Shown here: in pieces, positions 1 through 64,000 of the stretch
Position numbering within the stretch: the first letter of the stretch is position 1
How the letters are laid out: each line of letters begins with the position of its first letter
DNA from: a virus
DNA length: 64,000 bases
Reading direction: 5' to 3' (one strand)
IMG/VR virus record: IMGVR_UViG_3300010883_026628
Coordinates: 1 to 64,000 of that record
Made by a program: the position numbers and the translations under genes
Notes under the pieces: generated by a model
Seen by the model: only the letters and a program-made list of their open reading frames with translations
Told to the model about the DNA's origin: nothing
Database searches by the model: none

Positions 1-2
1 CT

Positions 3-218
3 GGTGCCACCGATGCAGAGGAAGGATATGACGCCGGCAGTTACCATGACTGGATCGATGGCGATGAGGAATTAATGGCCTCTTACGATCGAGGGCATAA
101 AGATGGCTCAGGCATGGAAGAGATTCCTGACCGACAGGTATCTAGAATGTCACGCGAACAATTTCAGAAAACTTACGGAGACATGGATGTGGGAGTCCGA
201 GGGAAAGCTGGATACTAA
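3..218 (+). CDS. C-terminal part of an unknown protein (5' truncated)
   Basis: Reading frame 3 is open from the window edge to a TAA at 216-218 and gives about 71 residues, rich in Asp, Gly and Glu, ending in VRGKAGY. The next gene starts one base after this stop, which fits the tight phage packing. I recognise no family. An overlapping frame that could start at 103 is probably only a chance extension of the downstream gene. The true start lies upstream of the window. Confidence 0.55.
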   Translation, partial: GATDAEEGYDAGSYHDWIDGDEELMASYDRGHKDGSGMEEIPDRQVSRMSREQFQKTYGDMDVGVRGKAGY

Positions 219-219
219 A

Positions 220-642
220 ATGAAAATTACAAAAAGACAGCTTAGAAGAATCATTAAAGAAACTCACCCACGAGCGGCTGCGGATGATGCTTACGTTGCA
301 GACCTCGAAAGACAGGAAGACGAATTAGCTACTCAGATTAGACATGCTTCTAAAGACATACATGGAAGAAAAGATGTATATGATCTCGAGGGTAAATCTA
401 TAGAAGAGCTCGAAGATATTCTACATGATTTAGACAATTCTCATGAGCAAACTGCTATTGACGATATGCATAGAGATGAAGAAGAAGACCGAATGGGTCG
501 AGATTACGATTTATCTCCAGCTGAATTGGCTCCGGGGCGCCAGGGGATGAGGCGCAGACCTGCTGGAAGTAAGGCAATACGCAGAATGGAGAGTACTAAT
601 AAGATTAAAAAGATTATTAGAGAGGTTTTAAGGGATGATTGA
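220..642 (+). CDS. small phage protein with 'LRRIIKE' peptide at its N-terminus
   Basis: The product is 140 residues starting MKITKRQLRRIIKE, a peptide I know as a recurrent N-terminus of otherwise unrelated proteins in marine T4-like phages. The middle is highly charged, with an Asp/Glu-rich helical stretch. The C-terminus carries a second version of the peptide (NKIKKIIREVL). I chose ATG 220 rather than 103 because 220 follows directly on the upstream stop and gives the canonical N-terminus. It overlaps the next gene by 8 bases. The function is unknown; a targeting or scaffold-binding role for the peptide is only inference. Confidence 0.7.
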   Translation: MKITKRQLRRIIKETHPRAAADDAYVADLERQEDELATQIRHASKDIHGRKDVYDLEGKSIEELEDILHDLDNSHEQTAIDDMHRDEEEDRMGRDYDLSPAELAPGRQGMRRRPAGSKAIRRMESTNKIKKIIREVLRDD

Positions 643-1048
643 AACGTTAAATACGTGTTATAAGCTTGCTATAGATCTTGGTACTACCCTCATATCATTT
701 TGTGCCGATATATTGGTCTGGGGAGGTGATCTGCTTGTTCAACTTGACAATAGCTGGCCTAGGATAACTGGACTACTATTGGGTATCGTATTAACATGGC
801 TAATGGTACGGCGAGATAAACACCCATTCATCAGAGCGATTAGTGCACCGCTTAAATTAGTTATTGACATCTTGGATCTTATATGGGACCACTCTGTGGA
901 TTTTGTTGGTGATACCTTAGGTATAGTATGGAACTGGCAGCTAAGCGGCTGGAGACGCCTCGGATCGTGGATAAAAGGTGGCTGGAGACGGGGTATAGAC
1001 TGTCTAGAGAATGCTAAATTAAAATTATCTAAAGCTAGAGATGATTAA
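635..1048 (+). CDS. small membrane protein, unknown function
   Basis: The product is 137 residues. Residues about 43-58 (ITGLLLGIVLTWLMV) form a convincing transmembrane helix followed by a positive RRDK cluster. The N-terminal 30 residues are also hydrophobic and could be a second helix. The C-terminal half is Trp-rich (several W-x-x-G and W-R-R pairs), suggesting a membrane-interface amphipathic region. It overlaps the upstream gene by 8 bases, and its stop shares a base with the next ATG (TAATG). It could act in lysis or at the envelope, but no holin or spanin signature is clear. Confidence 0.6.
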   Translation: MIETLNTCYKLAIDLGTTLISFCADILVWGGDLLVQLDNSWPRITGLLLGIVLTWLMVRRDKHPFIRAISAPLKLVIDILDLIWDHSVDFVGDTLGIVWNWQLSGWRRLGSWIKGGWRRGIDCLENAKLKLSKARDD

Positions 1049-1509
1049 TGAAATTTTTGTTGATTCTTCTAGTGACAGCTTTCATAGCATGTAGCGGCCA
1101 GCAAAGCTATATAAAGCCTACCTATGAAATCATGAAATCGAAATATTCATCTCATGAAAAAATTGAAAAAATTTTAAAATCGCAATCTCAAAGATCAAGT
1201 TTAGAAACGACGTATATTATATTCGCAGCAGATTTTTGTGGTACGTGTAACAAGTTATATGATCTATTAAAAGAAGCGGGCGTTGAAAAGAGAGTGTACT
1301 TTCTAGACGTAGAAAAAACGTGGGTCTTTTTATTTTCTAAAGAAATGAACATATCTAGTTTACCTACAATGGCTGTTATTAAAAATAATAAAACGATCGA
1401 GGTTAAAAAAGGCTTGAACAACATATTAATGTATTTAGTCGCACATCTAAACAAAAATAAAGAAATAAAGTTAATTCAAAACGAAAAGCATAGAGAAGAT
1501 CATGAGTGA
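1048..1509 (+). CDS. thioredoxin-fold lipoprotein (CGTC active site)
   Basis: The product is 153 residues. Residues 1-14 form a signal peptide ending in a lipobox-like FIAC with the acylated Cys at 15, so the protein is probably exported and anchored in a membrane. A thioredoxin-like domain follows, with the redox pair Cys64-Gly-Thr-Cys67 after a hydrophobic beta strand and a probable cis-proline at 106 (SSLPTMAV). It would exchange disulfides in the periplasm. It sits in a run of small coupled genes (TAATG with the one before, 8-base overlap with the one after). Phage thioredoxins and glutaredoxins are usually cytosolic, so export is notable. The substrate is unknown. Confidence 0.7.
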   Translation: MKFLLILLVTAFIACSGQQSYIKPTYEIMKSKYSSHEKIEKILKSQSQRSSLETTYIIFAADFCGTCNKLYDLLKEAGVEKRVYFLDVEKTWVFLFSKEMNISSLPTMAVIKNNKTIEVKKGLNNILMYLVAHLNKNKEIKLIQNEKHREDHE

Positions 1510-1708
1510 AAAAGATTATCCAGACTTAGATAAAGAGCTAATAAAAATTGTAGACAAAGATGCAGAACAAGAAGAAGAAATTTTTCCATTAATTGATTAT
1601 GAAGAAGTGAATGAAGAAGATTCAAATCCGGGAATGTCTATAAGGGAAGTACATCAGAAACTTCGCAGAAAAATGTTATCTATAATTAAGAGTAAGGCTA
1701 GATTATGA
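1502..1708 (+). CDS. small acidic protein, unknown
   Basis: The product is 68 residues, strongly acidic in its first 50 (EQEEEIF, EEVNEEDS) with a basic helical tail (KLRRKMLSIIKSKARL). The ATG lies inside the end of the thioredoxin-like gene, and the stop overlaps the next start by 4 bases (ATGA). No family is recognised. The charge split resembles small phage proteins that bind another protein through an acidic arm, but there is no direct evidence. Confidence 0.55.
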   Translation: MSEKDYPDLDKELIKIVDKDAEQEEEIFPLIDYEEVNEEDSNPGMSIREVHQKLRRKMLSIIKSKARL

Positions 1709-2001
1709 AGGTTAGACTAAGTACGTTAAGAAAAATAATTAGAGAATGTGCCGGTGATGATATACGCCAATTAGACATACCAGATGTGGAAATGACCGAA
1801 AGAAATTTAGATTATCAGGTTCCATCCGAAGGTAAACATGCAAAGAGTCATTTGTTTCATACTTCTCAAGACGCGATGGGATTACATGATCTATTAATGG
1901 ATGACGACAAAATCCCGACATGGTGTCTAGAATATATAGCGATTGCCAGACATGGATTGGGTGTTGTCCATGACTATCTAGCTTATAAAGTAAATAAATA
2001 G
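1705..2001 (+). CDS. small protein with 'LRKIIRE' N-terminal peptide
   Basis: The product is 98 residues starting MKVRLSTLRKIIRE, a variant of the N-terminal peptide at 220. The rest (PDVEMTERN onward, with LHDLLMDDDKIPTWCLEYIA in the middle) is not recognised. It overlaps the upstream acidic gene by 4 bases. A run of A and T follows the stop and leads into a likely promoter for the next gene, so this is probably the last gene of the first transcription block. Confidence 0.6.
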   Translation: MKVRLSTLRKIIRECAGDDIRQLDIPDVEMTERNLDYQVPSEGKHAKSHLFHTSQDAMGLHDLLMDDDKIPTWCLEYIAIARHGLGVVHDYLAYKVNK

Positions 2002-2008
2002 TTTTTTA

Positions 2009-2038
2009 TTGTAATAAATAAGATAGTATACTTATAAT
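2009..2038 (+). promoter_or_regulatory. putative sigma70-type promoter
   Basis: A TTGTAA at 2009-2014 and a perfect TATAAT at 2033-2038 are separated by 18 bases, upstream of the gene at 2074. The -35 box matches consensus at 4 of 6 positions. The surrounding DNA is very AT-rich, so a chance match is possible. Confidence 0.4.
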
Positions 2039-2073
2039 TGTAACGATCAGGTGGAGGGTTTAGCAAAAAATCA

Positions 2074-2532
2074 ATGGACGAAGATAGCAGAACTGGGCGC
2101 CTGAGAGAGTACATTCAGCTTTATCTTAGGCGCAAGCAAAGGGTAAATGAATATGAACAACGCAGAATACTCTTTCTTTCTGAGGAAAGCTTTATTAAAT
2201 CTAGCGAGAGCAAGGCTAATAGCCGTAAAGCATACTCAAAAAGAAAAGTCGCTAAAAATAAGCTCTATTATGATAGAAATAAAAAAAGAACTAAAATCAC
2301 CACAGAAGAAATAGGACGAAGCCACCACACTATTCGACAAGAACCCCACCAATATGACGAAATATTCACCGATGTTGCTATCGATTCATACGCAGTAGCA
2401 AATGGTCACTATGCTTCGGTTAGAACTCGGGATGGTGATCAAAAATTTTCAAAATTGTTTGTTACACCTGAAGAAGCTGATTTTTGGATTAGGAACACAG
2501 CTATGAAGTTGAGTAAAGTCATTACTCAATAA
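2074..2532 (+). CDS. basic protein, unknown
   Basis: The product is 152 residues. The first 75 are very basic and helical (RLREYIQLYLRRKQR, then KAYSKRKVAKNK), which suggests nucleic-acid binding. The last 60 look like a small alpha/beta domain (YASVRTRDGDQKF, then TPEEADFWIRN). A GGAGGG lies at 2053-2058, about 15 bases from the ATG, which is longer than ideal; no other start codon sits in frame nearby. The 3' end overlaps the convergent protease gene by 11 bases. I recognise no family. Confidence 0.55.
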   Translation: MDEDSRTGRLREYIQLYLRRKQRVNEYEQRRILFLSEESFIKSSESKANSRKAYSKRKVAKNKLYYDRNKKRTKITTEEIGRSHHTIRQEPHQYDEIFTDVAIDSYAVANGHYASVRTRDGDQKFSKLFVTPEEADFWIRNTAMKLSKVITQ

Positions 2533-3289
2533 TCGATTTTATGTCTTGCTTTTGCAACTCCACAAATCTTTCCAGAATATCATGTAAATCTTTGTACCTT
2601 ACCGATAATGAAATATGGGAAAACAAGACGTGTGTTCTTTGCACTATCCCAACAATCGTATTAGAAGAATTGTAGATGGGCCCTCCGGATGCCCCCGCCG
2701 CGGCGGGAATGGTGTAAAAAGAAAATACCTTGCTATTACCTATATACTGTCCTTTTAGCACTGGGACCATACCAGTGTCGAAGATTGACACAGGGGCGGA
2801 AATGCTATAGTACTCCGCGTTAAGCTGGGGTTTCACCCTAGATACTTTCGGAATACGCTTAACCGTTGGGTGTAACGCAGACACAATACATACATCATAT
2901 TTTAGATTGACATATAAGATCTTTCCTTTTATCTTATGTCCAGTGTAGCTTTCTAGTAATAATTCTGTTTTGACCTTTGATCCATTTGGTATGCTACTCC
3001 AAATTTCATAAGCCGGTCCTAAGCATACATGACCTGCAGTCAAAAATGCCTTGTGGCCTTTATAACTAAAAAATGTTCCAGATCCTAGAGCTGCTCGTTT
3101 CCCCCTTGAAGACAAAATGCACGCTTCAACCTTCGTTTTTGGATCTTGTTTACATTCATAAAGAATTAATTCTACTACGGTCCTAACTTGGGCGAAAGCT
3201 TTATTGTGAGGGTTTGTTTTGTTTACCGCTATAGCGCAGGATGATAATGATAGCAAGGAAGAAAAAACTAAAAATAATACTAAAAACAA
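2522..3289 (-). CDS. exported trypsin-like serine protease (lipoprotein)
   Basis: The product is 255 residues in the chymotrypsin/HtrA fold. The triad is visible: His87 in TAGHVC, Asp132 in KYDVCIV and Ser201 in GASGGP. No PDZ domain is present. The N-terminus is a signal peptide ending LSSC (Cys18), so it is probably a lipoprotein. The listed start is TTG at 3289. A better-placed start may be ATC at 3298-3296: it would add Ile-Lys-Lys, giving a normal positive n-region, and sits 4 bases after GGAGAGGG on the coding strand. It is one of the few minus-strand genes. It may process envelope or virion proteins. Confidence 0.8.
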   Translation of the reverse strand: MFLVLFLVFSSLLSLSSCAIAVNKTNPHNKAFAQVRTVVELILYECKQDPKTKVEACILSSRGKRAALGSGTFFSYKGHKAFLTAGHVCLGPAYEIWSSIPNGSKVKTELLLESYTGHKIKGKILYVNLKYDVCIVSALHPTVKRIPKVSRVKPQLNAEYYSISAPVSIFDTGMVPVLKGQYIGNSKVFSFYTIPAAAGASGGPIYNSSNTIVGIVQRTHVLFSHISLSVRYKDLHDILERFVELQKQDIKSIIE

Positions 3290-3358
3290 CTTTTTGATTT
3301 CGCCCTCTCCTTTATAGTATATAAAATAACTATAGGCAAAAAGAAAGATCCTTAAAAT

Positions 3359-3511
3359 ATGGAGAAAAAATATATATGTTTGTTCGGCATGGATGATGTC
3401 TCAACACCGACAAGAGGTAAAGTGGAAAGTGGTAGGCTGGGAAGTCTTAATACGACTAGAAAAATCTCAAACTTGGATATTATTGATCAATTAATTTCTC
3501 AACTGAACTGA
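3359..3511 (+). CDS. possible small protein (50 aa)
   Basis: An ATG at 3359 opens a 50-codon frame to TGA at 3509-3511 in the gap between the divergent protease and helicase genes. The product starts MEKKYICLFGMDD and ends in an amphipathic helix (NLDIIDQLISQLN). The ribosome-binding site is weak (AAAGA upstream). The composition looks like the genuine small genes around it, but there is no homology to lean on. Confidence 0.4.
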   Translation: MEKKYICLFGMDDVSTPTRGKVESGRLGSLNTTRKISNLDIIDQLISQLN

Positions 3512-3552
3512 TCGATAAAAACGTTTAAAATTAAACTAAACGGAGATCAATT

Positions 3553-5160
3553 ATGCTATCACTTTTCCCATATAAAAAAGCCAGAGAACAACAAACAATC
3601 GCCATGGCGTTTATAGATGATACATTCGTCTCAAGTAATAAAAAATTCTGTATTATTGAAGCTGGAACCGGGGTTGGAAAGAGTGCCCTAGGTGTATACG
3701 CATCAAACTTATTACAAAATAACAACACAGAAAAGCAACAAGGTAGCTACTTTTTAACTACTCAAAAAATTCTACAAGATCAATATGTAGAAGACTTTGC
3801 AGCTAATCAACAAATGTTGTCCCTAAAGTCATCATCCAATTATAGTTGTAAATATTATAAGGGATCGACGTGCGGAGAAAGTCTAAGGTTGTTAAGATCA
3901 GAACCTAAAGATTCTCCCTTTTGGAGGTGTTGTGCGATTAATTGTAATTACAAAAAAGAAAAAGAAAGATTTATCCATGGTAAGAAAGGTGTCACAAATT
4001 TTTCATACTTTTTAGCAGAGACAGTATACGCTGGGAAACTTAAACCTAGAAATCTATTAGTGATAGATGAGGCCCACAATACAGCTAACGAATTATCGAA
4101 GTTTATCGAAGTTACGATATCTGAGCGTTTTTGTAAGTCTCAAAATATAAATTTTCCAAGTGAACTTACTCAAAGTCAAGCGTTCAAGTGGGTAAAGGAA
4201 ACGTACCATCCCCATGTTAAGTCTAGACTCAAATATATGGAAGGTATTTTAGAAAAATATACAGGTCTTAAAGACAAGATTAAAGAAATGCAAAAAACTT
4301 CGAACAATTTTGATTTACTAGACAAGCATGTTTGTAAGGTCAAGAGGTTTATAGATCGCTATGAAAAAGACAATTGGATCTTTAATCTTATACCGGGTGA
4401 AGGTAGATCTTCTAGAAAGATAGAATTTAAACCTATTGATGTTTCCAAATACGCGCATGAGCATCTTTTTGATAGGGCAGATAAGATTTTACTTATGAGT
4501 GCGACGATATTAGACAAAAGTGCGTTTTGTGAATTACTTGGTATAAAACCAGAAGAGTGCAATTTTCTAAGCCTGGCTAGTCCATTTCCTACGAGTAATA
4601 GACCAACCATAACAGCGGGTATCGGTAAGATGTCTGCGCAGCATATCGACAATACCTTACCTAACTTAGCCAAAGCAGTGGAGTCAATTATTGGTGAGCA
4701 TAAAAATGAAAAAGGGATTATTCACTGCCACTCTTATAAAATAGCAAATTATCTTAAAAGAAGTATAAGAAAGGGCAAATCTAGATTAATATATCACACG
4801 TCCGAAAATAGAGACGAAGCTTTAGAGAGGCATAGAAAATCTGATAAGCCTACAATATTACTATCTCCCTCTATGACTGAGGGTATTGATCTAAGGGATG
4901 ATCTTAGCCGTTTCCAGGTTATTTGTAAGATACCCTATCCGTATTTAGGCGATAAATTAATTAGAAAAAAAATGAATAAATGGAAGTGGTGGTATCCTCT
5001 ACAGACAGCTAAGACGATCATTCAGGCAATCGGTAGATCAGTCCGTTCAAAAGACGATTATGCAACTACCTATATCCTGGATGAAGACTGGGACCGATTT
5101 TATCGTATGAATAGACGTCTTTTTCCAGAGGACTTTCATGAGACCGTTAACAAAAATTGA
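3553..5160 (+). CDS. XPD/DinG-family superfamily 2 DNA helicase
   Basis: The product is 535 residues. Walker A is at 36-44 (EAGTGVGKS) and the DEAH box at 172-175 (VIDEAH). Between them are Cys99, Cys107, Cys126/127 and Cys131, placed where XPD, DinG and Rad3 enzymes bind a 4Fe-4S cluster. The C-terminal half has the helicase motifs LMSATIL, LLSPSMTEGIDL and QAIGRSVRS (motif VI). These enzymes unwind DNA 5' to 3' in repair or replication. GGAG lies about 8 bases before the ATG. It is shorter than E. coli DinG (about 716 residues), as phage versions often are. Confidence 0.85.
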   Translation: MLSLFPYKKAREQQTIAMAFIDDTFVSSNKKFCIIEAGTGVGKSALGVYASNLLQNNNTEKQQGSYFLTTQKILQDQYVEDFAANQQMLSLKSSSNYSCKYYKGSTCGESLRLLRSEPKDSPFWRCCAINCNYKKEKERFIHGKKGVTNFSYFLAETVYAGKLKPRNLLVIDEAHNTANELSKFIEVTISERFCKSQNINFPSELTQSQAFKWVKETYHPHVKSRLKYMEGILEKYTGLKDKIKEMQKTSNNFDLLDKHVCKVKRFIDRYEKDNWIFNLIPGEGRSSRKIEFKPIDVSKYAHEHLFDRADKILLMSATILDKSAFCELLGIKPEECNFLSLASPFPTSNRPTITAGIGKMSAQHIDNTLPNLAKAVESIIGEHKNEKGIIHCHSYKIANYLKRSIRKGKSRLIYHTSENRDEALERHRKSDKPTILLSPSMTEGIDLRDDLSRFQVICKIPYPYLGDKLIRKKMNKWKWWYPLQTAKTIIQAIGRSVRSKDDYATTYILDEDWDRFYRMNRRLFPEDFHETVNKN

Positions 5161-5342
5161 TAAATCATAGTAGAGTCTGTCCCTCCAATCTCAAGCGAAA
5201 AATTGATTGCATTTACTGCTAGAACGAAACAGAAGCCTAGAATAATAAAAAATTCGTATACCGGTATTCTAGAGCGCGCTGGGCTTAAATGGATAACGAT
5301 TAACGAACTTAGGCTAAGCATATCTACTTTTTTAGCTGACAT
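5136..5342 (-). CDS. possible small membrane protein
   Basis: A 68-codon minus-strand frame fills the only gap between the helicase and the YeaH-like gene and overlaps the helicase 3' end by 25 bases. The product has one clear hydrophobic helix (EFFIILGFCFVLAVNAI) after a basic segment. No good ribosome-binding site precedes the ATG at 5342. It may be a real short gene transcribed away from the YeaH operon, or a chance frame. Confidence 0.35.
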   Translation of the reverse strand: MSAKKVDMLSLSSLIVIHLSPARSRIPVYEFFIILGFCFVLAVNAINFSLEIGGTDSTMIYQFLLTVS

Positions 5343-5403
5343 TATTAAGTAATTCGAAAATTATATTTTCCTATTTTAACCTAAAATTTATATTTAAAAA
5401 TGT

Positions 5404-6576
5404 ATGGCTACATTTAAAGAAAATAAAAACGTCTCTGACCGATCTGGATCAGATCGACAGAGACATAAAGAAAAGATTGAAAAAGCGATAAAGGACGGGA
5501 TCCATGATATTGTCGCGGATGAATCTATCATTGGACAAGATGGTAAGAAAAAGATCAAGATTCCTGTTAAAGGAATTAAAGAATACCGTTTTGTGTATGG
5601 GGATAATGAGGGTAAGAAGAACATAGGATCAGCCCAAGGAAAAGACATATTCAGAGGGCAAAAAGTGGGTCAAAAAGATAAGGGGTCCCCTGGGACCCCT
5701 AATCAGGCTGGAAAAGATAAGGGCGAAGAATTTTACGAAGTAGAAATTACTCTAGATGAACTAGCTGCTTATCTGTTTGATGATCTTAAGCTTCCCAATA
5801 TGGAGAAGAAGAAATTCAAAAATATTGATAGTAATTCTTATAAGCGACATGGGTATCGAAACGAAGGTATTCGTCCTAGGCTGGATAAGAAAGAAACAAT
5901 TAAGAAAAAAATAAAAAGAAAAAAGAAAGCTATAAAAAATAAAACCCATGATCCGGAAGAGGATGAGCGGTTTGGTTTTCATCACGATGATCTAAGGTAC
6001 CGCTTCATAAAAGAAAAAAAGAAACCGACATCAAATGCGGCTATCTTTTTTATTATGGACATATCTGGATCTATGACGAAGGAAAAAAAATTTTTAGCAA
6101 GAAGTTTCTTCTTTCTGCTTTACCACTTTATTAGATCTAAATACGAAAATACAGAGCATTGCTTTATAGCTCATGATACTAAAGCTGCCGAAGTTACGGA
6201 AGATGATTTTTTCGGTAAGGGCTCAAATGGGGGTACACTTGCATCAACTGGATTAGATAAGTGTTTAGATATTATAGAAACGCGTTATCATCCTAGCACA
6301 TGGAATGTATATGTGTTTCAATGCTCCGATGGTGATAATTGGCCCGAAGACAACGAAGCGGCCCTTATAAGCGCTAAAAAGCTTTCAGACTTAAGTCAGT
6401 TTTTTGGGTATTGTGAAATCGAACCGCGGGAAATTAGATCTAAATGGATTCAGATGTCTAGCCTTTCAGAGCTATTTATCCCTTTAATAAAAGATAGTTT
6501 CAAGATTGCAGAGATCAGAAATAAAGATGATATATGGTTAGCCTTTCAAAGATTTTTCGGAGGATTTCGTGAGTAG
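5404..6576 (+). CDS. yeaH: DUF444 / YeaH-family VWA protein
   Basis: The product is 390 residues and matches the DUF444/YeaH family. The N-terminal helical region and basic linker (KKKIKRKKKAIKNK near 167-180) lead to a VWA-like domain with a MIDAS-type DISGSM at 219-224, then long stretches typical of the family (ARSFFFLLYHFI, ENTEHCFIAHDTKAAEV, WNVYVFQCSDGDNW). In bacteria YeaH is encoded with PrkA/YeaG and SpoVR/YcgB and is linked to stress and starvation responses; its biochemistry is unsettled. E. coli YeaH is about 427 residues. It overlaps the SpoVR-like gene by 8 bases, and the ribosome-binding site for that gene lies in its 3' end. Confidence 0.9.
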   Translation: MATFKENKNVSDRSGSDRQRHKEKIEKAIKDGIHDIVADESIIGQDGKKKIKIPVKGIKEYRFVYGDNEGKKNIGSAQGKDIFRGQKVGQKDKGSPGTPNQAGKDKGEEFYEVEITLDELAAYLFDDLKLPNMEKKKFKNIDSNSYKRHGYRNEGIRPRLDKKETIKKKIKRKKKAIKNKTHDPEEDERFGFHHDDLRYRFIKEKKKPTSNAAIFFIMDISGSMTKEKKFLARSFFFLLYHFIRSKYENTEHCFIAHDTKAAEVTEDDFFGKGSNGGTLASTGLDKCLDIIETRYHPSTWNVYVFQCSDGDNWPEDNEAALISAKKLSDLSQFFGYCEIEPREIRSKWIQMSSLSELFIPLIKDSFKIAEIRNKDDIWLAFQRFFGGFRE

Positions 6577-7873
6577 CTGGAATATAAAAGATCTAGAAAA
6601 ATGGGATAATAAGATTATCGAACTGGCTAAAACTCATAACTTAGATTGGTTTCCAATCGCTTATGAAATTTGTGACTATTATACCATGATAGGCAATATG
6701 GCATACCATGGTATGCCCCTCCATTATAGACACTGGAGTTATGGTAAATCTTTTGAACGAACGCATCAGATGTACAATCTTGGAGCCGAAGGTTTACCCT
6801 ATGAATTAATCATTAATAGTGATCCATCTATAGCATATCTAATGAGAGAGAACCCCTTCTATTTACAATTGTTAATAATGTGTCATTGCGTTGGACATTC
6901 AGATTTTTTTAAAAATAATTTAACCTTCGCAGACACTGGTCCTGAAAATATTATTCAGCGATTTAAGAACGCAAAAAAAAGAATTGATAGTTATATAGAG
7001 GATCCCAGTATAGGTATAGAGAAAGTAGAGCGTATATTAGACTCTGCGCATGCATTATCGATGCACGGGCCGCCCAACTGTAAAGAATATATACCACATA
7101 GAAAAAGAAGGAAAGATCTAATACAGAAGATAAAATCAGGTGATGAATCTGCTAAAGGTAAAAATCCTGATGTCTTTCCCATAGGGGACGAAATCGATTT
7201 GCTAGGCTTTATTTCAGAGATGGCTTTGAACTTAGAAGATTGGGAAAGAGACATTATCGATATTGTTAGACTCGAATCAGCATATTTTATGCCTCAAATT
7301 CGAACGAAGATTATGAATGAAGGGTGGGCTTGCTTTTGGCATTATAGATTAATGCATAAACTAGAGTTGCCCCAAAAGTTTCATATTCCATTCTTAAAAA
7401 GTCATAACCAAGTTGTTAGACCTCATATGGGAAGGATTAATCCTTATCACCTGGGCTTTTACCTCTTTAATAAAATAGAAGAAAGACACGGTTTGGAAGA
7501 GTGCTTTATAGCTAGAGAGGTTTGTCATGACGAATCATTCTTAAGACAGTACTTGACAAAAGAAGATTGTTATGAATTAAACTTATTCTCATATTCTTTG
7601 TATAAAAAAGACTATGTTATTAATGAAATTTCTGACGACGAGGGATGGAAAAATATTAAGTCTTCTTTGATAAAACAAATTGGATCAAACTCGATACCTA
7701 AGATAATCATTAAAGAGCTTAAACAAAATAACGTGTTAAGAATACATCATGAACATGATGGAAGAGATCTAGAGCTAAGTTACGCAGAGAAAGTAGTCGA
7801 TTATATTACCACATTATGGGGCGGTGTTGTTCGGCTAGATACCATAATAGAACATGAGCCATTCGAGATTTAG
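6569..7873 (+). CDS. spoVR: SpoVR / YcgB-family protein
   Basis: The product is 434 residues from a GTG start preceded by CGGAGG at 6558-6563. It has the SpoVR hallmarks: WFPIAYEICDYY, GMPLHYRHWSYGKSFE, YELIINSDPSIAYLM, MCHCVGHSDFFKNN and NEGWACFWHYRLM. The repeated His and Glu residues (HCVGHSDFF, EGWACFWH) suggest metal binding. The family is needed for normal spore cortex in Bacillus and appears in a stress module with YeaH and PrkA in many proteobacteria. It is somewhat shorter than YcgB (about 510). It is sandwiched between its two usual partners. Confidence 0.9.
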   Translation: MSSWNIKDLEKWDNKIIELAKTHNLDWFPIAYEICDYYTMIGNMAYHGMPLHYRHWSYGKSFERTHQMYNLGAEGLPYELIINSDPSIAYLMRENPFYLQLLIMCHCVGHSDFFKNNLTFADTGPENIIQRFKNAKKRIDSYIEDPSIGIEKVERILDSAHALSMHGPPNCKEYIPHRKRRKDLIQKIKSGDESAKGKNPDVFPIGDEIDLLGFISEMALNLEDWERDIIDIVRLESAYFMPQIRTKIMNEGWACFWHYRLMHKLELPQKFHIPFLKSHNQVVRPHMGRINPYHLGFYLFNKIEERHGLEECFIAREVCHDESFLRQYLTKEDCYELNLFSYSLYKKDYVINEISDDEGWKNIKSSLIKQIGSNSIPKIIIKELKQNNVLRIHHEHDGRDLELSYAEKVVDYITTLWGGVVRLDTIIEHEPFEI

Positions 7874-7881
7874 GAGATACC

Positions 7882-9810
7882 GTGAGTAAGAAAAATTTTT
7901 TGAAACTGATAGACGAGCAGAGAAATAAAGCGAAAAAAGAAAAGTTTAAGGGAAGCTTTATAGATTTCTTAAAGATGGTAAAAGATACCCCTAAAATAGC
8001 TGACTCTGCTCATAAAAAGCTATATGACACATTATTCCAGCATGGCGTGTCTATAATCGAAGATAGTGATCCTAGAAAGAATAAAATATTTGATGGTGAT
8101 AATATAAAGATCTATGATTATTTTAAAGATGAATTTTTCGGAGCTGAGCAAGTCGTTTCAAAGATTATGAGATTCTTAAAATCTGCGGCGGCTAGAGGTG
8201 AAGAGTCTAGACAGGTGCTTCTATTAATGGGGCCAGTGGGTGCAGGCAAGTCAGCCATAACAGAGCATGTCAAAAAATCTCTAGAAGGTGTTAGCTATTT
8301 CCATATAAAGGATGATCCACAAAAGGGGAATCCGTTGCAACTCATACCTCGAGGTATTAGAGGCGCTTTCGAAGAAGAACTAAATGTTAAAATAGAGGGA
8401 GATATTTCACCTCCAATTAGATTTAAGCTGCTAGAAGAGATGGATGGGAAATATGAAGATTTTGAAATTCTAGAAACAACATTTTCACAAAGAGGGCGAC
8501 GTGGTGTTGCTTCGGTACCTCCTATGGACGCCAACTCACAAGATGTGTCTGTCTTGATTGGATCAGAAGATATTTCAAAACTGGATTTATATTCAGAAGA
8601 TGATCCTCGAGTTCTTTCGCTTAATGGCGCATTCAATATTGGAAATCGAGGGATAGTAGAGTTTATAGAACTTTTTAAAAATGAGATTGAATTTCTTCAT
8701 ACCATTATAACAGCTACTCAAGAGAAAAGAGTACCGGCACCGGGCAGACATGATATGATTCATTTTGATGGAGTTATTATAGCGCACTGTAACGAAGCTG
8801 AATGGAATCGTTTTCAGAGTGAGCATACTAATGAAGCCATCCTTGACAGAGTTGTGAAGGTTAATGTTCCCTATGTATTAGAGCTAGATCAGGAAATTAG
8901 AATATACGAAAAGCTTTTGTCTAGATCGAGCTTTGATAGTCATATTGCACCGCATACGCTCCGGATAGCGTCGATGTTTAGTGTACTATCTAGACTCAAG
9001 CCGTCGGGTAAATGTGATCTTTTAACAAAAATGAAAATATATAATGGGGAAGATGTTATAGAGAAAGGTAGGGTCAAGAAAATTGACATAAAAGACTTAA
9101 GGGAAGAATCACTACATGAGGGAATGTCTGGTATCTCCACTAGGTTTATTATGAAATCAATTGACTGTGCCCTCTCGGATAGCGACAAGGGCTTTATAAC
9201 ACCAATCTCAATCATGGATACTATAGCCAAGAACTGTAAGGAACAAATTGTTGATGAAGCCTTTAAACAGGAGTGCTTAACAGTATTACAAGATGTGGTC
9301 AGAAAAGAATATCTTAGAATTCTAGAAAGTGAGATTGCGAAGGCTTTTGTGGCAGCGTACGAAGAGCAAGCTCAGTCTTTATTTGAGACCTATCTAGATA
9401 ATGCAGAAGCATTTGCTATGAGATCAAAGATAAAAGACAGAATCACTAACGAAGAGATGGTACCAGACGAAAAGTTTATGGCTACCATAGAAGAAGCTAT
9501 TGGAATAGTCGGTTCATCTAAAGAAGGGTTTAGGGCAGATGTTACCGCATATATGTTTGCAAAAGTGCGGCGGGGCGGGACTGTAGATTATAGAAGTTAT
9601 GAACCATTAAAAGAAGCTATTGAAAGTTATCTCATTAATAGTGTTAAAGACATGGCAAGAATTGTTACAAAATCCAAAACTAGAGATGATAAGCAGAAAA
9701 AAAAGTACAATAATATGATAAAAACAATGATTGATGATTATGGTTATACTGAGAGCTCTGCGGAAGAGATTCTAGTTTATGCAAGTAATAATCTTTGGAG
9801 GGATTCATGA
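7882..9810 (+). CDS. prkA: PrkA / YeaG-family serine protein kinase (AAA+)
   Basis: The product is 642 residues, essentially full length (E. coli YeaG is about 644). The N-terminal AAA+ domain has Walker A GPVGAGKS at 117-124 and the PrkA signatures YFHIKDDPQKGNPL, IRFKLLEEMDGKYEDF, GSEDISKLDLYSEDDPRVLSLNGAFN and NRGIVEFIELFKNEIEFLHT. The C-terminal region corresponds to the PrkA kinase-like domain. PrkA proteins are described as Ser/Thr kinases, and some also as AAA+ proteases, acting in sporulation or nutrient stress. The start is GTG at 7882 with AGGAGAT upstream, 8 bases after the SpoVR stop. All key motifs look intact. Confidence 0.92.
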   Translation: MSKKNFLKLIDEQRNKAKKEKFKGSFIDFLKMVKDTPKIADSAHKKLYDTLFQHGVSIIEDSDPRKNKIFDGDNIKIYDYFKDEFFGAEQVVSKIMRFLKSAAARGEESRQVLLLMGPVGAGKSAITEHVKKSLEGVSYFHIKDDPQKGNPLQLIPRGIRGAFEEELNVKIEGDISPPIRFKLLEEMDGKYEDFEILETTFSQRGRRGVASVPPMDANSQDVSVLIGSEDISKLDLYSEDDPRVLSLNGAFNIGNRGIVEFIELFKNEIEFLHTIITATQEKRVPAPGRHDMIHFDGVIIAHCNEAEWNRFQSEHTNEAILDRVVKVNVPYVLELDQEIRIYEKLLSRSSFDSHIAPHTLRIASMFSVLSRLKPSGKCDLLTKMKIYNGEDVIEKGRVKKIDIKDLREESLHEGMSGISTRFIMKSIDCALSDSDKGFITPISIMDTIAKNCKEQIVDEAFKQECLTVLQDVVRKEYLRILESEIAKAFVAAYEEQAQSLFETYLDNAEAFAMRSKIKDRITNEEMVPDEKFMATIEEAIGIVGSSKEGFRADVTAYMFAKVRRGGTVDYRSYEPLKEAIESYLINSVKDMARIVTKSKTRDDKQKKKYNNMIKTMIDDYGYTESSAEEILVYASNNLWRDS

Positions 9811-10052
9811 ATAATATAGGCGCTAGCGAAATCTTAGTTGTAGCAGCGGCAGTTATGTCATACGCAAATTTGCACTTAGCGATTGTAACGCTAGCTTTAG
9901 GTGTCCTAGGTGCTGTCGTAAGATATTCTATCGCTCATAATGAAAAGCAAGAAAAAGCTAAAGAGATTGAAGGTGTAGCCGAGAATTTCACAAATCTTCT
10001 TTCCGGTTTAACAAGTGGAATTGGACCAAAAGACAAAAGTAATCTGCATTAA
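9807..10052 (+). CDS. small membrane protein in the PrkA operon
   Basis: The product is 81 residues from ATG 9807, which overlaps the PrkA stop (ATGA) and has GGAGGG at 9797-9802. A TTG four codons earlier is possible but would swallow the ribosome-binding site. Residues about 7-43 form one or two hydrophobic helices (EILVVAAAVMSYANLHLAIVTLALGVLGAVV), followed by a charged, probably cytoplasmic, tail. The function is unknown; it could tether a partner in this operon to the membrane. Confidence 0.65.
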   Translation: MNNIGASEILVVAAAVMSYANLHLAIVTLALGVLGAVVRYSIAHNEKQEKAKEIEGVAENFTNLLSGLTSGIGPKDKSNLH

Positions 10053-10055
10053 CGA

Positions 10056-11261
10056 ATGTTATCAACACCAACCCCCATAAACGCAGGTGAGATAGATCTT
10101 TTTTTTGAAGAGCTTAATGATTTTTGTCAACAGCAAAAATCAAAAGAAATGGTGTATTTTGGTATTGAAGAAATTTGCAACATCGCGTTCGCGGAAACTT
10201 ACAGATCTATAGTAGACTTTGAATTCACCAATAAACATATTAGAGATTTATTAGTTTGTCAAATGGAGGCCCTTCAATCATATAGCCCTAATGCGGCAGT
10301 GTATCTTCCTTTTTTTATAAATGTGTTATCTAAAAAAACGATTAACTTAAATCACGACAAATTTATGAATGCTATTAATCCAGCAACGAATGAAGCGATT
10401 AATGATATAATATCATCACAATTCGAGCATTCTAGTATACTTCATCCGGAAGATTTTAAGTCAATTTTTGAAGCCAACGGCTTTATGTCAAGTTTCTCTA
10501 TCAAGAAATCTAACAGCTTTCATAATGCGTGTGTTTTTGATTCAGGACTAACTATAAATTGCAACTTATATTCTGGTTTTTTTAAAAAAAATAAATCAAC
10601 TATAGAATTTCAATATCCGCAAATTGTTATTTATGACGGATATATAAAAGATGTCTCTGAAATTAATCTGATCTTACAGACTTCTCTTGAAAAAGATGTT
10701 CCTTTTTTGATTTTTGCCAAAGGCGCTAGTCATGATGTTTTGAATACATGCGCTGTTAATCTAGATCTAAAGAAGTGCAAAGTTTGTATCATAGATCCGG
10801 GACCTATTTTCTGGAAAGATCAAGCACAGCAGTTATACAATATATTAGAGATCTCTCCTTATGGAGATGTAACAGGTAGGCTATTAAATAACTTCAAGCT
10901 AGAAAGTAATTCTAATACAACAGTTTTAATAAAACAAAATGAAGTCTTTATTAAGGGAGATGCGTTTGATCTTAATAGCAATGCAAAGACAACATTTTTT
11001 TTAAATGATCAATCTTGGGCAAAGAGAGGTTTAATTTTTGATCAATTAAACTTTTTCGCTAGTACTATGCAGCAAACAGCTACATGTGGTGTTATAAATA
11101 ATCAATCATTTTATGACATAACGGGAATAACTATTAATGAAGTTACTGGTTTAAGTAATACGTTTCATCCAGCATTTTCTGTTATTAGAGCGTTAAAAGA
11201 AGCAGAAACTATTATTAATAAAATAGTTAATATTGGTTATTTCATAAGGCTCAAAAGATAA
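10056..11261 (+). CDS. divergent GroEL-like protein lacking the ATPase residues
   Basis: The product is 401 residues. About 105-390 can be aligned by eye with GroEL. [14 protein letters not shown] matches [34 protein letters not shown] with [21 protein letters not shown] matches the apical ADKKISNIREMLPVLE with [31 protein letters not shown] matches VAAVKAPGFG, and [16 protein letters not shown] onward matches the C-terminal equatorial segment. The ATP-binding DGTTT loop and the catalytic Asp398 region of GroEL have no counterpart, and the protein is about 150 residues shorter than GroEL. It may be a substrate-binding or adaptor protein that works with host GroEL. It starts 4 bases after the membrane-protein stop. 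Confidence 0.65.
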   Translation: [401 protein letters not shown]

Positions 11262-11262
11262 A

Positions 11263-11724
11263 TTGAATATTAAATGGAAAAATTCTGTTGGCAATCAATT
11301 CGAAATATCAGAAATTATCGATTTAATAAAAGAATATCCATCATCTCAAATACACGTAGGGACAGACTCACACTTTAAGTCAGGAAAACTAATTTTTGCC
11401 ACAGTTATCGCTGTTTATGCCCCGGGAGAGTGTTCAAGATATTTTTTTAAGAGATATTTAGAAAATGGTAAATATAGAATAGGACTTTCATCTAGGCTCC
11501 TAAAAGAGGTGCAAGACTCTATTGAAACAGCAGCTACAGTCCAAGAGCTAATAAGTCCAAATAGAGAAATATTCGTTCATGCCGATATCAGCAGCGACGC
11601 TAAAAATAAGAGTAATATTGTATATGAACAAGCCAGACGGTGGATAATGGCTATGGGATTCGGTTGTAGAATGAAGCCAATCTCGTGGGCTTCATCATCT
11701 ATCGCTGATTTACATGCAAAATAA
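11263..11724 (+). CDS. YkuK-like (DUF458) RNase H-fold protein
   Basis: The product is 153 residues. It has the features of the YkuK/DUF458 family: QIHVGTDSHFKSGKLIFATVIAVY at the front with the first conserved Asp, IFVHADISSDAKNKSN with the second, and a final GFGCRMKPISWASSSIADLHAK with the last. The fold is RNase H-like and the family is a predicted nuclease without proven substrate. The start appears to be TTG at 11263, one base after the chaperonin-like gene's stop; no ATG lies near. It ends the operon that begins with YeaH. Confidence 0.75.
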   Translation: MNIKWKNSVGNQFEISEIIDLIKEYPSSQIHVGTDSHFKSGKLIFATVIAVYAPGECSRYFFKRYLENGKYRIGLSSRLLKEVQDSIETAATVQELISPNREIFVHADISSDAKNKSNIVYEQARRWIMAMGFGCRMKPISWASSSIADLHAK

Positions 11725-11759
11725 CATTCTTAAAATTTTTAAAATAGAGGTAGATAATA

Positions 11760-12221
11760 ATGGATGGTGTAAAACACTTGATCGAGTGTCAATGTATATT
11801 ACCACAATATAAAAAGAGGAACAATCCACCTTTTCATAAGTTTGTAGTCTTTTCTATAATTGATGATGTTGATACTGTTTTAGAAAAATTTGCCCAATGT
11901 AATAATTGTGGGATCGTGCACCGAGTATATGACGTATGTAAATCAGAGATCGCAGTTGGACATGAGTCGTTAAACAGTCTACCGACAAAAGAAGACTTTA
12001 CGTTAATGCTACCTTCTGGAATTGGTGAAATCTTGGCCACATATGATTGTGAACTCTATATATGGGAACAAGTGTCCTTTATATTAAATCATAATAAGGT
12101 TGGAGAAAAAATTGTGATCATAAAAGATGAAATTGATGGTAAGATCCAGGGAAAATTTTTGTCGTATGTAGGCGGTAATCGATTTACTATAGAACCCTTC
12201 ATAACAGACACAGAGTTTTAG
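11760..12221 (+). CDS. unknown protein with a possible zinc site
   Basis: The product is 153 residues. Cys pairs at the N-terminus (ECQC) and near residue 46 (CNNC) could bind zinc. The C-terminal half is an alpha/beta domain (YDCELYIWEQVSFIL, KVGEKIVIIKDEIDGKIQGKF). AGAGG lies just before the ATG. I believe similar proteins occur in marine T4-like phages, but I know of no function. It begins a run of three small genes. Confidence 0.6.
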   Translation: MDGVKHLIECQCILPQYKKRNNPPFHKFVVFSIIDDVDTVLEKFAQCNNCGIVHRVYDVCKSEIAVGHESLNSLPTKEDFTLMLPSGIGEILATYDCELYIWEQVSFILNHNKVGEKIVIIKDEIDGKIQGKFLSYVGGNRFTIEPFITDTEF

Positions 12222-12222
12222 T

Positions 12223-12435
12223 ATGAGTGGTTTAGAAAATATGGCAAAAAGCACAGAGAAGTGCAGAAATATAAAGAGTGAAATTTTACGTTTTGGGATA
12301 AATCAATTAGAAATTGAACAATTAATAAAACTTTTAGCAATGGAGCTAGAAGATAGAGAAAAGATGCTAGCAATTGTTAATTGTCTAGAAGAATATAAAA
12401 CATTTGGTAGTAATATATTACTGCCTGAGGAGTAA
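12223..12435 (+). CDS. small helical protein, unknown
   Basis: The product is 70 residues, almost entirely helical by composition (SEILRFGINQLEIEQLIKLLAMELED). The stop of the previous gene lies 2 bases before the ATG. A second in-frame Met at residue 7 is an alternative start. No family is recognised. Confidence 0.55.
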   Translation: MSGLENMAKSTEKCRNIKSEILRFGINQLEIEQLIKLLAMELEDREKMLAIVNCLEEYKTFGSNILLPEE

Positions 12436-12438
12436 ACG

Positions 12439-12624
12439 ATGTCTGATATTGCTAACAAGTGGCAAGAAATTAAAGTACTTATTGAGTCACTAGAAGTTGA
12501 CGTAGTAAAGAACGCGAATGGAAATTCGTCGGCTGGTGTGCGCGCCAGAAGAGGACTAAGAACGTTAAAAGGCGAAGCTGCTTCACTGGTTAAGCTTTCT
12601 TTGGAAAGTGATAAGAGTAAGTGA
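12439..12624 (+). CDS. histone H1-like Hc1-family protein
   Basis: The product is 61 residues with the pattern of the Hc1 family of bacterial histone H1-like proteins: an IESLE-D-K helix, a GN-SAGVRARRGLR turn and basic segment, then a second helix ending in Lys/Ser. Chlamydial Hc1 has the equivalent LLESI-H-D-K, GNKAA-RVR and LEK-AK arrangement. It probably coats or compacts DNA. Its start follows the previous stop by 3 bases. The match rests on a short motif, so confidence is moderate. Confidence 0.55.
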   Translation: MSDIANKWQEIKVLIESLEVDVVKNANGNSSAGVRARRGLRTLKGEAASLVKLSLESDKSK

Positions 12625-12669
12625 CAACCCCCGCTTCAAGGGGTTTCGCTTCCTTAATTGAAGAAGTGG
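12625..12669. terminator. bidirectional hairpin terminator between convergent genes
   Basis: A stem AACCCC (12626-12631) pairs with GGGGTT (12640-12645) around an 8-base loop. A smaller CTTC/GAAG hairpin follows at 12649-12663. The site lies exactly between a plus-strand gene end and a minus-strand gene end. The plus-strand T-tract is short. Confidence 0.5.
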
Positions 12670-12921
12670 TTAAGGATTTAGGATTTGTCTAAAATTAAGC
12701 AATTTATTTTTAATAGATTTTTCGATTTGGCAAATCCTCATTCTGGTCACGCCAAAAATATCACCAATCTCCTGCAGCGTTTTGGGACCATCGGCTGCAG
12801 CGATTAAGGTACAATTTTGATCACAAGAATAATTAATCCAGTATCTACAACTAGTCTTCTCACAAGATACGCTATATTTTTTATGAGCTTCAAAGCATGA
12901 TAACTCTTTATCTTTTTCCAT
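12670..12921 (-). CDS. Cys-rich sigma-region-4-like regulator
   Basis: The product is 83 residues. The C-terminal half is a sigma70 region 4-type helix-turn-helix (TLQEIGDIFGVTRMRICQIEKSIKNKL). The N-terminal half has Cys9, Cys20, Cys25, Cys33 and Cys37, a possible zinc or iron-sulfur site. There is no region 2, so it is not a full sigma factor and more likely a regulator or anti-sigma-like modulator. GAAGGAT precedes the ATG on the minus strand. It is divergent from the PhoH gene, so the two may share a control region (12922-13001). Confidence 0.75.
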   Translation of the reverse strand: MEKDKELSCFEAHKKYSVSCEKTSCRYWINYSCDQNCTLIAAADGPKTLQEIGDIFGVTRMRICQIEKSIKNKLLNFRQILNP

Positions 12922-13001
12922 TCAAATCCTTCGCTCTAAAGTTATCTCAATCCCAAATTAATGATAATCTAAAAATGACAAATTTACAAAAGGAGTTATA
13001 A

Positions 13002-14291
13002 ATGAAAAGAAAAACATTTGTACTAGATACCAATGTTCTACTATACGATAAGACATCTATTCACTCATTTCCTGGAAACGATGTGGTAATTCCGTTGTTG
13101 GTTTTAGATGAATTAGACCGCTTTAAGGAAAAACCTGGAGTTATTGGAGAGTCGGCGCGATATGTTAATAGGCTGCTCGATGGGTTTAGGGATATTGGGC
13201 GATTAGATGAAGGTATAAAGCTACCGAGGGAATTGTCTAGAGATCAAACAATAAAAGTTATAATTGGGGAGCATGCTGCTCCTTTTGGATTAGCTGGTAA
13301 TGCCGGTGATAATCTAATTATTGCGGCGACTTTGTCTGAAGGTCGCGAAGTCCCAAATAAGACGATTATATTAGTAACAAAGGATATTAACCTAAGAGTT
13401 AAATGCGATGCCTTAGGGATACGTTCTGAGGACTATTATAAGGACCACATAGCTAGCGAGGATGTGGATTATTCCGGATATCGTAAGATGACGCTGAGTC
13501 AGAACGAAACCGATCAATTTTACCAAGACGGAATATTAAAAATAGCAACTAATGATATGTTTCCAAATGAGTACGTTTTGGTAAATGAAGGGGAACACAC
13601 TGGACTTATTGCACGATATGAAGATGGGTGCTTAAACAAATTGCTCGGCGCGCCGGGCGGTATTTCAAAAATTTCTCCAAAAAATAAAGAGCAAAGCTTT
13701 GCTATCGACGCGTTGATGCAGACGAATATACCCCTAGTTACCTTAACAGGAATAGCTGGATCGGGCAAAACCTTTTTAACGTTAATGGCGGCGATGGACG
13801 GAGTAATGACTAAAAAATATAATAGAATAATAATTAGTCGTTCAATTCAAACAGTTGGAAATGATATTGGGTTTTTGCCCGGAAACTTAAACGAGAAGAT
13901 GGATCCTTGGCTAGCACCAATAAAAGATAATTTCCAAACGATGTTTAACGATATTACATATTTCGAAGCCATGAAAGATAAAGGCCAAATAGAGGTTGCT
14001 CCGTTAGCCTTTATAAGAGGTAGATCTTTTAACGATTCTTTCGTAATCGTTGATGAAGCCCAAAATGCGACTGTCCATGAATTAAAAACGCTAATTACTC
14101 GAGTGGGACAAAATTCAAAAATTGTTTTACTGGGTGATACTGACCAAATTGATACCCCCTACATTGATAAAGTCTCTAATGGATTGTCTATTATAGTAGA
14201 TCGCTTTAAGACGACAAACCTCTCAGCACATGTACATATCCCACATGGACAAAGATCAAATTTAGCAACTTTGGCATCCAATATTTTGTAG
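13002..14291 (+). CDS. phoH: PIN-PhoH fusion ATPase (PhoH2 type)
   Basis: The product is 429 residues. The N-terminal PIN ribonuclease domain shows its acidic residues at Asp9, Asp36/Glu37, Asp103 and Asp128 (VLDTNVL, LDELD, GDNLI, TKDINL). The PhoH ATPase domain has Walker A GIAGSGKT at 250-257 and Walker B FVIVDEAQNAT. This PIN-plus-PhoH arrangement is the PhoH2/YlaK type, linked to RNA unwinding and cleavage. PhoH genes are common in marine phages, though many are the PhoH domain alone. AAAGGAG lies upstream of the ATG. The next gene has its own ribosome-binding site, and no terminator is visible between. Confidence 0.9.
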   Translation: MKRKTFVLDTNVLLYDKTSIHSFPGNDVVIPLLVLDELDRFKEKPGVIGESARYVNRLLDGFRDIGRLDEGIKLPRELSRDQTIKVIIGEHAAPFGLAGNAGDNLIIAATLSEGREVPNKTIILVTKDINLRVKCDALGIRSEDYYKDHIASEDVDYSGYRKMTLSQNETDQFYQDGILKIATNDMFPNEYVLVNEGEHTGLIARYEDGCLNKLLGAPGGISKISPKNKEQSFAIDALMQTNIPLVTLTGIAGSGKTFLTLMAAMDGVMTKKYNRIIISRSIQTVGNDIGFLPGNLNEKMDPWLAPIKDNFQTMFNDITYFEAMKDKGQIEVAPLAFIRGRSFNDSFVIVDEAQNATVHELKTLITRVGQNSKIVLLGDTDQIDTPYIDKVSNGLSIIVDRFKTTNLSAHVHIPHGQRSNLATLASNIL

Positions 14292-14318
14292 CGTATATTT
14301 AAGTTTGGAGGTTTATTT

Positions 14319-14678
14319 ATGGCTAATAAGTCTACAACTTTTCAAAAATATGACAGAAATAGATATCGAAAAATATATCCAGTCACTAGATATCCCGCTT
14401 CTTTGTCATATAGGAGTAGAGCAGAGGTTATCGTAGAGTCTGCTAGCGTGTCTTTTTTAAAAGAAGATTCAAAAGCAGGAACGCTTTCGAACGTATATAA
14501 GAGTCTACCCACTATTACCTTAGGTGTTAGTACAACTGATACCGTTGGTGAAGAGAGTAATGTTAATATCTTTATTTCAGCTTTAGCGATTAACAGTGTT
14601 GGAACTGTATCATTTACTATTAGCGCTAGCGATAAATTTACCGGTACTGTGGTCTTACAGGTTCTGAGTGTTCTATAA
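14319..14678 (+). CDS. small virion or tail-fibre-associated protein
   Basis: The product is 119 residues with a basic N-terminus and a beta-rich C-terminal half (LPTITLGVSTTD, then TVSFTISASDKFTGTVVLQVL). TTTGGAGG precedes the ATG. It overlaps the next gene by one base and lies directly upstream of the large tail-fibre genes, so a fibre tip, decoration or adhesin role is plausible. I recognise no defined family. Confidence 0.6.
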   Translation: MANKSTTFQKYDRNRYRKIYPVTRYPASLSYRSRAEVIVESASVSFLKEDSKAGTLSNVYKSLPTITLGVSTTDTVGEESNVNIFISALAINSVGTVSFTISASDKFTGTVVLQVLSVL

Positions 14679-14941
14679 TGGCGGGGGTAGATTTCAATAG
14701 GGCGTTTATTTGCTCTGGAACAGAAACAGTTTCTTCCGGACAAGCGTCTCCAAGATCTGTAGTTTTTGAAAAAAGGATGGATGGGGTGCCGACTGTTACG
14801 GTTATGGCTATCGGATCCAGTCAAAATGTCATAGCTACCAACGTGTCATCCGGCGGATTCGACATAATACTTAGTCTAGATGGAACTAGTGATCCAACAA
14901 AGACTTTTACAATTCACTATCAAGCAATTTTTGTAAGGTAA
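14678..14941 (+). CDS. small beta-sandwich protein, possibly H-type-lectin-like
   Basis: The product is 87 residues. The pattern of a Phe strand, 'G-PTVTV', 'NV-A-NVSSGGFDI' and a closing strand resembles the short beta-sandwich (H-type lectin-like) modules seen in phage tail proteins. Given its place before two tail fibres, it may bind carbohydrate on the host. The resemblance is only at pattern level. Confidence 0.55.
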   Translation: MAGVDFNRAFICSGTETVSSGQASPRSVVFEKRMDGVPTVTVMAIGSSQNVIATNVSSGGFDIILSLDGTSDPTKTFTIHYQAIFVR

Positions 14942-14945
14942 AAAG

Positions 14946-17900
14946 ATGGCAAGGGACTTTAGAGCTAAACAGGTAAGAACGTCGGTAATAATCGGATCTG
15001 GTTCAATAGAAAGTGCAAAACCACATTTAGGTTTGGCCTTTTATTCAGCTAGCAAAGCTAGTGACTTTAATGGTACACGAAATACTGGAGGATCTTCTGC
15101 ATCTGACGCGACAAGACTTAATCTAGCTGGAGCTAATGCTGCAGCCATTGGGACTGACGTATGGTGTTTATTTGATGGTCAGTCAGCTGGTAACGCAGCA
15201 ATGGGAAATCAAAGAGCGAATGGATCAGCTGTTTTATTTTTGGGAGATGTTGTAGTCAGCGGTAGCTTGTTTGCAGAGCGTACCATGATTGAAGTTGATA
15301 CAACATCAGCCGGCGATTTTAAAACGCCCAATGCTTCAAACGCGTATTTTGATAACGGGTTTGCTAATGGCGGTGTTGATATTTTGGCCGGAGCACCTGG
15401 GGGGATTAAGTCTGCCGGATACGTGTGGTCACCTCTTTTTAAAAACACAGGCGCAGATCTAAATATTCAAACTGTGACAAGCGGCGACGTTGTGATAACA
15501 TCAGCAGGGGGAGATGTTAAATTAAGTGATGGCTCTAATAGCATCTTTAATTTTAATGTTGCTGAGCCTACATTTACAATCCACGATGATGCAGATACTG
15601 GAGATTTATTCTCGATTACGGTGGCGCAGCACGGCGCAACAACGATAGCGACTATTGACGATGATGCAGCGGCTGCACATTTGACGTTAGATATCGATGG
15701 TGACATTATTCTTGACGCAGATGGTGGAGATATTTCATTTAAAGATGGCGGCACACAGTTCCTAAAGTTTACTTCCGCGAATAGCGCTGCTGACGTCGAA
15801 GTATACAACGGCGCTGCGGATGGAGACGTAATCTTTAAAGACACCGGTGGAAATGAAGTTTTTCGAATGGACGGTGGAGAAGAATCACTCAAGATGGCAT
15901 CTGGAAAAAAGATTCAGTTTGCTGATACTGGAGAATTTATATATGGTGATGGTACCGATATTCACTTTGGTGTAGGAGGCGGAGGAAATATAAACGTTCC
16001 CGTCAATATTGGTGTCACATTCGGGCATGCGAATAATCAAAAAATTGTAGGTGATGGTACGGATATATCTGTATTATCTGGTGGATCTATCAAGTTAGAC
16101 TCAGGGACTGGGGCTGTGCTAGGGCGCGCGCGCGGTATACATTTTGGAAATAATGCCATGAATGGTGTCGCTGGGGTAGCTGGTGTTGATGCTAAAATAA
16201 GAGTCTTTGTCGCGACAGGAAGCCTTAATAGATCTACAAACGCTAGTGACCCATTTGACCAAACAGCGGCAGGAACCACATCAGGAATTGAAAGTGGCGC
16301 GCTGGTTATCTCTAATCGGCGGATATTGACAGCTGCCGGTGACGGAAATGGAATTATAAAATTTGATGGAGCTGTGAATATTGGAACTCAAACAGTCGAA
16401 AATTTAACTGTTACTGGTGACCTAGAGGTCCAGGGCACATACACCACATTTAATGTTTCAACGATGTCAGTTGTAGATCCTATTATCACACTAGGTGGAG
16501 GGGATGATAACGTCGCGCCACAGGCTGATGATAATAAAGATAGGGGTGTAGAATTTCTATGGAGTGGAGACTCTAGCAACGTATCAGCAGGAAGTTTTGT
16601 TACGGGTAAAAGTTATGTCATAACAGTCGTTGGGAATACAACAAATGTAAATTGGAACGCTGCTGGTGCATCGGGAAGTCCACCTGTAGTTGGTCAAGAA
16701 TTTGTAGCAACCGCAAATGGTGTTGGTGGAACTGGCGTTGCTAAAGAGTTTAGAAGAGGCTTCTTTGGTTATGATGATTCACAAAGCGTTTTTACTTTTA
16801 TACCAAATGCGACAGTATCATCAGATGCATTTTCTGGAGACTTAGGAACAGCAAGGTTTGGTAAAGTTGAATATGGCGATAGCGGAACGTATATCCACCA
16901 ATCTGCTGATTCTGTTTTAGCGCTAGTATCAGATAATGAGGTACATATTACGGCTACTAAAGTTGGCATCGGAACATCTTCGCCCGACACTATTTTTCAC
17001 ATAAAAAGCGCCGGAACAAACCCAACTGTAAAGATAGAGTCCACAGCAGTTGACGAAGTGGCGGTATTGAGGTTTGACAATAATAGAACCACCGATGGGG
17101 ACATTGCCTCTCTTATCCAATTTTATAATGAGGGCGCTTCCCCTCTTGCAGGCATACGCTGTTTCAGAGGTTCATCTGATACAGTCGGCGATTTGACACT
17201 TCGCACCTCCGATGCGGAGCGGCTGCGCATTGATCAGGATGGTAACGTTGGTATTGGTGTTACAGATCCGGACACAAAGCTAGAAGTGCTTTCTACCAGC
17301 ATGCAGCAAAAGTGGTCGTATGATGCTAACAGCTTTTCATCCATGACTGTTGCTGATGCTAGTCATACAGTGATAGCAACCGGTGAAACGGGCAATTTTA
17401 CACTAGATTCAGCTGGTGATATCGAGCTAAATGCCGATGGTGGAGATATTACGTTTAAAGATGGGGCACAAGCGTCGTTTAAGATTGATATGGCGACAGT
17501 AGCTGGGGATGCGATATTCAAAGACAGCGCCGGAACACCCGCAGAAATTTTTAGAATCACGCCTAATATCTTAAGAATGGCTTCTGGTAAGCAGCTTCAG
17601 TTCGCAGATACAGGGGAACATATATCTGGAGACGGAACAAATTTGACAATTGCTTCTGGTGGCGATATTATCTTAACCCCAGCGGGAACAGAAGTGACTG
17701 TCAGTAATGCTGCGGCTCAGTTAAATTTTAACACTTCTGATCATAGAATCTATCTAAATAGTAATACGCTTATGTTTAGAGATGGTGTTCAAACAACGGC
17801 CAAGAGCTTATCTGACTTAGCCTCTGTTGCGCCGGCAGACGGCGTTTTATTAAGTGCCGCTGGACCGAATAGGGCGAAATCCCTAGGTGGGGTGGCAATA

Positions 17901-18545
17901 ACTTCTAGAGACAAATACGTTAATGAAACGAATATATTCGCCGATAGCACACCCAATCCGTCTGATTTATTTTTCTATGTTGGGGACGATGCTGGATCTC
18001 GACTAAATTCTGCGTTTAAAAATAACGTAGCAGTTTCTGGATCTATTAGTGTAGTCGATACTACAGATAGCTTAAGCTCTACAAAGCTCACTCAGACTAG
18101 TGACAATCTTATATTAAGCATGAATCAATCAGTGGCAGCGACTCCGGGGGCATTCCATAATATACTTACAATAGAGCCAGCCATCGGTGTAAAGCTAGGG
18201 ACGACAGCTGGTTCAGGTAACGCTGGACTATATTTCCAGGGAACAACACTAAATTTACAAAAAATTACCACCACAGTTGAGGGTTCGTCTCAAAGTTGTA
18301 TACAGTCTCAAGGACATATATTACCGCAAGCTGATAATACGTTTAACTTAGGTACCGCGGCTCGGCGATTTGCTAACTTATATACAGGCGACTTACATCT
18401 CTGTAATGAGGGTGGTAGCAACGATGTCGATGGTACATCTGGCAACTGGACAGTCCAAGAGGGCGAGGATAGTTTATTCGTGATCAATAATAAAACGGGA
18501 AAGAAATTCAAAATGATGTTGCAATCAGTAGAGGACGAGGAGTAA
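14946..18545 (+). CDS. large tail-fibre protein with repeated marine-phage modules
   Basis: The product is 1199 residues, rich in Gly, Asp, Ser and Thr. It repeats the module 'DGDI-LDADGGDISFKDGG' followed by 'GDVIFKDTGG-EVFRM' and 'MASGKKIQFADTGE--GDGT' at about 210-370 and again at about 800-920. It carries a VGIGTSSPDTIFHI/VGIGVTDPDTKLEV module and a 'DPIITLGGG-DN' block around 505-520. These are trademarks of trimeric fibres in marine myophages. An extra module (about 545-600) splits the usual 'DRGVEFLW ... GFFGYDD' unit. It probably forms a long fibre that touches host surface glycans. Confidence 0.8.
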   Translation: MARDFRAKQVRTSVIIGSGSIESAKPHLGLAFYSASKASDFNGTRNTGGSSASDATRLNLAGANAAAIGTDVWCLFDGQSAGNAAMGNQRANGSAVLFLGDVVVSGSLFAERTMIEVDTTSAGDFKTPNASNAYFDNGFANGGVDILAGAPGGIKSAGYVWSPLFKNTGADLNIQTVTSGDVVITSAGGDVKLSDGSNSIFNFNVAEPTFTIHDDADTGDLFSITVAQHGATTIATIDDDAAAAHLTLDIDGDIILDADGGDISFKDGGTQFLKFTSANSAADVEVYNGAADGDVIFKDTGGNEVFRMDGGEESLKMASGKKIQFADTGEFIYGDGTDIHFGVGGGGNINVPVNIGVTFGHANNQKIVGDGTDISVLSGGSIKLDSGTGAVLGRARGIHFGNNAMNGVAGVAGVDAKIRVFVATGSLNRSTNASDPFDQTAAGTTSGIESGALVISNRRILTAAGDGNGIIKFDGAVNIGTQTVENLTVTGDLEVQGTYTTFNVSTMSVVDPIITLGGGDDNVAPQADDNKDRGVEFLWSGDSSNVSAGSFVTGKSYVITVVGNTTNVNWNAAGASGSPPVVGQEFVATANGVGGTGVAKEFRRGFFGYDDSQSVFTFIPNATVSSDAFSGDLGTARFGKVEYGDSGTYIHQSADSVLALVSDNEVHITATKVGIGTSSPDTIFHIKSAGTNPTVKIESTAVDEVAVLRFDNNRTTDGDIASLIQFYNEGASPLAGIRCFRGSSDTVGDLTLRTSDAERLRIDQDGNVGIGVTDPDTKLEVLSTSMQQKWSYDANSFSSMTVADASHTVIATGETGNFTLDSAGDIELNADGGDITFKDGAQASFKIDMATVAGDAIFKDSAGTPAEIFRITPNILRMASGKQLQFADTGEHISGDGTNLTIASGGDIILTPAGTEVTVSNAAAQLNFNTSDHRIYLNSNTLMFRDGVQTTAKSLSDLASVAPADGVLLSAAGPNRAKSLGGVAITSRDKYVNETNIFADSTPNPSDLFFYVGDDAGSRLNSAFKNNVAVSGSISVVDTTDSLSSTKLTQTSDNLILSMNQSVAATPGAFHNILTIEPAIGVKLGTTAGSGNAGLYFQGTTLNLQKITTTVEGSSQSCIQSQGHILPQADNTFNLGTAARRFANLYTGDLHLCNEGGSNDVDGTSGNWTVQEGEDSLFVINNKTGKKFKMMLQSVEDEE

Positions 18546-18549
18546 TAAT

Positions 18550-20688
18550 ATGCCGATATATACTAGTGAAGTTAAAAAAGGAAAACTTTCTCACATCGCT
18601 CTTTCGGGTGCCATATTCAATGCTACGAATTTTACGCAGCTCGAGCAAAGCAGTGTCCGGCTTGATGTGGGGACTGAAAGTAATCCTATTACAGTTGATG
18701 GTTCGACAGTCAACCCTTTTTATTTTTTAAAGTTTTTCACTCATCTCGGAGACCCAGGCTCGTTTGCGTACAGTGCTCTGTTAATAAATAGGGCGCTTCA
18801 ACCCGGCGAAGAAATTATAATATCTGGATACTTTTTTCGCGGATCTGATCCAAATACTGATAATAATAACGAAGCAGCAACACCTATTGCTATTGTTTAT
18901 GAAACCAGCGCTGGGAACATGACAGATTTCAAGACCAAGCCGGCTTCCGATGCTTATAATATTGGAAATGGTGGGCTGACAGATGCCGACATCATAGGTC
19001 AGGGTATCGTACCGTTATCGAATGGAACTAACATTGGTGCTTTGAACAATGGATGGAAATATAACACGACGGGTAGAAGCGCCGCGGCATCTACGCAAGT
19101 TAGAAACATCAATAACTCTGCTGATCAGACAGATGCTACTCTTTGCCCATTTAACTTAAGCGCTGAGGGTAGTTTTAGTTCTAGATTCTATACAATAACC
19201 ATCAGAAACGATAGTTCGAGCGAAGCTTTTCTTAAGATACTTGGTTGGGACATAACAGATGCTGGCCTTGATTCAAGTAAAGTTTTTTCCGTCCATGATT
19301 TAAGAGTAGAATTTGATAATGAAATAACAAATTCAGTCATTAAAGCAAAGGGTATTTCTGGAGAAACAGATTCTCCATTAACGATTAGAGCAGATAAAAA
19401 TATCAATTTTAAGATTGACCATGATGCAGATGATACAGCCAAGTTTTCGTTTGTTGCTGGTAATAACGCTGAAGTTGCAAACATCGATGAAAGCGGAAAC
19501 TTGCAGGTTGATGGAAACCTAATAGTAGATGGTACTGGAGCATCATCTATTGATGGAGGTTTAACAGTAGCCGGAGATCTAGCAGTTAATGGTGATACCA
19601 CGACATTTACTTCTGCAAATGCTAACGATCCATTAGTTATTATTAAAAATACTGCGAATGATGCTAATAGTGCACGGCTTCAGTTTGTTAAGGACAAAGG
19701 AGCTGCTGGTGCCGATGGTGATGATATTGGTATTATCGAATTTGTTGGTGATGATGCTGGTGGAAATCAAACACCATTTGCAAAAATAGTTGCAGAAGTA
19801 TCAACGGCTGCTGATTCTGACGAAGCTGGTAAGTTATCACTCTTCGTAGCTGAAAGTGATGGGACTACTACAACACTCACAGCCGGCTTAGTATTAGAAG
19901 GTGAGCATACGACTGACGGAGAAGTTGATGTAACGATTGGGGCTGGAGCTGCTTCGTTAACTACGATAGCTGGCAATCTTAAGCTTAACAACAATATAGT
20001 CCAAGCTTCAGATGGCGCTAATACAGTTACAATTGATCCGTCAAATGACAGAGTCACGGTACTTGGGGGTATAACACTCGGTGGTAATCTCTACGATTCA
20101 GTAAATAGCAAAGTTGTATATAGCACTTCTGAAAATGGATCACTTTCGCTGAAAACCACTAGCTCAGCTAGACTCTTGGAAGGCGGATTTTTAGGTGTAT
20201 TTCAACAAGCTGATGGGAGCGACTGGACTAATAATGATAAAGAAGTTATGTTTTCTGGTAGTGGTGTGTCGTTGCAAGTAGATCCTGCGACCAGTACCAG
20301 CTTCTATAGTACTCATGGACCTGCGGGTTTAGATAATCTACCCATAATGGCGACTGATGGTAGTGGTTTGGTAGAAACAAATTTTTCCGGATATTATGAA
20401 GTAAGCGGTACTCTTATAATTAATTCTACCGGCACTGAGACTATAGAGGTTAGAGTACAAAGAAATGATACCCTAAGTTATTCTGGGCTTGCGCTTATGT
20501 ATTCGGGCCAAGTAAAAGTAACCGCTGCTCAATCGCCAATGGCAATTCATTTTTGTTCCATTGACTATATCCCTTCAAATAGTGATTATAAAATATGGAT
20601 AACTGTAGAAAAGATAGCTTCCTCTACTTCCACTACTCTCACCGCCAAAGCCGGCTGTTACTTAACAGTTAAATATTTAGGTATTTAA
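18550..20688 (+). CDS. tail-fibre or receptor-binding protein
   Basis: The product is 712 residues. The N-terminal 240 residues form a distinct beta-rich head (ESNPITVDGSTVNPFYFLKF). The middle has fibre modules (KINFKIDHDAD-like, NLQVDGNLIVDGTG, GDTTTFTSAN). The C-terminal domain from about 540 (SDWTNNDKEVMFSGSG onward, ending TLTAKAGCYLTVKYLGI) resembles the jelly-roll tip domains (C1q/TNF-like) seen on phage fibres. It follows the other fibre gene by 4 bases and is the last gene before the intergenic repeat region. Confidence 0.75.
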   Translation: MPIYTSEVKKGKLSHIALSGAIFNATNFTQLEQSSVRLDVGTESNPITVDGSTVNPFYFLKFFTHLGDPGSFAYSALLINRALQPGEEIIISGYFFRGSDPNTDNNNEAATPIAIVYETSAGNMTDFKTKPASDAYNIGNGGLTDADIIGQGIVPLSNGTNIGALNNGWKYNTTGRSAAASTQVRNINNSADQTDATLCPFNLSAEGSFSSRFYTITIRNDSSSEAFLKILGWDITDAGLDSSKVFSVHDLRVEFDNEITNSVIKAKGISGETDSPLTIRADKNINFKIDHDADDTAKFSFVAGNNAEVANIDESGNLQVDGNLIVDGTGASSIDGGLTVAGDLAVNGDTTTFTSANANDPLVIIKNTANDANSARLQFVKDKGAAGADGDDIGIIEFVGDDAGGNQTPFAKIVAEVSTAADSDEAGKLSLFVAESDGTTTTLTAGLVLEGEHTTDGEVDVTIGAGAASLTTIAGNLKLNNNIVQASDGANTVTIDPSNDRVTVLGGITLGGNLYDSVNSKVVYSTSENGSLSLKTTSSARLLEGGFLGVFQQADGSDWTNNDKEVMFSGSGVSLQVDPATSTSFYSTHGPAGLDNLPIMATDGSGLVETNFSGYYEVSGTLIINSTGTETIEVRVQRNDTLSYSGLALMYSGQVKVTAAQSPMAIHFCSIDYIPSNSDYKIWITVEKIASSTSTTLTAKAGCYLTVKYLGI

Positions 20689-20776
20689 AAAAATTAAAAA
20701 AATTCTGTACATCCTCATTTTTTCACTTACATATAGATCTGTATTCAGTTAACAGTAATTCTGTATATTCTTTATT

Positions 20777-20824
20777 ACTATAATACTATATTACTATACT
20801 ACTATACTACTATACTACTATACT
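20777..20824. repeat. six tandem copies of an 8-bp unit
   Basis: Two imperfect units (ACTATAAT, ACTATATT) and four perfect ACTATACT units lie head to tail in non-coding DNA between the tail-fibre and glycan blocks. Such a tract can expand or contract by slippage. It is not a CRISPR: the unit is short and there are no spacers. Confidence 0.85.
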
Positions 20825-20825
20825 G

Positions 20826-20898
20826 GATCTATAGATCTTTAATAACTGATCTTTCTGATCTTTAATAAGTTATTAATATAATGTAATAATAAAGAGGA
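20826..20898 (+). promoter_or_regulatory. palindromes, direct repeats and putative promoter of the glycan cluster
   Basis: This stretch holds a 12-bp palindrome GATCTATAGATC (20826-20837), a direct repeat GATCTTTAATAA (20834-20845 and 20857-20868, 23 bp apart), and a palindrome TTAATAA-G-TTATTAA (20862-20876). The last abuts a perfect TATAAT at 20877-20882. The matching -35 is weak. AGAGGA at about 20893 is the ribosome-binding site for the gene at 20904. The repeats look like operator sites. Confidence 0.45.
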
Positions 20899-20903
20899 CA
20901 ATT

Positions 20904-22796
20904 ATGTTCGATACCCCGTTTAAAGAAGAAATTCCAGATATTATCTTTGTCGCAGACTTTTATGCTAAAGATATCCCAGGTGGCGCTGAACTAACTACTC
21001 AGGCCTTGATAGATAGTGCTCCAGAGAATATTAATATATCAGCTATATACTCAAAAGATCTTACAATGGAGTTAATGCAAAAGTACAAAGACTGTTATTG
21101 GATATTTACAAATTTTTCCGGAATTAATCTAAACCTAATACCTACCGCTGCATCTAATCTAGATTACTCTATTATAGAGTACGATTATAAGTTTTGCAAA
21201 TATCGCTCTATAGAAAAACATCAGCATATTGAAAATGCAGAATGTGATTGTCATGAGCAAATTCATGGAAAGATGATCTCTGCATTCTTCCTAGGCGCCA
21301 AAAATGTTTGGTGGATGTCTGAGGCTCAGGAACAACGATATATCGACCGATTTCCCTTTTTAGGAGAAATAGAGTCAGTAGTATTAAGCTCTGTTTTCGA
21401 TGATAAATTTTTTATAAAAATTGCTGACCTGAATAAAGAAGAAAAAGACAGAACGGGTTGGCTGATTCTAGAGTCGACCAGCTGGATAAAGGGCACTGAT
21501 GATGCTGTAGAACATTGCGAAAAAAATAATCTAGATTTCGAAAAACTTTCCGGCTTATCGCACACTCAGGTTCTAGAAAAACTATCCTCTGCAGAAGGGC
21601 TGGTATACCTTCCCAGGGGTGGCGACACATGTCCTCGATTAGTTATCGAAGCTAAGATGCTAGGGTGCGATTTAGTTTTAAATGAATATGTTCAACACAA
21701 GAATGAGATTTGGTTTAATACCACTGACAGCTTCGACACTAGCGCTTATCTTTTTGCCGCTCGTGAAAGATTTTGGGATGGTATAATTTCTAAGATGAAT
21801 TGGTCACCAACAATTTCAGGTTATACGACTGTTTATAACTGCGACGAAAATGAATACCCATGGGAAAAATGCATTGAATCGATGTTAGGTTTTTGCGATG
21901 AAGTTATTATCATCGACGGTGGATCCACAGATGGTACATGGGAAAAATTAATAAAGATGTCTGAATTAGATTCCCGTCTAGTAGTTGAGCAAAATATTAT
22001 AGATTGGGACCATCCACGCTTCGCATATCGTAGTGATGGAATGCAAAAAGCATATGCACGCTTAAAGTGCTCTTCTGACTTTTGTTGGCAAATGGATAGC
22101 GATGAGTTTGTTCTTCCAAAAGACTATAAGAAAGTCAAAGATTTAGTCAAGAGATTCCCAAAGTTAACTGAATTAGTAGCCTTACCAGTCGTTGAATTCT
22201 GGGGAGGTTACGATAAAATACGCGTAGACGTTAACCCATGGAAGTGGAGAGTATCAAAAAATATCCCTCAAATAACCCATGGCATCCCCCTAGAGCTTCG
22301 AAGGGAAGATGAGGATGGAAATCTATATACTGCACCGGGCAGTGACACATGTGACTATATTCATCCTGAAAGCTTTAAGAGAACAAAGTTTTTGGCTTTC
22401 TATTCTGAAGAAATTGAGCACCATCGAAGAAATGCATTAGTAGGTAATCATGATAGTTTAGAAAAATTCCAAAGCTGGATAGCCATGGCTACCGAAAGCA
22501 TTCCAACCATTTATCATATGTCATGGTTCGACTTAGAAAGAAAGATTAATCTATATAAGAATTTTTGGTCTAAGTTTTGGCAATCTCAATATAATATGCC
22601 CCAGGAAGATACTCCGGAAAATAATATGTTTTTTAATAAGAAATGGTCTAGTGTAACCAATGAAGAAATAAAGGAGTTAGCAATCCGTCTAGGTACTGAG
22701 ATGGGTGGTTGGATATTTCATAATAAGATTGACTGGAACGCTAAAACCCCTCATATCACCATCACTCACGGTTGCAAAGAGTTTCTGGAGAATTAA
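20904..22796 (+). CDS. two-domain glycosyltransferase (GT-B-like + GT2)
   Basis: The product is 630 residues. Residues 1 to about 280 resemble a GT-B fold (IIFVADFYAKDIPGGAELTTQ, then GLVYLPRGGDTCPRLVIEAKMLGC). About 300-600 is a GT2, GT-A domain: GYTTVYNCDENEYPWEKCIES, DEVIIIDGGSTDGTWEKL, and MDSDEF as the DxD motif. The two halves probably act in sequence or one has become a binding domain. It heads the cluster and follows the repeat-rich intergenic region. Confidence 0.75.
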   Translation: MFDTPFKEEIPDIIFVADFYAKDIPGGAELTTQALIDSAPENINISAIYSKDLTMELMQKYKDCYWIFTNFSGINLNLIPTAASNLDYSIIEYDYKFCKYRSIEKHQHIENAECDCHEQIHGKMISAFFLGAKNVWWMSEAQEQRYIDRFPFLGEIESVVLSSVFDDKFFIKIADLNKEEKDRTGWLILESTSWIKGTDDAVEHCEKNNLDFEKLSGLSHTQVLEKLSSAEGLVYLPRGGDTCPRLVIEAKMLGCDLVLNEYVQHKNEIWFNTTDSFDTSAYLFAARERFWDGIISKMNWSPTISGYTTVYNCDENEYPWEKCIESMLGFCDEVIIIDGGSTDGTWEKLIKMSELDSRLVVEQNIIDWDHPRFAYRSDGMQKAYARLKCSSDFCWQMDSDEFVLPKDYKKVKDLVKRFPKLTELVALPVVEFWGGYDKIRVDVNPWKWRVSKNIPQITHGIPLELRREDEDGNLYTAPGSDTCDYIHPESFKRTKFLAFYSEEIEHHRRNALVGNHDSLEKFQSWIAMATESIPTIYHMSWFDLERKINLYKNFWSKFWQSQYNMPQEDTPENNMFFNKKWSSVTNEEIKELAIRLGTEMGGWIFHNKIDWNAKTPHITITHGCKEFLEN

Positions 22797-22798
22797 AG

Positions 22799-23503
22799 AT
22801 GCCAAAAGTATCTATAATTGTACCGGTTAAAAACTGCGGTAAAACAATCAACAAATCAATAAAGTCAGTGCTAGATCAAACATATACTGACTTCGAAATA
22901 ATCGTTGTTGACAATAATTGTACTGATGATACAATCAAAAAAATTCGATCGCTAAAAGATGATAGAATAAAAGTAGTTGAATGTCATATTCCTGGTATAG
23001 TCCCAGCATTAAATACTGGACTAAAAAACGCGACAGCTCCGTTAATTGCTCGTCAAGATGGCGATGATGTCTGGTATGTGGACAAACTGGAAAAGCAAAT
23101 AAAGATCTTTGATAATAGGGATAATATTGATATATGTGGAACTCAAATAAGACTAGTAACAGCAGCCGGTATTGTCACTGATGACGAATTTCGCTATCCA
23201 CTAAACGATACAGCGATAAAGTCCTGGCTTTTGACTGGTAAGAATGCTATAGCGCACCCTTCAGTAATGTTTAAAAAAGAAGTATTGTTAAGGATCGGTG
23301 GTTATGATGATTCATACCCTATTGCAGAAGATCATCATATGTGGTTAAGGTGTATCAAATGGTTTAACTTTTGCAATTTAGGAGAGGTTCTGGTGGACTA
23401 TAATTCTAATCATAATCCAAAATATGACCCCCAAATTCCATTATTGGCTTCTGAGGCTCAATTTAAGTTATTAAAACACACAGGGTTTGTAAAAGTATGC
23501 TAA
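22799..23503 (+). CDS. GT2-family glycosyltransferase
   Basis: The product is 234 residues starting MPKVSIIVPVKNCGKTI, a textbook GT2 N-terminus. It has the nucleotide-binding DFEIIVVDNNCTDDT and the DGDD metal site (IARQDGDDVWY). The ATG at 22799 has CTGGAG before it; an earlier in-frame start at 22772 lies inside the previous gene and is unlikely. It overlaps the next gene by 7 bases. The sugar it moves cannot be read from sequence. Confidence 0.85.
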   Translation: MPKVSIIVPVKNCGKTINKSIKSVLDQTYTDFEIIVVDNNCTDDTIKKIRSLKDDRIKVVECHIPGIVPALNTGLKNATAPLIARQDGDDVWYVDKLEKQIKIFDNRDNIDICGTQIRLVTAAGIVTDDEFRYPLNDTAIKSWLLTGKNAIAHPSVMFKKEVLLRIGGYDDSYPIAEDHHMWLRCIKWFNFCNLGEVLVDYNSNHNPKYDPQIPLLASEAQFKLLKHTGFVKVC

Positions 23504-24279
23504 CTAGTCTACAAATAGGACAAAATGGTCGTTTAGGAAACCAAATGTTTCAATATGCGGCTTTAGCGTCCGTTGCCTTCACCAGAGGGTTTAACCATTA
23601 TTTGCAAAAAAATGATGATGTTGACTTATGGAAAATATTCAAGATGGAAGGTGTAGACATCTTGACAGAAGAGATAGCTAATACATTACAATACCGATAT
23701 CCCGAACCTGACTTTCATTTCAATGCTAGCGCATTTTTAGTAGAAGACAATACTGATATGTTTGGGTATTTTCAGTCACCAATATATTTTGGTAATTGTT
23801 TTGAGATGATAAAAAAGACATTTACTTTTAAAGATGAGATAAGTACCGTAGCAACTACTACTTTTAAGAAACACACAGATACCCGACCAATATGCTCTAT
23901 ACATATACGGAGGGGTGATTATCTAACTAAGAGTAACTACCACCCTCCGTGTACAATTGAGTACTATAACGAAGCAAAAAAACGTGTTCTCGCAGCCACT
24001 AACAACAACATTAAATTTCTTCTATTTGGTGATGATCATCAATGGATCAAAGATAACTTATTAGACGATCGTTCCACTTTAATTGAAGGAAATACTCCAG
24101 AGGTAGACATGTGTATGATGTCAAAATGTTCTGCACATATTATATCTAACTCTTCTTTTTCATGGTGGGGAGCTGTGTTAGGAAATTTTCAGGGTGTAGT
24201 GGCTCCCAGTATGTGGTTTGGTCCTGATGGACCTAAGAGATGGGACACAATTTATATCCATGGATGGAGTGTGGTGTGA
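23497..24279 (+). CDS. GT11 alpha-1,2-fucosyltransferase
   Basis: The product is 260 residues. The start (GRLGNQMFQYAAL), the IHIRRGDY motif (GDP-fucose binding), and the C-terminal ISNSSFSWWGAVLG, FGPDGPKRWD block are characteristic of GT11 alpha-1,2-fucosyltransferases. It would add L-fucose to a terminal galactose-type residue. The donor can be made by gmd and fcl homologues in the same cluster. It shares 4 bases (GTGA) with the next gene, which is a GT6 enzyme. Confidence 0.88.
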   Translation: MLTSLQIGQNGRLGNQMFQYAALASVAFTRGFNHYLQKNDDVDLWKIFKMEGVDILTEEIANTLQYRYPEPDFHFNASAFLVEDNTDMFGYFQSPIYFGNCFEMIKKTFTFKDEISTVATTTFKKHTDTRPICSIHIRRGDYLTKSNYHPPCTIEYYNEAKKRVLAATNNNIKFLLFGDDHQWIKDNLLDDRSTLIEGNTPEVDMCMMSKCSAHIISNSSFSWWGAVLGNFQGVVAPSMWFGPDGPKRWDTIYIHGWSVV

Positions 24280-25019
24280 CTAGTATAGGTATAATTTTCA
24301 TTGGTACCGGCCCCTATATAGAATTTCTTGACGGATTTCAAAAAAGGGTAAATCGTTTTTTTTGTCCTAAAATAGAGAAGAAAATCTACGCGTTTACAGA
24401 CTGTATGGACCATTCTAGTCTAGATTATAAAAACATAGAGTCTATTCAAATTGATCATGTGGGGTGGCCTTTTATAACTTTACATCGTTTTAAATTTATG
24501 AACTCGATATCTGATAAGCTAAGATCTCATTCTCATATTTTCTTTATCGACGCCGACTTGTGGCCTGTAGATGATATTCATTTTTCTGATTTCTTTGATA
24601 CGGGAGAAAGTCATGACTTTGTAGCTGTCCAGCATCCAGGATTTGTCGATAAGCCCGGGACATTTGAGAATAATAAAGAATCCACCGCCTTTGCATACTC
24701 AGGCCTTTATGATTTATCTGTGTATCGTCAGGGTTGCTTTTGGGGTGGTACGGTTGAGTCTATACTCGCTATGATATCTACTTGCGAGAAGAACGTAGAC
24801 ACAGATACAAACAACAATATTATAGCAAAATGGCACGATGAATCTCATATGAATAAATATTTTTTACAAAATCCCACCAACGTAAAGACCTTAAGTCCTG
24901 GATACGCAACACCAGAAGCGCCAGGCTACGATTTCGTTTGGAGGACCCATAAAGTTAAAATGGTTCACTTGAATAAAGATCCTAAAGAGTTTCCTAGATT
25001 CGAAGGTGCAGGTAACTAA
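24276..25019 (+). CDS. GT6-family (ABO-type) alpha-1,3-glycosyltransferase
   Basis: The product is 247 residues from GTG 24276. It has the GT6 signatures: KKIYAFTDCMD, WPFITLHRFKFM, FFIDADLWPV (DxD-type DAD), AVQHPGF, FWGG, and WHDESHMNKYFL with LSPGY. GT6 includes the human ABO transferases, which add Gal or GalNAc to fucosylated galactose. As I recall, bacterial members often carry NxN in place of DxD, and a GT6 gene is known in cyanophage P-SSM2. It overlaps the GT11 gene by 4 bases. An upstream ATG at 24240 is out of keeping with the family start. Confidence 0.85.
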   Translation: MTSIGIIFIGTGPYIEFLDGFQKRVNRFFCPKIEKKIYAFTDCMDHSSLDYKNIESIQIDHVGWPFITLHRFKFMNSISDKLRSHSHIFFIDADLWPVDDIHFSDFFDTGESHDFVAVQHPGFVDKPGTFENNKESTAFAYSGLYDLSVYRQGCFWGGTVESILAMISTCEKNVDTDTNNNIIAKWHDESHMNKYFLQNPTNVKTLSPGYATPEAPGYDFVWRTHKVKMVHLNKDPKEFPRFEGAGN

Positions 25020-25021
25020 TA

Positions 25022-25975
25022 ATGAAAATTTGTATTATTGGCCCCGGAATGATATCTATACCTCCTATTGGCTGGGGTGCTGTTGAAATTTTAATAGATG
25101 ATTATAGAAATAGTCTAGAAGCTCTAGGTCACGAAGTATACATCATTAATACAAAAGATATGGCATTAGCTGCTTTCATTACCAACAATCTTTCTCCTGA
25201 CTTTGTCCACGTCCAATATGACGATTATATCGACTTAGCCAAAGATCTGGTGTGCAAAAACGTAGCAATTACTAGCCACTACGCTTATCTAGAGAACAAA
25301 TCTAGATGGAATCACGATTATAACAATTTTTTTATAAAGACATGTCTCTCAGATATAAACATATTTTGTTTGTCTGAAGAGATCGCTAGTGTATACCGCG
25401 ACGCATGTGTTTCTGATGATAGGTTATTCGTGACCAGGAACGGCGTTCGTAATGACTTATTTGACTTTAACGAAGAATGCTTAAAACCTAATGATAGCAT
25501 TTACTTAGCAAAAATTGATGAAAGAAAAGGCCAATATAAATACCGTCATATAGAAAGTTTATGGTTCCACGGTGGAATTTCTGATAATCGATTTCCTGAC
25601 TGGCACCCTCGCTATTTAGGCGAAGTGACAAAGCAAGAACTGTATAAGCGTCTAACACAGTGGGCAAATTTGGTTTTGCTAAGTGATGGTGAAGCCCATC
25701 CACTAGTTTGTATGGAGGCGCTGTCTGCCGGACTAGGATTGGTTTTATCTGAGTGCGCCACTGCAAATCTAGATGTTAAGCTACCATTCATAGATATTAT
25801 TCCTAATGACAGACTAGACGATATTGAATATGTTTCCGGTGTTATAGGCAGAAATAGAGAGAAGTCAATTACTATGAGGAGTGAAATAAAAGAGTACAGT
25901 ACATTCTTTTCTTGGTCGGAAACAATCAAAAGCAATTATATACCAATTATTGAAAAAATAATAGGTAAAAAATAA
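25022..25975 (+). CDS. GT4-like glycosyltransferase (copy 1 of a tandem pair)
   Basis: The product is 317 residues with a GT-B fold. The N-terminal donor-side loop is CIIGPGMISIPPIGWGAVEI, and the C-terminal SDGEAHPLVCMEALSAG carries the acidic pair typical of GT4. It starts 2 bases after the GT6 stop. It is clearly related to the next gene (same start, same C-terminal block). The sugar is unknown. Confidence 0.75.
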   Translation: MKICIIGPGMISIPPIGWGAVEILIDDYRNSLEALGHEVYIINTKDMALAAFITNNLSPDFVHVQYDDYIDLAKDLVCKNVAITSHYAYLENKSRWNHDYNNFFIKTCLSDINIFCLSEEIASVYRDACVSDDRLFVTRNGVRNDLFDFNEECLKPNDSIYLAKIDERKGQYKYRHIESLWFHGGISDNRFPDWHPRYLGEVTKQELYKRLTQWANLVLLSDGEAHPLVCMEALSAGLGLVLSECATANLDVKLPFIDIIPNDRLDDIEYVSGVIGRNREKSITMRSEIKEYSTFFSWSETIKSNYIPIIEKIIGKK

Positions 25976-25979
25976 CGAT

Positions 25980-26921
25980 ATGAAAATTTGTTTAATAGGT
26001 CCTGGAATTCTACCAATTCCTCCCACTGGATGGGGCGGTTGCGAAATATTAATGTGGAATCTAAAGTGCGAACTAGAAAATCAAGGCCATGATGTCCTAA
26101 TAGTTAATACTAAAGATCTACGAAAAGCTATTAACGATACGAATATATGGTCTCCTGACTTCGTTCATCTTCATTATGATGAATATGCTGATATTATGCC
26201 CTACATAACTGCTCCTCGAGCAATGACTAGTCATTATCCCTATCTAGACTACCCTGCAAAACGATCTGGCTACGAATGGATATTTCAGAAGTTTTCACAA
26301 AACCATTCTCATATTTTTAGTCTTTCCGATAGAAACAGTTATCACTTTAGAATTAATGGGGTCAGTTCAGATCTCGTCTGGGACTGGATGTATGGGGTTC
26401 CATCATCAGATTTCCGCTTTGTTGAAAGTCCCGTACATCATAATAAGACGATATGCTTAGGGAAAATAGAGCCAAGAAAGTTCCAATCTTTCCTACAAAA
26501 TGTTAAAAATATAGATTTTGCCGGTCCTATAGCAGATAATAGATTTAAGAAATTATCAAGTTATTTAGGAATCTGGACTAGGGATCAAGTCTATAATAAC
26601 TTAACTAATTATGCTAATTTAGTTTTGTTTAGCGATGGCGAAGCAGCTCCGCAGGTTGTACCTGAAGCCCTCATCGCCGGCTGTGGGTTAGTACTTTCAG
26701 AAGAAGCCGCGGCCAACCTAGACTTAAGTCTACCATTTATAGACGTCGTAAAAACAGATTGTTCTTCTGATGAGCTTGATATTATAATAAAAAATAATAG
26801 AATTAAATCGTTAGGTATGCGGAGCCAAATTAGGAAATATGGCCTAAATAAATTTGGTATGACTAGCTGTACAAAGTTATATATCAAAAAAATAGAAAAG
26901 ATTATTGCTGATGCTAGATAG
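25980..26921 (+). CDS. GT4-like glycosyltransferase (copy 2 of a tandem pair)
   Basis: The product is 313 residues. It begins KICLIGPGILPIPPTGWGGCEI and has SDGEAAPQVVPEALIAG at the C-terminal end, closely parallel to the preceding gene. The pair probably arose by duplication and diverged in acceptor specificity. The ATG follows the upstream stop by 4 bases. Confidence 0.72.
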   Translation: MKICLIGPGILPIPPTGWGGCEILMWNLKCELENQGHDVLIVNTKDLRKAINDTNIWSPDFVHLHYDEYADIMPYITAPRAMTSHYPYLDYPAKRSGYEWIFQKFSQNHSHIFSLSDRNSYHFRINGVSSDLVWDWMYGVPSSDFRFVESPVHHNKTICLGKIEPRKFQSFLQNVKNIDFAGPIADNRFKKLSSYLGIWTRDQVYNNLTNYANLVLFSDGEAAPQVVPEALIAGCGLVLSEEAAANLDLSLPFIDVVKTDCSSDELDIIIKNNRIKSLGMRSQIRKYGLNKFGMTSCTKLYIKKIEKIIADAR

Positions 26922-26929
26922 GATAGAAT

Positions 26930-27931
26930 ATGCTTAATTTTGAAAATATAGATGAAAAGTTTGTAAGAACAGTTAATAGCGAAGAGTGGAAAGAACTCCA
27001 GTCAAAATATAATAAGTGCAGTGATATATACGTTCTGGGTCACGGTGGAAATATGGCCGTTGCAGACCACACAGCTATTGATATGACGCGCCTTTCTAAT
27101 GGGACAAAAAATGCGATATGTCCAGGAAGTTGTGTTGTGGCAACCTCATATATTAACGATACAAATTTTGATCAATGGATGGTTGCCTGGCTTCAGTCTA
27201 GAACCTCAACAAGAACGAAGTCTCAAATGTCAAATTCTCTTGTGTATGGGATATCATCATCTGGAAAATCAAAAGATGTAATCAAAGCGCTTCAATGGGC
27301 ATCTGACAATGGAATGGAAGTATGTCTAATCACTGCAAAACCAATAGAGCCAGAAATAAAAAGCCTAACTCAAGTAGTATTAAACGTAGATTATTATCAT
27401 ACAGCAGAGTGCCTTTCCCTGTTATTACAGTATCAGTTGACTCACGGCTCCGGAAATGTTTGTCCCCCGATTGGCCAAAATACACCGGAAGAGTTAGAGA
27501 GATTAAACTGGAAAGGAACAGAGATCAGGAAGCATAGTTATCCTGATGAAAAAGTAAATATAGGTGTAGATTTCGATGGTGTTATTCACAAATGTAGTAA
27601 AGGATTTTTTAATGGTACGATTTACGATGATCCAATTGATGGTTCAAGGGAAGCCTTAAAGCAGCTTTCTGAAAATAATGTTGTGATTATATACACATGC
27701 AAAGCAAAGCCAGATCGAGGATTAGTCGATGGAAAAACTGGTACAGAATTAGTTTGGGATTGGTTAAAAAAGCATAATATGGCGCAATACGTTTCAAAAG
27801 TAACAGCTGAAAAACCTCGTGCTAAATTCTATATTGATGATAAAGCAATAGAATTTAAGAGCTGGTCCCAAGCGTTAAAAAGAATAAACCTTGGTACTAA
27901 TGTCCTTAAAGATTCTAATGAAAAGTCTTGA
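26930..27931 (+). CDS. SIS isomerase - HAD hydrolase fusion
   Basis: The product is 333 residues with two domains. Residues about 20-175 form a SIS phosphosugar domain (YVLGHGGNMAVADH, YGISSSGKSKDVIKAL). Residues about 208-325 form an HAD domain with the catalytic GVDFDGVIH at 212-220, an IYTCKAKP switch segment, and KFYIDDKAIEF as the last acidic motif. A GmhA-like isomerase joined to a GmhB-like phosphatase would make sense for heptose synthesis, but the substrate is inferred. A shorter SIS protein and a free HAD protein are also in the cluster. Confidence 0.75.
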   Translation: MLNFENIDEKFVRTVNSEEWKELQSKYNKCSDIYVLGHGGNMAVADHTAIDMTRLSNGTKNAICPGSCVVATSYINDTNFDQWMVAWLQSRTSTRTKSQMSNSLVYGISSSGKSKDVIKALQWASDNGMEVCLITAKPIEPEIKSLTQVVLNVDYYHTAECLSLLLQYQLTHGSGNVCPPIGQNTPEELERLNWKGTEIRKHSYPDEKVNIGVDFDGVIHKCSKGFFNGTIYDDPIDGSREALKQLSENNVVIIYTCKAKPDRGLVDGKTGTELVWDWLKKHNMAQYVSKVTAEKPRAKFYIDDKAIEFKSWSQALKRINLGTNVLKDSNEKS

Positions 27932-28631
27932 TCATAAAATTTTAGGAAAGAAACTGTCTTTAAAGAAAGCAAAAAGCCAAATAGACAGTTTGATTATCGA
28001 TTTAGAGCAGCAACATTACTTGCACAGAAAGATCCAATTCTTGCTCGATATTCGAGGATATCTAAAGGTTAATAATATTTCTGGGTCTTATGTCGAATTT
28101 GGTTCATTCAAATCAGAAATGCAATATGCTGCTTTTAAAATTTTAGAAGAGACCGATTGTATCACTAGTTACGTAGGCTTAGATTCATTTAGCGATAATC
28201 TAGAATTTTCCGATGAAGATAAAGATCATAATATATATGAGATCCCCACCGATTTTAATTGTGATTTCGAGACAGTTGATAAGTTCGTAAAGAGTAATAT
28301 CGGTGAAAAAGCCGTACTAATTCAGGGCGATTTTCGCACAAACAAGATAAAAGAAGAATTTAAAAGTGCTGTTAATGACATTTCCGTAGCAGTTTTTGAT
28401 TGTAACTTTGTGTCTTCAACCACCGCTGCTTTAGAACTCTTAGATGAGCTTGTTATTCCAGGATGCGTGTTATTTTTTGATGATTATTTAACTAATTTTA
28501 ATAATGGCGTTCCAGCAATGCCAGATTTAATTGATACATTTTTTAGCAAGTCTAGATTTGAATTATTAGATCATGGTTCTTACCCACCATTCGGAAAATC
28601 GTTTATTGTAATAGAGAGAGGTCGACAATGA
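27918..28631 (+). CDS. TylF-like SAM-dependent sugar O-methyltransferase
   Basis: The product is about 237 residues from ATG 27918 (other in-frame starts up to 27891 exist inside the previous gene). Motifs typical of the TylF/MycF class are SGSYVEFGSF (SAM loop), YVGLDSFSD, IQGDFR and FDDY near the end. The family methylates sugar hydroxyls with SAM and a metal ion. It overlaps the next gene by 4 bases (ATGA). Confidence 0.7.
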   Translation: MKSLDHKILGKKLSLKKAKSQIDSLIIDLEQQHYLHRKIQFLLDIRGYLKVNNISGSYVEFGSFKSEMQYAAFKILEETDCITSYVGLDSFSDNLEFSDEDKDHNIYEIPTDFNCDFETVDKFVKSNIGEKAVLIQGDFRTNKIKEEFKSAVNDISVAVFDCNFVSSTTAALELLDELVIPGCVLFFDDYLTNFNNGVPAMPDLIDTFFSKSRFELLDHGSYPPFGKSFIVIERGRQ

Positions 28632-29398
28632 AAGAATGGATAGAGATAGATAGCGATTTCGCAACTTTTGTTTCCGGAAAATCTATTGCTTTAGTTGGTC
28701 CTTCCAGTTCGACTATTGGTAAAGATTATGGAAAAAAAATCGATAATTTTGATATTGTTGCTCGGGTTAAGAGCTTTAACTATCCGGATGATATGAAAGG
28801 TGACTTAGGGTCTAGGACAGAGATTTTGTATACTACAAATCCGCTTGATCGTGCAGATCTAAAAGATTTTTCTGAATATCCCCATCCTGCCACTGGTAAA
28901 TTGACATATCATTATGAAAAATATGATAATTTCAAACAGTATGAAGGGATTACTTTTGTAGTTTCTACATATCCTCAAGATGAATGGTTTTCTAATCGTT
29001 ACGTTGGTGATTTTGATAAGCTAAGAAAATCCGGAATAACACAATCTAGATTTGTAAATTCAAAATCGTATTTTGAGGCAAGGAATTCTACCAACAGACC
29101 AAATTCAGGCTTCAGCGCGATTATAGATATTCTAAGCTTTAATATTAAGTCACTTCACATTTTTGGTCTAGATTTTCATAGAGTAATGTATAGGGGTGGA
29201 TACCAAAACTCTCTTTATTCTCATGAGACGATTAAGACAGATACCAGTTGTAGTGACGGCCCGGACACACATCAACCAGATTTACAGTACCAATATTTTA
29301 AGCAGAAAATATGGAAGAAGGACGTTCGTGTTAACGTTGATGATGCTTTAAGTGAATTTTTAAGTGATCCTAAATATGATTGGATATATAGGGGTTAG
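28628..29398 (+). CDS. GT29 sialyltransferase-like protein (copy 1)
   Basis: The product is 256 residues. GKSIALVGPSSS, then KKIDNFDIVARVKSF resembles sialyl motif L, and RPNSGFSAIIDILSF with LHIFGLDFHR resembles sialyl motif S. GT29 enzymes move sialic acid from CMP-sialic acid, and a CMP-sugar synthetase lies 2 kb downstream. A second related protein sits at 30300. Whether the donor sugar is sialic acid, Kdo or another acid cannot be read here. Confidence 0.7.
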   Translation: MKEWIEIDSDFATFVSGKSIALVGPSSSTIGKDYGKKIDNFDIVARVKSFNYPDDMKGDLGSRTEILYTTNPLDRADLKDFSEYPHPATGKLTYHYEKYDNFKQYEGITFVVSTYPQDEWFSNRYVGDFDKLRKSGITQSRFVNSKSYFEARNSTNRPNSGFSAIIDILSFNIKSLHIFGLDFHRVMYRGGYQNSLYSHETIKTDTSCSDGPDTHQPDLQYQYFKQKIWKKDVRVNVDDALSEFLSDPKYDWIYRG

Positions 29399-29400
29399 TT

Positions 29401-30300
29401 ATGAAGGTCTTAATAACAGGTGCCGCGGGATTTATAGGATTTGCATTAGCGAATAGATTAAATAAAGATCATGATGTTACTTTACTCGATTTTGATACGC
29501 GTTGGAAGAAGTGCCATGATTCCTTTAAAAGATATTCAGCTGATATATCCGCTTATGAAGCATTAGACAATTTAGAAGAAAATTTTGATATAGTTTTTCA
29601 TTTAGCCGCGCAGTCATCTGGGTATATTTCTTTAATACGTCCGGAGGATGATGTTGACTGGAATGCCAAGGGCACTTTAAACATATGTAATTTTTGTCGA
29701 AGGACTGGTATAAAAAAGATTGTGTATGCTTCGTCCATGGCCATCTATGGTGAAGGTGACAATTTATCAGAGTCAAATTCCCCAAACCCAATTTCTAATT
29801 ATGGTGTATCAAAGTTAGCAGGGGAACTGTACATAAAGGTTTTTAGCAATTACGATCTAAATTATACAATATTTAGGTTGTTTAATACATACGGTCCATC
29901 TCAAGATTTAGATAATTTGAGACAAGGAATGGCTTCAATCTATTTGGCGCAGTCTTTAAACGGTAATGTAATTAAAGTGACCGGTTCTTTTGATCGATAT
30001 CGTGATTGTGTATACATAGATGATGTGATTGATGCGTTTGAGCTATCATTAAAGCCAGTAACAGATAATGAGGTTTATAATGTAGGAACCGGTGTATCAT
30101 CCACAGTTGAGGATTTAATAGAAGTTATATTAGACGCTCATGACAAGCCAAGAGAAGAGTTTCAAGTTGTAAATGTAGGAAGCCATGATGGAGATCAGCA
30201 CGGTAATTATGCAAATTGTTCCAAGTTAAAATCGATTGGGTGGAAACCAAAAGTTTCTTTAAGGGAAGGGATAAGAAGATTTTATGAGGCGGTTAAGTAA
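29401..30300 (+). CDS. NAD-dependent sugar epimerase/dehydratase (SDR)
   Basis: The product is 299 residues, an extended SDR: GAAGFIGFALA binds NAD, FHLAAQSS follows, and YGVSK with the upstream SSMAIYG forms the catalytic Tyr/Lys/Ser set. FRLFNTYGPSQ and YIDDVIDAF are typical of UDP- or GDP-sugar 4-epimerases and dehydratases. It separates the two GT29-like genes, so it may prepare the acceptor or donor sugar they use. It shares one base with the next gene (TAATG). Confidence 0.78.
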   Translation: MKVLITGAAGFIGFALANRLNKDHDVTLLDFDTRWKKCHDSFKRYSADISAYEALDNLEENFDIVFHLAAQSSGYISLIRPEDDVDWNAKGTLNICNFCRRTGIKKIVYASSMAIYGEGDNLSESNSPNPISNYGVSKLAGELYIKVFSNYDLNYTIFRLFNTYGPSQDLDNLRQGMASIYLAQSLNGNVIKVTGSFDRYRDCVYIDDVIDAFELSLKPVTDNEVYNVGTGVSSTVEDLIEVILDAHDKPREEFQVVNVGSHDGDQHGNYANCSKLKSIGWKPKVSLREGIRRFYEAVK

Positions 30301-31106
30301 TGCCGTTTATTACAAATGAGGGTTTTACTGAATTCATTAAGGGCGCTCGTGTTGCGTTAGTCGGTCCCGGTGCCAGCGCTTCAACCCATGAGCAAGGTAA
30401 GCTAATAGACGGTTACGATTATGTTGCTAGAGTAAAGTCGTTTTTTATCCCGGAAGAGAAAAGAGAGTCACACGGTTCTAGAATAGACTTTCTTTATACT
30501 GATAATGAACAGACAAATGACGTATTGCCTGGTGATACAGTAATCGTTCAGGGCGATAAACAAATAATTCAAATGCATCCTGATAATATCCAGAAAAGAG
30601 TTGATATATTACAAAACGATATAAAAGTTGTAATTTCGACATGTCCTAAAGCTGAATGGTTTTTCCATAGATTTGTTGGTGCATTAAACGGTATGGCTGG
30701 TTTAACTAATGTTAGAATTATGCCAGATGAACCCTACATGCAAATAAGGCAAGAGACCATGAGACCCAACGCTGGCTTTTCTGCCATAATAGATCTAGTC
30801 TCATTACCAATATCAGAACTGTATATTACCGGTATCGATTTTTATCGTTCTTTATACCGCGATAGTTATCTAAACTCTCTTTGGACAAAAGACACTATAC
30901 TGAATATGATAAATTCTCCTGATGGTCAAACCCCGGATGGAAATCCCGATTATCATGATCCGGATAAGCAGTTTAAATATTTTAAGCATAAAATATATGC
31001 TACAGATGATCGTATAAGAGTTGATCCATTTCTTAAAAAAGCTTTAGAAGATGATCGGTATGAAGATTTTGAAACGGCAATGGGGTTATATGAGCAAAAG
31101 AATTAA
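30300..31106 (+). CDS. GT29 sialyltransferase-like protein (copy 2)
   Basis: The product is 268 residues and parallels the gene at 28628: GARVALVGPGAS, then LIDGYDYVARVKSF (motif L) and RPNAGFSAIIDLVSL, LYITGIDFYR (motif S). The paired VVISTCPKAEWFFHRFVG block also matches copy 1. It overlaps the CMP-sugar synthetase start by 17 bases, tying donor activation to transfer. Confidence 0.7.
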   Translation: MPFITNEGFTEFIKGARVALVGPGASASTHEQGKLIDGYDYVARVKSFFIPEEKRESHGSRIDFLYTDNEQTNDVLPGDTVIVQGDKQIIQMHPDNIQKRVDILQNDIKVVISTCPKAEWFFHRFVGALNGMAGLTNVRIMPDEPYMQIRQETMRPNAGFSAIIDLVSLPISELYITGIDFYRSLYRDSYLNSLWTKDTILNMINSPDGQTPDGNPDYHDPDKQFKYFKHKIYATDDRIRVDPFLKKALEDDRYEDFETAMGLYEQKN

Positions 31107-31761
31107 AGCCTTAATACCAGTTCGCGCCGGATCGCAGCGCGTCATAGAAAAAAATATTCGTAAATTTGCTAATTCATCTCTTTTAGAAATAAAGATAAGA
31201 CAATTGAAGCGTATTTCTGGTATAGATGAAATAATCGTAAACTCTGATTGTCCTAAAATGTTAGAGATAGCTAATAAAAACGGTGTCACAGCTATAAGCA
31301 GGGATCCCTATTTCGCTAGTAGCGGTGTTTCGATGAATGATGTATGGCAGCACTTAGCAGAAGTTACCGATAGTGATCATATCATTTATACGAACTGCAC
31401 GAACCCATTGGTGAAAGATGAAAGCTACGAATTAGCAATACAAAAATATCTTAACTTAGATAAAGAATTTGACTCTTTAACAACTGTAAATAGGGTACAA
31501 GAATACCTGTGGGATAAAGATGTAGCGATTAACTATGATCCTAAAAACCATCCCAGATCTCAAGATCTTCCAGTTTATAATGCGCTAAATTTTGCTATAT
31601 CGATAATTCCTAGAGTGTTAATGGTAGAAAGTAAAAGTATACTGGGTAACAATTTCTATCATTTCATAATTTCTGACATCGAGTCTATCGATATCGATAC
31701 GATGGATGACTTTGTGCTGGCCGAAAGTGTGTATAGGACCTTAGATAAGAAAGAAAAGTAG
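31090..31761 (+). CDS. CMP-sugar (acylneuraminate-type) cytidylyltransferase
   Basis: The product is 223 residues. The N-terminus IKALIPVRAGSQRVIEKNIRKF is the CTP-binding signature of NeuA, KdsB and their relatives, followed by SSLLEIKIRQL and later SIDIDTMDDFVLAE. It would join CMP to an acidic nine- or eight-carbon sugar. No synthase for such a sugar (NeuB) is in the window, so the precursor would come from the host or from outside the window. The ATG at 31090 gives the canonical N-terminus; an earlier start at 31051 is unlikely. Confidence 0.82.
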   Translation: MSKRIKALIPVRAGSQRVIEKNIRKFANSSLLEIKIRQLKRISGIDEIIVNSDCPKMLEIANKNGVTAISRDPYFASSGVSMNDVWQHLAEVTDSDHIIYTNCTNPLVKDESYELAIQKYLNLDKEFDSLTTVNRVQEYLWDKDVAINYDPKNHPRSQDLPVYNALNFAISIIPRVLMVESKSILGNNFYHFIISDIESIDIDTMDDFVLAESVYRTLDKKEK

Positions 31762-31762
31762 T

Positions 31763-32326
31763 ATGTATAAAAATAAAATTGTAAAGTATATACAACAAGT
31801 TAGTGAAATTGCTGGTAAGCTAGATGTTAATTCTATGAATAATTTAGCTAATGAAATAGAAATTCTAAAAAAGAATTCTGGTCGTCTTTTTATATGTGGT
31901 GTTGGCGGCTCTGCTGGAAACGCCTCACATGCCGTGAACGATTTTAGAAAAATATTAGGAATCGAATCCTACGCACCGACAGATAACGTATCAGAACTGA
32001 CGGCTAGAATAAATGATGAAGGGTGGGATACATCTATATCTAACTGGCTACAGACATCTAGACTTTGCTCCAACGATGCAATTCTAATTCTGTCGGTGGG
32101 CGGCGGCAGCGACGCCACATCACGGAACTTAGTAAAAGCGATGGAATATACAAAGTCTAAAGGTGGAAAAGTTTTGGGGATTGTGAGTCGAGATGGTGGA
32201 ATGACAAAACGCTTAGCTGATGTATGTGTACTTATCCCAATCGTCGATAATAATAAAATTACACCACATGCAGAAGAATTTCAAGCTATTGTTTGGCATA
32301 TGCTCGTAACAATTATTAGAGGATAG
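31763..32326 (+). CDS. GmhA-like SIS-domain sugar-phosphate isomerase
   Basis: The product is 187 residues, the length and order of sedoheptulose-7-phosphate isomerase GmhA: LFICGVGGSAGNASH, then LILSVGGGSDATSRNLV, then VLIPIVDNNKITPHAEEFQAIVWH. The terminal Thr-Pro-His-x-Glu is a strong family match. It would convert sedoheptulose-7-P to heptose-7-P. A transaldolase and an HddA-like kinase follow immediately. Confidence 0.8.
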   Translation: MYKNKIVKYIQQVSEIAGKLDVNSMNNLANEIEILKKNSGRLFICGVGGSAGNASHAVNDFRKILGIESYAPTDNVSELTARINDEGWDTSISNWLQTSRLCSNDAILILSVGGGSDATSRNLVKAMEYTKSKGGKVLGIVSRDGGMTKRLADVCVLIPIVDNNKITPHAEEFQAIVWHMLVTIIRG

Positions 32327-32330
32327 TACT

Positions 32331-33035
32331 ATGGACATTAAACTTTATGCTGATGGCGCGAATATTGATGACATAGCTGACTTGTCTAAAAGAGAAAGTA
32401 TTTCTGGATTCACAACAAATCCAACGTTAATGAAGTTAGCTGGTATTAACGACTACTTAGCGTTCGCAAAGAAAGTTATAAAAAGTACAAACGGCAAACC
32501 AATTTCTTTAGAAGTATTCTCTGATGATCTAGGAGAAATGAAAAGGCAAGCAGAATTATTGACAGCTATAAACGAGTTGGTATATGTCAAAATTCCAGTC
32601 ACAAATACGAAAGGTGTATCCACCGCCCCTATAATAGCCGAGCTGTCTGCCGCCGGCGTCAAACTAAACGTGACAGCAATATTTTCAATAGCGCAAGTGA
32701 AAACAGTGGTAGCCGCTTTGGAACACAGCTCAGCTCCCTCGATTGTATCAGTTTTCGCCGGCCGAATAGCAGATACTGGTATCGATCCAGTCCCACACAT
32801 GTCGGAAGCAAAAAGTATTTGCGGTATAATATCAGACTGCGAACTTTTATGGGCTAGCCCGAGAGAAGTGCTAAACGTATTCCAGGCTAATGATTGCGGC
32901 TGTGACATTATAACTGCCACCCCTGAAATATTAGCTAAACTCGAAAGATCTCGTGGAAAAGAGCTAGAACAATTTTCTTTAGAAACAGTGCAGATGTTTT
33001 ATAATGACGCCAAGGCCGCCGGATATTCATTATGA
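32331..33035 (+). CDS. talC: transaldolase (TalC/MipB type)
   Basis: The product is 234 residues. GFTTNPTLM at 26-34 and the Schiff-base Lys87 in VYVKIPV are the family landmarks, with SVFAGRIADTG later. Transaldolases make or use sedoheptulose-7-phosphate, which is the substrate of the preceding GmhA-like protein. Cyanophages also carry talC, usually tied to host carbon flow; here the neighbours argue for heptose supply. It overlaps the kinase gene by 4 bases. Confidence 0.85.
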   Translation: MDIKLYADGANIDDIADLSKRESISGFTTNPTLMKLAGINDYLAFAKKVIKSTNGKPISLEVFSDDLGEMKRQAELLTAINELVYVKIPVTNTKGVSTAPIIAELSAAGVKLNVTAIFSIAQVKTVVAALEHSSAPSIVSVFAGRIADTGIDPVPHMSEAKSICGIISDCELLWASPREVLNVFQANDCGCDIITATPEILAKLERSRGKELEQFSLETVQMFYNDAKAAGYSL

Positions 33036-34006
33036 TTATAGCTAAGGCACCATTTAGGATAACTCTCGGCGGAGGTGGCACAGACTTACCCAGCTTTTAT
33101 GAGAAGCACGGTGGATTCGTTTTGTCAATGGCACTAGACAAATATATATACGTGTGTCTTAAGCCTTTGGCAATGACCGACAAGATAAGACTTCAATATT
33201 CCAAAACAGAGTTAGTAAAATCAGCTAACGAGCTGCAGCATAATAGGGCCAGGCAAGCGTTACTTCGTCATAACCTTACCAATGGACTAGAAATAGTAAG
33301 CATTGCGGATCTTCCAGCCAGCTCCGGGTTAGGTTCATCTGGAAGCTACCTTGTTGCTCTTTTATCTGCCATTCGACATCAAAAAAGACTACCAACAGAT
33401 CCTATAACAGTAGCTAGTGAAGCCTGCGAGATTGAGATTGTGGACTTAAATCAACCAGTGGGAAAACAAGATCAGTATATCTCTGCCTTCGGTGGCGTTC
33501 AAGAGTTACATATAGCCAAAAGTGGCACTGTCGATGTTAAGCCCTCAAGCGTGTCTGCCTATAATTTAAATGAGCTATTATCTAGATTACACGTCTATTA
33601 TACCGGTGTACTAAGAAACGCCTCAGACATTCTTACCGCACAAAGTAAGCTAAGGGGCAAGTCAGAAGAAAGTCTTCTAAAGATAAAGGAGCTAGGTTAT
33701 AAGTTTTCCGAAGCCCTAAATAAAGGTGATTTTGACACTTTTGGTTTATTACTCCATGAGCATTGGGAGAGTAAGAAGAAGATGTCTAATAAAATCACAC
33801 TTGACAAAGTTGATAAACTATATGAAATTGTTAGAAAAGACTTTGGCGTTCTTGGTGGTAAGATCATCGGCGCCGGCGGCGGCGGATTTTTGATGTTATA
33901 TAGTCCACAAAAAGATTCTCTACTTCAAAGTTATATGGAGTCCCACGGATTAACTAGACTAAACTATAATGTCAATATGACAGGAACAACTGTAACAACA
34001 GTTTAG
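33032..34006 (+). CDS. hddA: GHMP kinase, HddA-like heptose-7-phosphate kinase
   Basis: The product is 324 residues. The start APFRITLGGGGTDLPSFY is typical of HddA. The ATP loop LPASSGLGSSGSY and the terminal KIIGAGGGGFLMLY are GHMP motifs 2 and 3. It would phosphorylate D-glycero-D-manno-heptose-7-phosphate. The next steps (phosphatase GmhB, nucleotidyltransferase HddC) are not both evident; the HAD protein next door may be the phosphatase. Confidence 0.82.
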   Translation: MIIAKAPFRITLGGGGTDLPSFYEKHGGFVLSMALDKYIYVCLKPLAMTDKIRLQYSKTELVKSANELQHNRARQALLRHNLTNGLEIVSIADLPASSGLGSSGSYLVALLSAIRHQKRLPTDPITVASEACEIEIVDLNQPVGKQDQYISAFGGVQELHIAKSGTVDVKPSSVSAYNLNELLSRLHVYYTGVLRNASDILTAQSKLRGKSEESLLKIKELGYKFSEALNKGDFDTFGLLLHEHWESKKKMSNKITLDKVDKLYEIVRKDFGVLGGKIIGAGGGGFLMLYSPQKDSLLQSYMESHGLTRLNYNVNMTGTTVTTV

Positions 34007-34014
34007 GGATTATT

Positions 34015-34317
34015 ATGATTTATTGCTTTGATATTGATGGTACAATTTGTAATACTGACGGAAATGATTATTCAAGCTCAACTCCATTTGTCGATGTAAT
34101 CAACAAGATAAAACAGTTATATCATGAAGGCCACGTAATAAAAATGTTTACTGCTCGCGGAAGTGTTTCTGGGAGAGACTGGACACAACTTACTGCAAGA
34201 CAACTGAAGGAATGGAACGTACCTTATCATGAATTAATAATGAATAAGAAGCCGCACTATGATGTATTAATAGATGATAAAGCTATTAACGCTATGGCCT
34301 GGAGAATGCTCACATGA
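34015..34317 (+). CDS. small HAD-family phosphatase
   Basis: The product is 100 residues. CFDIDGTICNT is HAD motif I with two Asp, MFTARG is motif II, and a Lys then DVLIDDKAI the later motifs. It may dephosphorylate a sugar phosphate, for example as a stand-in for GmhB. It starts 8 bases after the kinase stop and overlaps the epimerase by 4. Confidence 0.78.
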   Translation: MIYCFDIDGTICNTDGNDYSSSTPFVDVINKIKQLYHEGHVIKMFTARGSVSGRDWTQLTARQLKEWNVPYHELIMNKKPHYDVLIDDKAINAMAWRMLT

Positions 34318-35216
34318 GATGCTTAGTCACTGGGGGCTGTGGTTTCATTGGAGGTCATATTGTAGATGCCTTAGAGGCCCGCGGACACACCATCGATGTG
34401 GTCGATAATCTATCTGCTGAATCTAATATCTCTTACCGCAACGATTCTAAGAATGTGTTATATCATGATATTGATATATGCAATTATAGTGAGATGGAAA
34501 AATTATTTAATAAGAAAAGATATAATTGGGTTTTCCATCTAGCTGCAGAGTCAAGAATACAACCATCTTTAATAAATCCTGTGAAAGCTACCCATGTAAA
34601 CGTCTTAGGAACATGTTCATTATTAAATCTTTGTAGAGATTATAAGGTTAATAGGTTTGTATATTCATCCACATCAGCTTGTTATGGAACAAAAAATAAA
34701 CCTCCCCTGACCGAAGACATGTTAAATGATAATCTAAATCCCTACGCCGTAACCAAGTTGGCTGCAGAAGATTTTTGTATGATGTATTGGAAAACGTTTT
34801 ATACTCCGACTGTGGCTTTAAGATATTTTAACGTTTACGGTGATAGAATGCCTAGTAAAGGGCAATATGCGCCAGCGTTAGCAATCTTTATGAAACAAAG
34901 ATCTAAGGGCGAACCCTTAACAGTCGTCGGCGACGGAACACAAACTAGAGATTTCGTTCATGTAAGTGATGTCGTTAAAGCCAACATCGCTGTCGCCGAA
35001 GCTGCTGTAGATCACGTTTGTGGCCAGGCATTTAATGTCGGTACTGGTAGAGATATTTCCATTCTTAAAATAGCAGAAATTATTAGCGATGACATTGTGT
35101 ATATCCCTCCAAGATCTGGTGAGTCTAAAAATACGTTATGCGATTATACTAAGCTTAATAACGCTGTTGGTTGGACTCCAGAAATTAATTTAATCGATTG
35201 GTTAAAAGAAAATTGA
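34314..35216 (+). CDS. NAD-dependent sugar 4-epimerase-like SDR
   Basis: The product is 300 residues. TGGCGFIGGHIVDAL binds NAD, FHLAAESRIQPSL follows, and YSSTSACYG with NPYAVTKLAAE gives the catalytic Ser/Tyr/Lys. It is nearest to UDP-glucose or UDP-GlcNAc 4-epimerases (GalE/WbpP type) and could provide a UDP-galactose-type donor for the GT6 enzyme. The substrate is inferred. Confidence 0.78.
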   Translation: MRCLVTGGCGFIGGHIVDALEARGHTIDVVDNLSAESNISYRNDSKNVLYHDIDICNYSEMEKLFNKKRYNWVFHLAAESRIQPSLINPVKATHVNVLGTCSLLNLCRDYKVNRFVYSSTSACYGTKNKPPLTEDMLNDNLNPYAVTKLAAEDFCMMYWKTFYTPTVALRYFNVYGDRMPSKGQYAPALAIFMKQRSKGEPLTVVGDGTQTRDFVHVSDVVKANIAVAEAAVDHVCGQAFNVGTGRDISILKIAEIISDDIVYIPPRSGESKNTLCDYTKLNNAVGWTPEINLIDWLKEN

Positions 35217-36169
35217 AAAAAAATGTATATATCACCGGCGGTTCCGGATTAGTTGGTACTGCGTTTAAGAATTCAAGCCACGATTCTATAAACTGGCACC
35301 CGATACCAGGACCGTCGACCGGTGGTCCTGATTTTTTGGATAGAAAGCAAACATTTGATTTTTTTGAGAAGAGTAAAGCTGACGCAATTGTACATACCGC
35401 TGCTCGAGTAGGTGGTATAAGGGCTAATATGGAAAACCCTTTAGATTTTTATTCTGAAAATACTAGAATAAATGTGAATGTATTAGATGCCGCGGCTCAT
35501 TTTGGGATCAAAAAGTGCATTTCTTTTTTATCGACATGTGTGTATCCAGACAATACAACATTTCCGTTAAGCGAAAACAAGATACATCTGGGTGCTCCCC
35601 ATTCTTCAAATTTTGCTTATGCTTATGCTAAAAGAATGTTGGATATACATTCTAGAGCGATCAAGTCCCAATTGGGATTTAACTATTTTTGTGTATCCCC
35701 GAACAACTTATACGGTATAAATGATAATTTTGATCTTGAAAATTCCCATGTAATTCCTGCAATAATCCGAAAGATGTATGACGCAAATAGGCTGGGCAAT
35801 AATGAAGTTAAGCTGTGGGGTTCCGGCACTCCCTTAAGAGAATTTACCTTTGCCGATGACATACCCGATATAATCGGCTTCTTATTAACTCGTAATCATA
35901 ACATAGACGATGTTATTAATATAGGTAATACCATGGAAGAGGTCACTATAAACAAAGTGGCTAGATTAATCAGAAAGTGTCTGGGGTATAATATGAACGT
36001 TATATGGGACACCTCTCAACCTACCGGACAATTAAGAAAACCATCATCAAGTGAAAAGCTTGAAGCGCTGGGCTATGATCTAAATAGTATGACTAAGATC
36101 GAAGACGGATTAACAAAAACAATCACCTGGTTTTTAAAAAGTTATCCAAAAATCAGAGGTATTAAATGA
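35213..36169 (+). CDS. fcl: GDP-L-fucose synthase (Fcl/WcaG)
   Basis: The product is about 318 residues. VYITGGSGLVGTAF binds NADP, AARVGGIRANM is typical of Fcl, and the catalytic set lies in STCVYP and YAYAKRMLD. FTFADDIPDI follows. It makes GDP-L-fucose from the Gmd product. I prefer TTG 35213, overlapping the previous stop by 4 bases (TTGA); an upstream TTG at 35198 would add five residues. It is coupled to gmd by a 4-base overlap. Confidence 0.85.
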   Translation: MKKNVYITGGSGLVGTAFKNSSHDSINWHPIPGPSTGGPDFLDRKQTFDFFEKSKADAIVHTAARVGGIRANMENPLDFYSENTRINVNVLDAAAHFGIKKCISFLSTCVYPDNTTFPLSENKIHLGAPHSSNFAYAYAKRMLDIHSRAIKSQLGFNYFCVSPNNLYGINDNFDLENSHVIPAIIRKMYDANRLGNNEVKLWGSGTPLREFTFADDIPDIIGFLLTRNHNIDDVINIGNTMEEVTINKVARLIRKCLGYNMNVIWDTSQPTGQLRKPSSSEKLEALGYDLNSMTKIEDGLTKTITWFLKSYPKIRGIK

Positions 36170-37137
36170 CCACTGCTTTAATAACTGGCATTTCTGGCCA
36201 AGACGGCTCTTATTTGGCAGAGTATTTACTTTCTCTAGGGTATAAGGTGGTTGGATTAAAGAGAAGAACCAGCTTAATTTGTACAGATAGGATCGATCAT
36301 ATCTTTTACCACAAAAACTTTAGTCTGGAGTATTTTGAACTAGATGATCCAGGCGTAATATATCGATTAATAAGCAAGTATAATCCAGATGAGATTTATA
36401 ATTTAGCTGCGCAATCTCATGTAAGAGTAAGTTTCGATATACCTTTATCTACAATAAATACTATGGTAACCGGTGTAACTAATATATTAGAAGCGATTAG
36501 AAATACAAACCAAAAGATCAAATTTTATCAAGCTTCCTCTTCTGAAATGTTTGGTGATAACCCGAACATACCTCAAAACGAGTTTACTAGACTTTCTCCG
36601 GCTAGTCCATATGCATGTGCGAAAGTCTTCGCTCACCACTTAGTCAGGAATTATAGGGAATCCTATAATATGTTTGCAACTAGCGGGATCCTTTTCAATC
36701 ATGAATCTCCTAGAAGGGGCGAGACATTTGTAACTAGAAAAATTACCCTCGCCGCTGCGAGAATTAAATTAGGTCTACAAGAGAAGCTCTATTTAGGAAA
36801 TTTAGATGCCTTAAGGGACTGGGGTTTTGCTGGTGATTATGTGAAAGCCATGCATTTAATGTTACAACAATCAAACCCCGATGACTACGTAATAGCCACA
36901 GGTAAAGCGTATAGTGTAAAAGATTGGTTGACAAAGGTTTTTGAAATAGCTCATCTATCAATAGACGAATATGTAGAGACGGATCCTAGATTATTTCGTC
37001 CCCATGAGGTACCTCACCTTTTAGGAGATCCTTCTAAGGCTAAAAATATTCTAGGGTGGGTTCCAGAAACTGATTTTGAGTCGTTGGCAGAAATGATGTA
37101 TAAAGAAGATTTAAATTATGTAAAAAGCCTAAAGTGA
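36166..37137 (+). CDS. gmd: GDP-mannose 4,6-dehydratase (Gmd)
   Basis: The product is 323 residues and reads as a classic Gmd: ITGISGQDGSYLAEYLL, YNLAAQSHVRVSF, FYQASSSEMFG, SPYACAKVFAHH, ILFNHESPRRGETFVTRKI, and LGNLDALRDWGFAGDYV. It converts GDP-mannose to the keto-deoxy intermediate for Fcl. With fcl and the GT11 gene it completes a GDP-fucose route. Confidence 0.92.
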   Translation: MTTALITGISGQDGSYLAEYLLSLGYKVVGLKRRTSLICTDRIDHIFYHKNFSLEYFELDDPGVIYRLISKYNPDEIYNLAAQSHVRVSFDIPLSTINTMVTGVTNILEAIRNTNQKIKFYQASSSEMFGDNPNIPQNEFTRLSPASPYACAKVFAHHLVRNYRESYNMFATSGILFNHESPRRGETFVTRKITLAAARIKLGLQEKLYLGNLDALRDWGFAGDYVKAMHLMLQQSNPDDYVIATGKAYSVKDWLTKVFEIAHLSIDEYVETDPRLFRPHEVPHLLGDPSKAKNILGWVPETDFESLAEMMYKEDLNYVKSLK

Positions 37138-37152
37138 TATTATGATTAATTA

Positions 37153-38031
37153 ATGTCTATAGATCAAAATAATAAACTCCCTATACTACCAAACCACAAG
37201 CCACATATTTCTTATTCTGAGATTCGTAACTGGAAAGAGTGTCCGTGGCGCCACAAGTTAGCATACATCGATAAGATCAATATGTTTGAAATGTCTCCCT
37301 ACCTTTCATATGGCACCGCGGTACATAATGGGATAGAGAATTTTTTACTAACAGGAAAAATGGACGTCGATTCTGCGTTACAAGAAATTAGACAAGAGTG
37401 GGAGAAACACCGATTTGATGGTGACGAATTTATTGCTGTCCAAGCTGCGCATCGTAAAAGTAACGGATGGAAACCAAAAGATCATATCTACCTACCATCG
37501 TGGCTCGAATATGCTAAGAATAGTTTAGAAGAGATTCCAGGTTTCCTGAAAGAAACGTTTGGCGATTATGAAGTAGTGAGTGCAGAAGAACAGTTATATG
37601 AACATGTACCCGCAGTCGACGCCTATTTTAAGGGATTTATTGATGCGCTTATAAAGACCACTGATCGTAATGGCAAAGAAATCTACTGGGTAATAGATTG
37701 GAAAACAGCCGGAGACAAAGGATGGTATGCGAGTAAGAGAAAAGATATCTTAACATGGGCCCAGATCGCACTTTATAAACATTTTTGGAGAACAAAGGAG
37801 GAAATAGATATAAAGTCTGTTAGATGCGGATTCGTCCTCTTAAAGAGAGGCGCACCAGCTGGAAATACGTGCGAGTTAGTGAAGGTTTCTGTTGGACCAA
37901 AAGCAGAAGAAAAATGTACCTCTATTTTAAGAAGTATGGTTTTGTCAATGAAGCGCGGTCTTTTTCTCAAAAACAGGAATTCCTGTATGTTTTGTGACTA
38001 CAAGGGAACAGAGCACTGCCAAGGCAGTTAA
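37153..38031 (+). CDS. PD-(D/E)XK nuclease, RecB/Cas4-like with Cys cluster
   Basis: The product is 292 residues. SYSEIRNWKECPWRHKL and the His in YGTAVHNGIENFL start the fold. The active site is GFIDALI and WVIDWKTA (D-x-K), and LTWAQIALYKHF follows. Cys in ECPW plus NSCMFCDYKGTEHC at the end probably bind an Fe-S cluster, as in Cas4 and AddB. It sits inside the sugar cluster but probably works in DNA processing. Confidence 0.82.
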   Translation: MSIDQNNKLPILPNHKPHISYSEIRNWKECPWRHKLAYIDKINMFEMSPYLSYGTAVHNGIENFLLTGKMDVDSALQEIRQEWEKHRFDGDEFIAVQAAHRKSNGWKPKDHIYLPSWLEYAKNSLEEIPGFLKETFGDYEVVSAEEQLYEHVPAVDAYFKGFIDALIKTTDRNGKEIYWVIDWKTAGDKGWYASKRKDILTWAQIALYKHFWRTKEEIDIKSVRCGFVLLKRGAPAGNTCELVKVSVGPKAEEKCTSILRSMVLSMKRGLFLKNRNSCMFCDYKGTEHCQGS

Positions 38032-38049
38032 GGTTATTAGGTAAAGCGT

Positions 38050-39303
38050 ATGGAAAAATATAAGATATTATTATTGTCTGATCATGCCTTAAGCCCCTCT
38101 GGGGTTGGCGTTCAATCTAGGTTCTTGTCCCATGGTCTAATAGAGAAAGGTCACTGGACAATCCGTCAACTCGGCGCAGCAATTCAACATGAAGATTATT
38201 CACTAACCAAGGTTACTGATGATTTTTTGATTAAGCCTGTCGACGGTTTTGGTACCCCTGAAATGATTCGTTCTCTTTTGGCTTCTGAAAAACCAGATAT
38301 TATTCTATTGTTTACTGATCCTAGGTTCTTTGTTTGGTTGTGGCAAATGGAAGACGAAATTCATCAAATATGTCCAATTGCGTATTGGCATGTATGGGAC
38401 AATAAGCCGTTTCCTACATTCAACAACCAATTTTATGAAGCAACAGACTTAATTAATTGTCATAGCCATCATACATATGAACAAGTTAAGGAGCATTGGC
38501 CAGATAGAACAAATTTTATTCCACATGCTTTACCTGAAGATGTATTTTTTAAATTAGACAAACAGGCAATACAAAATCATAAAAATGATCTTTTAGGAAA
38601 AGAGAAAATTAATGATTTTGTGTTATTCTGGGTTAATCGTAATGCAAAAAGAAAACGACCGGCCGATGTATTAGACTCATGGAAAAGATTTTTAGATAAA
38701 ATAGAAAGTGTGAAAGGAAGAAAGCCTGCGACACTAATAATGCATACCGATCCTTATGATGAAGAAGGTCCCGATTTGACAGAAGTTGTTAAACTTTTAG
38801 GGATAGCTGATAATGTAATATTTTCTACACAAAGAGTCGGATTTGGAGAGATGAATATACTACACAACATCGCTGATTGCTCTATTAATATATCCTATGC
38901 TGAAGGTTTTGGCCTAGGCACTCTAGAGTCACTGCAGGTAGGAACCCCGATAATCGCTACAAAGACCGGTGGTCTATCTAGACAAGTAGTCGATTATAGA
39001 GACAACACAGAGAACGGTATCGCTCTAGATGTAGAGTTTCGTTCTCTGGTTGGCTCTCAAAACGTTCCTTATATATATGAAGACTACGTTTCATCAGAAT
39101 CTATTTCAGAAGCAATTTTAAAGATGTATAAAATGTCACCTAGCGAACGTGAAGAGTTAAGTGAAAAATGCTGTCAATATGTCAAGTCTGAATTTTCTTA
39201 TCAAAAGACTGTTAACGAGTGGGATAAAACGCTTCTGCAAACAATCAATGATTGGAAGAAAGGAAAATCGACAACGAATCGATTTGAACTTATCAAGTTA
39301 TGA
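38050..39303 (+). CDS. GT4-family glycosyltransferase
   Basis: The product is 417 residues. ILLLSDHALSPSGVGVQSRF opens the GT-B fold; FWVNRNAKRKRPADVLDSW is a typical middle block; and YAEGFGLGTLESLQVGTPIIATKTGGL is the GT4 donor-binding motif with both Glu. It is full length. It overlaps the next GT by 4 bases (ATGA). Confidence 0.8.
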   Translation: MEKYKILLLSDHALSPSGVGVQSRFLSHGLIEKGHWTIRQLGAAIQHEDYSLTKVTDDFLIKPVDGFGTPEMIRSLLASEKPDIILLFTDPRFFVWLWQMEDEIHQICPIAYWHVWDNKPFPTFNNQFYEATDLINCHSHHTYEQVKEHWPDRTNFIPHALPEDVFFKLDKQAIQNHKNDLLGKEKINDFVLFWVNRNAKRKRPADVLDSWKRFLDKIESVKGRKPATLIMHTDPYDEEGPDLTEVVKLLGIADNVIFSTQRVGFGEMNILHNIADCSINISYAEGFGLGTLESLQVGTPIIATKTGGLSRQVVDYRDNTENGIALDVEFRSLVGSQNVPYIYEDYVSSESISEAILKMYKMSPSEREELSEKCCQYVKSEFSYQKTVNEWDKTLLQTINDWKKGKSTTNRFELIKL

Positions 39304-40460
39304 AAAACATTTTAGTAAGAGGCCCTTTATTAAATTCCGCCGGATACGGCGTACATGCTAGACAAATTTTTAGTTATCTACACCAGCGTGGCGATTGCAA
39401 GTTAAACGCTCAGGTTACCCCGTGGGGTATTTGTACTTTTTATATGAATGGTGATTATGAAAATGGGTTAATATCAAAAATAATAGATGTTAGTCACCCA
39501 TCTGATGAGCCTTTTGATATATCATTCCAAATACAACTTCCGAACGAATGGGATCCTAATGTAGCTAGATTTAACATAGGCGTAACAGCTGGTGTAGAAA
39601 CAGATATCTGTTCTAAAAAGTGGGTCGATTGTATTAATAAAATGGATTTAGTAATTGTCCCATCCACACACACGAAATCTACCTTTGAAAGATCAGGTAA
39701 TATAACAACAAGGATTTTTGTTGTTCCAGAATATGTCATATCTGAAATAATAGATAAAAAATATGAACCAATGGAACTAGATGTAGAGACAAGTTTCAAC
39801 TTTTTAATGTTCGGACTAATAACTGGACAAAATATTGAAGCTGATAGAAAAAACACATTTTATGGGATAAAGTGGCTTTGTGAAACGTTCAAAGATGATC
39901 CAGATGTCGGAGTTATTATCAAAACGTCTTTAGGACGGATGTCTACAATAGACCGTCGAAACACTGTCAACCTCTTAAGGAGGGTTATTGGTGAAGTGAA
40001 AACCGGAGAATATCCTAAATTTTATTTATCTCATGGTCTTATGACAAATGATGAGGTTTCTTCTTTTTATAGAAGTCCTAATCTTAATGCGTTGGTTTCT
40101 TTTACTCGTGGTGAGGGATATGGATTACCCTTGCTGGAGGCTGCCGCTTCGGGCTTACCTGTGATGGCCACAAAATGGTCTGGGCATATGGACTTTTTAA
40201 GCAATATTAGATTTTCTGCCTTTGATTATGATCTTGTTAATGTGCATGAAAGCAGAATAGACAATGAAGTTTTTATTCAAGGTAGCAAATGGGCACACCC
40301 TAGGGAAGAAGATGTAAAAAGACGTTTAAGAAAAATAAGGCAATCCTATAAAGTGCCAATCGATTGGGCTAAGTCCGGAGCAGAGGTACTAACCAAAAGC
40401 CTAAATAATACTTCAGTGTATAAGATTTACGATAAAGTCTTAAGTGATATATTAACATGA
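39300..40460 (+). CDS. GT4-family glycosyltransferase
   Basis: The product is 386 residues. NSAGYGVHARQIFSYL marks the N-terminal domain and FTRGEGYGLPLLEAAASGLPV the C-terminal donor site. It is the last sugar gene before the sigma-factor region and overlaps the following gene by 4 bases. Confidence 0.8.
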   Translation: MKNILVRGPLLNSAGYGVHARQIFSYLHQRGDCKLNAQVTPWGICTFYMNGDYENGLISKIIDVSHPSDEPFDISFQIQLPNEWDPNVARFNIGVTAGVETDICSKKWVDCINKMDLVIVPSTHTKSTFERSGNITTRIFVVPEYVISEIIDKKYEPMELDVETSFNFLMFGLITGQNIEADRKNTFYGIKWLCETFKDDPDVGVIIKTSLGRMSTIDRRNTVNLLRRVIGEVKTGEYPKFYLSHGLMTNDEVSSFYRSPNLNALVSFTRGEGYGLPLLEAAASGLPVMATKWSGHMDFLSNIRFSAFDYDLVNVHESRIDNEVFIQGSKWAHPREEDVKRRLRKIRQSYKVPIDWAKSGAEVLTKSLNNTSVYKIYDKVLSDILT

Positions 40461-40777
40461 GTATTACCGCTATCGTTATTATAAGTGTATTAGCACCCCT
40501 TTTGTGCTTTTCCAGCTTTTTTATGATAAAGTTTGCGTTATTATTATTAAAAATAGAAGACGCTTTAGAGGAAAGTATAAATGTTTTAGATGCAAGACAG
40601 GAATCGATTGCCGGGATTTTAGAGATACCTTTGTTTTATGATAGTAACGAAGTACGCCAGGTCCACGCTGATATTGAAGACTGTAGGAAGTCTATATTAA
40701 AGGTAGTCGAAGCTTTATCTAAAAATGTTTCTTCTAAAAAGTTTGGAGAAACTTATCTTGAAGAAGAGAAAGATTAG
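40457..40777 (+). CDS. small membrane-anchored protein
   Basis: The product is 106 residues: one N-terminal transmembrane helix (IVIISVLAPLLCFSSFFMI) followed by a helical cytoplasmic or periplasmic domain (DALEESINVLDARQ, VHADIEDCRKSILKVVEAL). Proteins like this seem to recur next to gp55-like genes in marine T4-like phages, but their function is unknown. Confidence 0.6.
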   Translation: MSITAIVIISVLAPLLCFSSFFMIKFALLLLKIEDALEESINVLDARQESIAGILEIPLFYDSNEVRQVHADIEDCRKSILKVVEALSKNVSSKKFGETYLEEEKD

Positions 40778-41483
40778 AAGGAACCCGAAGCAAAAAAGGA
40801 ATATGTACTTTAATAAAGACACTCAGGCTTCTATAGTCGAGTTTCAACAGTTAGAGGCAACCAAAGAGCGGGAAAAATTATATAATGAGAAAATCCATCC
40901 TGCATTTGAAAAATTAGCAGCAAGTCTTATTTTCGTATATGGCTTTCGTGCCGGCTCAAACCATATAGAACATATAAAGACAGACTGCGTTTCTTTTCTA
41001 TACGAAACAATTCACAAATGGGATGAGTCCCGAGGGACAAAGGCTTTTTCTTATTTTAATGTTGTTGCAAAAAATTGGTTAATAATAAATTCGCGACAAC
41101 ATCGAAAAAACGCTATAAGAAATATAAGCTTATCTGACATTGAATTTATGTCAAAAAAAGATAGAAACTCTATAGCTTATTCCCAGATCGTGGAGTCACC
41201 TGATAAAATTATTATAAATGCAAATAGAAGGAATGAGATTGTAAAAGTATTAGAATTAATAACAGCCAGGGTGACAAAAGAGAATGAGAAACTCTGTATT
41301 AGCGCAATATCGTCAGTGTTCGAAAAAATAGATCAACTAGACTTTTTAAATAAAAGAGCGATCTATGTATATGTAAGGGAGATATCTGGTCTAACACCTA
41401 AAAAGCTTTCTGTGGCGATGTCATCTATAAGAAAGCATTATAGAGATATAGTTCATGATAAGAGAATTGTTGATATTTTTTAG
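40758..41483 (+). CDS. gp55-like late sigma factor
   Basis: The product is about 241 residues from TTG 40758. FLYETIHKWDESRGTKAFSYFNVVAKNWLI resembles the region 2 core of phage gp55-type sigma factors (a KFDP-RGTKPFSYF pattern is typical), with a basic HRKN stretch after. GGAGA lies about 9 bases before the TTG. Another Met at 40803 has AAGGA too close. In T4, gp55 directs late transcription with the sliding clamp. Placement right before the structural genes fits. Confidence 0.55.
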   Translation: MKKRKIRRNPKQKRNMYFNKDTQASIVEFQQLEATKEREKLYNEKIHPAFEKLAASLIFVYGFRAGSNHIEHIKTDCVSFLYETIHKWDESRGTKAFSYFNVVAKNWLIINSRQHRKNAIRNISLSDIEFMSKKDRNSIAYSQIVESPDKIIINANRRNEIVKVLELITARVTKENEKLCISAISSVFEKIDQLDFLNKRAIYVYVREISGLTPKKLSVAMSSIRKHYRDIVHDKRIVDIF

Positions 41484-41491
41484 GAGATGAA

Positions 41492-41857
41492 ATGGTCGAT
41501 GACTTAAATAAAGCGCTAGAAAAGCTCCAAAGTATAGAGGAAAAAACTAAAAAATTTGAAGAGATGCTATCTGAGCTAGTTAGCGCTGAAGACAAAAAGA
41601 AGCTTTTATGGAAAGAAATTTATGAGAATGCCAACCTAGATAGGCAAAACGCTTACGTGCTATTTGTTGAAGCGTACACACAAATGAGAACAGGCATTGC
41701 AGAGCATGCCGCCATTGGTGCCATACTTTCAAAATATCTTGAGCGTATGAATAAGTCAAATGAGCAATTATTAAAATTGTCTGAAGTAATAGCAAGGGCA
41801 GAAGCTGAAAATAGTAAAATAGATCCAGATGATCTCTTTTCTCAGATCAAGGACTAA
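41492..41857 (+). CDS. coiled-coil protein, unknown
   Basis: The product is 121 residues, all helical, with heptad-like repeats at the start (LNKALEKLQSIEEKTKKFEEML). A Glu/Ala-rich C-terminal helix ends in an acidic FSQIKD tail. GGAG precedes the ATG. It sits between the sigma factor and the hub gene, so a late-gene coactivator or tail chaperone is conceivable, but nothing proves it. Confidence 0.55.
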   Translation: MVDDLNKALEKLQSIEEKTKKFEEMLSELVSAEDKKKLLWKEIYENANLDRQNAYVLFVEAYTQMRTGIAEHAAIGAILSKYLERMNKSNEQLLKLSEVIARAEAENSKIDPDDLFSQIKD

Positions 41858-41859
41858 CT

Positions 41860-43782
41860 ATGGGCGTAGAATATACAGATGACGTAAATGATATAGCTTT
41901 TGAAACAAAGGCAACAGATAAGGCTGGCTTAGCCTTATCTAATTCGACATCTGATACAATTTTCCAAAAAGCCATTGTACTTGAAGTAATTAACGATCCA
42001 GCTGCCTTTAGGAGTCAAAAGGATTTTGATAAAAAATATGACAAAGCTACTGTCGATAACTTTTCTTTCTTAAAGCGCGCTCCAAGAAACGCAGTGTTAG
42101 CTAGAACCCTTAACGATGGCCAGGGAAAAAGATCAGATACAGTTAATATTTGTTTACCATTTTTCCCCCCCCACTTATGCTTTCCTATAAAACCTGGTGA
42201 ACATGTCTGGTTAATAAGTCCAGCACCCACTGGAAAAGCTGCTAAAGTTTTTTATTGGATGTGTAGAGTACCAACCTGGATAGATGCTGATGATATAAAT
42301 TATACTCATGAAGATAGGGTTCACCATTATAAGGGAGCAGCGGTCGACGAAGCTGATTCAGCTGATAAAGCGCATAACGAAGTACCAAAAACCAAAAATA
42401 AAGATGACTTGGAGATGTACGGTTTTCCAAATGGTATGGCAGATTCTGATGGCTTTACGTTCGGTGATAACAAAGATGAGTATGACATTCATGTAACAGG
42501 CTCACTGGCATATAAGTCATTTAAGTTTGAGCCCGTCCCTAGATTAACCAAGATGCCTGGAGACATGGTGTTACAAGGATCAAATAACACTAGCATCACT
42601 CTGGGCACTGCTAGGGGGTTTCGGGGTGGTCATTCATTCACTCCGGACGAAGGGGCCGCCCCGGGTGGAGAAGACATTCGCTTGGTCGACTTTAACGATG
42701 AACCCCTGACGGGAGGAGAGGAAGATAAGATAATTAGATCAAGCGCTACGTTAGTAGACCCTTCCGTTCCAGAAGCTACGTATGAGGGGGACTTTGCGGC
42801 TGCAATTGACATCGTCGCTGGTAGATCACTTCGAACAAGAGGGGGTGGTGACACAAACCCAATCGCTGATGCTGATACAAATCCTCCAACTGTTGCCATG
42901 GAAGGTGGCCATGCTCCAGCCTTTCCTAGATTGAAAAAAACAGTTAATCCAGAAGATAAACGAGGCGCTGGGCTAGTCGAGGTTTCAAAAAATCCGCAAG
43001 GGTATTTAGAAGATGTAAAAGACAACCAGCTAGATCATCCCATAGAAGGAGATCCAGATTTTAGATATGACGCTAGCAGAATTTATATAACTGCTGACTC
43101 ATCTCCTGATGAGGACTTTGGATTAGCTGAACAGCTCACCGGCATGCCCGCGGGATTAGGTAATGCGGGCACTGTTCCAGTTGCACTAGATGGAGCTGCG
43201 GTGGTGATGAAATCAGATCATATAAGAATTATCGCGCGTAAAGATCCCGATAGCCTCGCTGGTGGAGCAGCAACAAAGATCAACGGATCAATACGAATTA
43301 TAAAAGAAGGAAAGCCACGTACTCCCGCCGACGACTCTAAAGGGCCCCCTGGCGGTGAGCGAGCAATAATCGCAATAGAGCCTGATGGTACAATTATAAT
43401 CGATGGTCCCCGTGTTATTCTAGGTAATGGCCACATGTCAGCTCCACAACTAGATGCCTCAGCTGAATCTGCCGGTCCTGGATATACTACAAATGATCAT
43501 GTCTATATCGGCGGTGATGATGCTGAGCACTCTGCTGTATTGGGCGAAGAGCTGGCCGACACCCTAATGGCCTTTGCTGTTGATGTAGCTAGAATGCTAG
43601 GAGCTACCGACGGAGGATCAGTCTCCGGATTTGGTTCGAATGCGCACACTAGTCAAGAAGCAACCATCGCCAGTATAGGAAATAGCGGAGCCCCTATTAC
43701 AAATGGTTCATCCACCGCTATGATTAGTAATTTAAAAAACAATTTAAAAAATTGTTTTAGTAAGGTTATAAAAATAAAATGA
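41860..43782 (+). CDS. gp5-like baseplate hub (OB-fold) protein
   Basis: The product is 640 residues. About 65-130 (FLKRAPRNAVLAR, then DTVNICLPFFPPHLCFPIKPGEHVWLI) is the OB-fold typical of phage hub proteins such as T4 gp5. No lysozyme domain is visible. The C-terminal part (IRIIKEGKPRTP, AIIAIEPDGTIIIDGPRVILG) looks like the strands leading into a spike. It overlaps the next gene by 4 bases. Confidence 0.7.
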   Translation: MGVEYTDDVNDIAFETKATDKAGLALSNSTSDTIFQKAIVLEVINDPAAFRSQKDFDKKYDKATVDNFSFLKRAPRNAVLARTLNDGQGKRSDTVNICLPFFPPHLCFPIKPGEHVWLISPAPTGKAAKVFYWMCRVPTWIDADDINYTHEDRVHHYKGAAVDEADSADKAHNEVPKTKNKDDLEMYGFPNGMADSDGFTFGDNKDEYDIHVTGSLAYKSFKFEPVPRLTKMPGDMVLQGSNNTSITLGTARGFRGGHSFTPDEGAAPGGEDIRLVDFNDEPLTGGEEDKIIRSSATLVDPSVPEATYEGDFAAAIDIVAGRSLRTRGGGDTNPIADADTNPPTVAMEGGHAPAFPRLKKTVNPEDKRGAGLVEVSKNPQGYLEDVKDNQLDHPIEGDPDFRYDASRIYITADSSPDEDFGLAEQLTGMPAGLGNAGTVPVALDGAAVVMKSDHIRIIARKDPDSLAGGAATKINGSIRIIKEGKPRTPADDSKGPPGGERAIIAIEPDGTIIIDGPRVILGNGHMSAPQLDASAESAGPGYTTNDHVYIGGDDAEHSAVLGEELADTLMAFAVDVARMLGATDGGSVSGFGSNAHTSQEATIASIGNSGAPITNGSSTAMISNLKNNLKNCFSKVIKIK

Positions 43783-45407
43783 GTGACAGGGCAGCCATAG
43801 CTCAAGAAGGCGACGGTGGCTTAATCAGCGGTATATTCCCGTCTATTGGCGCTCTTATAAGTAGTATTTTTGGCGGATGCTGTTGTGTAATGGACTGTAC
43901 TCCAGATCAAAGGGAAAATCCGTCATGGGAAGGCGGTCCTTGCTGTCCACGCTTAAATCCGTCGCTACCTGTAAAGCAAGGTGAAGCCGGTGAACCTGAC
44001 TCTCCTCTAGAACCACCGCTCCATCCGCTTGAACCCGCTAAGTATGGAGGCATTTGTCAAGAAATAAAACTACAAATATCCTTACACGGAACACCTTATC
44101 TTAAGTTTGCGTTTGCTTTCGAACCTATTTTAGATATACCGCCAGGACTACCCAAGCTACCGTCATTCCCTCCAGATATTGGGTGGTTTGGTTTACCTAG
44201 TCTTAATTTACCAGAGATTGATTTAGGTCTCCACGGTCTTAAAATTCCTGGTATCCCGCTACCAGGGATCCCAACACTTGAGTTTTTTACCCTCGATTTA
44301 CCGCATATACCTAGCTTTCCCGGTTTACCCTTATTTTCTATGTCTTTAAAACCTATAAGCTTAGCACTAGACCTCTTTAAGTTAAAGCTTCCACCAATCC
44401 CTGATTTTGATCTTTGTGCCATCGCAAAATTTGTAGGATTACTCAAGCCAGATGCCGATTGTGAGTTAAGCTTAGGATCAGTCAACATTAATATAGCGCT
44501 TTGCTATTTGACAATTCTTCTTTTCTTTCTAATGTTGATACAACCAATATTGATGGTATTATTCGGGATGAAAGAAAAGGGCTTATTAACGGTAGACGAG
44601 AACGGCGATGTAGATTTTGGTACAGAGGAAACCCCATTGATCACCGCGCCTCCTAGAATTAGTATAATTCACACTGCAAGTTCACCGCTTCACCCAGGCG
44701 CACCAGATTCTCTTATGACATTTGTAAGATCGACAGATCCTGAAACCCCTGGAGCCCTGGTTACTTTTACTATAACTGCTCATGAGCTTATTACACTTTT
44801 TGGTGAAGAATTCTATTCCAGTTCTCCTGATGCCTCTGCCGTCCCCCCGATCGTAGCACAGATAGAGCCAGCAGTTACTCATGAAGAAGGAGTCGTAAGT
44901 CGAGGATCCGCCAGCTACAAATGGACGGTTCATAGACCAAATATAATACCTACAGAGTTTGAATTGTCTAATGATACAGTCGACGCTGAAGTAACTTACG
45001 CTCCAGCGTTTAACTCATTTAAAGACTCTTTAACTATGCCGGAGTCATTAGAGGCGCGCCGCATCGCTCACTTCCCAAAAGGCGATCTAAATGGGCCTCC
45101 TAGTTCTGATGATCGTACTATTTTTTACAATTTCCTGAATCCAGGGTTATATGAGGTCTATTGTGACGTGACTATAGGCAATAGTACAAAAACAATGGCA
45201 ACGTTTGTTCAAATTGAAAAACCAGAGGTCCCTAATGCGCTACCTCCAGTCTTGCAAGCTATGCCTAGGTACACTCGCGAATCAATAGAGCTGCTTGTGA
45301 AAGATACATCGGCCCCAATACGAAGACCAAGTCGTCCCGACCCCGTCGAAGATCAAGTAGAGCACGACCCCAGACCTGATGTTCCCCCAACAAAGAAGGG
45401 TGTATAA
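43779..45407 (+). CDS. Pro/Leu-rich virion protein with Cys cluster and transmembrane helix
   Basis: The product is 542 residues of unusual make-up. Residues 25-40 have GGCCCVMDC. About 115-215 is a long run of short 'LPxIPxxPxL' units. One strong membrane helix follows (ALCYLTILLFFLMLIQPILMVLFG), and the C-terminal half has an Ig-like beta pattern (TFVRSTDPETPGALVTFTITAHE). It lies between a hub protein and a zinc protein. It may be the spike or tape-like partner. No family is recognised. Confidence 0.6.
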   Translation: MSDRAAIAQEGDGGLISGIFPSIGALISSIFGGCCCVMDCTPDQRENPSWEGGPCCPRLNPSLPVKQGEAGEPDSPLEPPLHPLEPAKYGGICQEIKLQISLHGTPYLKFAFAFEPILDIPPGLPKLPSFPPDIGWFGLPSLNLPEIDLGLHGLKIPGIPLPGIPTLEFFTLDLPHIPSFPGLPLFSMSLKPISLALDLFKLKLPPIPDFDLCAIAKFVGLLKPDADCELSLGSVNINIALCYLTILLFFLMLIQPILMVLFGMKEKGLLTVDENGDVDFGTEETPLITAPPRISIIHTASSPLHPGAPDSLMTFVRSTDPETPGALVTFTITAHELITLFGEEFYSSSPDASAVPPIVAQIEPAVTHEEGVVSRGSASYKWTVHRPNIIPTEFELSNDTVDAEVTYAPAFNSFKDSLTMPESLEARRIAHFPKGDLNGPPSSDDRTIFYNFLNPGLYEVYCDVTIGNSTKTMATFVQIEKPEVPNALPPVLQAMPRYTRESIELLVKDTSAPIRRPSRPDPVEDQVEHDPRPDVPPTKKGV

Positions 45408-45658
45408 TGGCGAAAGAAAAATCGTTTTGTAAAGAGTGTGTACAGATTGGTGAAGGGTGGACAAAAGTGACAATGCATCTATTGGGGTTGCTGGATAAAG
45501 AAACCGCCAGCTTAGCAAACGAGCGAAGAAAAATTTGTGATGAGTGTCCTAAGCTGGTAGAAAGTAATACTTCTTTTTTAAAGTGTAATGAGTGTGGATG
45601 CTATTATCCTATGTTAGTATATTCATCAACAAAAGTGTGTCCTTTAGGGAAGTGGTAA
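45407..45658 (+). CDS. small zinc-ribbon protein
   Basis: The product is 83 residues with Cys pairs near positions 8-11 (CKEC), 45-48 (CDEC) and 60-65 (CNECGC), and a final CPLGKW. The 'ICDECP ... C-CGC ... CPLGKW' pattern recurs in small phage proteins. The ATG shares a base with the previous stop. Its role in assembly is unknown. Confidence 0.7.
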   Translation: MAKEKSFCKECVQIGEGWTKVTMHLLGLLDKETASLANERRKICDECPKLVESNTSFLKCNECGCYYPMLVYSSTKVCPLGKW

Positions 45659-45722
45659 CTTTATACTATTTAAAATACACATAAATTTTTGTTAGTGGAT
45701 AATTATACACCAGAGGTATGTG

Positions 45723-46223
45723 ATGGCGTCCAGAAATAGAACTCAAAATAGATCCCAAATAACGTTCAAGTCTGCAGGACAATTAAAATCGACTGTAGAA
45801 AAATATGAAAGAGATATAAAATTTGTTAAGCTCATCGGGATTCAAACTCCTCTAGAGCTTGGCACTGGCCGCGATGGTCTTTTTAGAATGCATAAGAGCT
45901 TAAAAGATCAAGTCCGTGATAATTTTAGAAATCTCCTTATGACGAACCATGGTGAGCGTTTGGGAAATTATAGCTTTGGTGCTAATTTAGAAGAATTAGG
46001 ATTTGAGCTAGCAACAGATGATATTGAAAAAGAGGCGATTAGTAGGATAAATCAAGCGTTAAGTCAGCATATGCCTTATATTTCGTTAAACGCTTTCGAG
46101 GCATTTACTGAGCATCATAATAATGAGGACACAGCTAAAATAGGGATAAGGGTCTTATATTCTATTCCCGGGCTAAATGTGTCCAAACAAACAATAGAGG
46201 TGATAATAAGGGCAGCTGGATAA
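45723..46223 (+). CDS. gp25-like baseplate wedge protein
   Basis: The product is 166 residues. Residues about 40-160 (GLFRMHKSLKDQVRDNFRNLLMTNHGERLGNYSFGANLEEL and ISRINQALSQHMPYISLNAFEA) match the gp25/lysozyme-like wedge family that helps start sheath assembly. AGAGG lies 6 bases before ATG 45723; a GTG at 45720 is the other option. It directly precedes the gp6-like gene, as in many contractile-tail clusters. Confidence 0.85.
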   Translation: MASRNRTQNRSQITFKSAGQLKSTVEKYERDIKFVKLIGIQTPLELGTGRDGLFRMHKSLKDQVRDNFRNLLMTNHGERLGNYSFGANLEELGFELATDDIEKEAISRINQALSQHMPYISLNAFEAFTEHHNNEDTAKIGIRVLYSIPGLNVSKQTIEVIIRAAG

Positions 46224-48145
46224 TGGAAAAAGATATAAAAAATAAGCAAAAGAAAATTATAAAAAGATCATATCTTGCAAGGGACTTCGATGGATTTAAA
46301 CAAAACTTGGTCCAGCATGCTAGAACGTTTTTTCCTGATAACATAGAGGATTTTACTGAAACCGGTCTTGGCGGAATGTTTGTTGACATGATTTCTTTCA
46401 TCGGTGATTCAATGTCATTTTATTTAGATCATCAATTTAATGAGCTTAGGTGGTCCGACGCAGTTGAAATTGAAAATTTAAAAAAACATATAAAGCTAGC
46501 TGGTGTTGAGGCCCATGGCGCTAGTCCGGCGACGGTATACGTTACTTTTTATATTCAGGTACCCCTAGATGTCGACGACGCCGTCCTCGCGGCGTGTTTG
46601 CCGTGTATTAAAAAGGGTACTAGATTAGTTTCTGGAAACGGTACAACATTTAATCTGATGGAGGATGTAGATTTTTCGTTAAGGAATAATGACGCTTCTG
46701 GAGATTTTGTCTGGAATTCTTCTACCATTCCATCAACAACCGGTGACGTTGCTAATGATAAGAGAAGAAAAATAATCAACCTAAGGGGCTTGTGCGTCTC
46801 AGGTGATATAAAGGAAGAGACCTTTTCCATTCCAGATAGCTTCGTACCCTTTAGGGAGATATCACTATCAGAGCAAAATATAAGCTTGATAGAAAGTCTG
46901 ATAGATGCCGATGGTAACGTATATTATGAGGTGGACAATTTGGCTCAAGATAACGTCTTTACTATCATGGATAACAAGGATATTAGCAAAAGGTCTATAG
47001 AGAAATCGATAATTGTTACTCCATCCCCATACCGATATACACGATATTTCGATCCCCAATTATTCTCTACCATATTAACATTTGGTGGTGGTGACGCCAT
47101 GGCGGATGATGACGATATTTTACCAGATCCTGGAGACTTAAGCGTTCCTCTTTACGGGAAGAAAGTTTTTTCAAGATTTGCACTAGATCCAAATTCCCTA
47201 CTTAAAACAAATACTTTGGGTGTCGCGCCTAGACAGACCATGATAACTGTTAGGTATCGCCACGGAGGCGGATTATCTCATAATGTAGGTGCAGAGTCCA
47301 TCCGACAAATAGAATTTTTGGATATGACATTTCCTTCCGGTGTAGATCACGAAGATGCGCGGTCTACACGCACTAGCTTGGCTATTCGGAACAATCAAAG
47401 ATCTTCCGGTGGCTCACCAGCACCTAGCATAGACGAGCTTAGAGATCAGATCCCAATCGCCAGAAACTCTCAGTCTCGTATAGTGACAAAAGAAGATTTA
47501 GTCGCCAGAATGTATTCTTTACCAGCTCCGCTGGGTAGAATATTTAGGGCAGCCATTTCAGAGTCCCCCGACTCAAGCGGGCAGATAGAGGTTGTAATAA
47601 TTAGTCGAGGCGCAACTGGAAAACTAGTACGGTTTGGATCTATGGATACATCTTCATCACCACTAGAGGTTTCAGGCGATAATCTTAAGCTAAACCTAAA
47701 GACATATCTGGAATCGTTTAGATTAATAAACGATTCTTATATAATAATGGACGCAGCCATCCATAATTACGGACTTAATATTAACGTAATCGCTGTTCCT
47801 GGTGCTCAAAAATCGAATGTAGTGCAATCAATAATCACGAATCTCAAAAGACTTTTAAGCATTAAAAATTTCCATATAAACCAACCTTTATCATTAGGTG
47901 ATATTAGCTATTCTGTAATGTCGTCTGAAGGAGTCGCCTCGATACACGATTCCGGAACGATTAAGGGAATTTCTGTTATCCCGAAGTCTGGCGTTATTAA
48001 AGAAGGCGACGGTATCAATTCTTATGATTATGGACTAAGCGAGCCATTTGACACTATCATAGAAAAAGGGTATATCTTTCCAAAGAAGAACGGACTGTTT
48101 GAAATGAAGTATCCAGATTTTGATATTAGGGTAAGCGTGAGATAA
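46223..48145 (+). CDS. gp6/J-like baseplate wedge protein
   Basis: The product is 640 residues. FTETGLGGMFVDMISFIGDSMSFYLDHQFNE near the N-terminus is the baseplate J/gp6 hallmark. A later SRIVTKEDLVARMYSLPAPLGRIFRA and LKTYLESFRLINDSYIIMDA support it. It builds the wedge ring of the baseplate. TAATG overlap joins it to gp25 and to the next gene. Confidence 0.85.
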   Translation: MEKDIKNKQKKIIKRSYLARDFDGFKQNLVQHARTFFPDNIEDFTETGLGGMFVDMISFIGDSMSFYLDHQFNELRWSDAVEIENLKKHIKLAGVEAHGASPATVYVTFYIQVPLDVDDAVLAACLPCIKKGTRLVSGNGTTFNLMEDVDFSLRNNDASGDFVWNSSTIPSTTGDVANDKRRKIINLRGLCVSGDIKEETFSIPDSFVPFREISLSEQNISLIESLIDADGNVYYEVDNLAQDNVFTIMDNKDISKRSIEKSIIVTPSPYRYTRYFDPQLFSTILTFGGGDAMADDDDILPDPGDLSVPLYGKKVFSRFALDPNSLLKTNTLGVAPRQTMITVRYRHGGGLSHNVGAESIRQIEFLDMTFPSGVDHEDARSTRTSLAIRNNQRSSGGSPAPSIDELRDQIPIARNSQSRIVTKEDLVARMYSLPAPLGRIFRAAISESPDSSGQIEVVIISRGATGKLVRFGSMDTSSSPLEVSGDNLKLNLKTYLESFRLINDSYIIMDAAIHNYGLNINVIAVPGAQKSNVVQSIITNLKRLLSIKNFHINQPLSLGDISYSVMSSEGVASIHDSGTIKGISVIPKSGVIKEGDGINSYDYGLSEPFDTIIEKGYIFPKKNGLFEMKYPDFDIRVSVR

Positions 48146-50040
48146 TGCAATTAATAATCACAGCCAGCAAAGATTGTTACATAACTGATAAAATTATAGA
48201 TAATAAATATCGTTCAAAAAATTCCAACACTGGTCATGCTGCCACTTTAGATTTATTTAAACTGTTTGAAGAGTCTGGCGTCATGGAGTCTGGAAGTTTT
48301 GTGACAAATAATATAACGGAAAAGTCAGCGCTATTAATAAAGTTTGATTATTCCAGCATCGGTAAATTAACTTCAAGCATTTTAGATATTAGAAGTTCAA
48401 ATTTTAAAGCTTATCTAGAGCTACAAGATGTAAGCTCAGGCCTACAAAAGCCCTTTAACTTTTCTGCAGTTTGTAATCCTTTGGTGAGGGAATTTGAGGA
48501 AGGTTATGGTATAGATGTAAACGGGTTTAACGATTTAGGATCTTCGAATTATTTAACTTCGTCTTATTATTTAACATCTCCAGTCGTTTGGAAAAATGAA
48601 GGTGCCTCCACCGCGGGGGGGAATGATGAAGTCTTAGCTCAGGGGTCAATAACAGTCGCTGGTACTGGTGGATGGAATAATACTGTCGGTTTTACTTTGA
48701 GCGATGGAACGAATAGCGTGTCATTTTTGGCTAACGTTGCATCGGCTACTGCGGCCAGAACTGATGCAACAAACTACACATTTGGAATTAACGGAATTAC
48801 AACAACCGCAGATATAGCAGATAAAATATTCGCGGCTATAGCGCTGGCCAAGAGCCAAGGTGATCTAGGGATAACTGCGACTGATCCTGACACCGGCTCT
48901 ATTATTGCTGTGAAACAAGACATAGCTGGTCTTACTGGTAATACCAATATAACTCTGGCAAATGAAGCCACTAGATTAACTGCTTCAAATCTCAGGGGAG
49001 GTCATGATACAACACATATTGATATAATTACATCAGCCTCATACGGTACAACGAACGTTGATTTAGGATCTTCAACTTATTTATCTACACCAAGCCAGGA
49101 CTTAATTTTCGATATAACGAATGCTGTATCATCTAGCTTAAAGGGATTGATTGAAAATAATGGGTTTAGAATAGGTTTTAGTGGATCATATGATACAGAC
49201 AGTAAGACTAGGTTTGTTAAAAGATTTGCTTCTAGACATGTAAAGAATAAGCTACTTATCCCAAAATTAAGAGTCGTCTTTGATGATTCAATATCTGATG
49301 ACTCTAATACAGTCTTCGTGGACAAATCCAATATATCTGTCCTAAAAGTAAAGAAAGCATTTAGTAGCTCAAACCTTTTTGATAACTCAAGCGCTCAACT
49401 AACTGGAGACAACTGCGGAACGTTAAAAGTGGTGTCTGGATCTTTTACTAGCTCTGTTCAATTTAGTCAAGTTAGCAGATCTTCTGATCTCACTCGTCTA
49501 AAGGGTGTATATCAAGCATCATTTACGATCCCTAGTAATAATGCATATGTGAAAAGTGCACTTATGGCAGACCCAAGTGGGTTTAATGTGGATCTAAACT
49601 GGCAAACAACCGACGGCACAATCACATTTTTGACAAAGGACGTTAGAGTCCACAACGATTCTTTTTCCACGTTCGATATAACAGCGGTCTCTATTGCTTT
49701 TAAGAATAGAAAGCCAGAATATTCTGAAACCGAAGATATTTTAATAACATGTACTGCAACAATGGCTGGAAAAAACTATTCAGCGAGTAAGTTTAGAAAA
49801 AATCCTAATGCATTCCCGGGGCCTCTATTTTATAAAATATCAGAATTAGTTTCTGGGGAAGTTGTGATGCTGCAAAATATGAGCAATTCAACAAAGATGA
49901 GCTTTTATGATAATTCTTTTTCTGCTACAATAAAGTCAGGTACACTAAACTCAGGATATTCTTACAAGCTTGAACTTCTTAGTACTATAGACACCGAGGT
50001 TATCAACTTCAATTCTTCATTCATTTTTAAGGTAATCTAA
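48145..50040 (+). CDS. baseplate or tail structural protein with inserted module
   Basis: The product is 631 residues. The N-terminal 160 residues (SALLIKFDYSSIGKL, AYLELQDVSSGL) look like a beta-sandwich virion domain. About 168-275 is the repeated module shared with downstream genes ('FTLSDGTNSVSFL', a helix, then 'LTGNTNITL'). The C-terminal half is beta-rich. It is coupled to gp6-like and to the next gene by TAATG. Exact baseplate role unknown. Confidence 0.6.
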   Translation: MQLIITASKDCYITDKIIDNKYRSKNSNTGHAATLDLFKLFEESGVMESGSFVTNNITEKSALLIKFDYSSIGKLTSSILDIRSSNFKAYLELQDVSSGLQKPFNFSAVCNPLVREFEEGYGIDVNGFNDLGSSNYLTSSYYLTSPVVWKNEGASTAGGNDEVLAQGSITVAGTGGWNNTVGFTLSDGTNSVSFLANVASATAARTDATNYTFGINGITTTADIADKIFAAIALAKSQGDLGITATDPDTGSIIAVKQDIAGLTGNTNITLANEATRLTASNLRGGHDTTHIDIITSASYGTTNVDLGSSTYLSTPSQDLIFDITNAVSSSLKGLIENNGFRIGFSGSYDTDSKTRFVKRFASRHVKNKLLIPKLRVVFDDSISDDSNTVFVDKSNISVLKVKKAFSSSNLFDNSSAQLTGDNCGTLKVVSGSFTSSVQFSQVSRSSDLTRLKGVYQASFTIPSNNAYVKSALMADPSGFNVDLNWQTTDGTITFLTKDVRVHNDSFSTFDITAVSIAFKNRKPEYSETEDILITCTATMAGKNYSASKFRKNPNAFPGPLFYKISELVSGEVVMLQNMSNSTKMSFYDNSFSATIKSGTLNSGYSYKLELLSTIDTEVINFNSSFIFKVI

Positions 50041-53000
50041 TGGCAAGAAGATCAATGACATTTGAAAACGTAAAGTTTTTTACAAAAAGAATGCTTCGAA
50101 AATATAAGACCTCAACAGGTGTGCTTTTAGATCAAAATCAAAAAAAACTAACTGTTACCCACATCAATGATGATGATACATCATTTAGAAGAAATGAAAA
50201 TAATCATGGTATAGTATCAACACAACAATTACCGGTTAATAATGAATTGTTTCAGAACAATACTTTCTTTGGCTCAGCTGAAGCCAAAGTGAATGTGGCT
50301 TTTGATAAAATTATTAATAAATACCCATTTGATGGAACGCTAAGACAGATAGAACAATTTGAAGACAGCTTATCATCTTTAGAAAAACATATATTGAATA
50401 AATTCCCTAGAAATATAGGGTTTCTAACATTTGATTCAGATCAAAGCCAATCCGTAATAATAAAGGACAAATCTGGAAATCTAAGCCAAGCTCTACTAAA
50501 CGGTAAAGAGGCTGCTTCATACATTAACCCTAGGTTAAACCCTTTTTCTGTAGAGTGTACCCTAAGATTACCCACGGAGTCAAACCAAAACGCCTTTGTA
50601 TGTCATAGCGTTAATCCTACTCTAAATACAGGGTTCGCAGTTTTTATTAATCAGACTAACTCTGAGAAATTGTGTACGATCAATTTTGCAATAGTCAGTG
50701 GTAGCAGTCATTATGCCAGTGCAAGTTATCCGATTGATAAAGGTAAGTGGTATAATCTATCCTTTCTTTATGATAATAGAACAGAGCAACAAACAGTCAG
50801 GATAATATCTGGATCCAAGACATTGGCTCAAAGCGATTTCTTTAATTACCCCGGATTAAATACTTCTAATTCTGACTTGTTAGTAGGAGACGGAGTAAAT
50901 CTTACTGCTGGATCACTTTCATTTAATAAGAGCACCACTTACAGCGGGTCTTTAGACGAGTTTAGAATATTTCATGGCATCAGGTCAACTGATGAGATTG
51001 AGTATTATTCACAAAGGAATATATTCGCTCATGATAATCTAAGATTATGCTTAAGGTTCAACGAACCAACTGGTTCTCATTCAAACAATGATGTAGTATT
51101 AGATCATAGCGGAAATAGCCTGCATAGTAGAATAAACAACTACCAAAACAGTATAAGAAATCCTAGGGAGATCACTAGTTCTATATTTTTAGAGGATGCA
51201 AGGTTTAGCCCAATATTATTTCCTAATTATTCAACTGTCATTAACTTAAACGCATCGCTACTAGAGTTAGCGACAGAATATGACGTAAACAATCCAAACT
51301 TAATAACCAAACTAATTCCTAATCACTATCTTCAGGAGGGTGCATATCTGGAAGGCACGACTGTAGATGGTGAAATTGTAGAAGCGTACAACAGCGATGG
51401 GACTTTACCAAAATCTGGAAGAATTGGTCATGCACAACTGATGTCATTAATGCTTTATTATATGTCTGAAGAGCTTGATCAATATAAAATGTATTTAGAT
51501 CAAATTTCTCAATTCTTACATCCAGACTATTTAGGTCTTGAAGGCGTTTCGGATGTATTTTTACCAGACTTGGCGAAGCATTACGGTTTTGAATTACCAA
51601 AGATCTTCGGGGACGTTGCTCAAGAGCAATTTTTGGGAAAAGAAAATTTAGGTCTAGAACATTCAATATACGAAAAGAGTCTTTTTGAAGTCCAAAACCT
51701 GATCTGGCGCCGAGTATTAAAAAATATAAGTCATATATTCAAGTCAAAAGGTACCAGATATGCTATAGAAACAATATTCAGATCTGCTGGCATTGAGCCA
51801 GATAGATTATTTAGATTAGTTGAATATAACGGCGTAAACGAGTTCAGATTAGGATCATCTAGACAACAAATCACTGAGATGTCTACTATGCTAAATTTCT
51901 CAGGCAGTCTTTCAAGCTTTTTTGAAACGTCTAGAATCGATGGGACTATAATCAACCGACCAACACTTTTATCGGCACCGCTCACTGGCAGTAGAATAGA
52001 ACCAGGTTACCCTGAAATATCTGGTGGGAATATCTTAGCTTCTGCCAGTATATACTTCCATCCGTTTGATGAAACCGCCATACCACCTATTGGAACAAAG
52101 ATAACAATTCAAGATGCCTTTAATAACACCGAGATATTTCATTTTGCGAATCAAAGCACAGATTTTTCGGCAACTGCAACGTTAGTCTATTCAGCTAATC
52201 CTTTAGATGTTGAAAAATTAACACTAGTATCAACAGGTGGGGTAAGCAGAACTTATGAAATTGACACAGGTAATGGGGTTTCTGCAGGAAATATCCCGAT
52301 AGCCCGAGGTGCTAATGGCGATGCGACATACGCTAACCTCAAAGCTAAAATTGAAAGTACCTTAGGACATAATGGGAAGATCACCGTAGCTCAAGCCAAC
52401 GGCGCTGACACCAATCACGTCGGCTCCCTAGTTTTAACTCAAGCAGATACAGGTGCGGATGGTAATACGTCGATTGTGCACAACTTTACCGGCGGATCTG
52501 CTCTAGCTACCTTTTCTGGCGGCGCCCGAGTTATTAATAGGCAGATGGATGATTCTTCCACTAAAAAGTCTATAAAGCTGGTTGCTGATCTTAACGCTAC
52601 AATTACGTCATCATTCCCCACCACACTGACTACAAAGACGAAGAATAAGATCGCTGGAAATAATTTAGATATGGTTAATTTAACGACTAAAGATTTTAGT
52701 CGTAGTAATTTAGGTAACCACTCAATGGTTGTAGAGTCATCTAAATATCCCGTTGCGTGGATTAGAATGTCACAAACGACTCCTATTAATAAAGGATCAA
52801 CATCTCTAACTCCACAATATCAACCTCGGGCCTCTTATGCTACGCTAACAGTGACCAACGGCGCCGCCGTTAGTGGGATGACAGAAAAGAAATATATTAC
52901 TATAACCTCTACAGGCGGTGTTACCAAGAGATATGTGATTACAGATGCAGACGAAGATGCGGCAACAGCGACAGGCACGGTATTAAGCGACTCTGGAAAT

Positions 53001-55502
53001 ACTGATACCGGTGTCGGCACTGCAGGGGCAGATGAAGACGGCGGAATAGCAGTAAGCATAGACTTAACAGGTACGCCTACTACTCAAAACGCATTCCTGG
53101 TTCAACTCAAGGCCGCAATCGAGCATGAAAATGGACATAACGGAGAGATAACAGTTTCAGCCGTTCCAGGACAAGCAAACGGAAATCAGTCCATAACTTT
53201 AGTTCAGGCCACAGTTGGTTCAGCTGGTAGCACGACTATCACAAATGAAATACAGAATTTATCAAAAACGAACTTTATTGGAAATCCTATGTCGCTAGCG
53301 ACAGAGACTATAGGTACTATGTCTAGATCGTCAGTAGCGTTTGATGGGTTTAACGATTCGATATCTTTGGGGACTGCAGCTATTTGGGACGTCTTGATAG
53401 GTAATGATTCTGCGTCTGCAAAGAAAATGTCTTTCGCTATGTGGATTTATAAGATAGCCGACGGTGAAAATGGACTGGGTCGAATATTCGATTTTGGTAA
53501 TGGCGACATTTTTCTCTACAGCACACAATCTGAATTACTGGCTTTTGGTGTAAAACTAAACGGTTCATTGGTAGAGTGGAGAACTGATGCTTCATACTTT
53601 AATTTAAACGCATGGACACATGTAGTCGTAACCTATGATGCAACTGATACTGCTAATAATAACCCGATTATATATGTAAATGGCCAAAGTAGGACTGTCG
53701 TGCATAACGGCTCATCTGCAGCTAAACATGCAACATTTTCCGGTATTACTACTGAAGCATGCTTTATTGGAAATAGTAATTCCGAAGAATATGCTTTCCA
53801 GGGTAGAATATCAGAGTTCCAGATCTTTAACGATGTATTAACTGCAGATGAAGCTTCTAAGATTTATAGCGCAGAGTCTGATGAGTGTATACCCCCGTTT
53901 ATAGCTACCTCTGGATTTTCCGGAGCCAACGGTTTTGTAAAAGCGAACACTCAAGGGTATGAGTACGCAGGAATATCTGCTACTGAAAATGACGGATTAT
54001 TAACATCTGGATCTTGGACCGTGGAGGGTATGTATCAATTTCCAAGTAGTTTACCACAAGAAAGTAAGAGAAGCCTCTCTAGGGTGGTAACTCAAGGTCG
54101 CACAGCCGGCCAGGGCTGGAAAGATAAGCATGCAGTTTTAACAAACTTAGTTCTTTCTTCATTTGGGGACTCTATTAGCTTATTTGTTCGAAATAAGCAT
54201 GATAACTCTGCTCCAGTTTTAAAAACAGTGTTAACGGGAGCCAATTGCTTAAACGGACAGAAATGGTATATCGCCTACGGTCGTCAGCGTAATGATGAAA
54301 TGTCTCAACCTATAAGCTCTTCTTACTTTATAAGAGCTGCATCGTTTAATTTTGACAAAATGGTAACGTACATTAGCACAACATCATTCTTTGATGAAGG
54401 TCCTTCGACTGCCAACATGTTTCAAAGTACAAAACATTTAGCTAGTGCCGATACATACGAATATTTTAACTCTCCACAATTACTAATAGGTTCGCAATCT
54501 ATGGTAAATTCCAGCGATGGTAAATTTCTAAATGATAGTACAGTTAATATATCTCATCCGGCCGCTAAAATTACATATTTTGATGGTAAGGTAGGACATG
54601 TCCGCTTTTGGTCAAAAAAGTTATCAGAGACAGAATCAAAAGAGCATGCTCGAAATTTTAAATCGATCGGTGTTGATGATCCTCTAGTGAGCAATACATT
54701 CAGTAATACTAGATCGGGATCATTTCAAAAATTAAGGTTGAACATATCAACAGACCAGATTGATAAACAGACTAATGTCGGCGGTAATTTGGACTTAGTA
54801 GATTTTTCGCAAAACTTTACACCCTTAAATAATCTGAGAGTCCAATCTGGCGTATACACCAGCATGTCCGGTGCGCTTTGTTATGGGTTTCAACCAAGCA
54901 GAAATATAATAGAAAATACGAGATTTGACTATACAATAATGTCTCCTTTTTATGATGAGTATCTAAATAGCGATAAGATAAAAATTGCAGGATTCTCAGA
55001 TGGTCCGAATGTCGAGCTTTATAATTCTAAAATATCTCCAGTAACAGAAATATTACCCTTTGAAAAGAAGATAAATGATAATCGTTTTGAAGTACAAATA
55101 CATCTCCAAAGAGGTTTAGACGAAGATATCATGAATATATTTTCCGCCATCGATGCATTAGACGATGCTCTAGGAAAGCCTGAATTATTATTCGCTCAAG
55201 AGTATCCTGATCTGAAGCATATGAGAGATTTATACTTCAACAGACTAACAGGTAAGGTAAACTATAGGAATTTTTTCGATCTTTTTAGATGGTTAGATGA
55301 TGCATTTTCAGATATGATAGAAAAGTTCGTTCCAAGAAATAGTAACTTTCTCGGAATTAATTTAATCATAGAGTCTCATGCCCTCGAGCGATATAAGATC
55401 GCTTATGGTCATCAAGAAATATATAAAGGCGAAGATGAACGTGCTAAGCTGCGTTCCAAGATTCTTATATCACAAAGATCAGGTGTAATCAGGAGATTCT
55501 AA
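50040..55502 (+). CDS. giant baseplate/tail protein with LamG domains and repeat modules
   Basis: The product is 1820 residues. LamG-like (concanavalin-fold) domains lie at about 166-305 (FSVECTLRLPT ... SGSLDEFRIFHGI) and 1128-1260 (MSFAMWIYK ... GRISEFQIFNDVL). Two copies of the repeat module are at about 710-816 and 932-1070. The conserved scaffold flanks them (YDVNNPNLITKLIPNHYL, and C-terminal FRWLDDAFSDMIEKFVPRNSNFLG). It follows gp6-like where a gp7-type wedge gene could be, and probably displays glycan-binding domains on the baseplate. Confidence 0.65.
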   Translation: MARRSMTFENVKFFTKRMLRKYKTSTGVLLDQNQKKLTVTHINDDDTSFRRNENNHGIVSTQQLPVNNELFQNNTFFGSAEAKVNVAFDKIINKYPFDGTLRQIEQFEDSLSSLEKHILNKFPRNIGFLTFDSDQSQSVIIKDKSGNLSQALLNGKEAASYINPRLNPFSVECTLRLPTESNQNAFVCHSVNPTLNTGFAVFINQTNSEKLCTINFAIVSGSSHYASASYPIDKGKWYNLSFLYDNRTEQQTVRIISGSKTLAQSDFFNYPGLNTSNSDLLVGDGVNLTAGSLSFNKSTTYSGSLDEFRIFHGIRSTDEIEYYSQRNIFAHDNLRLCLRFNEPTGSHSNNDVVLDHSGNSLHSRINNYQNSIRNPREITSSIFLEDARFSPILFPNYSTVINLNASLLELATEYDVNNPNLITKLIPNHYLQEGAYLEGTTVDGEIVEAYNSDGTLPKSGRIGHAQLMSLMLYYMSEELDQYKMYLDQISQFLHPDYLGLEGVSDVFLPDLAKHYGFELPKIFGDVAQEQFLGKENLGLEHSIYEKSLFEVQNLIWRRVLKNISHIFKSKGTRYAIETIFRSAGIEPDRLFRLVEYNGVNEFRLGSSRQQITEMSTMLNFSGSLSSFFETSRIDGTIINRPTLLSAPLTGSRIEPGYPEISGGNILASASIYFHPFDETAIPPIGTKITIQDAFNNTEIFHFANQSTDFSATATLVYSANPLDVEKLTLVSTGGVSRTYEIDTGNGVSAGNIPIARGANGDATYANLKAKIESTLGHNGKITVAQANGADTNHVGSLVLTQADTGADGNTSIVHNFTGGSALATFSGGARVINRQMDDSSTKKSIKLVADLNATITSSFPTTLTTKTKNKIAGNNLDMVNLTTKDFSRSNLGNHSMVVESSKYPVAWIRMSQTTPINKGSTSLTPQYQPRASYATLTVTNGAAVSGMTEKKYITITSTGGVTKRYVITDADEDAATATGTVLSDSGNTDTGVGTAGADEDGGIAVSIDLTGTPTTQNAFLVQLKAAIEHENGHNGEITVSAVPGQANGNQSITLVQATVGSAGSTTITNEIQNLSKTNFIGNPMSLATETIGTMSRSSVAFDGFNDSISLGTAAIWDVLIGNDSASAKKMSFAMWIYKIADGENGLGRIFDFGNGDIFLYSTQSELLAFGVKLNGSLVEWRTDASYFNLNAWTHVVVTYDATDTANNNPIIYVNGQSRTVVHNGSSAAKHATFSGITTEACFIGNSNSEEYAFQGRISEFQIFNDVLTADEASKIYSAESDECIPPFIATSGFSGANGFVKANTQGYEYAGISATENDGLLTSGSWTVEGMYQFPSSLPQESKRSLSRVVTQGRTAGQGWKDKHAVLTNLVLSSFGDSISLFVRNKHDNSAPVLKTVLTGANCLNGQKWYIAYGRQRNDEMSQPISSSYFIRAASFNFDKMVTYISTTSFFDEGPSTANMFQSTKHLASADTYEYFNSPQLLIGSQSMVNSSDGKFLNDSTVNISHPAAKITYFDGKVGHVRFWSKKLSETESKEHARNFKSIGVDDPLVSNTFSNTRSGSFQKLRLNISTDQIDKQTNVGGNLDLVDFSQNFTPLNNLRVQSGVYTSMSGALCYGFQPSRNIIENTRFDYTIMSPFYDEYLNSDKIKIAGFSDGPNVELYNSKISPVTEILPFEKKINDNRFEVQIHLQRGLDEDIMNIFSAIDALDDALGKPELLFAQEYPDLKHMRDLYFNRLTGKVNYRNFFDLFRWLDDAFSDMIEKFVPRNSNFLGINLIIESHALERYKIAYGHQEIYKGEDERAKLRSKILISQRSGVIRRF

Positions 55503-58500
55503 ATGGCGTCAGTAAGAGATTCTGCAGAAGTCAAATTAATTGGGTTTGAACAAGGCGTAAATATAAGAACTAATGAGCAGTTATTGTCTCAAACACGTTC
55601 TAGATTTCATCCATTAGCTAATCCAGATGTCTTAATAACAAATAAGGCCGACAGAAAAGCTAGCATAACTTTAAGAATTAAGAACATCCCCACCGATCCA
55701 GGCGATGGTAATTATACTCTCCATATAGCATCCCATAAAGGTTCTTCTTACGACTTAAAGATTCGAGTTGTTGGAGATCTAAAGGCGACTTCGGTTATTG
55801 CAGTAAACAGTGCTGTGAGTCAAATCAGTGATTTAAATAACAAGACGTTTTTACTTTCTGATTTTAATAATATTTCGGGTATAACTGTATACACCACATT
55901 TACATTCGACACATCCTCGACAAGGATAACTAGAAATTCTGCAACTAGCTGGACTATTGGTTTAAGCGGAATTTCCGGAAATGCTACAGTACAAAGGACA
56001 GCCATCGCAGCCCGAATTTATAACGCGGTGTTTCAAGCGAATCTAGATAGCGATTTAAGAATAATTCCAGTATTGGACGCTCAAACAGTTAAATTGACAC
56101 AAGCTCGCAGTGGTACAACAGGTAATACGACAACGAGCGGATCAGCAATAGTATCAAGTCATATTTCGATCCCGACATTTTCTGGTGGTAAAAACGGACT
56201 ACTTCGGACTCTTAATATCGGTGATTTGAAACATCCTAAAGATAACGCAGCATACGCCTTAGGTCTGATCGACCCACCCGGATATTACGTTGGGGAAACA
56301 ACTGCAGTTCCCTATACTGATACCATCAACTCAGACGCTCAAAAGATAAAAAGAATAACTTTTGATATTAACAGAATTATAAATTACAACTCTGCGACTA
56401 CAGGTATATCATCAAAAATAGTTTTTGATGACACTCTCCTGATGGTACAAGAAACAGCGGCAGCCAGTGTAGAATCAGCTATAGGCAAAAAAATAAAACA
56501 AACTGGACTAGACACTTCTGGTTTAGCTGTTCTCACCGGTTCTTTCGGTCTAGAAAACTGGAAAATGGTTGCAAAGAACTCAGGCGATTTTATTTTTCAC
56601 GATTTAGCTACAGACGGAAAAAGGTGGACGACAGCCGTCAGAGAATCAACAATTTCGGTTAATTTTCCTAGCTTATTACAATCGTCTACAAACACAGCTG
56701 ACCAGCTTTTTATGACAATAGAATATACGCTATTAGATGATGTAGTACCAGACATACCACTCAGCATCCTCCAATCCAGCAATGCTAAAAAGATTCTATT
56801 CTATATAGTGGCTGGAGGAAATGACCGTCGTCCATTCAGCACAGTTTATGACGCCACTCAAAATGTAACAAGCATATTCATAAATCCATATATCAAAAAC
56901 ATCGCTAGCTCAGTTATAACATCACCGACTTTTAGGCAAAACGTATTTGTCGAACGTCTAAAACTGGTTTTAGAAAGGCTAACTACATCTTCACCATTAA
57001 GCCTGGTACTAAACACAGTTTCTACAGCGAGTAGACAATACATAATAAAGGTTTCTGAAAAAAATACAAAATTAACATATTTTAAAGCGTTTTTTGAGGA
57101 AGATGTTTTAGATGATCGAAGCGGCTCGTTTTTAAGTTTATTTGGGGACCCCTCTATGTGGATCAACGAATCAAATAAACTTGAGATAAAAGATGGTACT
57201 GTTGGAACTAAGATTTTGGAATTGATTCCAACTCGTGAGTTGTACAGTCCAATACATGTCCAAACAAAACTCGAAAAAGCAACATACAGATTTGGTACTA
57301 AAGGGATATCCAGCATATCTGATGTTAAAAATCGAATTTTTGATGCTATCTATTTAGCTAAAGAAAATAACTTGATTGATATTACACCGACCATGTTATA
57401 TGCTTATGCAAGGGTCCAGGTGAATGATGGAGATGCTGCCCATGGCACAACGGCAAAAACCGACAGAATAACAATGACATCAGTTTCAGGAGTGGAGAAG
57501 ACATATACTATAGTACATGGAGGTTTCGGTGGTACTAAGGCTGTACGAACCGGTACTATATTAAAGGCAGGCTCAACATATTCAAGCGGTAATACAATAC
57601 CTGTCGCTGATCCTAGTATAGGCTCAATCGCTATTAACATAAAAAATGGTTATAAAAAAAGAGATGTATTAAACGAATTAGCGACAGCAATAAACGGTAA
57701 GAATGGTCACAATAAGAATACAGCAAATAGTATTATTGAAGTAAGTGGTGTAGATCCAGCGACTAATGGGAACCAGTATCTACACTTAAAGCAAGCAGAA
57801 AGAAGCAGCTTGGGCAATAATGCTATAACTAAGAGCGGTTTTGCTATATTAACAATTATAGGCTTCGTCGGCGCTAACGATCTTATATCAAAAAATGCAA
57901 TAAAGCTAAAGACTACCCCTAATAGGGGTGTACCTACCATAATCCCCAAGGGAAAGCTCTCATACGGTGACGGAGATTTAGTCAAGTTGACGAACACTGG
58001 TGCTACCAACCGTAATGTCTATACACTGGATGATTTTTCGACCCCAGCGCTGTCTATCGAGTTGCGAGACGGCACAGATAACAAGTTTTATTATACAAAG
58101 CCTAATCATAATGTAGAGATTCGAAGTTTTGGTTTCGGTAAAAGAACTAGTGATTTAAGGTTTTACGAGGATCTTTCTTTAAATGGTCCTAGACTCCACG
58201 CGGGAAAGTATTCACAAACTTTAGATATTGATCCAGTATTTTTTCTAACTGCTTCTCCAGAAGTAAGGTTCCCGATTCAAGTTAATAATTTAGGAAATAT
58301 TTTAGGCTCTGAGTATGATGGAATCATTGAACCACTAGAAATAAGAACGCTAATGCTCGGGAGGTTAACCTCCGAGCGTCCTTTAAGGACTTTAAAGGGT
58401 GAGATGGGCGGTGAGTATTCATTTTCATCTATAAGAAATGAAGCATCGCTTATTCACAATAGAATAACATTTGAAGAAACTAAAAATGTAGCTTTTTTTG

Positions 58501-58874
58501 ATAATTGTCCCAATCTCTCCGAGATTATAACCAGATACGGACATTTAGGTCAGAGGTTTGAAGATCCCGTTATACAAGCAGCAGTTAATAATGTTTTTTA
58601 CTCTAAAATACCAGGGATTATTTTTAAGAATGATGCTAGGATTCATCCTTATATAGATACTGAAGAAAGGATTTTTCAATCTAGCCCCTTGAATGGAAAT
58701 AATCCAGAAATGAATGAGACCGATACAATGGTACTACAAATACAGGAATTGAACCATATAGACGATAAAAACTTAGGGGGAGAGAACTTTCGCCGGCGCG
58801 CCGGATTCGATTTTTCATCTTCTCCCCACCCGGGTACTGATTCTATAGTTTTTGGTGGATTAAGATATGTTTGA
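55503..58874 (+). CDS. large tail/baseplate protein with two repeat modules
   Basis: The product is 1123 residues, beta-rich. Repeat modules are at about 116-210 (ITVYTTFTF ... KLTQARSGTTGN) and 633-780 (RITMTSVSGVEKTYTI ... GHNKNT ... LGNNAITKSGF). The C-terminal 250 residues (PLEIRTLMLGRL, FRRRAGFDFSSSPHPG) are a compact separate domain. It starts directly after the preceding stop and overlaps the last gene by 8 bases. Function within the tail is inferred from position only. Confidence 0.6.
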   Translation: MASVRDSAEVKLIGFEQGVNIRTNEQLLSQTRSRFHPLANPDVLITNKADRKASITLRIKNIPTDPGDGNYTLHIASHKGSSYDLKIRVVGDLKATSVIAVNSAVSQISDLNNKTFLLSDFNNISGITVYTTFTFDTSSTRITRNSATSWTIGLSGISGNATVQRTAIAARIYNAVFQANLDSDLRIIPVLDAQTVKLTQARSGTTGNTTTSGSAIVSSHISIPTFSGGKNGLLRTLNIGDLKHPKDNAAYALGLIDPPGYYVGETTAVPYTDTINSDAQKIKRITFDINRIINYNSATTGISSKIVFDDTLLMVQETAAASVESAIGKKIKQTGLDTSGLAVLTGSFGLENWKMVAKNSGDFIFHDLATDGKRWTTAVRESTISVNFPSLLQSSTNTADQLFMTIEYTLLDDVVPDIPLSILQSSNAKKILFYIVAGGNDRRPFSTVYDATQNVTSIFINPYIKNIASSVITSPTFRQNVFVERLKLVLERLTTSSPLSLVLNTVSTASRQYIIKVSEKNTKLTYFKAFFEEDVLDDRSGSFLSLFGDPSMWINESNKLEIKDGTVGTKILELIPTRELYSPIHVQTKLEKATYRFGTKGISSISDVKNRIFDAIYLAKENNLIDITPTMLYAYARVQVNDGDAAHGTTAKTDRITMTSVSGVEKTYTIVHGGFGGTKAVRTGTILKAGSTYSSGNTIPVADPSIGSIAINIKNGYKKRDVLNELATAINGKNGHNKNTANSIIEVSGVDPATNGNQYLHLKQAERSSLGNNAITKSGFAILTIIGFVGANDLISKNAIKLKTTPNRGVPTIIPKGKLSYGDGDLVKLTNTGATNRNVYTLDDFSTPALSIELRDGTDNKFYYTKPNHNVEIRSFGFGKRTSDLRFYEDLSLNGPRLHAGKYSQTLDIDPVFFLTASPEVRFPIQVNNLGNILGSEYDGIIEPLEIRTLMLGRLTSERPLRTLKGEMGGEYSFSSIRNEASLIHNRITFEETKNVAFFDNCPNLSEIITRYGHLGQRFEDPVIQAAVNNVFYSKIPGIIFKNDARIHPYIDTEERIFQSSPLNGNNPEMNETDTMVLQIQELNHIDDKNLGGENFRRRAGFDFSSSPHPGTDSIVFGGLRYV

Positions 58875-61800
58875 TAGTAGAAAAAAAAGAATAGTACCAG
58901 ATCTGCTGGCAGACATACAGCACAGATCTGGTAGGATTAATATAAGTAAAGATGTTATAGCTAATTTTGTATTTGACAGAATAACAAATGATGCTATATC
59001 AAATCGCTACTTAGAAGATGACGGATTAAACGATCTTATATTTTTTAATGAAAAATTTGAAAAAATTGAAGGTGTAAATAATACTCTAATTAGCAATGCG
59101 TCAGGTTCAGATGGGCGCTTTTCTAGAAAAATAGTTGACTCTACGAACACGGCAACTGCCATATTGACAGTAGCTGACGGCAACGCTATCCACGGTATGA
59201 CTGCTGGTCAAAAAATTACATTAACCAGTACTGATGGAACCATTGTCGACTATTTTATTTCAGATACCGGTGACAGTGGTGTTACCCATCTATCCGCCGT
59301 CAGTGACGGGGCCACTTTAAAGGCCACCGGATCTGTCACCGCGTCAAGGACAATCGGATCAGATAAAGGGATAGCGGTTGGGTTTAATCTTGCTACAGCG
59401 TTAGTATCTGGTATAGATCAGGCAGAGTTTTTAGCTCTTTTAAGGGCTGCTATTCTAAACTCTGCTGGACATAATAATAAAATAAGTGTTAGCGCAGTCC
59501 CAGCGACTGCGAACGGACCACAGTCTGTCACTTTAACCCAAGCAACGAAAGTTTATCTTAATAAGACTGCCAACACTGTGGTAATCTCGAATATAGCAAA
59601 TATAGTAACAACAGACTTTTCAGGCGCTATAGAAACTACAAAGAATACCACAGTCGAGTTTTCATCTTTTCTTACAAGCTCATCACCTTTTAGCAATCAA
59701 ATCGTTACTTTAGATAATAATAGCTTTATGGCAAACTATTACTTTGCTTATAGACCTGAAAATTATAGCTCGAAAATCTTAACCCGGTTTAACCCTAGAT
59801 CATTATCAATAGCGTCCTCCTCACCACATATATCTGAAATTTCTATTAACAGTAAAATACCCTTTAGCAAGGGTGAGATGTCAGGCTCTAGACTAGTAAT
59901 TACAGTACCTCAAACCGGCGCATCAGATGTTACAAAAAACTATACACCCTTGTTCTTTTCAGAAAGAGCATCTCCAGCAAGCCAAATTTTACGATTGGGC
60001 TCTCAAGGGTCCGAGGCAAACAGTTACTATTCTACAAGCGATAATAAAAAAGCTGACTTTGGATTTTCTCTAGCAGACTTTAAGTCAACACCCACTAGAA
60101 AATCTTTTAAAGTAGACAGCGTCGCAACAAGTGTTTTTTCTACCGGCTCGGATGGTATAACGTTTATACCTAACGCTGGGTACGATTTGACAAACCCCTT
60201 TAACTATTATGCAACAGGATCAGCATCACCATCGACATATGAAATAGCATATGCTTCAGGCAGCTCCGAGCTAATTAAAAGTACGAAGGTTTGGCTTAGA
60301 TCTTTTGCCAACCCACCGACTAACGATGGATCTATATCACCTACTTTTGCATATGCAGTATCACCTACCTTTACGACTGACCAGATTAACGGTCTTTGGA
60401 GAACAACTCTAGATACTTCTCAAGGTTCAAATCAAGCCTTAAGCCTAGGCACCTTAACCCAATGGGCAACAGTATCTGGCGCCACGTCTGGTCATAAATC
60501 GACCTTCTCTTGTTGGGTCAAGCCAAATTCAACTCAGTCCCATGACCAAGATCATTATCTGTTTGTGACGCAGCACAACGAAACCGGCGAGGAGGAGACG
60601 CAGAATAGCAAATATAGAATATTTATCTCTCATACCACCGGTAAACTACACTTTGCACGTTTCTGGTCTACTAATGATACTTTTTCATACACAGATTTTC
60701 CTGTTTTTAATATAAAGGATCCAGACTCTCATAATACCGTGTCTAGATTTCAAACCACTAAGTGGACCCATATAGCGGTAACGTATGACGGTTCGTCTGC
60801 TGGTAACACTGCCACCATCTATATTAATGGTATTCCCGTTAAAGTAACCAGCGAAGGCACCCCTTCTGGTACCCCGTTGTCATATGCTACTACCACTCAA
60901 TATACGACTGTTTTAGGAGCAGATTCAACTCAAAGTAATATATCTACCACTAGTTTAAAAGCTAAATATGCTGATTTTGGGTTTTGGAACAAGATACTAA
61001 CGGCTGATGAAATTCATGAATTATACTCTCGACCATTGGCTTCATATAGATCGAGTTTAAGTCTACAACTCCATACGCAGCTTGATAAATTTATAACGAA
61101 GTATGGTATTGCGTCTGTAACACCAGCTTACGCTGACGCTCTTGCTTCTGAAAAAATTACGTATAATGTAATCGGTAATAGAACATATCCCGCATACACA
61201 CTCCTCGGAGACGACGATAATATTAATATTGGTACAGCCGCACAATGGGATGCAATAATCGGCGATGGTCCTGGTAACCCATCAATGACCTTTTCGGCTT
61301 GGATCAATCGCGCGGGTTCACCAAAAAACTCATCATCTAGAATTCTTCATTTTGGTGCTGATAATATAGTTTTTTATACGCATAACGACGTCACGTCCGC
61401 ATCTTCTGCCGAGCTTAGATTTTATTTAAATGGAAGCTGGAACTCAGGCGGGGAGGTGTATTGGAAGACGGCTGCTACTGCAATCACGAATGGTACATGG
61501 CATCATGTTGCCGTGACTTATAGCTCGGCCACAGCCGCTCAGGATCCCACTTTATATATTGATGGTGTAGCAGTAGCAAGCACCGAACAATCTGGTCCTC
61601 CAGCAGGTAGCTGGGTTGGTATAACTGACGGCGGCGCAACACTGGCATGTCACATAGGAAACCGCTCACAAGGTGATCGCTCGTTCAATGGTAAGATAGC
61701 TGAGGTTGCAATCTGGAATTCTAAATTATCAGATTCAGAGATATTCGCAGTATATTCGGCTACCAGACTGGCATATAACAATGATGTAGCTACTGTCGCA

Positions 61801-64000
61801 TTAACGATACAAGACTCTGTGAATGCTATAACCGATTTAAGAATAAAAGCCACAGCGTCCTCGAAGAAATCTTTATCCAGTGTGAATATTAAACTTGATC
61901 AATTAGAAAGTCTCGAAAATCTTACCGGTACGCTTACTAGTAGTATAGATCAACCGTCAATATCACAAATGGCATCCCCGATAATACACACAAATTTATC
62001 AAGACGGAAAAGATCTTGTGCTAGTTTTTCAAAGACGAAAAAATCAACGACATTATTTATAGATGATCCAATTATCACCAACGGTAAGATTGTAACAATA
62101 ACAGACTTCAGCGGAAATATTGTAAACTTTACCTTTAACACGAGTTCGACAAGCGATACATCTGGCACAACGGCTAACGTTTCAATAGGTATTCAGAATC
62201 TAGATACTAGAGAAACTATCATAAACAGGCTCCAGACTGCCATTACCACGAATAACGTTTCCTCTGCTTCTGGTACTTTAGGTGGTATAACAATCCACAG
62301 CGGCTCAAACTATATCAGATTAATCGCCCAGCCAAAGCAACGTTTTGATATTAGTTGTCCTGTGCTATCATCAGCAGATAAAAGAACCATAACAGTATCA
62401 GATACAACCGGGTACGCGTATAATTTGTATATTACCGGATCAACATCTGCTGCAGTGCCTAACAACCACATAGCCGTCCGAGTTGCCGGTGCAAAGACTA
62501 TTACATTCAATGGTAATTTTGGATCTTCCAATATCGGGGCAGGGGATGTATTAAAAATATCAGATGGTACAACAACAATAGATTATACCACTGAAACTAC
62601 TAGTAACGTTGATGCAGCCACCGCGGCTGCCATCGGCGTCGGCTCTAATAGATCGGCCCTATCAGTGGTTGACGAATATGTCAAAAAAATAAATGCCAGT
62701 GCCTTAGGTATTATTGCGCTAGATAACGGTGGTACATCAACTGTGGCGAGTATGATATTACAACCAACTACAAATAAATCAAATGGCAATATTAGAACCG
62801 TAGCTGTAACAGAAGATCCTGTAAGCGCAGTTGGAAAAAGAGTTAGATTTACTAATAATTTTGACATGGCCACCTTCGGTTCAGTTCCTAGCTCTATTAT
62901 TCTGAGAATTAGTGACGGAAGTTCAAATCATGATTTTACGGTTGACCATTCTGACGGTAACACAGCATCAGCAACCACCGTAGGTGGTGGCAGTGGTCGC
63001 TCGGCAGCAGACGTGGTTGCTGAATTTGTTTCTGAAATAAATGCTGGGTCCCTAAACGTCACTGCGGTCGCTGTGGGCGGAAATACCTCTACTGATGCAT
63101 CATTTAACGTTATACCTACCGGCGGCGCAACAGTAACAGTAACAGAAGATCCCAATACTGCTAACTCCGGCAATTTCGGTGCCTCAGCCGGATTCACAGT
63201 TATTTCAAATTCATCGGCCGGTGATGGCAACTATGGCTCCACCGCCGGATTTTGTACTGTTGCTGATACTGGGAATACGTTGTTATCCGCAACACGCGTC
63301 GCAGCTGTTTTAGACGATATGATAGAAAGTATGCCAACTGTAGCCAGATCTGGTGGCACAAATAGTATGGCTCAATACGCTGCATTCACATCATCTTTTT
63401 CCGATAGCACGATCACTGTAGTTAGTAACGCCATTGGCACGGCTCCGCTTCCTATTGAAGTACCTATTAAAGAAAATGACATCCTTAATTTTAGATTTAA
63501 AATCCACTACCGCGGATATGAAACAGAGGAAGCATTACATGTTGCAGGCTCTGCAATAAGCGACGGCTTTTTCGCTGCTTCATTTAACTCTTATGAATTT
63601 TCAAAGCCGAAGTACAACGTCCCTGCAACTGGGCAAAAATTAATACAAAATTCTTTTGATGGTGAAGGTATAGTTGGTCCAAATGATCCTAGAAGAAATG
63701 ATGTAGTTGTTAGATATGAAAATGATTTTAGCTATTTAAAGTTTTTTGATAACCTGAAATTAGCAATTTCTGATCCCCAAAGCGCAGGTCACAGTGTATC
63801 TGGAAAACAAACTATTGGCTCCGCCATAATTGGTCCAACTGCAGAGAAGAATCTTCATGGGTCTATATTAAAGGAAAGTAAATTAAGGCTCTTATTAAGG
63901 AATTCAGACGCCATCACAGCGGCAACAGCAACCGGTCCAGGATTAGTAACCTTTAGATCGGGATCTGTTGAAATGACATCTAAACTAAATACTCTAAAAA
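58867..64000 (+). CDS. giant adhesin-like tail protein, 3' end beyond window
   Basis: Frame 1 is open from ATG 58867 to the window end, at least 1711 residues. It starts MFDSRKKRIVPDLLADIQ. A repeat module is at about 97-245 (TLTSTDGTIVDYF ... GHNNKISV). LamG-like domains are at about 544-708 (KSTFSCWVKPN ... ADFGFWNKIL) and 806-950 (MTFSAWINRAG ... KIAEVAIWN). More modules follow at about 1061-1160, 1207-1321 and 1323-1431, the last two being tandem. It probably exposes carbohydrate-binding lobes. The stop codon is not in the window. Confidence 0.75.
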   Translation, partial: MFDSRKKRIVPDLLADIQHRSGRINISKDVIANFVFDRITNDAISNRYLEDDGLNDLIFFNEKFEKIEGVNNTLISNASGSDGRFSRKIVDSTNTATAILTVADGNAIHGMTAGQKITLTSTDGTIVDYFISDTGDSGVTHLSAVSDGATLKATGSVTASRTIGSDKGIAVGFNLATALVSGIDQAEFLALLRAAILNSAGHNNKISVSAVPATANGPQSVTLTQATKVYLNKTANTVVISNIANIVTTDFSGAIETTKNTTVEFSSFLTSSSPFSNQIVTLDNNSFMANYYFAYRPENYSSKILTRFNPRSLSIASSSPHISEISINSKIPFSKGEMSGSRLVITVPQTGASDVTKNYTPLFFSERASPASQILRLGSQGSEANSYYSTSDNKKADFGFSLADFKSTPTRKSFKVDSVATSVFSTGSDGITFIPNAGYDLTNPFNYYATGSASPSTYEIAYASGSSELIKSTKVWLRSFANPPTNDGSISPTFAYAVSPTFTTDQINGLWRTTLDTSQGSNQALSLGTLTQWATVSGATSGHKSTFSCWVKPNSTQSHDQDHYLFVTQHNETGEEETQNSKYRIFISHTTGKLHFARFWSTNDTFSYTDFPVFNIKDPDSHNTVSRFQTTKWTHIAVTYDGSSAGNTATIYINGIPVKVTSEGTPSGTPLSYATTTQYTTVLGADSTQSNISTTSLKAKYADFGFWNKILTADEIHELYSRPLASYRSSLSLQLHTQLDKFITKYGIASVTPAYADALASEKITYNVIGNRTYPAYTLLGDDDNINIGTAAQWDAIIGDGPGNPSMTFSAWINRAGSPKNSSSRILHFGADNIVFYTHNDVTSASSAELRFYLNGSWNSGGEVYWKTAATAITNGTWHHVAVTYSSATAAQDPTLYIDGVAVASTEQSGPPAGSWVGITDGGATLACHIGNRSQGDRSFNGKIAEVAIWNSKLSDSEIFAVYSATRLAYNNDVATVALTIQDSVNAITDLRIKATASSKKSLSSVNIKLDQLESLENLTGTLTSSIDQPSISQMASPIIHTNLSRRKRSCASFSKTKKSTTLFIDDPIITNGKIVTITDFSGNIVNFTFNTSSTSDTSGTTANVSIGIQNLDTRETIINRLQTAITTNNVSSASGTLGGITIHSGSNYIRLIAQPKQRFDISCPVLSSADKRTITVSDTTGYAYNLYITGSTSAAVPNNHIAVRVAGAKTITFNGNFGSSNIGAGDVLKISDGTTTIDYTTETTSNVDAATAAAIGVGSNRSALSVVDEYVKKINASALGIIALDNGGTSTVASMILQPTTNKSNGNIRTVAVTEDPVSAVGKRVRFTNNFDMATFGSVPSSIILRISDGSSNHDFTVDHSDGNTASATTVGGGSGRSAADVVAEFVSEINAGSLNVTAVAVGGNTSTDASFNVIPTGGATVTVTEDPNTANSGNFGASAGFTVISNSSAGDGNYGSTAGFCTVADTGNTLLSATRVAAVLDDMIESMPTVARSGGTNSMAQYAAFTSSFSDSTITVVSNAIGTAPLPIEVPIKENDILNFRFKIHYRGYETEEALHVAGSAISDGFFAASFNSYEFSKPKYNVPATGQKLIQNSFDGEGIVGPNDPRRNDVVVRYENDFSYLKFFDNLKLAISDPQSAGHSVSGKQTIGSAIIGPTAEKNLHGSILKESKLRLLLRNSDAITAATATGPGLVTFRSGSVEMTSKLNTLK
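62487..63170 (+). repeat. tandem duplicated protein module within the giant tail gene
   Basis: Two adjacent segments encode the same order of motifs: 'ISDG', 'GSNRSALSVVDEYVKKINA' and 'VTEDP' in the first, then 'ISDG', 'GSGRSAADVVAEFVSEINA' and 'VTEDP' in the second. The first spans about 62487-62830 and the second about 62836-63170. The similarity is at protein level. Confidence 0.65.

Follow-up and report, generated by a model that had tools for sequence, protein, structure and literature searches.

A bacterial YeaH-SpoVR-PrkA stress module encoded as an operon by a lineage of T4-like jumbo phages

INTRODUCTION

The PrkA-YeaH-SpoVR module occurs widely among bacteria. It has links to starvation, persistence, and sporulation, and to our knowledge it has no agreed biochemical function. 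A complete copy in a phage raises the question of how the three genes came to be there and what they might do for the phage. Here, we analyze a stretch of 64,000 nucleotides (positions 1 to 64,000 of IMG/VR record IMGVR_UViG_3300010883_026628; below, the window), together with its phage and bacterial relatives. The source record, 66 kb long, is a fragment from a T4-like jumbo phage.

RESULTS

The three module genes are complete and form a compact operon

The initial annotation described YeaH, SpoVR, and PrkA as three complete genes packed tightly as an operon, and the open reading frames, Pfam matches, and spacing bear this description out. The features of the region are the following.

3553 to 5160, plus strand: DinG/Rad3-like helicase, conserved upstream neighbor (phrog_2488, E 7e-112; 64 loci)
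5404 to 6576, plus strand: YeaH/YhbH (DUF444), 390 aa, ATG start, vWA fold (PF04285, E 7e-108)
6569 to 7873, plus strand: SpoVR (YcgB family), 434 aa, GTG start (PF04293, E 8e-118; PF24755)
7882 to 9810, plus strand: PrkA (YeaG), 642 aa, GTG start, AAA+ ATPase domain (PF08298, E 4e-129) and PrkA C-terminal domain (PF06798, E 2e-74)
9807 to 10052, plus strand: small hydrophobic membrane protein, 81 aa (from its sequence, hydrophobic segment, and recurrent position)
10056 to 11261, plus strand: chaperonin-derived protein, 401 aa (GroEL apical/intermediate region, by a 24-homologue profile)
11263 to 11724, plus strand: RNase H-like protein, conserved downstream neighbor (PF04308, E 1e-22)
12670 to 12921, minus strand: 83-aa protein with a sigma-70 region 4 helix-turn-helix, conserved neighbor (PF04545, E 6e-8; 122 loci)
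13002 to 14291, plus strand: PIN-PhoH protein (PF02562 and PF13638)

The YeaH and SpoVR genes share 8 nt, an 8-nt gap separates SpoVR from PrkA, and the sequences GGAGG and AGGAG precede the GTG starts of SpoVR and PrkA, respectively. The ATG of the 81-aa membrane protein, whose gene the initial annotation did not include, overlaps the PrkA stop codon (ATGA); this protein has no family match, and many relatives, though not all, have a similar gene after PrkA. The chaperonin-derived gene is fast evolving, and a profile of 24 phage homologues of its product matches GroEL 119 to 411 (E 2e-35). Full GroEL genes are also encoded on long contigs. A promoter and terminator scan of the region found sites no more numerous than in shuffles.

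The module belongs to a lineage of very large phages

We found a close PrkA on more than 200 IMG/VR stretches, and the order YeaH, SpoVR, PrkA was the same at all 138 related loci that span the three genes, on contigs of up to 361 kb. Most long module contigs also encode a T4-type capsid and terminase: the TMED69 contig and 14 long contigs (134 to 298 kb) have both gp23 and the large terminase. The 361-kb contig is without gp23, and the window's own 66-kb record carries neither gp23 nor the large terminase; a baseplate wedge gene is present in the window. Given the number of independent contigs, the constant gene order, and the capsid and terminase genes on the same contigs, misassembly (which the initial annotation had named as fatal to its reading), contamination, and chance are ruled out, and the locus is genuinely that of a phage, as had been claimed. 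The carriers are very large phages of ocean and freshwater that form one lineage, and with gp23 and the large terminase on its long contigs this lineage fits a T4-like jumbo myovirus.

With the PIN-PhoH gene as an independent anchor for finding relatives, PrkA was present in 62 of the 66 anchored loci that had enough upstream sequence. Some syntenic relatives (L208, L218, and L238) have no module at the corresponding place, and phages of this kind may thus be able to do without it. No cultured close relative was found by DinG, PhoH, or capsid. One long contig is binned in a MAG called Methylococcaceae TMED69, in which there is no other good PrkA or SpoVR; a single binned contig is no proof of host.

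The phage proteins are divergent orthologues under strong constraint

All Pfam matches of the three proteins exceed the gathering score: YeaH scores 362 bits against PF04285 (cut-off, 27), SpoVR scores 394 bits against PF04293 (cut-off, 27) and 30.2 against SpoVR_C (PF24755; cut-off, 27.6), and PrkA scores 431 and 251 bits against PF08298 and PF06798 (cut-off, 25). YeaH falls below the NCBIfam equivalog TIGR02877 (sporulation protein YhbH), with 395 bits versus a cut-off of 468, so that by score it is placed in the DUF444 family and does not reach the status of the sporulation equivalog. Since the E. coli- and B. subtilis-type NCBIfam equivalog cut-offs are missed, we regard the module proteins as divergent orthologues.

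The signature motifs had been reported as intact, and this holds well beyond the window, with nearly every checked catalytic or metal-site residue kept across about 100 distinct phage sequences and no inactivating changes at the ATP- and metal-site residues that were checked. PrkA has an intact Walker A motif (GPVGAGKS), E260/E263, N304, R323, and R421, and its Walker A/B, sensor, and Arg residues are invariant in 104 phage sequences. The YeaH MIDAS residues (D219-x-S221-x-S223, T278, and D309) are intact and invariant in 98 sequences, as are SpoVR H55, H106/H110 (HxxGH), E251 (NEGWA), and H258 in 102. The ratio dN/dS is about 0.04 (median, 0.04 to 0.05, from close pairs with unsaturated dS only), and PrkA is the best-kept gene of the stretch, with a median identity among phage relatives of 71%, versus 54 to 57% for PhoH and DinG.

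PrkA has a solved homologue (9xip, E 4e-94; the solved relative comprises 30 chains in 3 entries), and the AF2 model of YeaH matches vWA domains in the PDB, including the MDN1/Rea1 MIDAS and a NorQD complex. A PADLOC defense match of PrkA (DolB, E 2e-5) covers the AAA+ P-loop region only and was not taken as defense.

Inteins mark a functional hot spot in SpoVR

Active sites are the typical location of inteins. Three SpoVR homologues carry one: L041 from a marine phage, L088 from a huge phage, and L149 from a Chloroflexota bacterium. The three inteins are inserted at NEG(WA)|S/C, at most 2 residues apart and beside the conserved Glu, which establishes a functional hot spot in the protein. From these motifs, SpoVR is probably a metal-dependent enzyme in which H55, HxxGH, NEGWA, and H258 form the metal or active site.

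SpoVR has no solved relative, and the best PDB match of its AF2 model (pLDDT, 93.6) is a weak one to an M61 aminopeptidase (Foldseek E 0.098). The motif is similar to that of gluzincin (M1/M61-like) metallopeptidases, but HxxGH is without the catalytic Glu of HExxH, and neither the structure test nor the profile comparison with M61 (hhalign) was significant, so we rejected assignment as an M61-type peptidase.

The lineage probably stems from one Clostridia-type operon

The initial annotation had proposed trees to see whether phage copies form a clade of their own. In each of the three gene trees, the phage lineage forms one clade with support of 100, and the nearest group is a Clostridia-type bacterial one. 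The nearest relatives of all three phage proteins lie in a single operon, the Clostridia-type prkA-yhbH-spoVR operon (L093 to L116 and L250 to L261), with identities of 51 to 57% for PrkA, 43 to 50% for YeaH, and 38 to 48% for SpoVR; the phage clade stands apart from them on a long stem. The order in these bacteria is PrkA-YeaH-SpoVR, so the phage order does differ from the common bacterial one, as had been stated. Kinase-last order is not specific to phages, however, as a few acidophile or thermophile Bacillota (L117, L118, L124, L128, and L148), alone among the bacteria, share it. From synteny and the trees, we propose that an uncultured T4-like jumbo phage lineage captured a Clostridia-type operon once, that the operon would then have been rearranged to YeaH-SpoVR-PrkA, and that it would have been inherited vertically since.

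Other large phages carry the module by separate acquisition

The initial annotation allowed that the module might have been noted in other phages, and phiYS40, MN1, Lalka8, phiLo, huge phages, and RsoM2USA do carry all or part of it. In Thermus phage phiYS40, DUF444, "SpoVR," and "serine kinase" genes lie in one cluster, and the module is also found in MN1, Lalka8, phiLo, and four huge-phage records. In the Thermus phages (phiYS40, TMA, MN1, Lalka8, and phiLo), the order is YeaH-SpoVR-(X)-PrkA where it could be read, and their copies form a separate, fast-evolving clade near Sulfobacillus, with PrkA 29 to 34% identical. Huge phages LR745206, LR756502, and LR756504 and their IMG/VR relatives (L262 to L341) are also large phages with a complete module, but their sequences are of the enterobacterial type, unlike those of the window's lineage; the order is PrkA-YeaH-SpoVR in 66 of the 80 loci of the IMG/VR relatives (the remaining 14 are shorter or partial), and in LR756502 SpoVR lies far from YeaH and PrkA. 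A single origin of the marine and gamma-type huge-phage modules was rejected (p 0.0003), and one of the marine and Thermus modules was rejected marginally (p 0.044; PrkA tree, with long branches). These trees indicate separate acquisition of the module by two other types of huge phage and by the Thermus phages, the Thermus separation being only just supported.

Ralstonia jumbo phage RsoM2USA has SpoVR (ORF28) and PrkA (ORF30), two genes apart with PrkA first, and these are the only two that the paper's table names (PMC8504454). In addition, spoVR is an abundant viral gene in an oxygen minimum zone (PMC8940887). In the openly accessible literature, we found no description of the module as a unit in jumbo phages. 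As phage copies are already in the databases, the window's lineage is new and large, and its kind is already known.

Among bacteria, E. coli yeaGH and ycgB belong to the same three families as the phage module; identity between the phage proteins and the enterobacterial copies is about 30%, and E. coli YeaH has a longer linker. In E. coli, ycgB lies apart from yeaGH. The E. coli module has a role in stress and nitrogen starvation (PMC4664914).

DISCUSSION

On balance, we favor the view that the operon is a functional phage copy of the bacterial stress module, in which an AAA+/vWA chaperone pair acts on SpoVR to the benefit of a phage in a starved host. An AAA+ ATPase and a MIDAS vWA protein are encoded in the same operon at 138 loci, with SpoVR between them. 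PrkA would form an AAA+ ring that hydrolyzes ATP, YeaH would be its MIDAS-type vWA adaptor, by analogy with NorQ-NorD, CbbQ-CbbO, RavA-ViaA, and Rea1, and together they would activate or remodel SpoVR, whose active site would lie around HxxGH...NEGWA(S)...H, or remodel SpoVR's target. We suggest that PrkA and YeaH work like such a pair and do not assign them as a member of any of these systems. The infecting phage would thereby impose the starvation or stationary-phase adaptation normally given by the bacterial module, and infection of slow-growing or starved cells would stay productive. The physical complex, the chemistry of SpoVR, the time of expression, and the benefit to the phage are parts of this scheme that we infer. 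Keeping a starved host productive, also put forward in the initial annotation, is plausible as a hypothesis.

A different reading is that of a protein kinase system, in which PrkA is a Ser/Thr kinase regulated by YeaH and SpoVR that phosphorylates host metabolic enzymes. E. coli YeaG is reported to phosphorylate isocitrate lyase AceA in vitro with malate (PMC8055822), the "kinase-dead" YeaG variant K426A fails to complement (PMC4664914), and every one of the 104 marine phage PrkA copies keeps the corresponding lysine, K425. However, K425 is D in the Thermus phages and lies four residues past the conserved R421 of GISTRF, so that the effect of losing it may just reflect damage to the AAA+ part. 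Strictly purified B. anthracis PrkA had no kinase activity in vitro, and a P-loop is lacking in its kinase domain (PMC13001217). Pfam found only AAA+ and PrkA families in the phage protein and no protein-kinase family at E 0.001, so by domain content it does not match a Hanks-type kinase. PrkA is an AAA+ ATPase, and the literature conflicts on its kinase activity. The proposal in the initial annotation that it may phosphorylate host targets is not supported, and we consider a kinase system unlikely.

An alternative that we judge to be quite improbable places the module in phage particle or host-envelope biology and not in host survival, with SpoVR and the coupled membrane protein altering the cell wall or envelope to aid lysis, entry, or the late stage of infection. 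SpoVR is required for the spore cortex in B. subtilis (Beall and Moran 1994, as cited in PMC4605624), translation of the small membrane protein is coupled to that of PrkA in the window and in many relatives, and in Lalka8 the module has portal/minor head genes on one side and TerL on the other. However, other members of the clade keep the module without the membrane gene, and Pfam found no peptidoglycan-hydrolase domain in the module.

We give still less credence to a folding kit for giant-phage proteins, made up of the AAA+/vWA pair, the chaperonin-derived protein, and phage GroEL, with SpoVR as a client or a cofactor-bearing part. The adjacent gene is indeed a relative of the GroEL apical domain, and full GroEL is encoded on the same long contigs, but the chaperonin-like gene keeps its site in the module-less relatives L208 and L218, so the two need not work together. 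Finally, the record of Enterobacter phage LAU1 starts with yeaGH, and these host-type genes at its extreme end seem to be transduced, but the notion that the genes studied here are likewise transduced, decaying passengers with no phage function is hardly credible and was rejected on the constraint on their coding sequences (dN/dS about 0.04, invariant catalytic residues, and a gene order that stays constant at 138 loci across deep divergence).

The favored reading, a chaperone pair acting on SpoVR, can be extended, with considerable speculation, to a PrkA/YeaH motor that, by way of the coupled membrane protein, activates SpoVR as a metal enzyme at the membrane or close to it, beside the chaperonin-derived protein and phage GroEL, for the replication of giant phages in non-growing cells; independent capture by some four phage groups would then mark a general tool for the infection of dormant bacteria.

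That unrelated large phages have captured the module repeatedly, and nearly always as the whole set, gives strong natural evidence for a single device made up of the three proteins, with an immediate, cell-autonomous benefit. The phage copies are compact and encoded in a single operon, and the module-less relatives, the two gene orders, and the inteins that mark the SpoVR site are natural variants that make the biochemical question testable. The several separate captures and the almost unchanged proteins indicate that the module probably helps phages infect starved cells. Its use by phages in starved hosts, if it occurs, would inform our view of phage reproduction in the largely non-growing bacteria of seas and lakes.

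Layout of the module and its neighbors

The initial annotation placed a complete YeaH-SpoVR-PrkA set at 5404-9810, and three open reading frames matching curated Pfam profiles above cut-off lie there. The genes of this region are as follows.

2522-3289, - strand: trypsin-like peptidase with a hydrophobic N-terminus, a possible secretion signal
5404-6576, + strand: YeaH (DUF444), 390 aa; Pfam match far above cut-off
6569-7873, + strand: SpoVR, 434 aa; Pfam SpoVR match far above cut-off
7882-9810, + strand: PrkA, 642 aa; Pfam AAA_PrkA and PrkA C-terminal domain matches far above cut-off
9807-10052, + strand: small hydrophobic membrane protein, 81 aa; start in an ATGA shared with the PrkA stop
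10056-11261, + strand: chaperonin-derived protein; GroEL residues 119-411 matched by a profile built from 24 phage homologues (E 2e-35)
12670-12921, - strand: conserved protein of 83 aa carrying a sigma-70 region 4 helix-turn-helix; immediately precedes PhoH, in the opposite orientation

The SpoVR C-terminal domain matches its Pfam profile just above cut-off. The proposed coupled operon is also borne out: the YeaH and SpoVR genes share 8 nt, an 8-nt gap separates SpoVR from PrkA, and a good ribosome-binding site precedes both GTG starts (SpoVR and PrkA). Since the start of the 81-aa protein overlaps the PrkA stop, the coupled unit comprises at least four genes; similar small membrane proteins follow PrkA in many, not all, clade members. 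Consensus promoter and terminator sites in the module region were no more numerous than in shuffled sequence.

The chaperonin-derived protein and its equivalents (alignment A6) are fast-evolving and correspond to the GroEL apical/intermediate region, and separate full-length GroEL genes occur elsewhere on long contigs. This gene was not counted in the module because relatives lacking the module keep it. The peptidase gene is conserved in many relatives, where it precedes the module, and weakly matches the protease part of RT-Protease_XI in PADLOC (E 3e-8). The 83-aa protein is a candidate phage transcription factor. From 20904 to 39303, a long run of ORFs of ~240 to 420 aa resembles a surface-sugar cluster encoded by the phage; several of these ORFs match glycosyltransferases (phrog_33732, phrog_2170, and GtrB-like).

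The module is stable in a lineage of large phages

The window belongs to an IMG/VR virus record of 66,063 bases. Among 209 IMG/VR stretches with a close PrkA relative, 80 were kept (identity 67 to 91%, contigs up to 361 kb), and each of the longest contigs has a single PrkA. Among the long contigs tested for viral hallmarks, 14 (134 to 298 kb) and the TMED69 contig have both a capsid gene of T4 gp23 type and a terminase above cut-off. In the same test, a gp23 match was absent from the 361-kb record, as was a terminase above cut-off, and both genes are missing from the fragment that includes the window. With a baseplate-wedge gene present in the window, these hallmarks place the module in a genuine phage genome, as first proposed. 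The TMED69 contig (NHDW01000006.1) comes from a jumbo phage, is 305,838 bases long, and was binned in the bacterial MAG "Methylococcaceae bacterium TMED69"; that bin has no good PrkA and no SpoVR besides those of the phage contig. Comparisons of DinG, PhoH, and capsid identified no close cultured member of the lineage; the best cultured relatives reach 35% for DinG (Tunturiibacter phage Tunturi_5), 38% for PhoH, and below 50% for capsid.

The order YeaH>SpoVR>PrkA on one strand is found in 138/138 loci with all three genes. When loci were located through the neighboring PhoH gene, so that selection was independent of the module, PrkA was present in 62 of the 66 with at least 7.5 kb of upstream sequence. 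Three syntenic relatives (L208, L218, and L238) keep the helicase gene DinG, the neighbor genes p153 and sig83 (the 83-aa protein), and PhoH without the module between them; these are 42- to 64-kb fragments, so the module could sit elsewhere in those genomes. In L208, a DinG-like helicase (166-2237) is interrupted by an intein-like insert, which is itself not in one open frame.

The signature motifs described initially are intact, with all tested catalytic and metal residues kept in ~100 distinct phage sequences; one further histidine, YeaH H257, is Tyr in three. PrkA is the best-conserved gene of the neighborhood (median identity to the window, 71%), and dN/dS is ~0.04 to 0.05, from the few close pairs with unsaturated dS. 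The module is stable and constrained in this phage lineage.

Copies in other phages are on record for phiYS40, further Thermus phages, huge phages, and RsoM2USA, so the lineage is a new and large one of an already known type of module-bearing phage. We found no earlier description of clade-wide module conservation in T4-like jumbo phages, repeated independent capture by phages, the gene-order change, or a SpoVR intein hot spot.

Phages acquired the module about four times

The initial annotation raised the question of whether phage copies form their own clade. Those of marine and freshwater phages do, with support of 100 in the PrkA, SpoVR, and YeaH trees. In these trees, the adjacent group is a Clostridia-type one that also includes some Myxococcota, Bdellovibrionota, and Pseudomonadota MAGs; a close relative occurs in ~27 of 291 sampled Clostridium-class genomes, the best being 57% identical. 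The gene order is, as noted initially, unlike the common bacterial one: this nearest bacterial group has PrkA-YeaH-SpoVR, whereas the marine and freshwater phages have YeaH-SpoVR-PrkA, which is therefore most simply a rearrangement.

In contrast, three huge phages (LR745206, LR756502, and LR756504) have copies that cluster with sequences of enterobacterial type, that of LR756511 groups with Planctomycetota/Myxococcota-type sequences, and Thermus phages form a further separate clade near Sulfobacillus, where branches are long. Constraining the marine and enterobacterial-type (gamma-type) huge-phage copies to group together was rejected (P = 0.0003), and forcing marine and Thermus phages together was marginally rejected (P = 0.044). 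Thus, phages acquired the module about four times. The gamma-type group is itself large, with PrkA>YeaH>SpoVR complete in 66/80 IMG/VR loci and the remainder cut short or partial.

Predicted activities of the module proteins

The AAA+ residues of PrkA are intact, and a PrkA homologue is represented in the PDB by 30 chains in three entries. The C-terminal half of YeaH is predicted to adopt a vWA fold with a MIDAS, and its structural matches include the MDN1/Rea1 MIDAS and the NorQD complex. An AAA+ protein with a MIDAS-vWA partner is the arrangement of known remodeling pairs. The SpoVR model is confident (pLDDT 93.6) and has no clear solved relative; its best match was an M61 aminopeptidase (E 0.098), and assignment to that type was rejected after a negative profile test against M61.

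Neither the lineage's phages nor a broad 78-sequence alignment of phage and bacterial proteins shows any change at SpoVR residues H55, H106, H110, E251, or H258. In addition, SpoVR carries inteins in three lineages (marine phage L041, huge phage L088, and Chloroflexota L149) at sites no more than 2 residues apart, at NEG(WA)|S/C; in L041 SpoVR (3255-5816), Pfam recognizes the intein and a LAGLIDADG endonuclease. Inteins usually lie in active sites, so this position suggests that SpoVR has its working center in the E251 region. PrkA and YeaH would then act on SpoVR, or on its target, by activating or remodeling it, a proposal that draws on the AAA+ and vWA layout, the invariant SpoVR residues, and the intein hot spot.

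Phosphorylation of host targets, suggested in the initial annotation, is unproven: E. coli YeaG reportedly phosphorylates AceA (PMC8055822), whereas kinase or protease activity was undetectable for Bacillus anthracis PrkA (PMC13001217). The YeaG K426A change abolishes complementation (PMC4664914). The equivalent lysine is kept in marine phages, and it adjoins a conserved GISTRF motif, so its conservation does not decide the kinase question.

Proposed role during infection

E. coli cells adapt to sustained nitrogen starvation with the help of yeaG and yeaH (PMC4664914). spoVR is the most abundant viral sporulation-type gene in an oxygen minimum zone, and the authors of that study proposed that viruses alter the host physiological state (PMC8940887). 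A role for the module in starvation adaptation during phage infection would fit.

Follow-up and report, generated by a model that had tools for sequence, protein, structure and literature searches.

A short, highly divergent chaperonin paralogue without a recognisable ATP site in uncultured giant phages

The stretch of DNA analysed here, hereafter called the window, comprises the first 64,000 nucleotides of the IMG/VR record IMGVR_UViG_3300010883_026628, a 66-kb record which is linear according to IMG/VR and is therefore probably a fragment. The open reading frame at positions 10056–11261 (plus strand, ATG start, stop codon included) corresponds to 401 predicted amino acids and was annotated as a short chaperonin paralogue, hereafter called sCPN, on the basis of PHROG and NCBIfam GroEL matches, predicted fold and family membership. 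It is preceded on the same strand by genes of the YhbH/YeaH family (5404–6576; TIGR02877, E=3e-118, below the cut-off of that model), the SpoVR family (6569–7873; PF04293, E=8e-118) and the PrkA AAA+ serine-kinase family (7882–9810; PF08298, E=4e-129). The interval between PrkA and sCPN contains an 85-amino-acid membrane-like protein (9795–10052), weakly holin-like (PF09682, below cut-off), which evolves at nearly the rate of sCPN. Directly downstream lies an RNase H-like gene (11263–11724, plus strand; PF04308, E=1e-22), a conserved neighbour by synteny. It is followed by the gene for a protein of 153 amino acids with no assigned family (11760–12221, plus strand), which is one of the genes found most constantly beside the short chaperonin and had no matches in named phages, and by a 61-amino-acid protein with a match to the histone H1-like Hc1 family (12439–12624; PF07432, E=1.9e-9), which adjoins PhoH and is conserved across these phages. 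A long run of plus-strand ORFs at 20904–40460 includes glycosyltransferase matches at 20904, 38050 and 39300; downstream of it are a baseplate-wedge gene at 46223 and, past that gene, two very long ORFs of 1820 and 1123 amino acids (50040–58874).

A Pfam search of sCPN returned no match, so general annotation misses the short chaperonin, and the best phmmer match among PDB sequences had an E-value of only 0.0026. The PHROG family 5725 (PHROG_5725, 'chaperonin groEL') matched residues 146–266 (E=1.8e-6). The best NCBIfam match, GroEL3_Chlamy (NF038369, E=7.4e-8), covered only residues 114–236 and did not reach the family cut-off, with 31.5 bits against a curated threshold of 600; PRK12849 GroEL (E=3.9e-5) was also far under its curated cut-off. 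When a profile of 52 relatives was compared with E. coli and phage GroELs (the E. coli reference being taken from MG1655), the match reached E=4e-27 over 430 columns. The resemblance to GroEL is thus real, though at the limit of single-sequence detection, and sCPN is almost certainly a genuine, highly divergent group I chaperonin.

The AlphaFold2 model of the window protein, built from an alignment which contained family members only and no GroEL, had a pLDDT of 90.5. All of the best 50 PDB matches listed by Foldseek were GroEL/Hsp60 structures, with E-values down to 1.2e-18; the alignments extended over about 530 columns, and the best TM-score, 0.59, was to GroES-bound closed states. A core member of the family, L076, was modelled with a pLDDT of 92.4 and matched closed GroEL with E 5e-24, a TM-score of 0.76 and an rmsd of about 5.4 Å. 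A three-domain chaperonin fold, and not an unrelated one, is therefore predicted along the whole chain, with the equatorial domain cut down. A preliminary description of the locus, made from the sequence alone, had recognised a GroEL-type protein with an apical domain, about 150 residues short; both points hold, sCPN having about 147 residues fewer than the 548 of E. coli GroEL. It had placed the match at residues 105–390 or so and regarded the N-terminal equatorial part as missing. The similarity stands, but its starting point does not, since residues 1–105 (10056–10370, plus strand) also belong to the chaperonin: in the AlphaFold and Foldseek comparisons the protein is a trimmed three-domain subunit which aligns over its whole length.

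In the model and in the alignment to E. coli GroEL, residues 1–105 are a remnant of the N-terminal equatorial half and form an N-terminal strand, a long helix, a β-hairpin and further helices. The hairpin (residues 33–42; 10152–10181, plus strand), also present in the model of L076, is shortened and occupies the position of the stem-loop which in GroEL connects adjacent subunits inside one ring. At the other end of the chain, a C-terminal equatorial helix and last strand are predicted at residues 373–397 (11172–11246, plus strand), and the segment corresponding to GroEL 425–490 which should precede them is deleted. The β elements which pair subunits within a ring, namely the strands at both termini and the hairpin of the stem-loop, are still predicted in the models of short chaperonins.

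Conservation of the ATP site was scored at nine GroEL residues (G32, D52, D87, T89–91, D398, G415 and D495). Among 95 non-redundant short proteins none of the nine was kept in 40, one in 47 and two in 8, whereas all nine were kept in the 14 full-length GroELs of phages, which bears out the earlier view that the protein differs from complete phage GroELs such as that of phage EL. The DGTTT phosphate loop (GroEL 86–91) corresponds in the window protein to PNAAVY (residues 78–83, P78–Y83; 10287–10304, plus strand), without ATP residues, and Asp398 is replaced, so that the reported absence of the loop and of the catalytic aspartate was correct. Nor is an intact ATP site present within the N-terminal 100 residues; all that remains of the site is an acidic residue at the place of D52. 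Throughout the family G32, D87, T89–T91, D398, G414/G415, N479 and D495 of E. coli GroEL are replaced or deleted, G/S/A-rich residues occupy the place of DGTTT, and the D52 position is often still acidic. We infer from these replacements that the short chaperonin would not hydrolyse ATP. In several independent alignments the GroEL segments from about 107 to 121 and from about 425 to 490 were deleted, although their edges shifted somewhat. These segments contain or adjoin K105, A109, E434, R452, E461, S463 and V464, the positions of GroEL that form contacts between its two rings.

The apical domain (residues 163–317 approximately; 10542–11006, plus strand) was delimited from alignment and model and includes most of the PHROG match; relative to E. 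coli GroEL the clade of the window protein additionally lacks about 45 residues from the region 330–375. Two helices line the apical groove. In helix H (residues 200–213; 10653–10694, plus strand), placed by the model and the family alignment, E202 and L207 are conserved and N204 occupies the place of Leu234. In helix I (residues 226–237; 10731–10766, plus strand), T231 corresponds to T261 of GroEL and the invariant N235 to N265. The equivalent of Asn265 was found in 95 of the 95 short proteins, and those of Thr261 and Glu232 in 91 each. Mean pairwise identity of the short proteins was higher in the apical (28.9%) than in the equatorial domain (16.4%), whereas in full-length GroELs (41.2 and 46.3%, respectively) the intermediate and equatorial domains were most alike. 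The helix H region was conserved equally well in both groups (41.4% in short and 36.7% in full-length proteins). The character of the groove differs: the Leu234 position, hydrophobic in all full-length proteins (100%), is His, Asn or Asp in nearly all short ones and hydrophobic in 3%, and the Y199 position is hydrophobic in 15%. The Y199 and V263 positions are mostly polar or mixed, while L237 and F204 are retained. The short proteins accordingly lack the hydrophobic groove by which clients and GroES are bound. Judged from these alignments, the apical groove is retained yet re-purposed, its hydrophobic wall now being polar. That it is conserved but polar argues for one specific partner and not for promiscuous hydrophobic clients or GroES.

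When viral contigs and named phages were scanned directly with the sCPN protein, no relatives were found, because the gene evolves too fast for single-protein searches. The family was instead reached through its neighbours: scans with SpoVR and PrkA gave 118 related loci, and an iterated HMM search within these found a short chaperonin in most of them, nearly always directly 3' of PrkA. The gene order is YhbH-SpoVR-PrkA-(85-aa)-short chaperonin-(RNase H-like)-153 aa-70 aa-61 aa-PhoH. A 52-member alignment proved too diverse to scan collections with, and one of 11 members was used in its place; it identified 71 viral loci, some of them new, in which the downstream neighbours were kept and the PrkA cassette was often not nearby. 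In total 95 non-redundant short proteins with intact ORFs were collected, about 50–170 residues shorter than GroEL. A fragment or assembly error was ruled out as the origin of the short form, since 95 distinct intact relatives have common deletions. This is a large family with fixed synteny, found only in uncultured giant phages; among named phages tblastn and Foldseek detected full-length chaperonins and no short form, and no such family was found described in open PMC papers. The sole match in genome_contigs, L164, is a 101-kb contig (PBIO01000025.1) binned in a Halobacteriovorax MAG and, judged from length and match, present also as an IMG/VR record. The binning hints weakly at a predatory bacterium as host, too weakly for Halobacteriovorax to be claimed as such.

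Pairs of short chaperonin genes at 50–82% identity had dN/dS values (NG86) mostly between 0.07 and 0.25, many pairs being saturated at synonymous sites and giving no value; these ratios indicate that the gene is under purifying selection. It is at the same time the fastest-evolving gene in its neighbourhood. Mean identity among the six closest relatives was 48% for the short chaperonin and 89% for PrkA, and in five large genomes 27% for the short protein and 48% for full-length GroEL.

Full-length GroEL (TIGR02348) was present in all 11 of the records that encode the short protein and measure 200 kb or longer (G002, G007, G014, G019, G020, G026, G035 and G041–G044), in a separate operon tens to hundreds of kilobases from the short gene. 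In G019, for example, the short gene occupies 267427–268593 and that of GroEL 95172–96737. None was found in the window's own 66-kb record, metagenomic records being possibly incomplete. The nearest relatives of the window protein are likewise on contigs of only 19–51 kb, so that for this clade the co-occurrence is extrapolated from more distant relatives. In a phylogenetic tree all short proteins lay on one side of a branch with 100/100 support, and the GroELs of phages with short proteins formed one clade (97/92), outside which fell two GroELs from records where the short protein was not found. The pair of short protein and full-length GroEL thus appears to be old and to have been inherited together. 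Short proteins and full-length GroELs are separated by a branch of about 3 changes per column, so long that the tree does not resolve the GroEL lineage from which the short protein arose; sequence and model together point to an ancient split from GroEL. Cpn10 was detected in one of the 11 large records, G043, which carries all three genes, and in two others which have full-length GroEL and in which the short protein was not found. The Gly-Met-rich tail at the C-terminus of E. coli GroEL is absent from the full-length phage GroELs L122, L125 and L129.

GroEL and the full-length phage GroELs (EL gp146, AR9, OBP) have the same whole-chain fold and profile homology with the short protein, which differs from them in its missing ATP site, its length, the deleted ring-to-ring segments and the polar groove. 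The protein gp146 of phage EL assembles into double rings and is an active ATPase (PMC7185714); the window protein has neither the full GroEL length nor the ATPase residues of the EL/AR9 type. The chlamydial GroEL3 (NF038369) is likewise a divergent extra GroEL copy, but the match to it is far below cut-off. The engineered apical minichaperone of GroEL has in common with the short protein an apical binding face without ATPase, whereas the short protein retains three domains and its groove is polar, not hydrophobic. The eukaryotic group II proteins BBS6/MKKS, BBS10 and BBS12 are, like the short protein, fast-diverging paralogues beside a working chaperonin, and it is this trait that recurs in the 11 large records. 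BBS6 and BBS12 are chaperonin-like proteins with an altered ATP motif which have been reported to bring a client together with CCT in BBSome assembly (PMC5534436). The BBS proteins differ in their group II origin, in having insertions and not deletions, and in being eukaryotic, so the likeness is one of working principle only.

By analogy, we tentatively favour the reading that the short chaperonin, an ATPase-dead paralogue, assists the GroEL of the same phage as a client adaptor or assembly factor, although we would put this at somewhat less than an even chance. The protein would work ATP-free; its groove would bind one particular phage protein, its chaperonin body would dock this client on the full-length phage GroEL, and the latter would then carry out ATP-driven folding. 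Consistent with this are the loss of the ATP site and ring-to-ring segments, the apical location of the constraint and the GroEL in every large record, and the rarity of a hydrophobic residue at the Leu234 position fits a specific client. Binding of a phage protein, which had been among the first proposals, is possible and forms part of this reading. Against it, the full-length gene is distant and in another operon, and the intra-ring β elements still predicted would also allow a self-assembled ring. Those neighbour-pairing elements, with a full-length partner in every large record, would equally suit a subunit which joins a phage or host GroEL ring, or forms an alternative one, and so alters ring size, client range or cycle. 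This is unlikely, since the equatorial domain shows little sequence conservation (16.4% pairwise), the segments for contacts between rings have been deleted, and a concerted ring would presumably be poisoned by a subunit without ATP binding. A stand-alone, ATP-independent holdase or scaffold, an oligomer, perhaps a single ring, holding one tail or head protein without GroEL as a natural relative of the minichaperone, appears about as improbable. The constraint concentrated on the apical groove and the glycosyltransferase and baseplate-wedge genes downstream in the window are compatible with it, and the isolated apical domain of GroEL is reported to suppress aggregation (PMC4973282). However, the general hydrophobic character of the groove has been lost, and the constant presence of full-length GroEL would be left unexplained.

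The distribution of Cpn10, not detected in 10 of the 11 large records with both proteins and present in two with GroEL where the short protein was not found, suggests a substitute for GroES which would cap or regulate phage GroEL. We consider this very unlikely: the idea is weakened by G043 with its three genes, co-chaperonins of the T4 gp31 type are too divergent for the Cpn10 search to exclude, and host GroES could serve phage GroEL. The preliminary description had also suggested that the protein joins host GroEL rings or acts as a decoy. Both are less likely than cooperation with the phage's own GroEL, given the GroEL in all large records, the deleted ring-to-ring segments and the polar groove. 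Rapid evolution relative to PrkA and full-length GroEL would suit a protein which acts against host GroEL/GroES or a host defence, as a decoy or as an inhibitor; with the positions for the GroES mobile loop and clients (Y199, L234, V263) mostly polar or mixed, and with wide retention in a fixed neighbourhood, unlike patchy counter-defence genes, such a role seems very doubtful. A decaying, pseudogene-like groEL relic might also be short and without catalytic residues, but is scarcely credible in view of the intact ORFs of 95 proteins, the invariant N265 equivalent, the low dN/dS values and the synteny fixed across many giant phages.

A broader formulation, in which giant phages have a two-part system of an ATP-driven GroEL and a dedicated ATPase-dead paralogue, the latter either choosing a phage client or standing in for GroES, comes close to an even chance without reaching it. 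Viruses of prokaryotes would then have their own version of the BBS/CCT arrangement, and the short proteins would be the first viral family of group I chaperonins to lack the ATP site naturally. ATP hydrolysis is considered an inseparable part of what chaperonins do. In diverse giant phages an entire clade of group I chaperonins has lost the ATP site and retained a remodelled groove, and has endured next to a functioning GroEL. It offers a compact natural system for the role of a subunit without the motor and for the question which phage proteins need private folding.

The YhbH-SpoVR-PrkA genes (5404–9810) represent a stress/sporulation cassette carried by giant phages. An obligate partnership of this cassette with the short chaperonin was rejected, as many relatives keep the latter without the cassette nearby. 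For the operon theme of PrkA and YhbH, an analogy with the MoxR-vWA chaperone pair of jumbo phages (PMC7824862) was considered. PrkA relatives are encoded in 209 viral_contigs stretches, and among named phages mainly in Thermus phages, for example phiYS40 and TMA.
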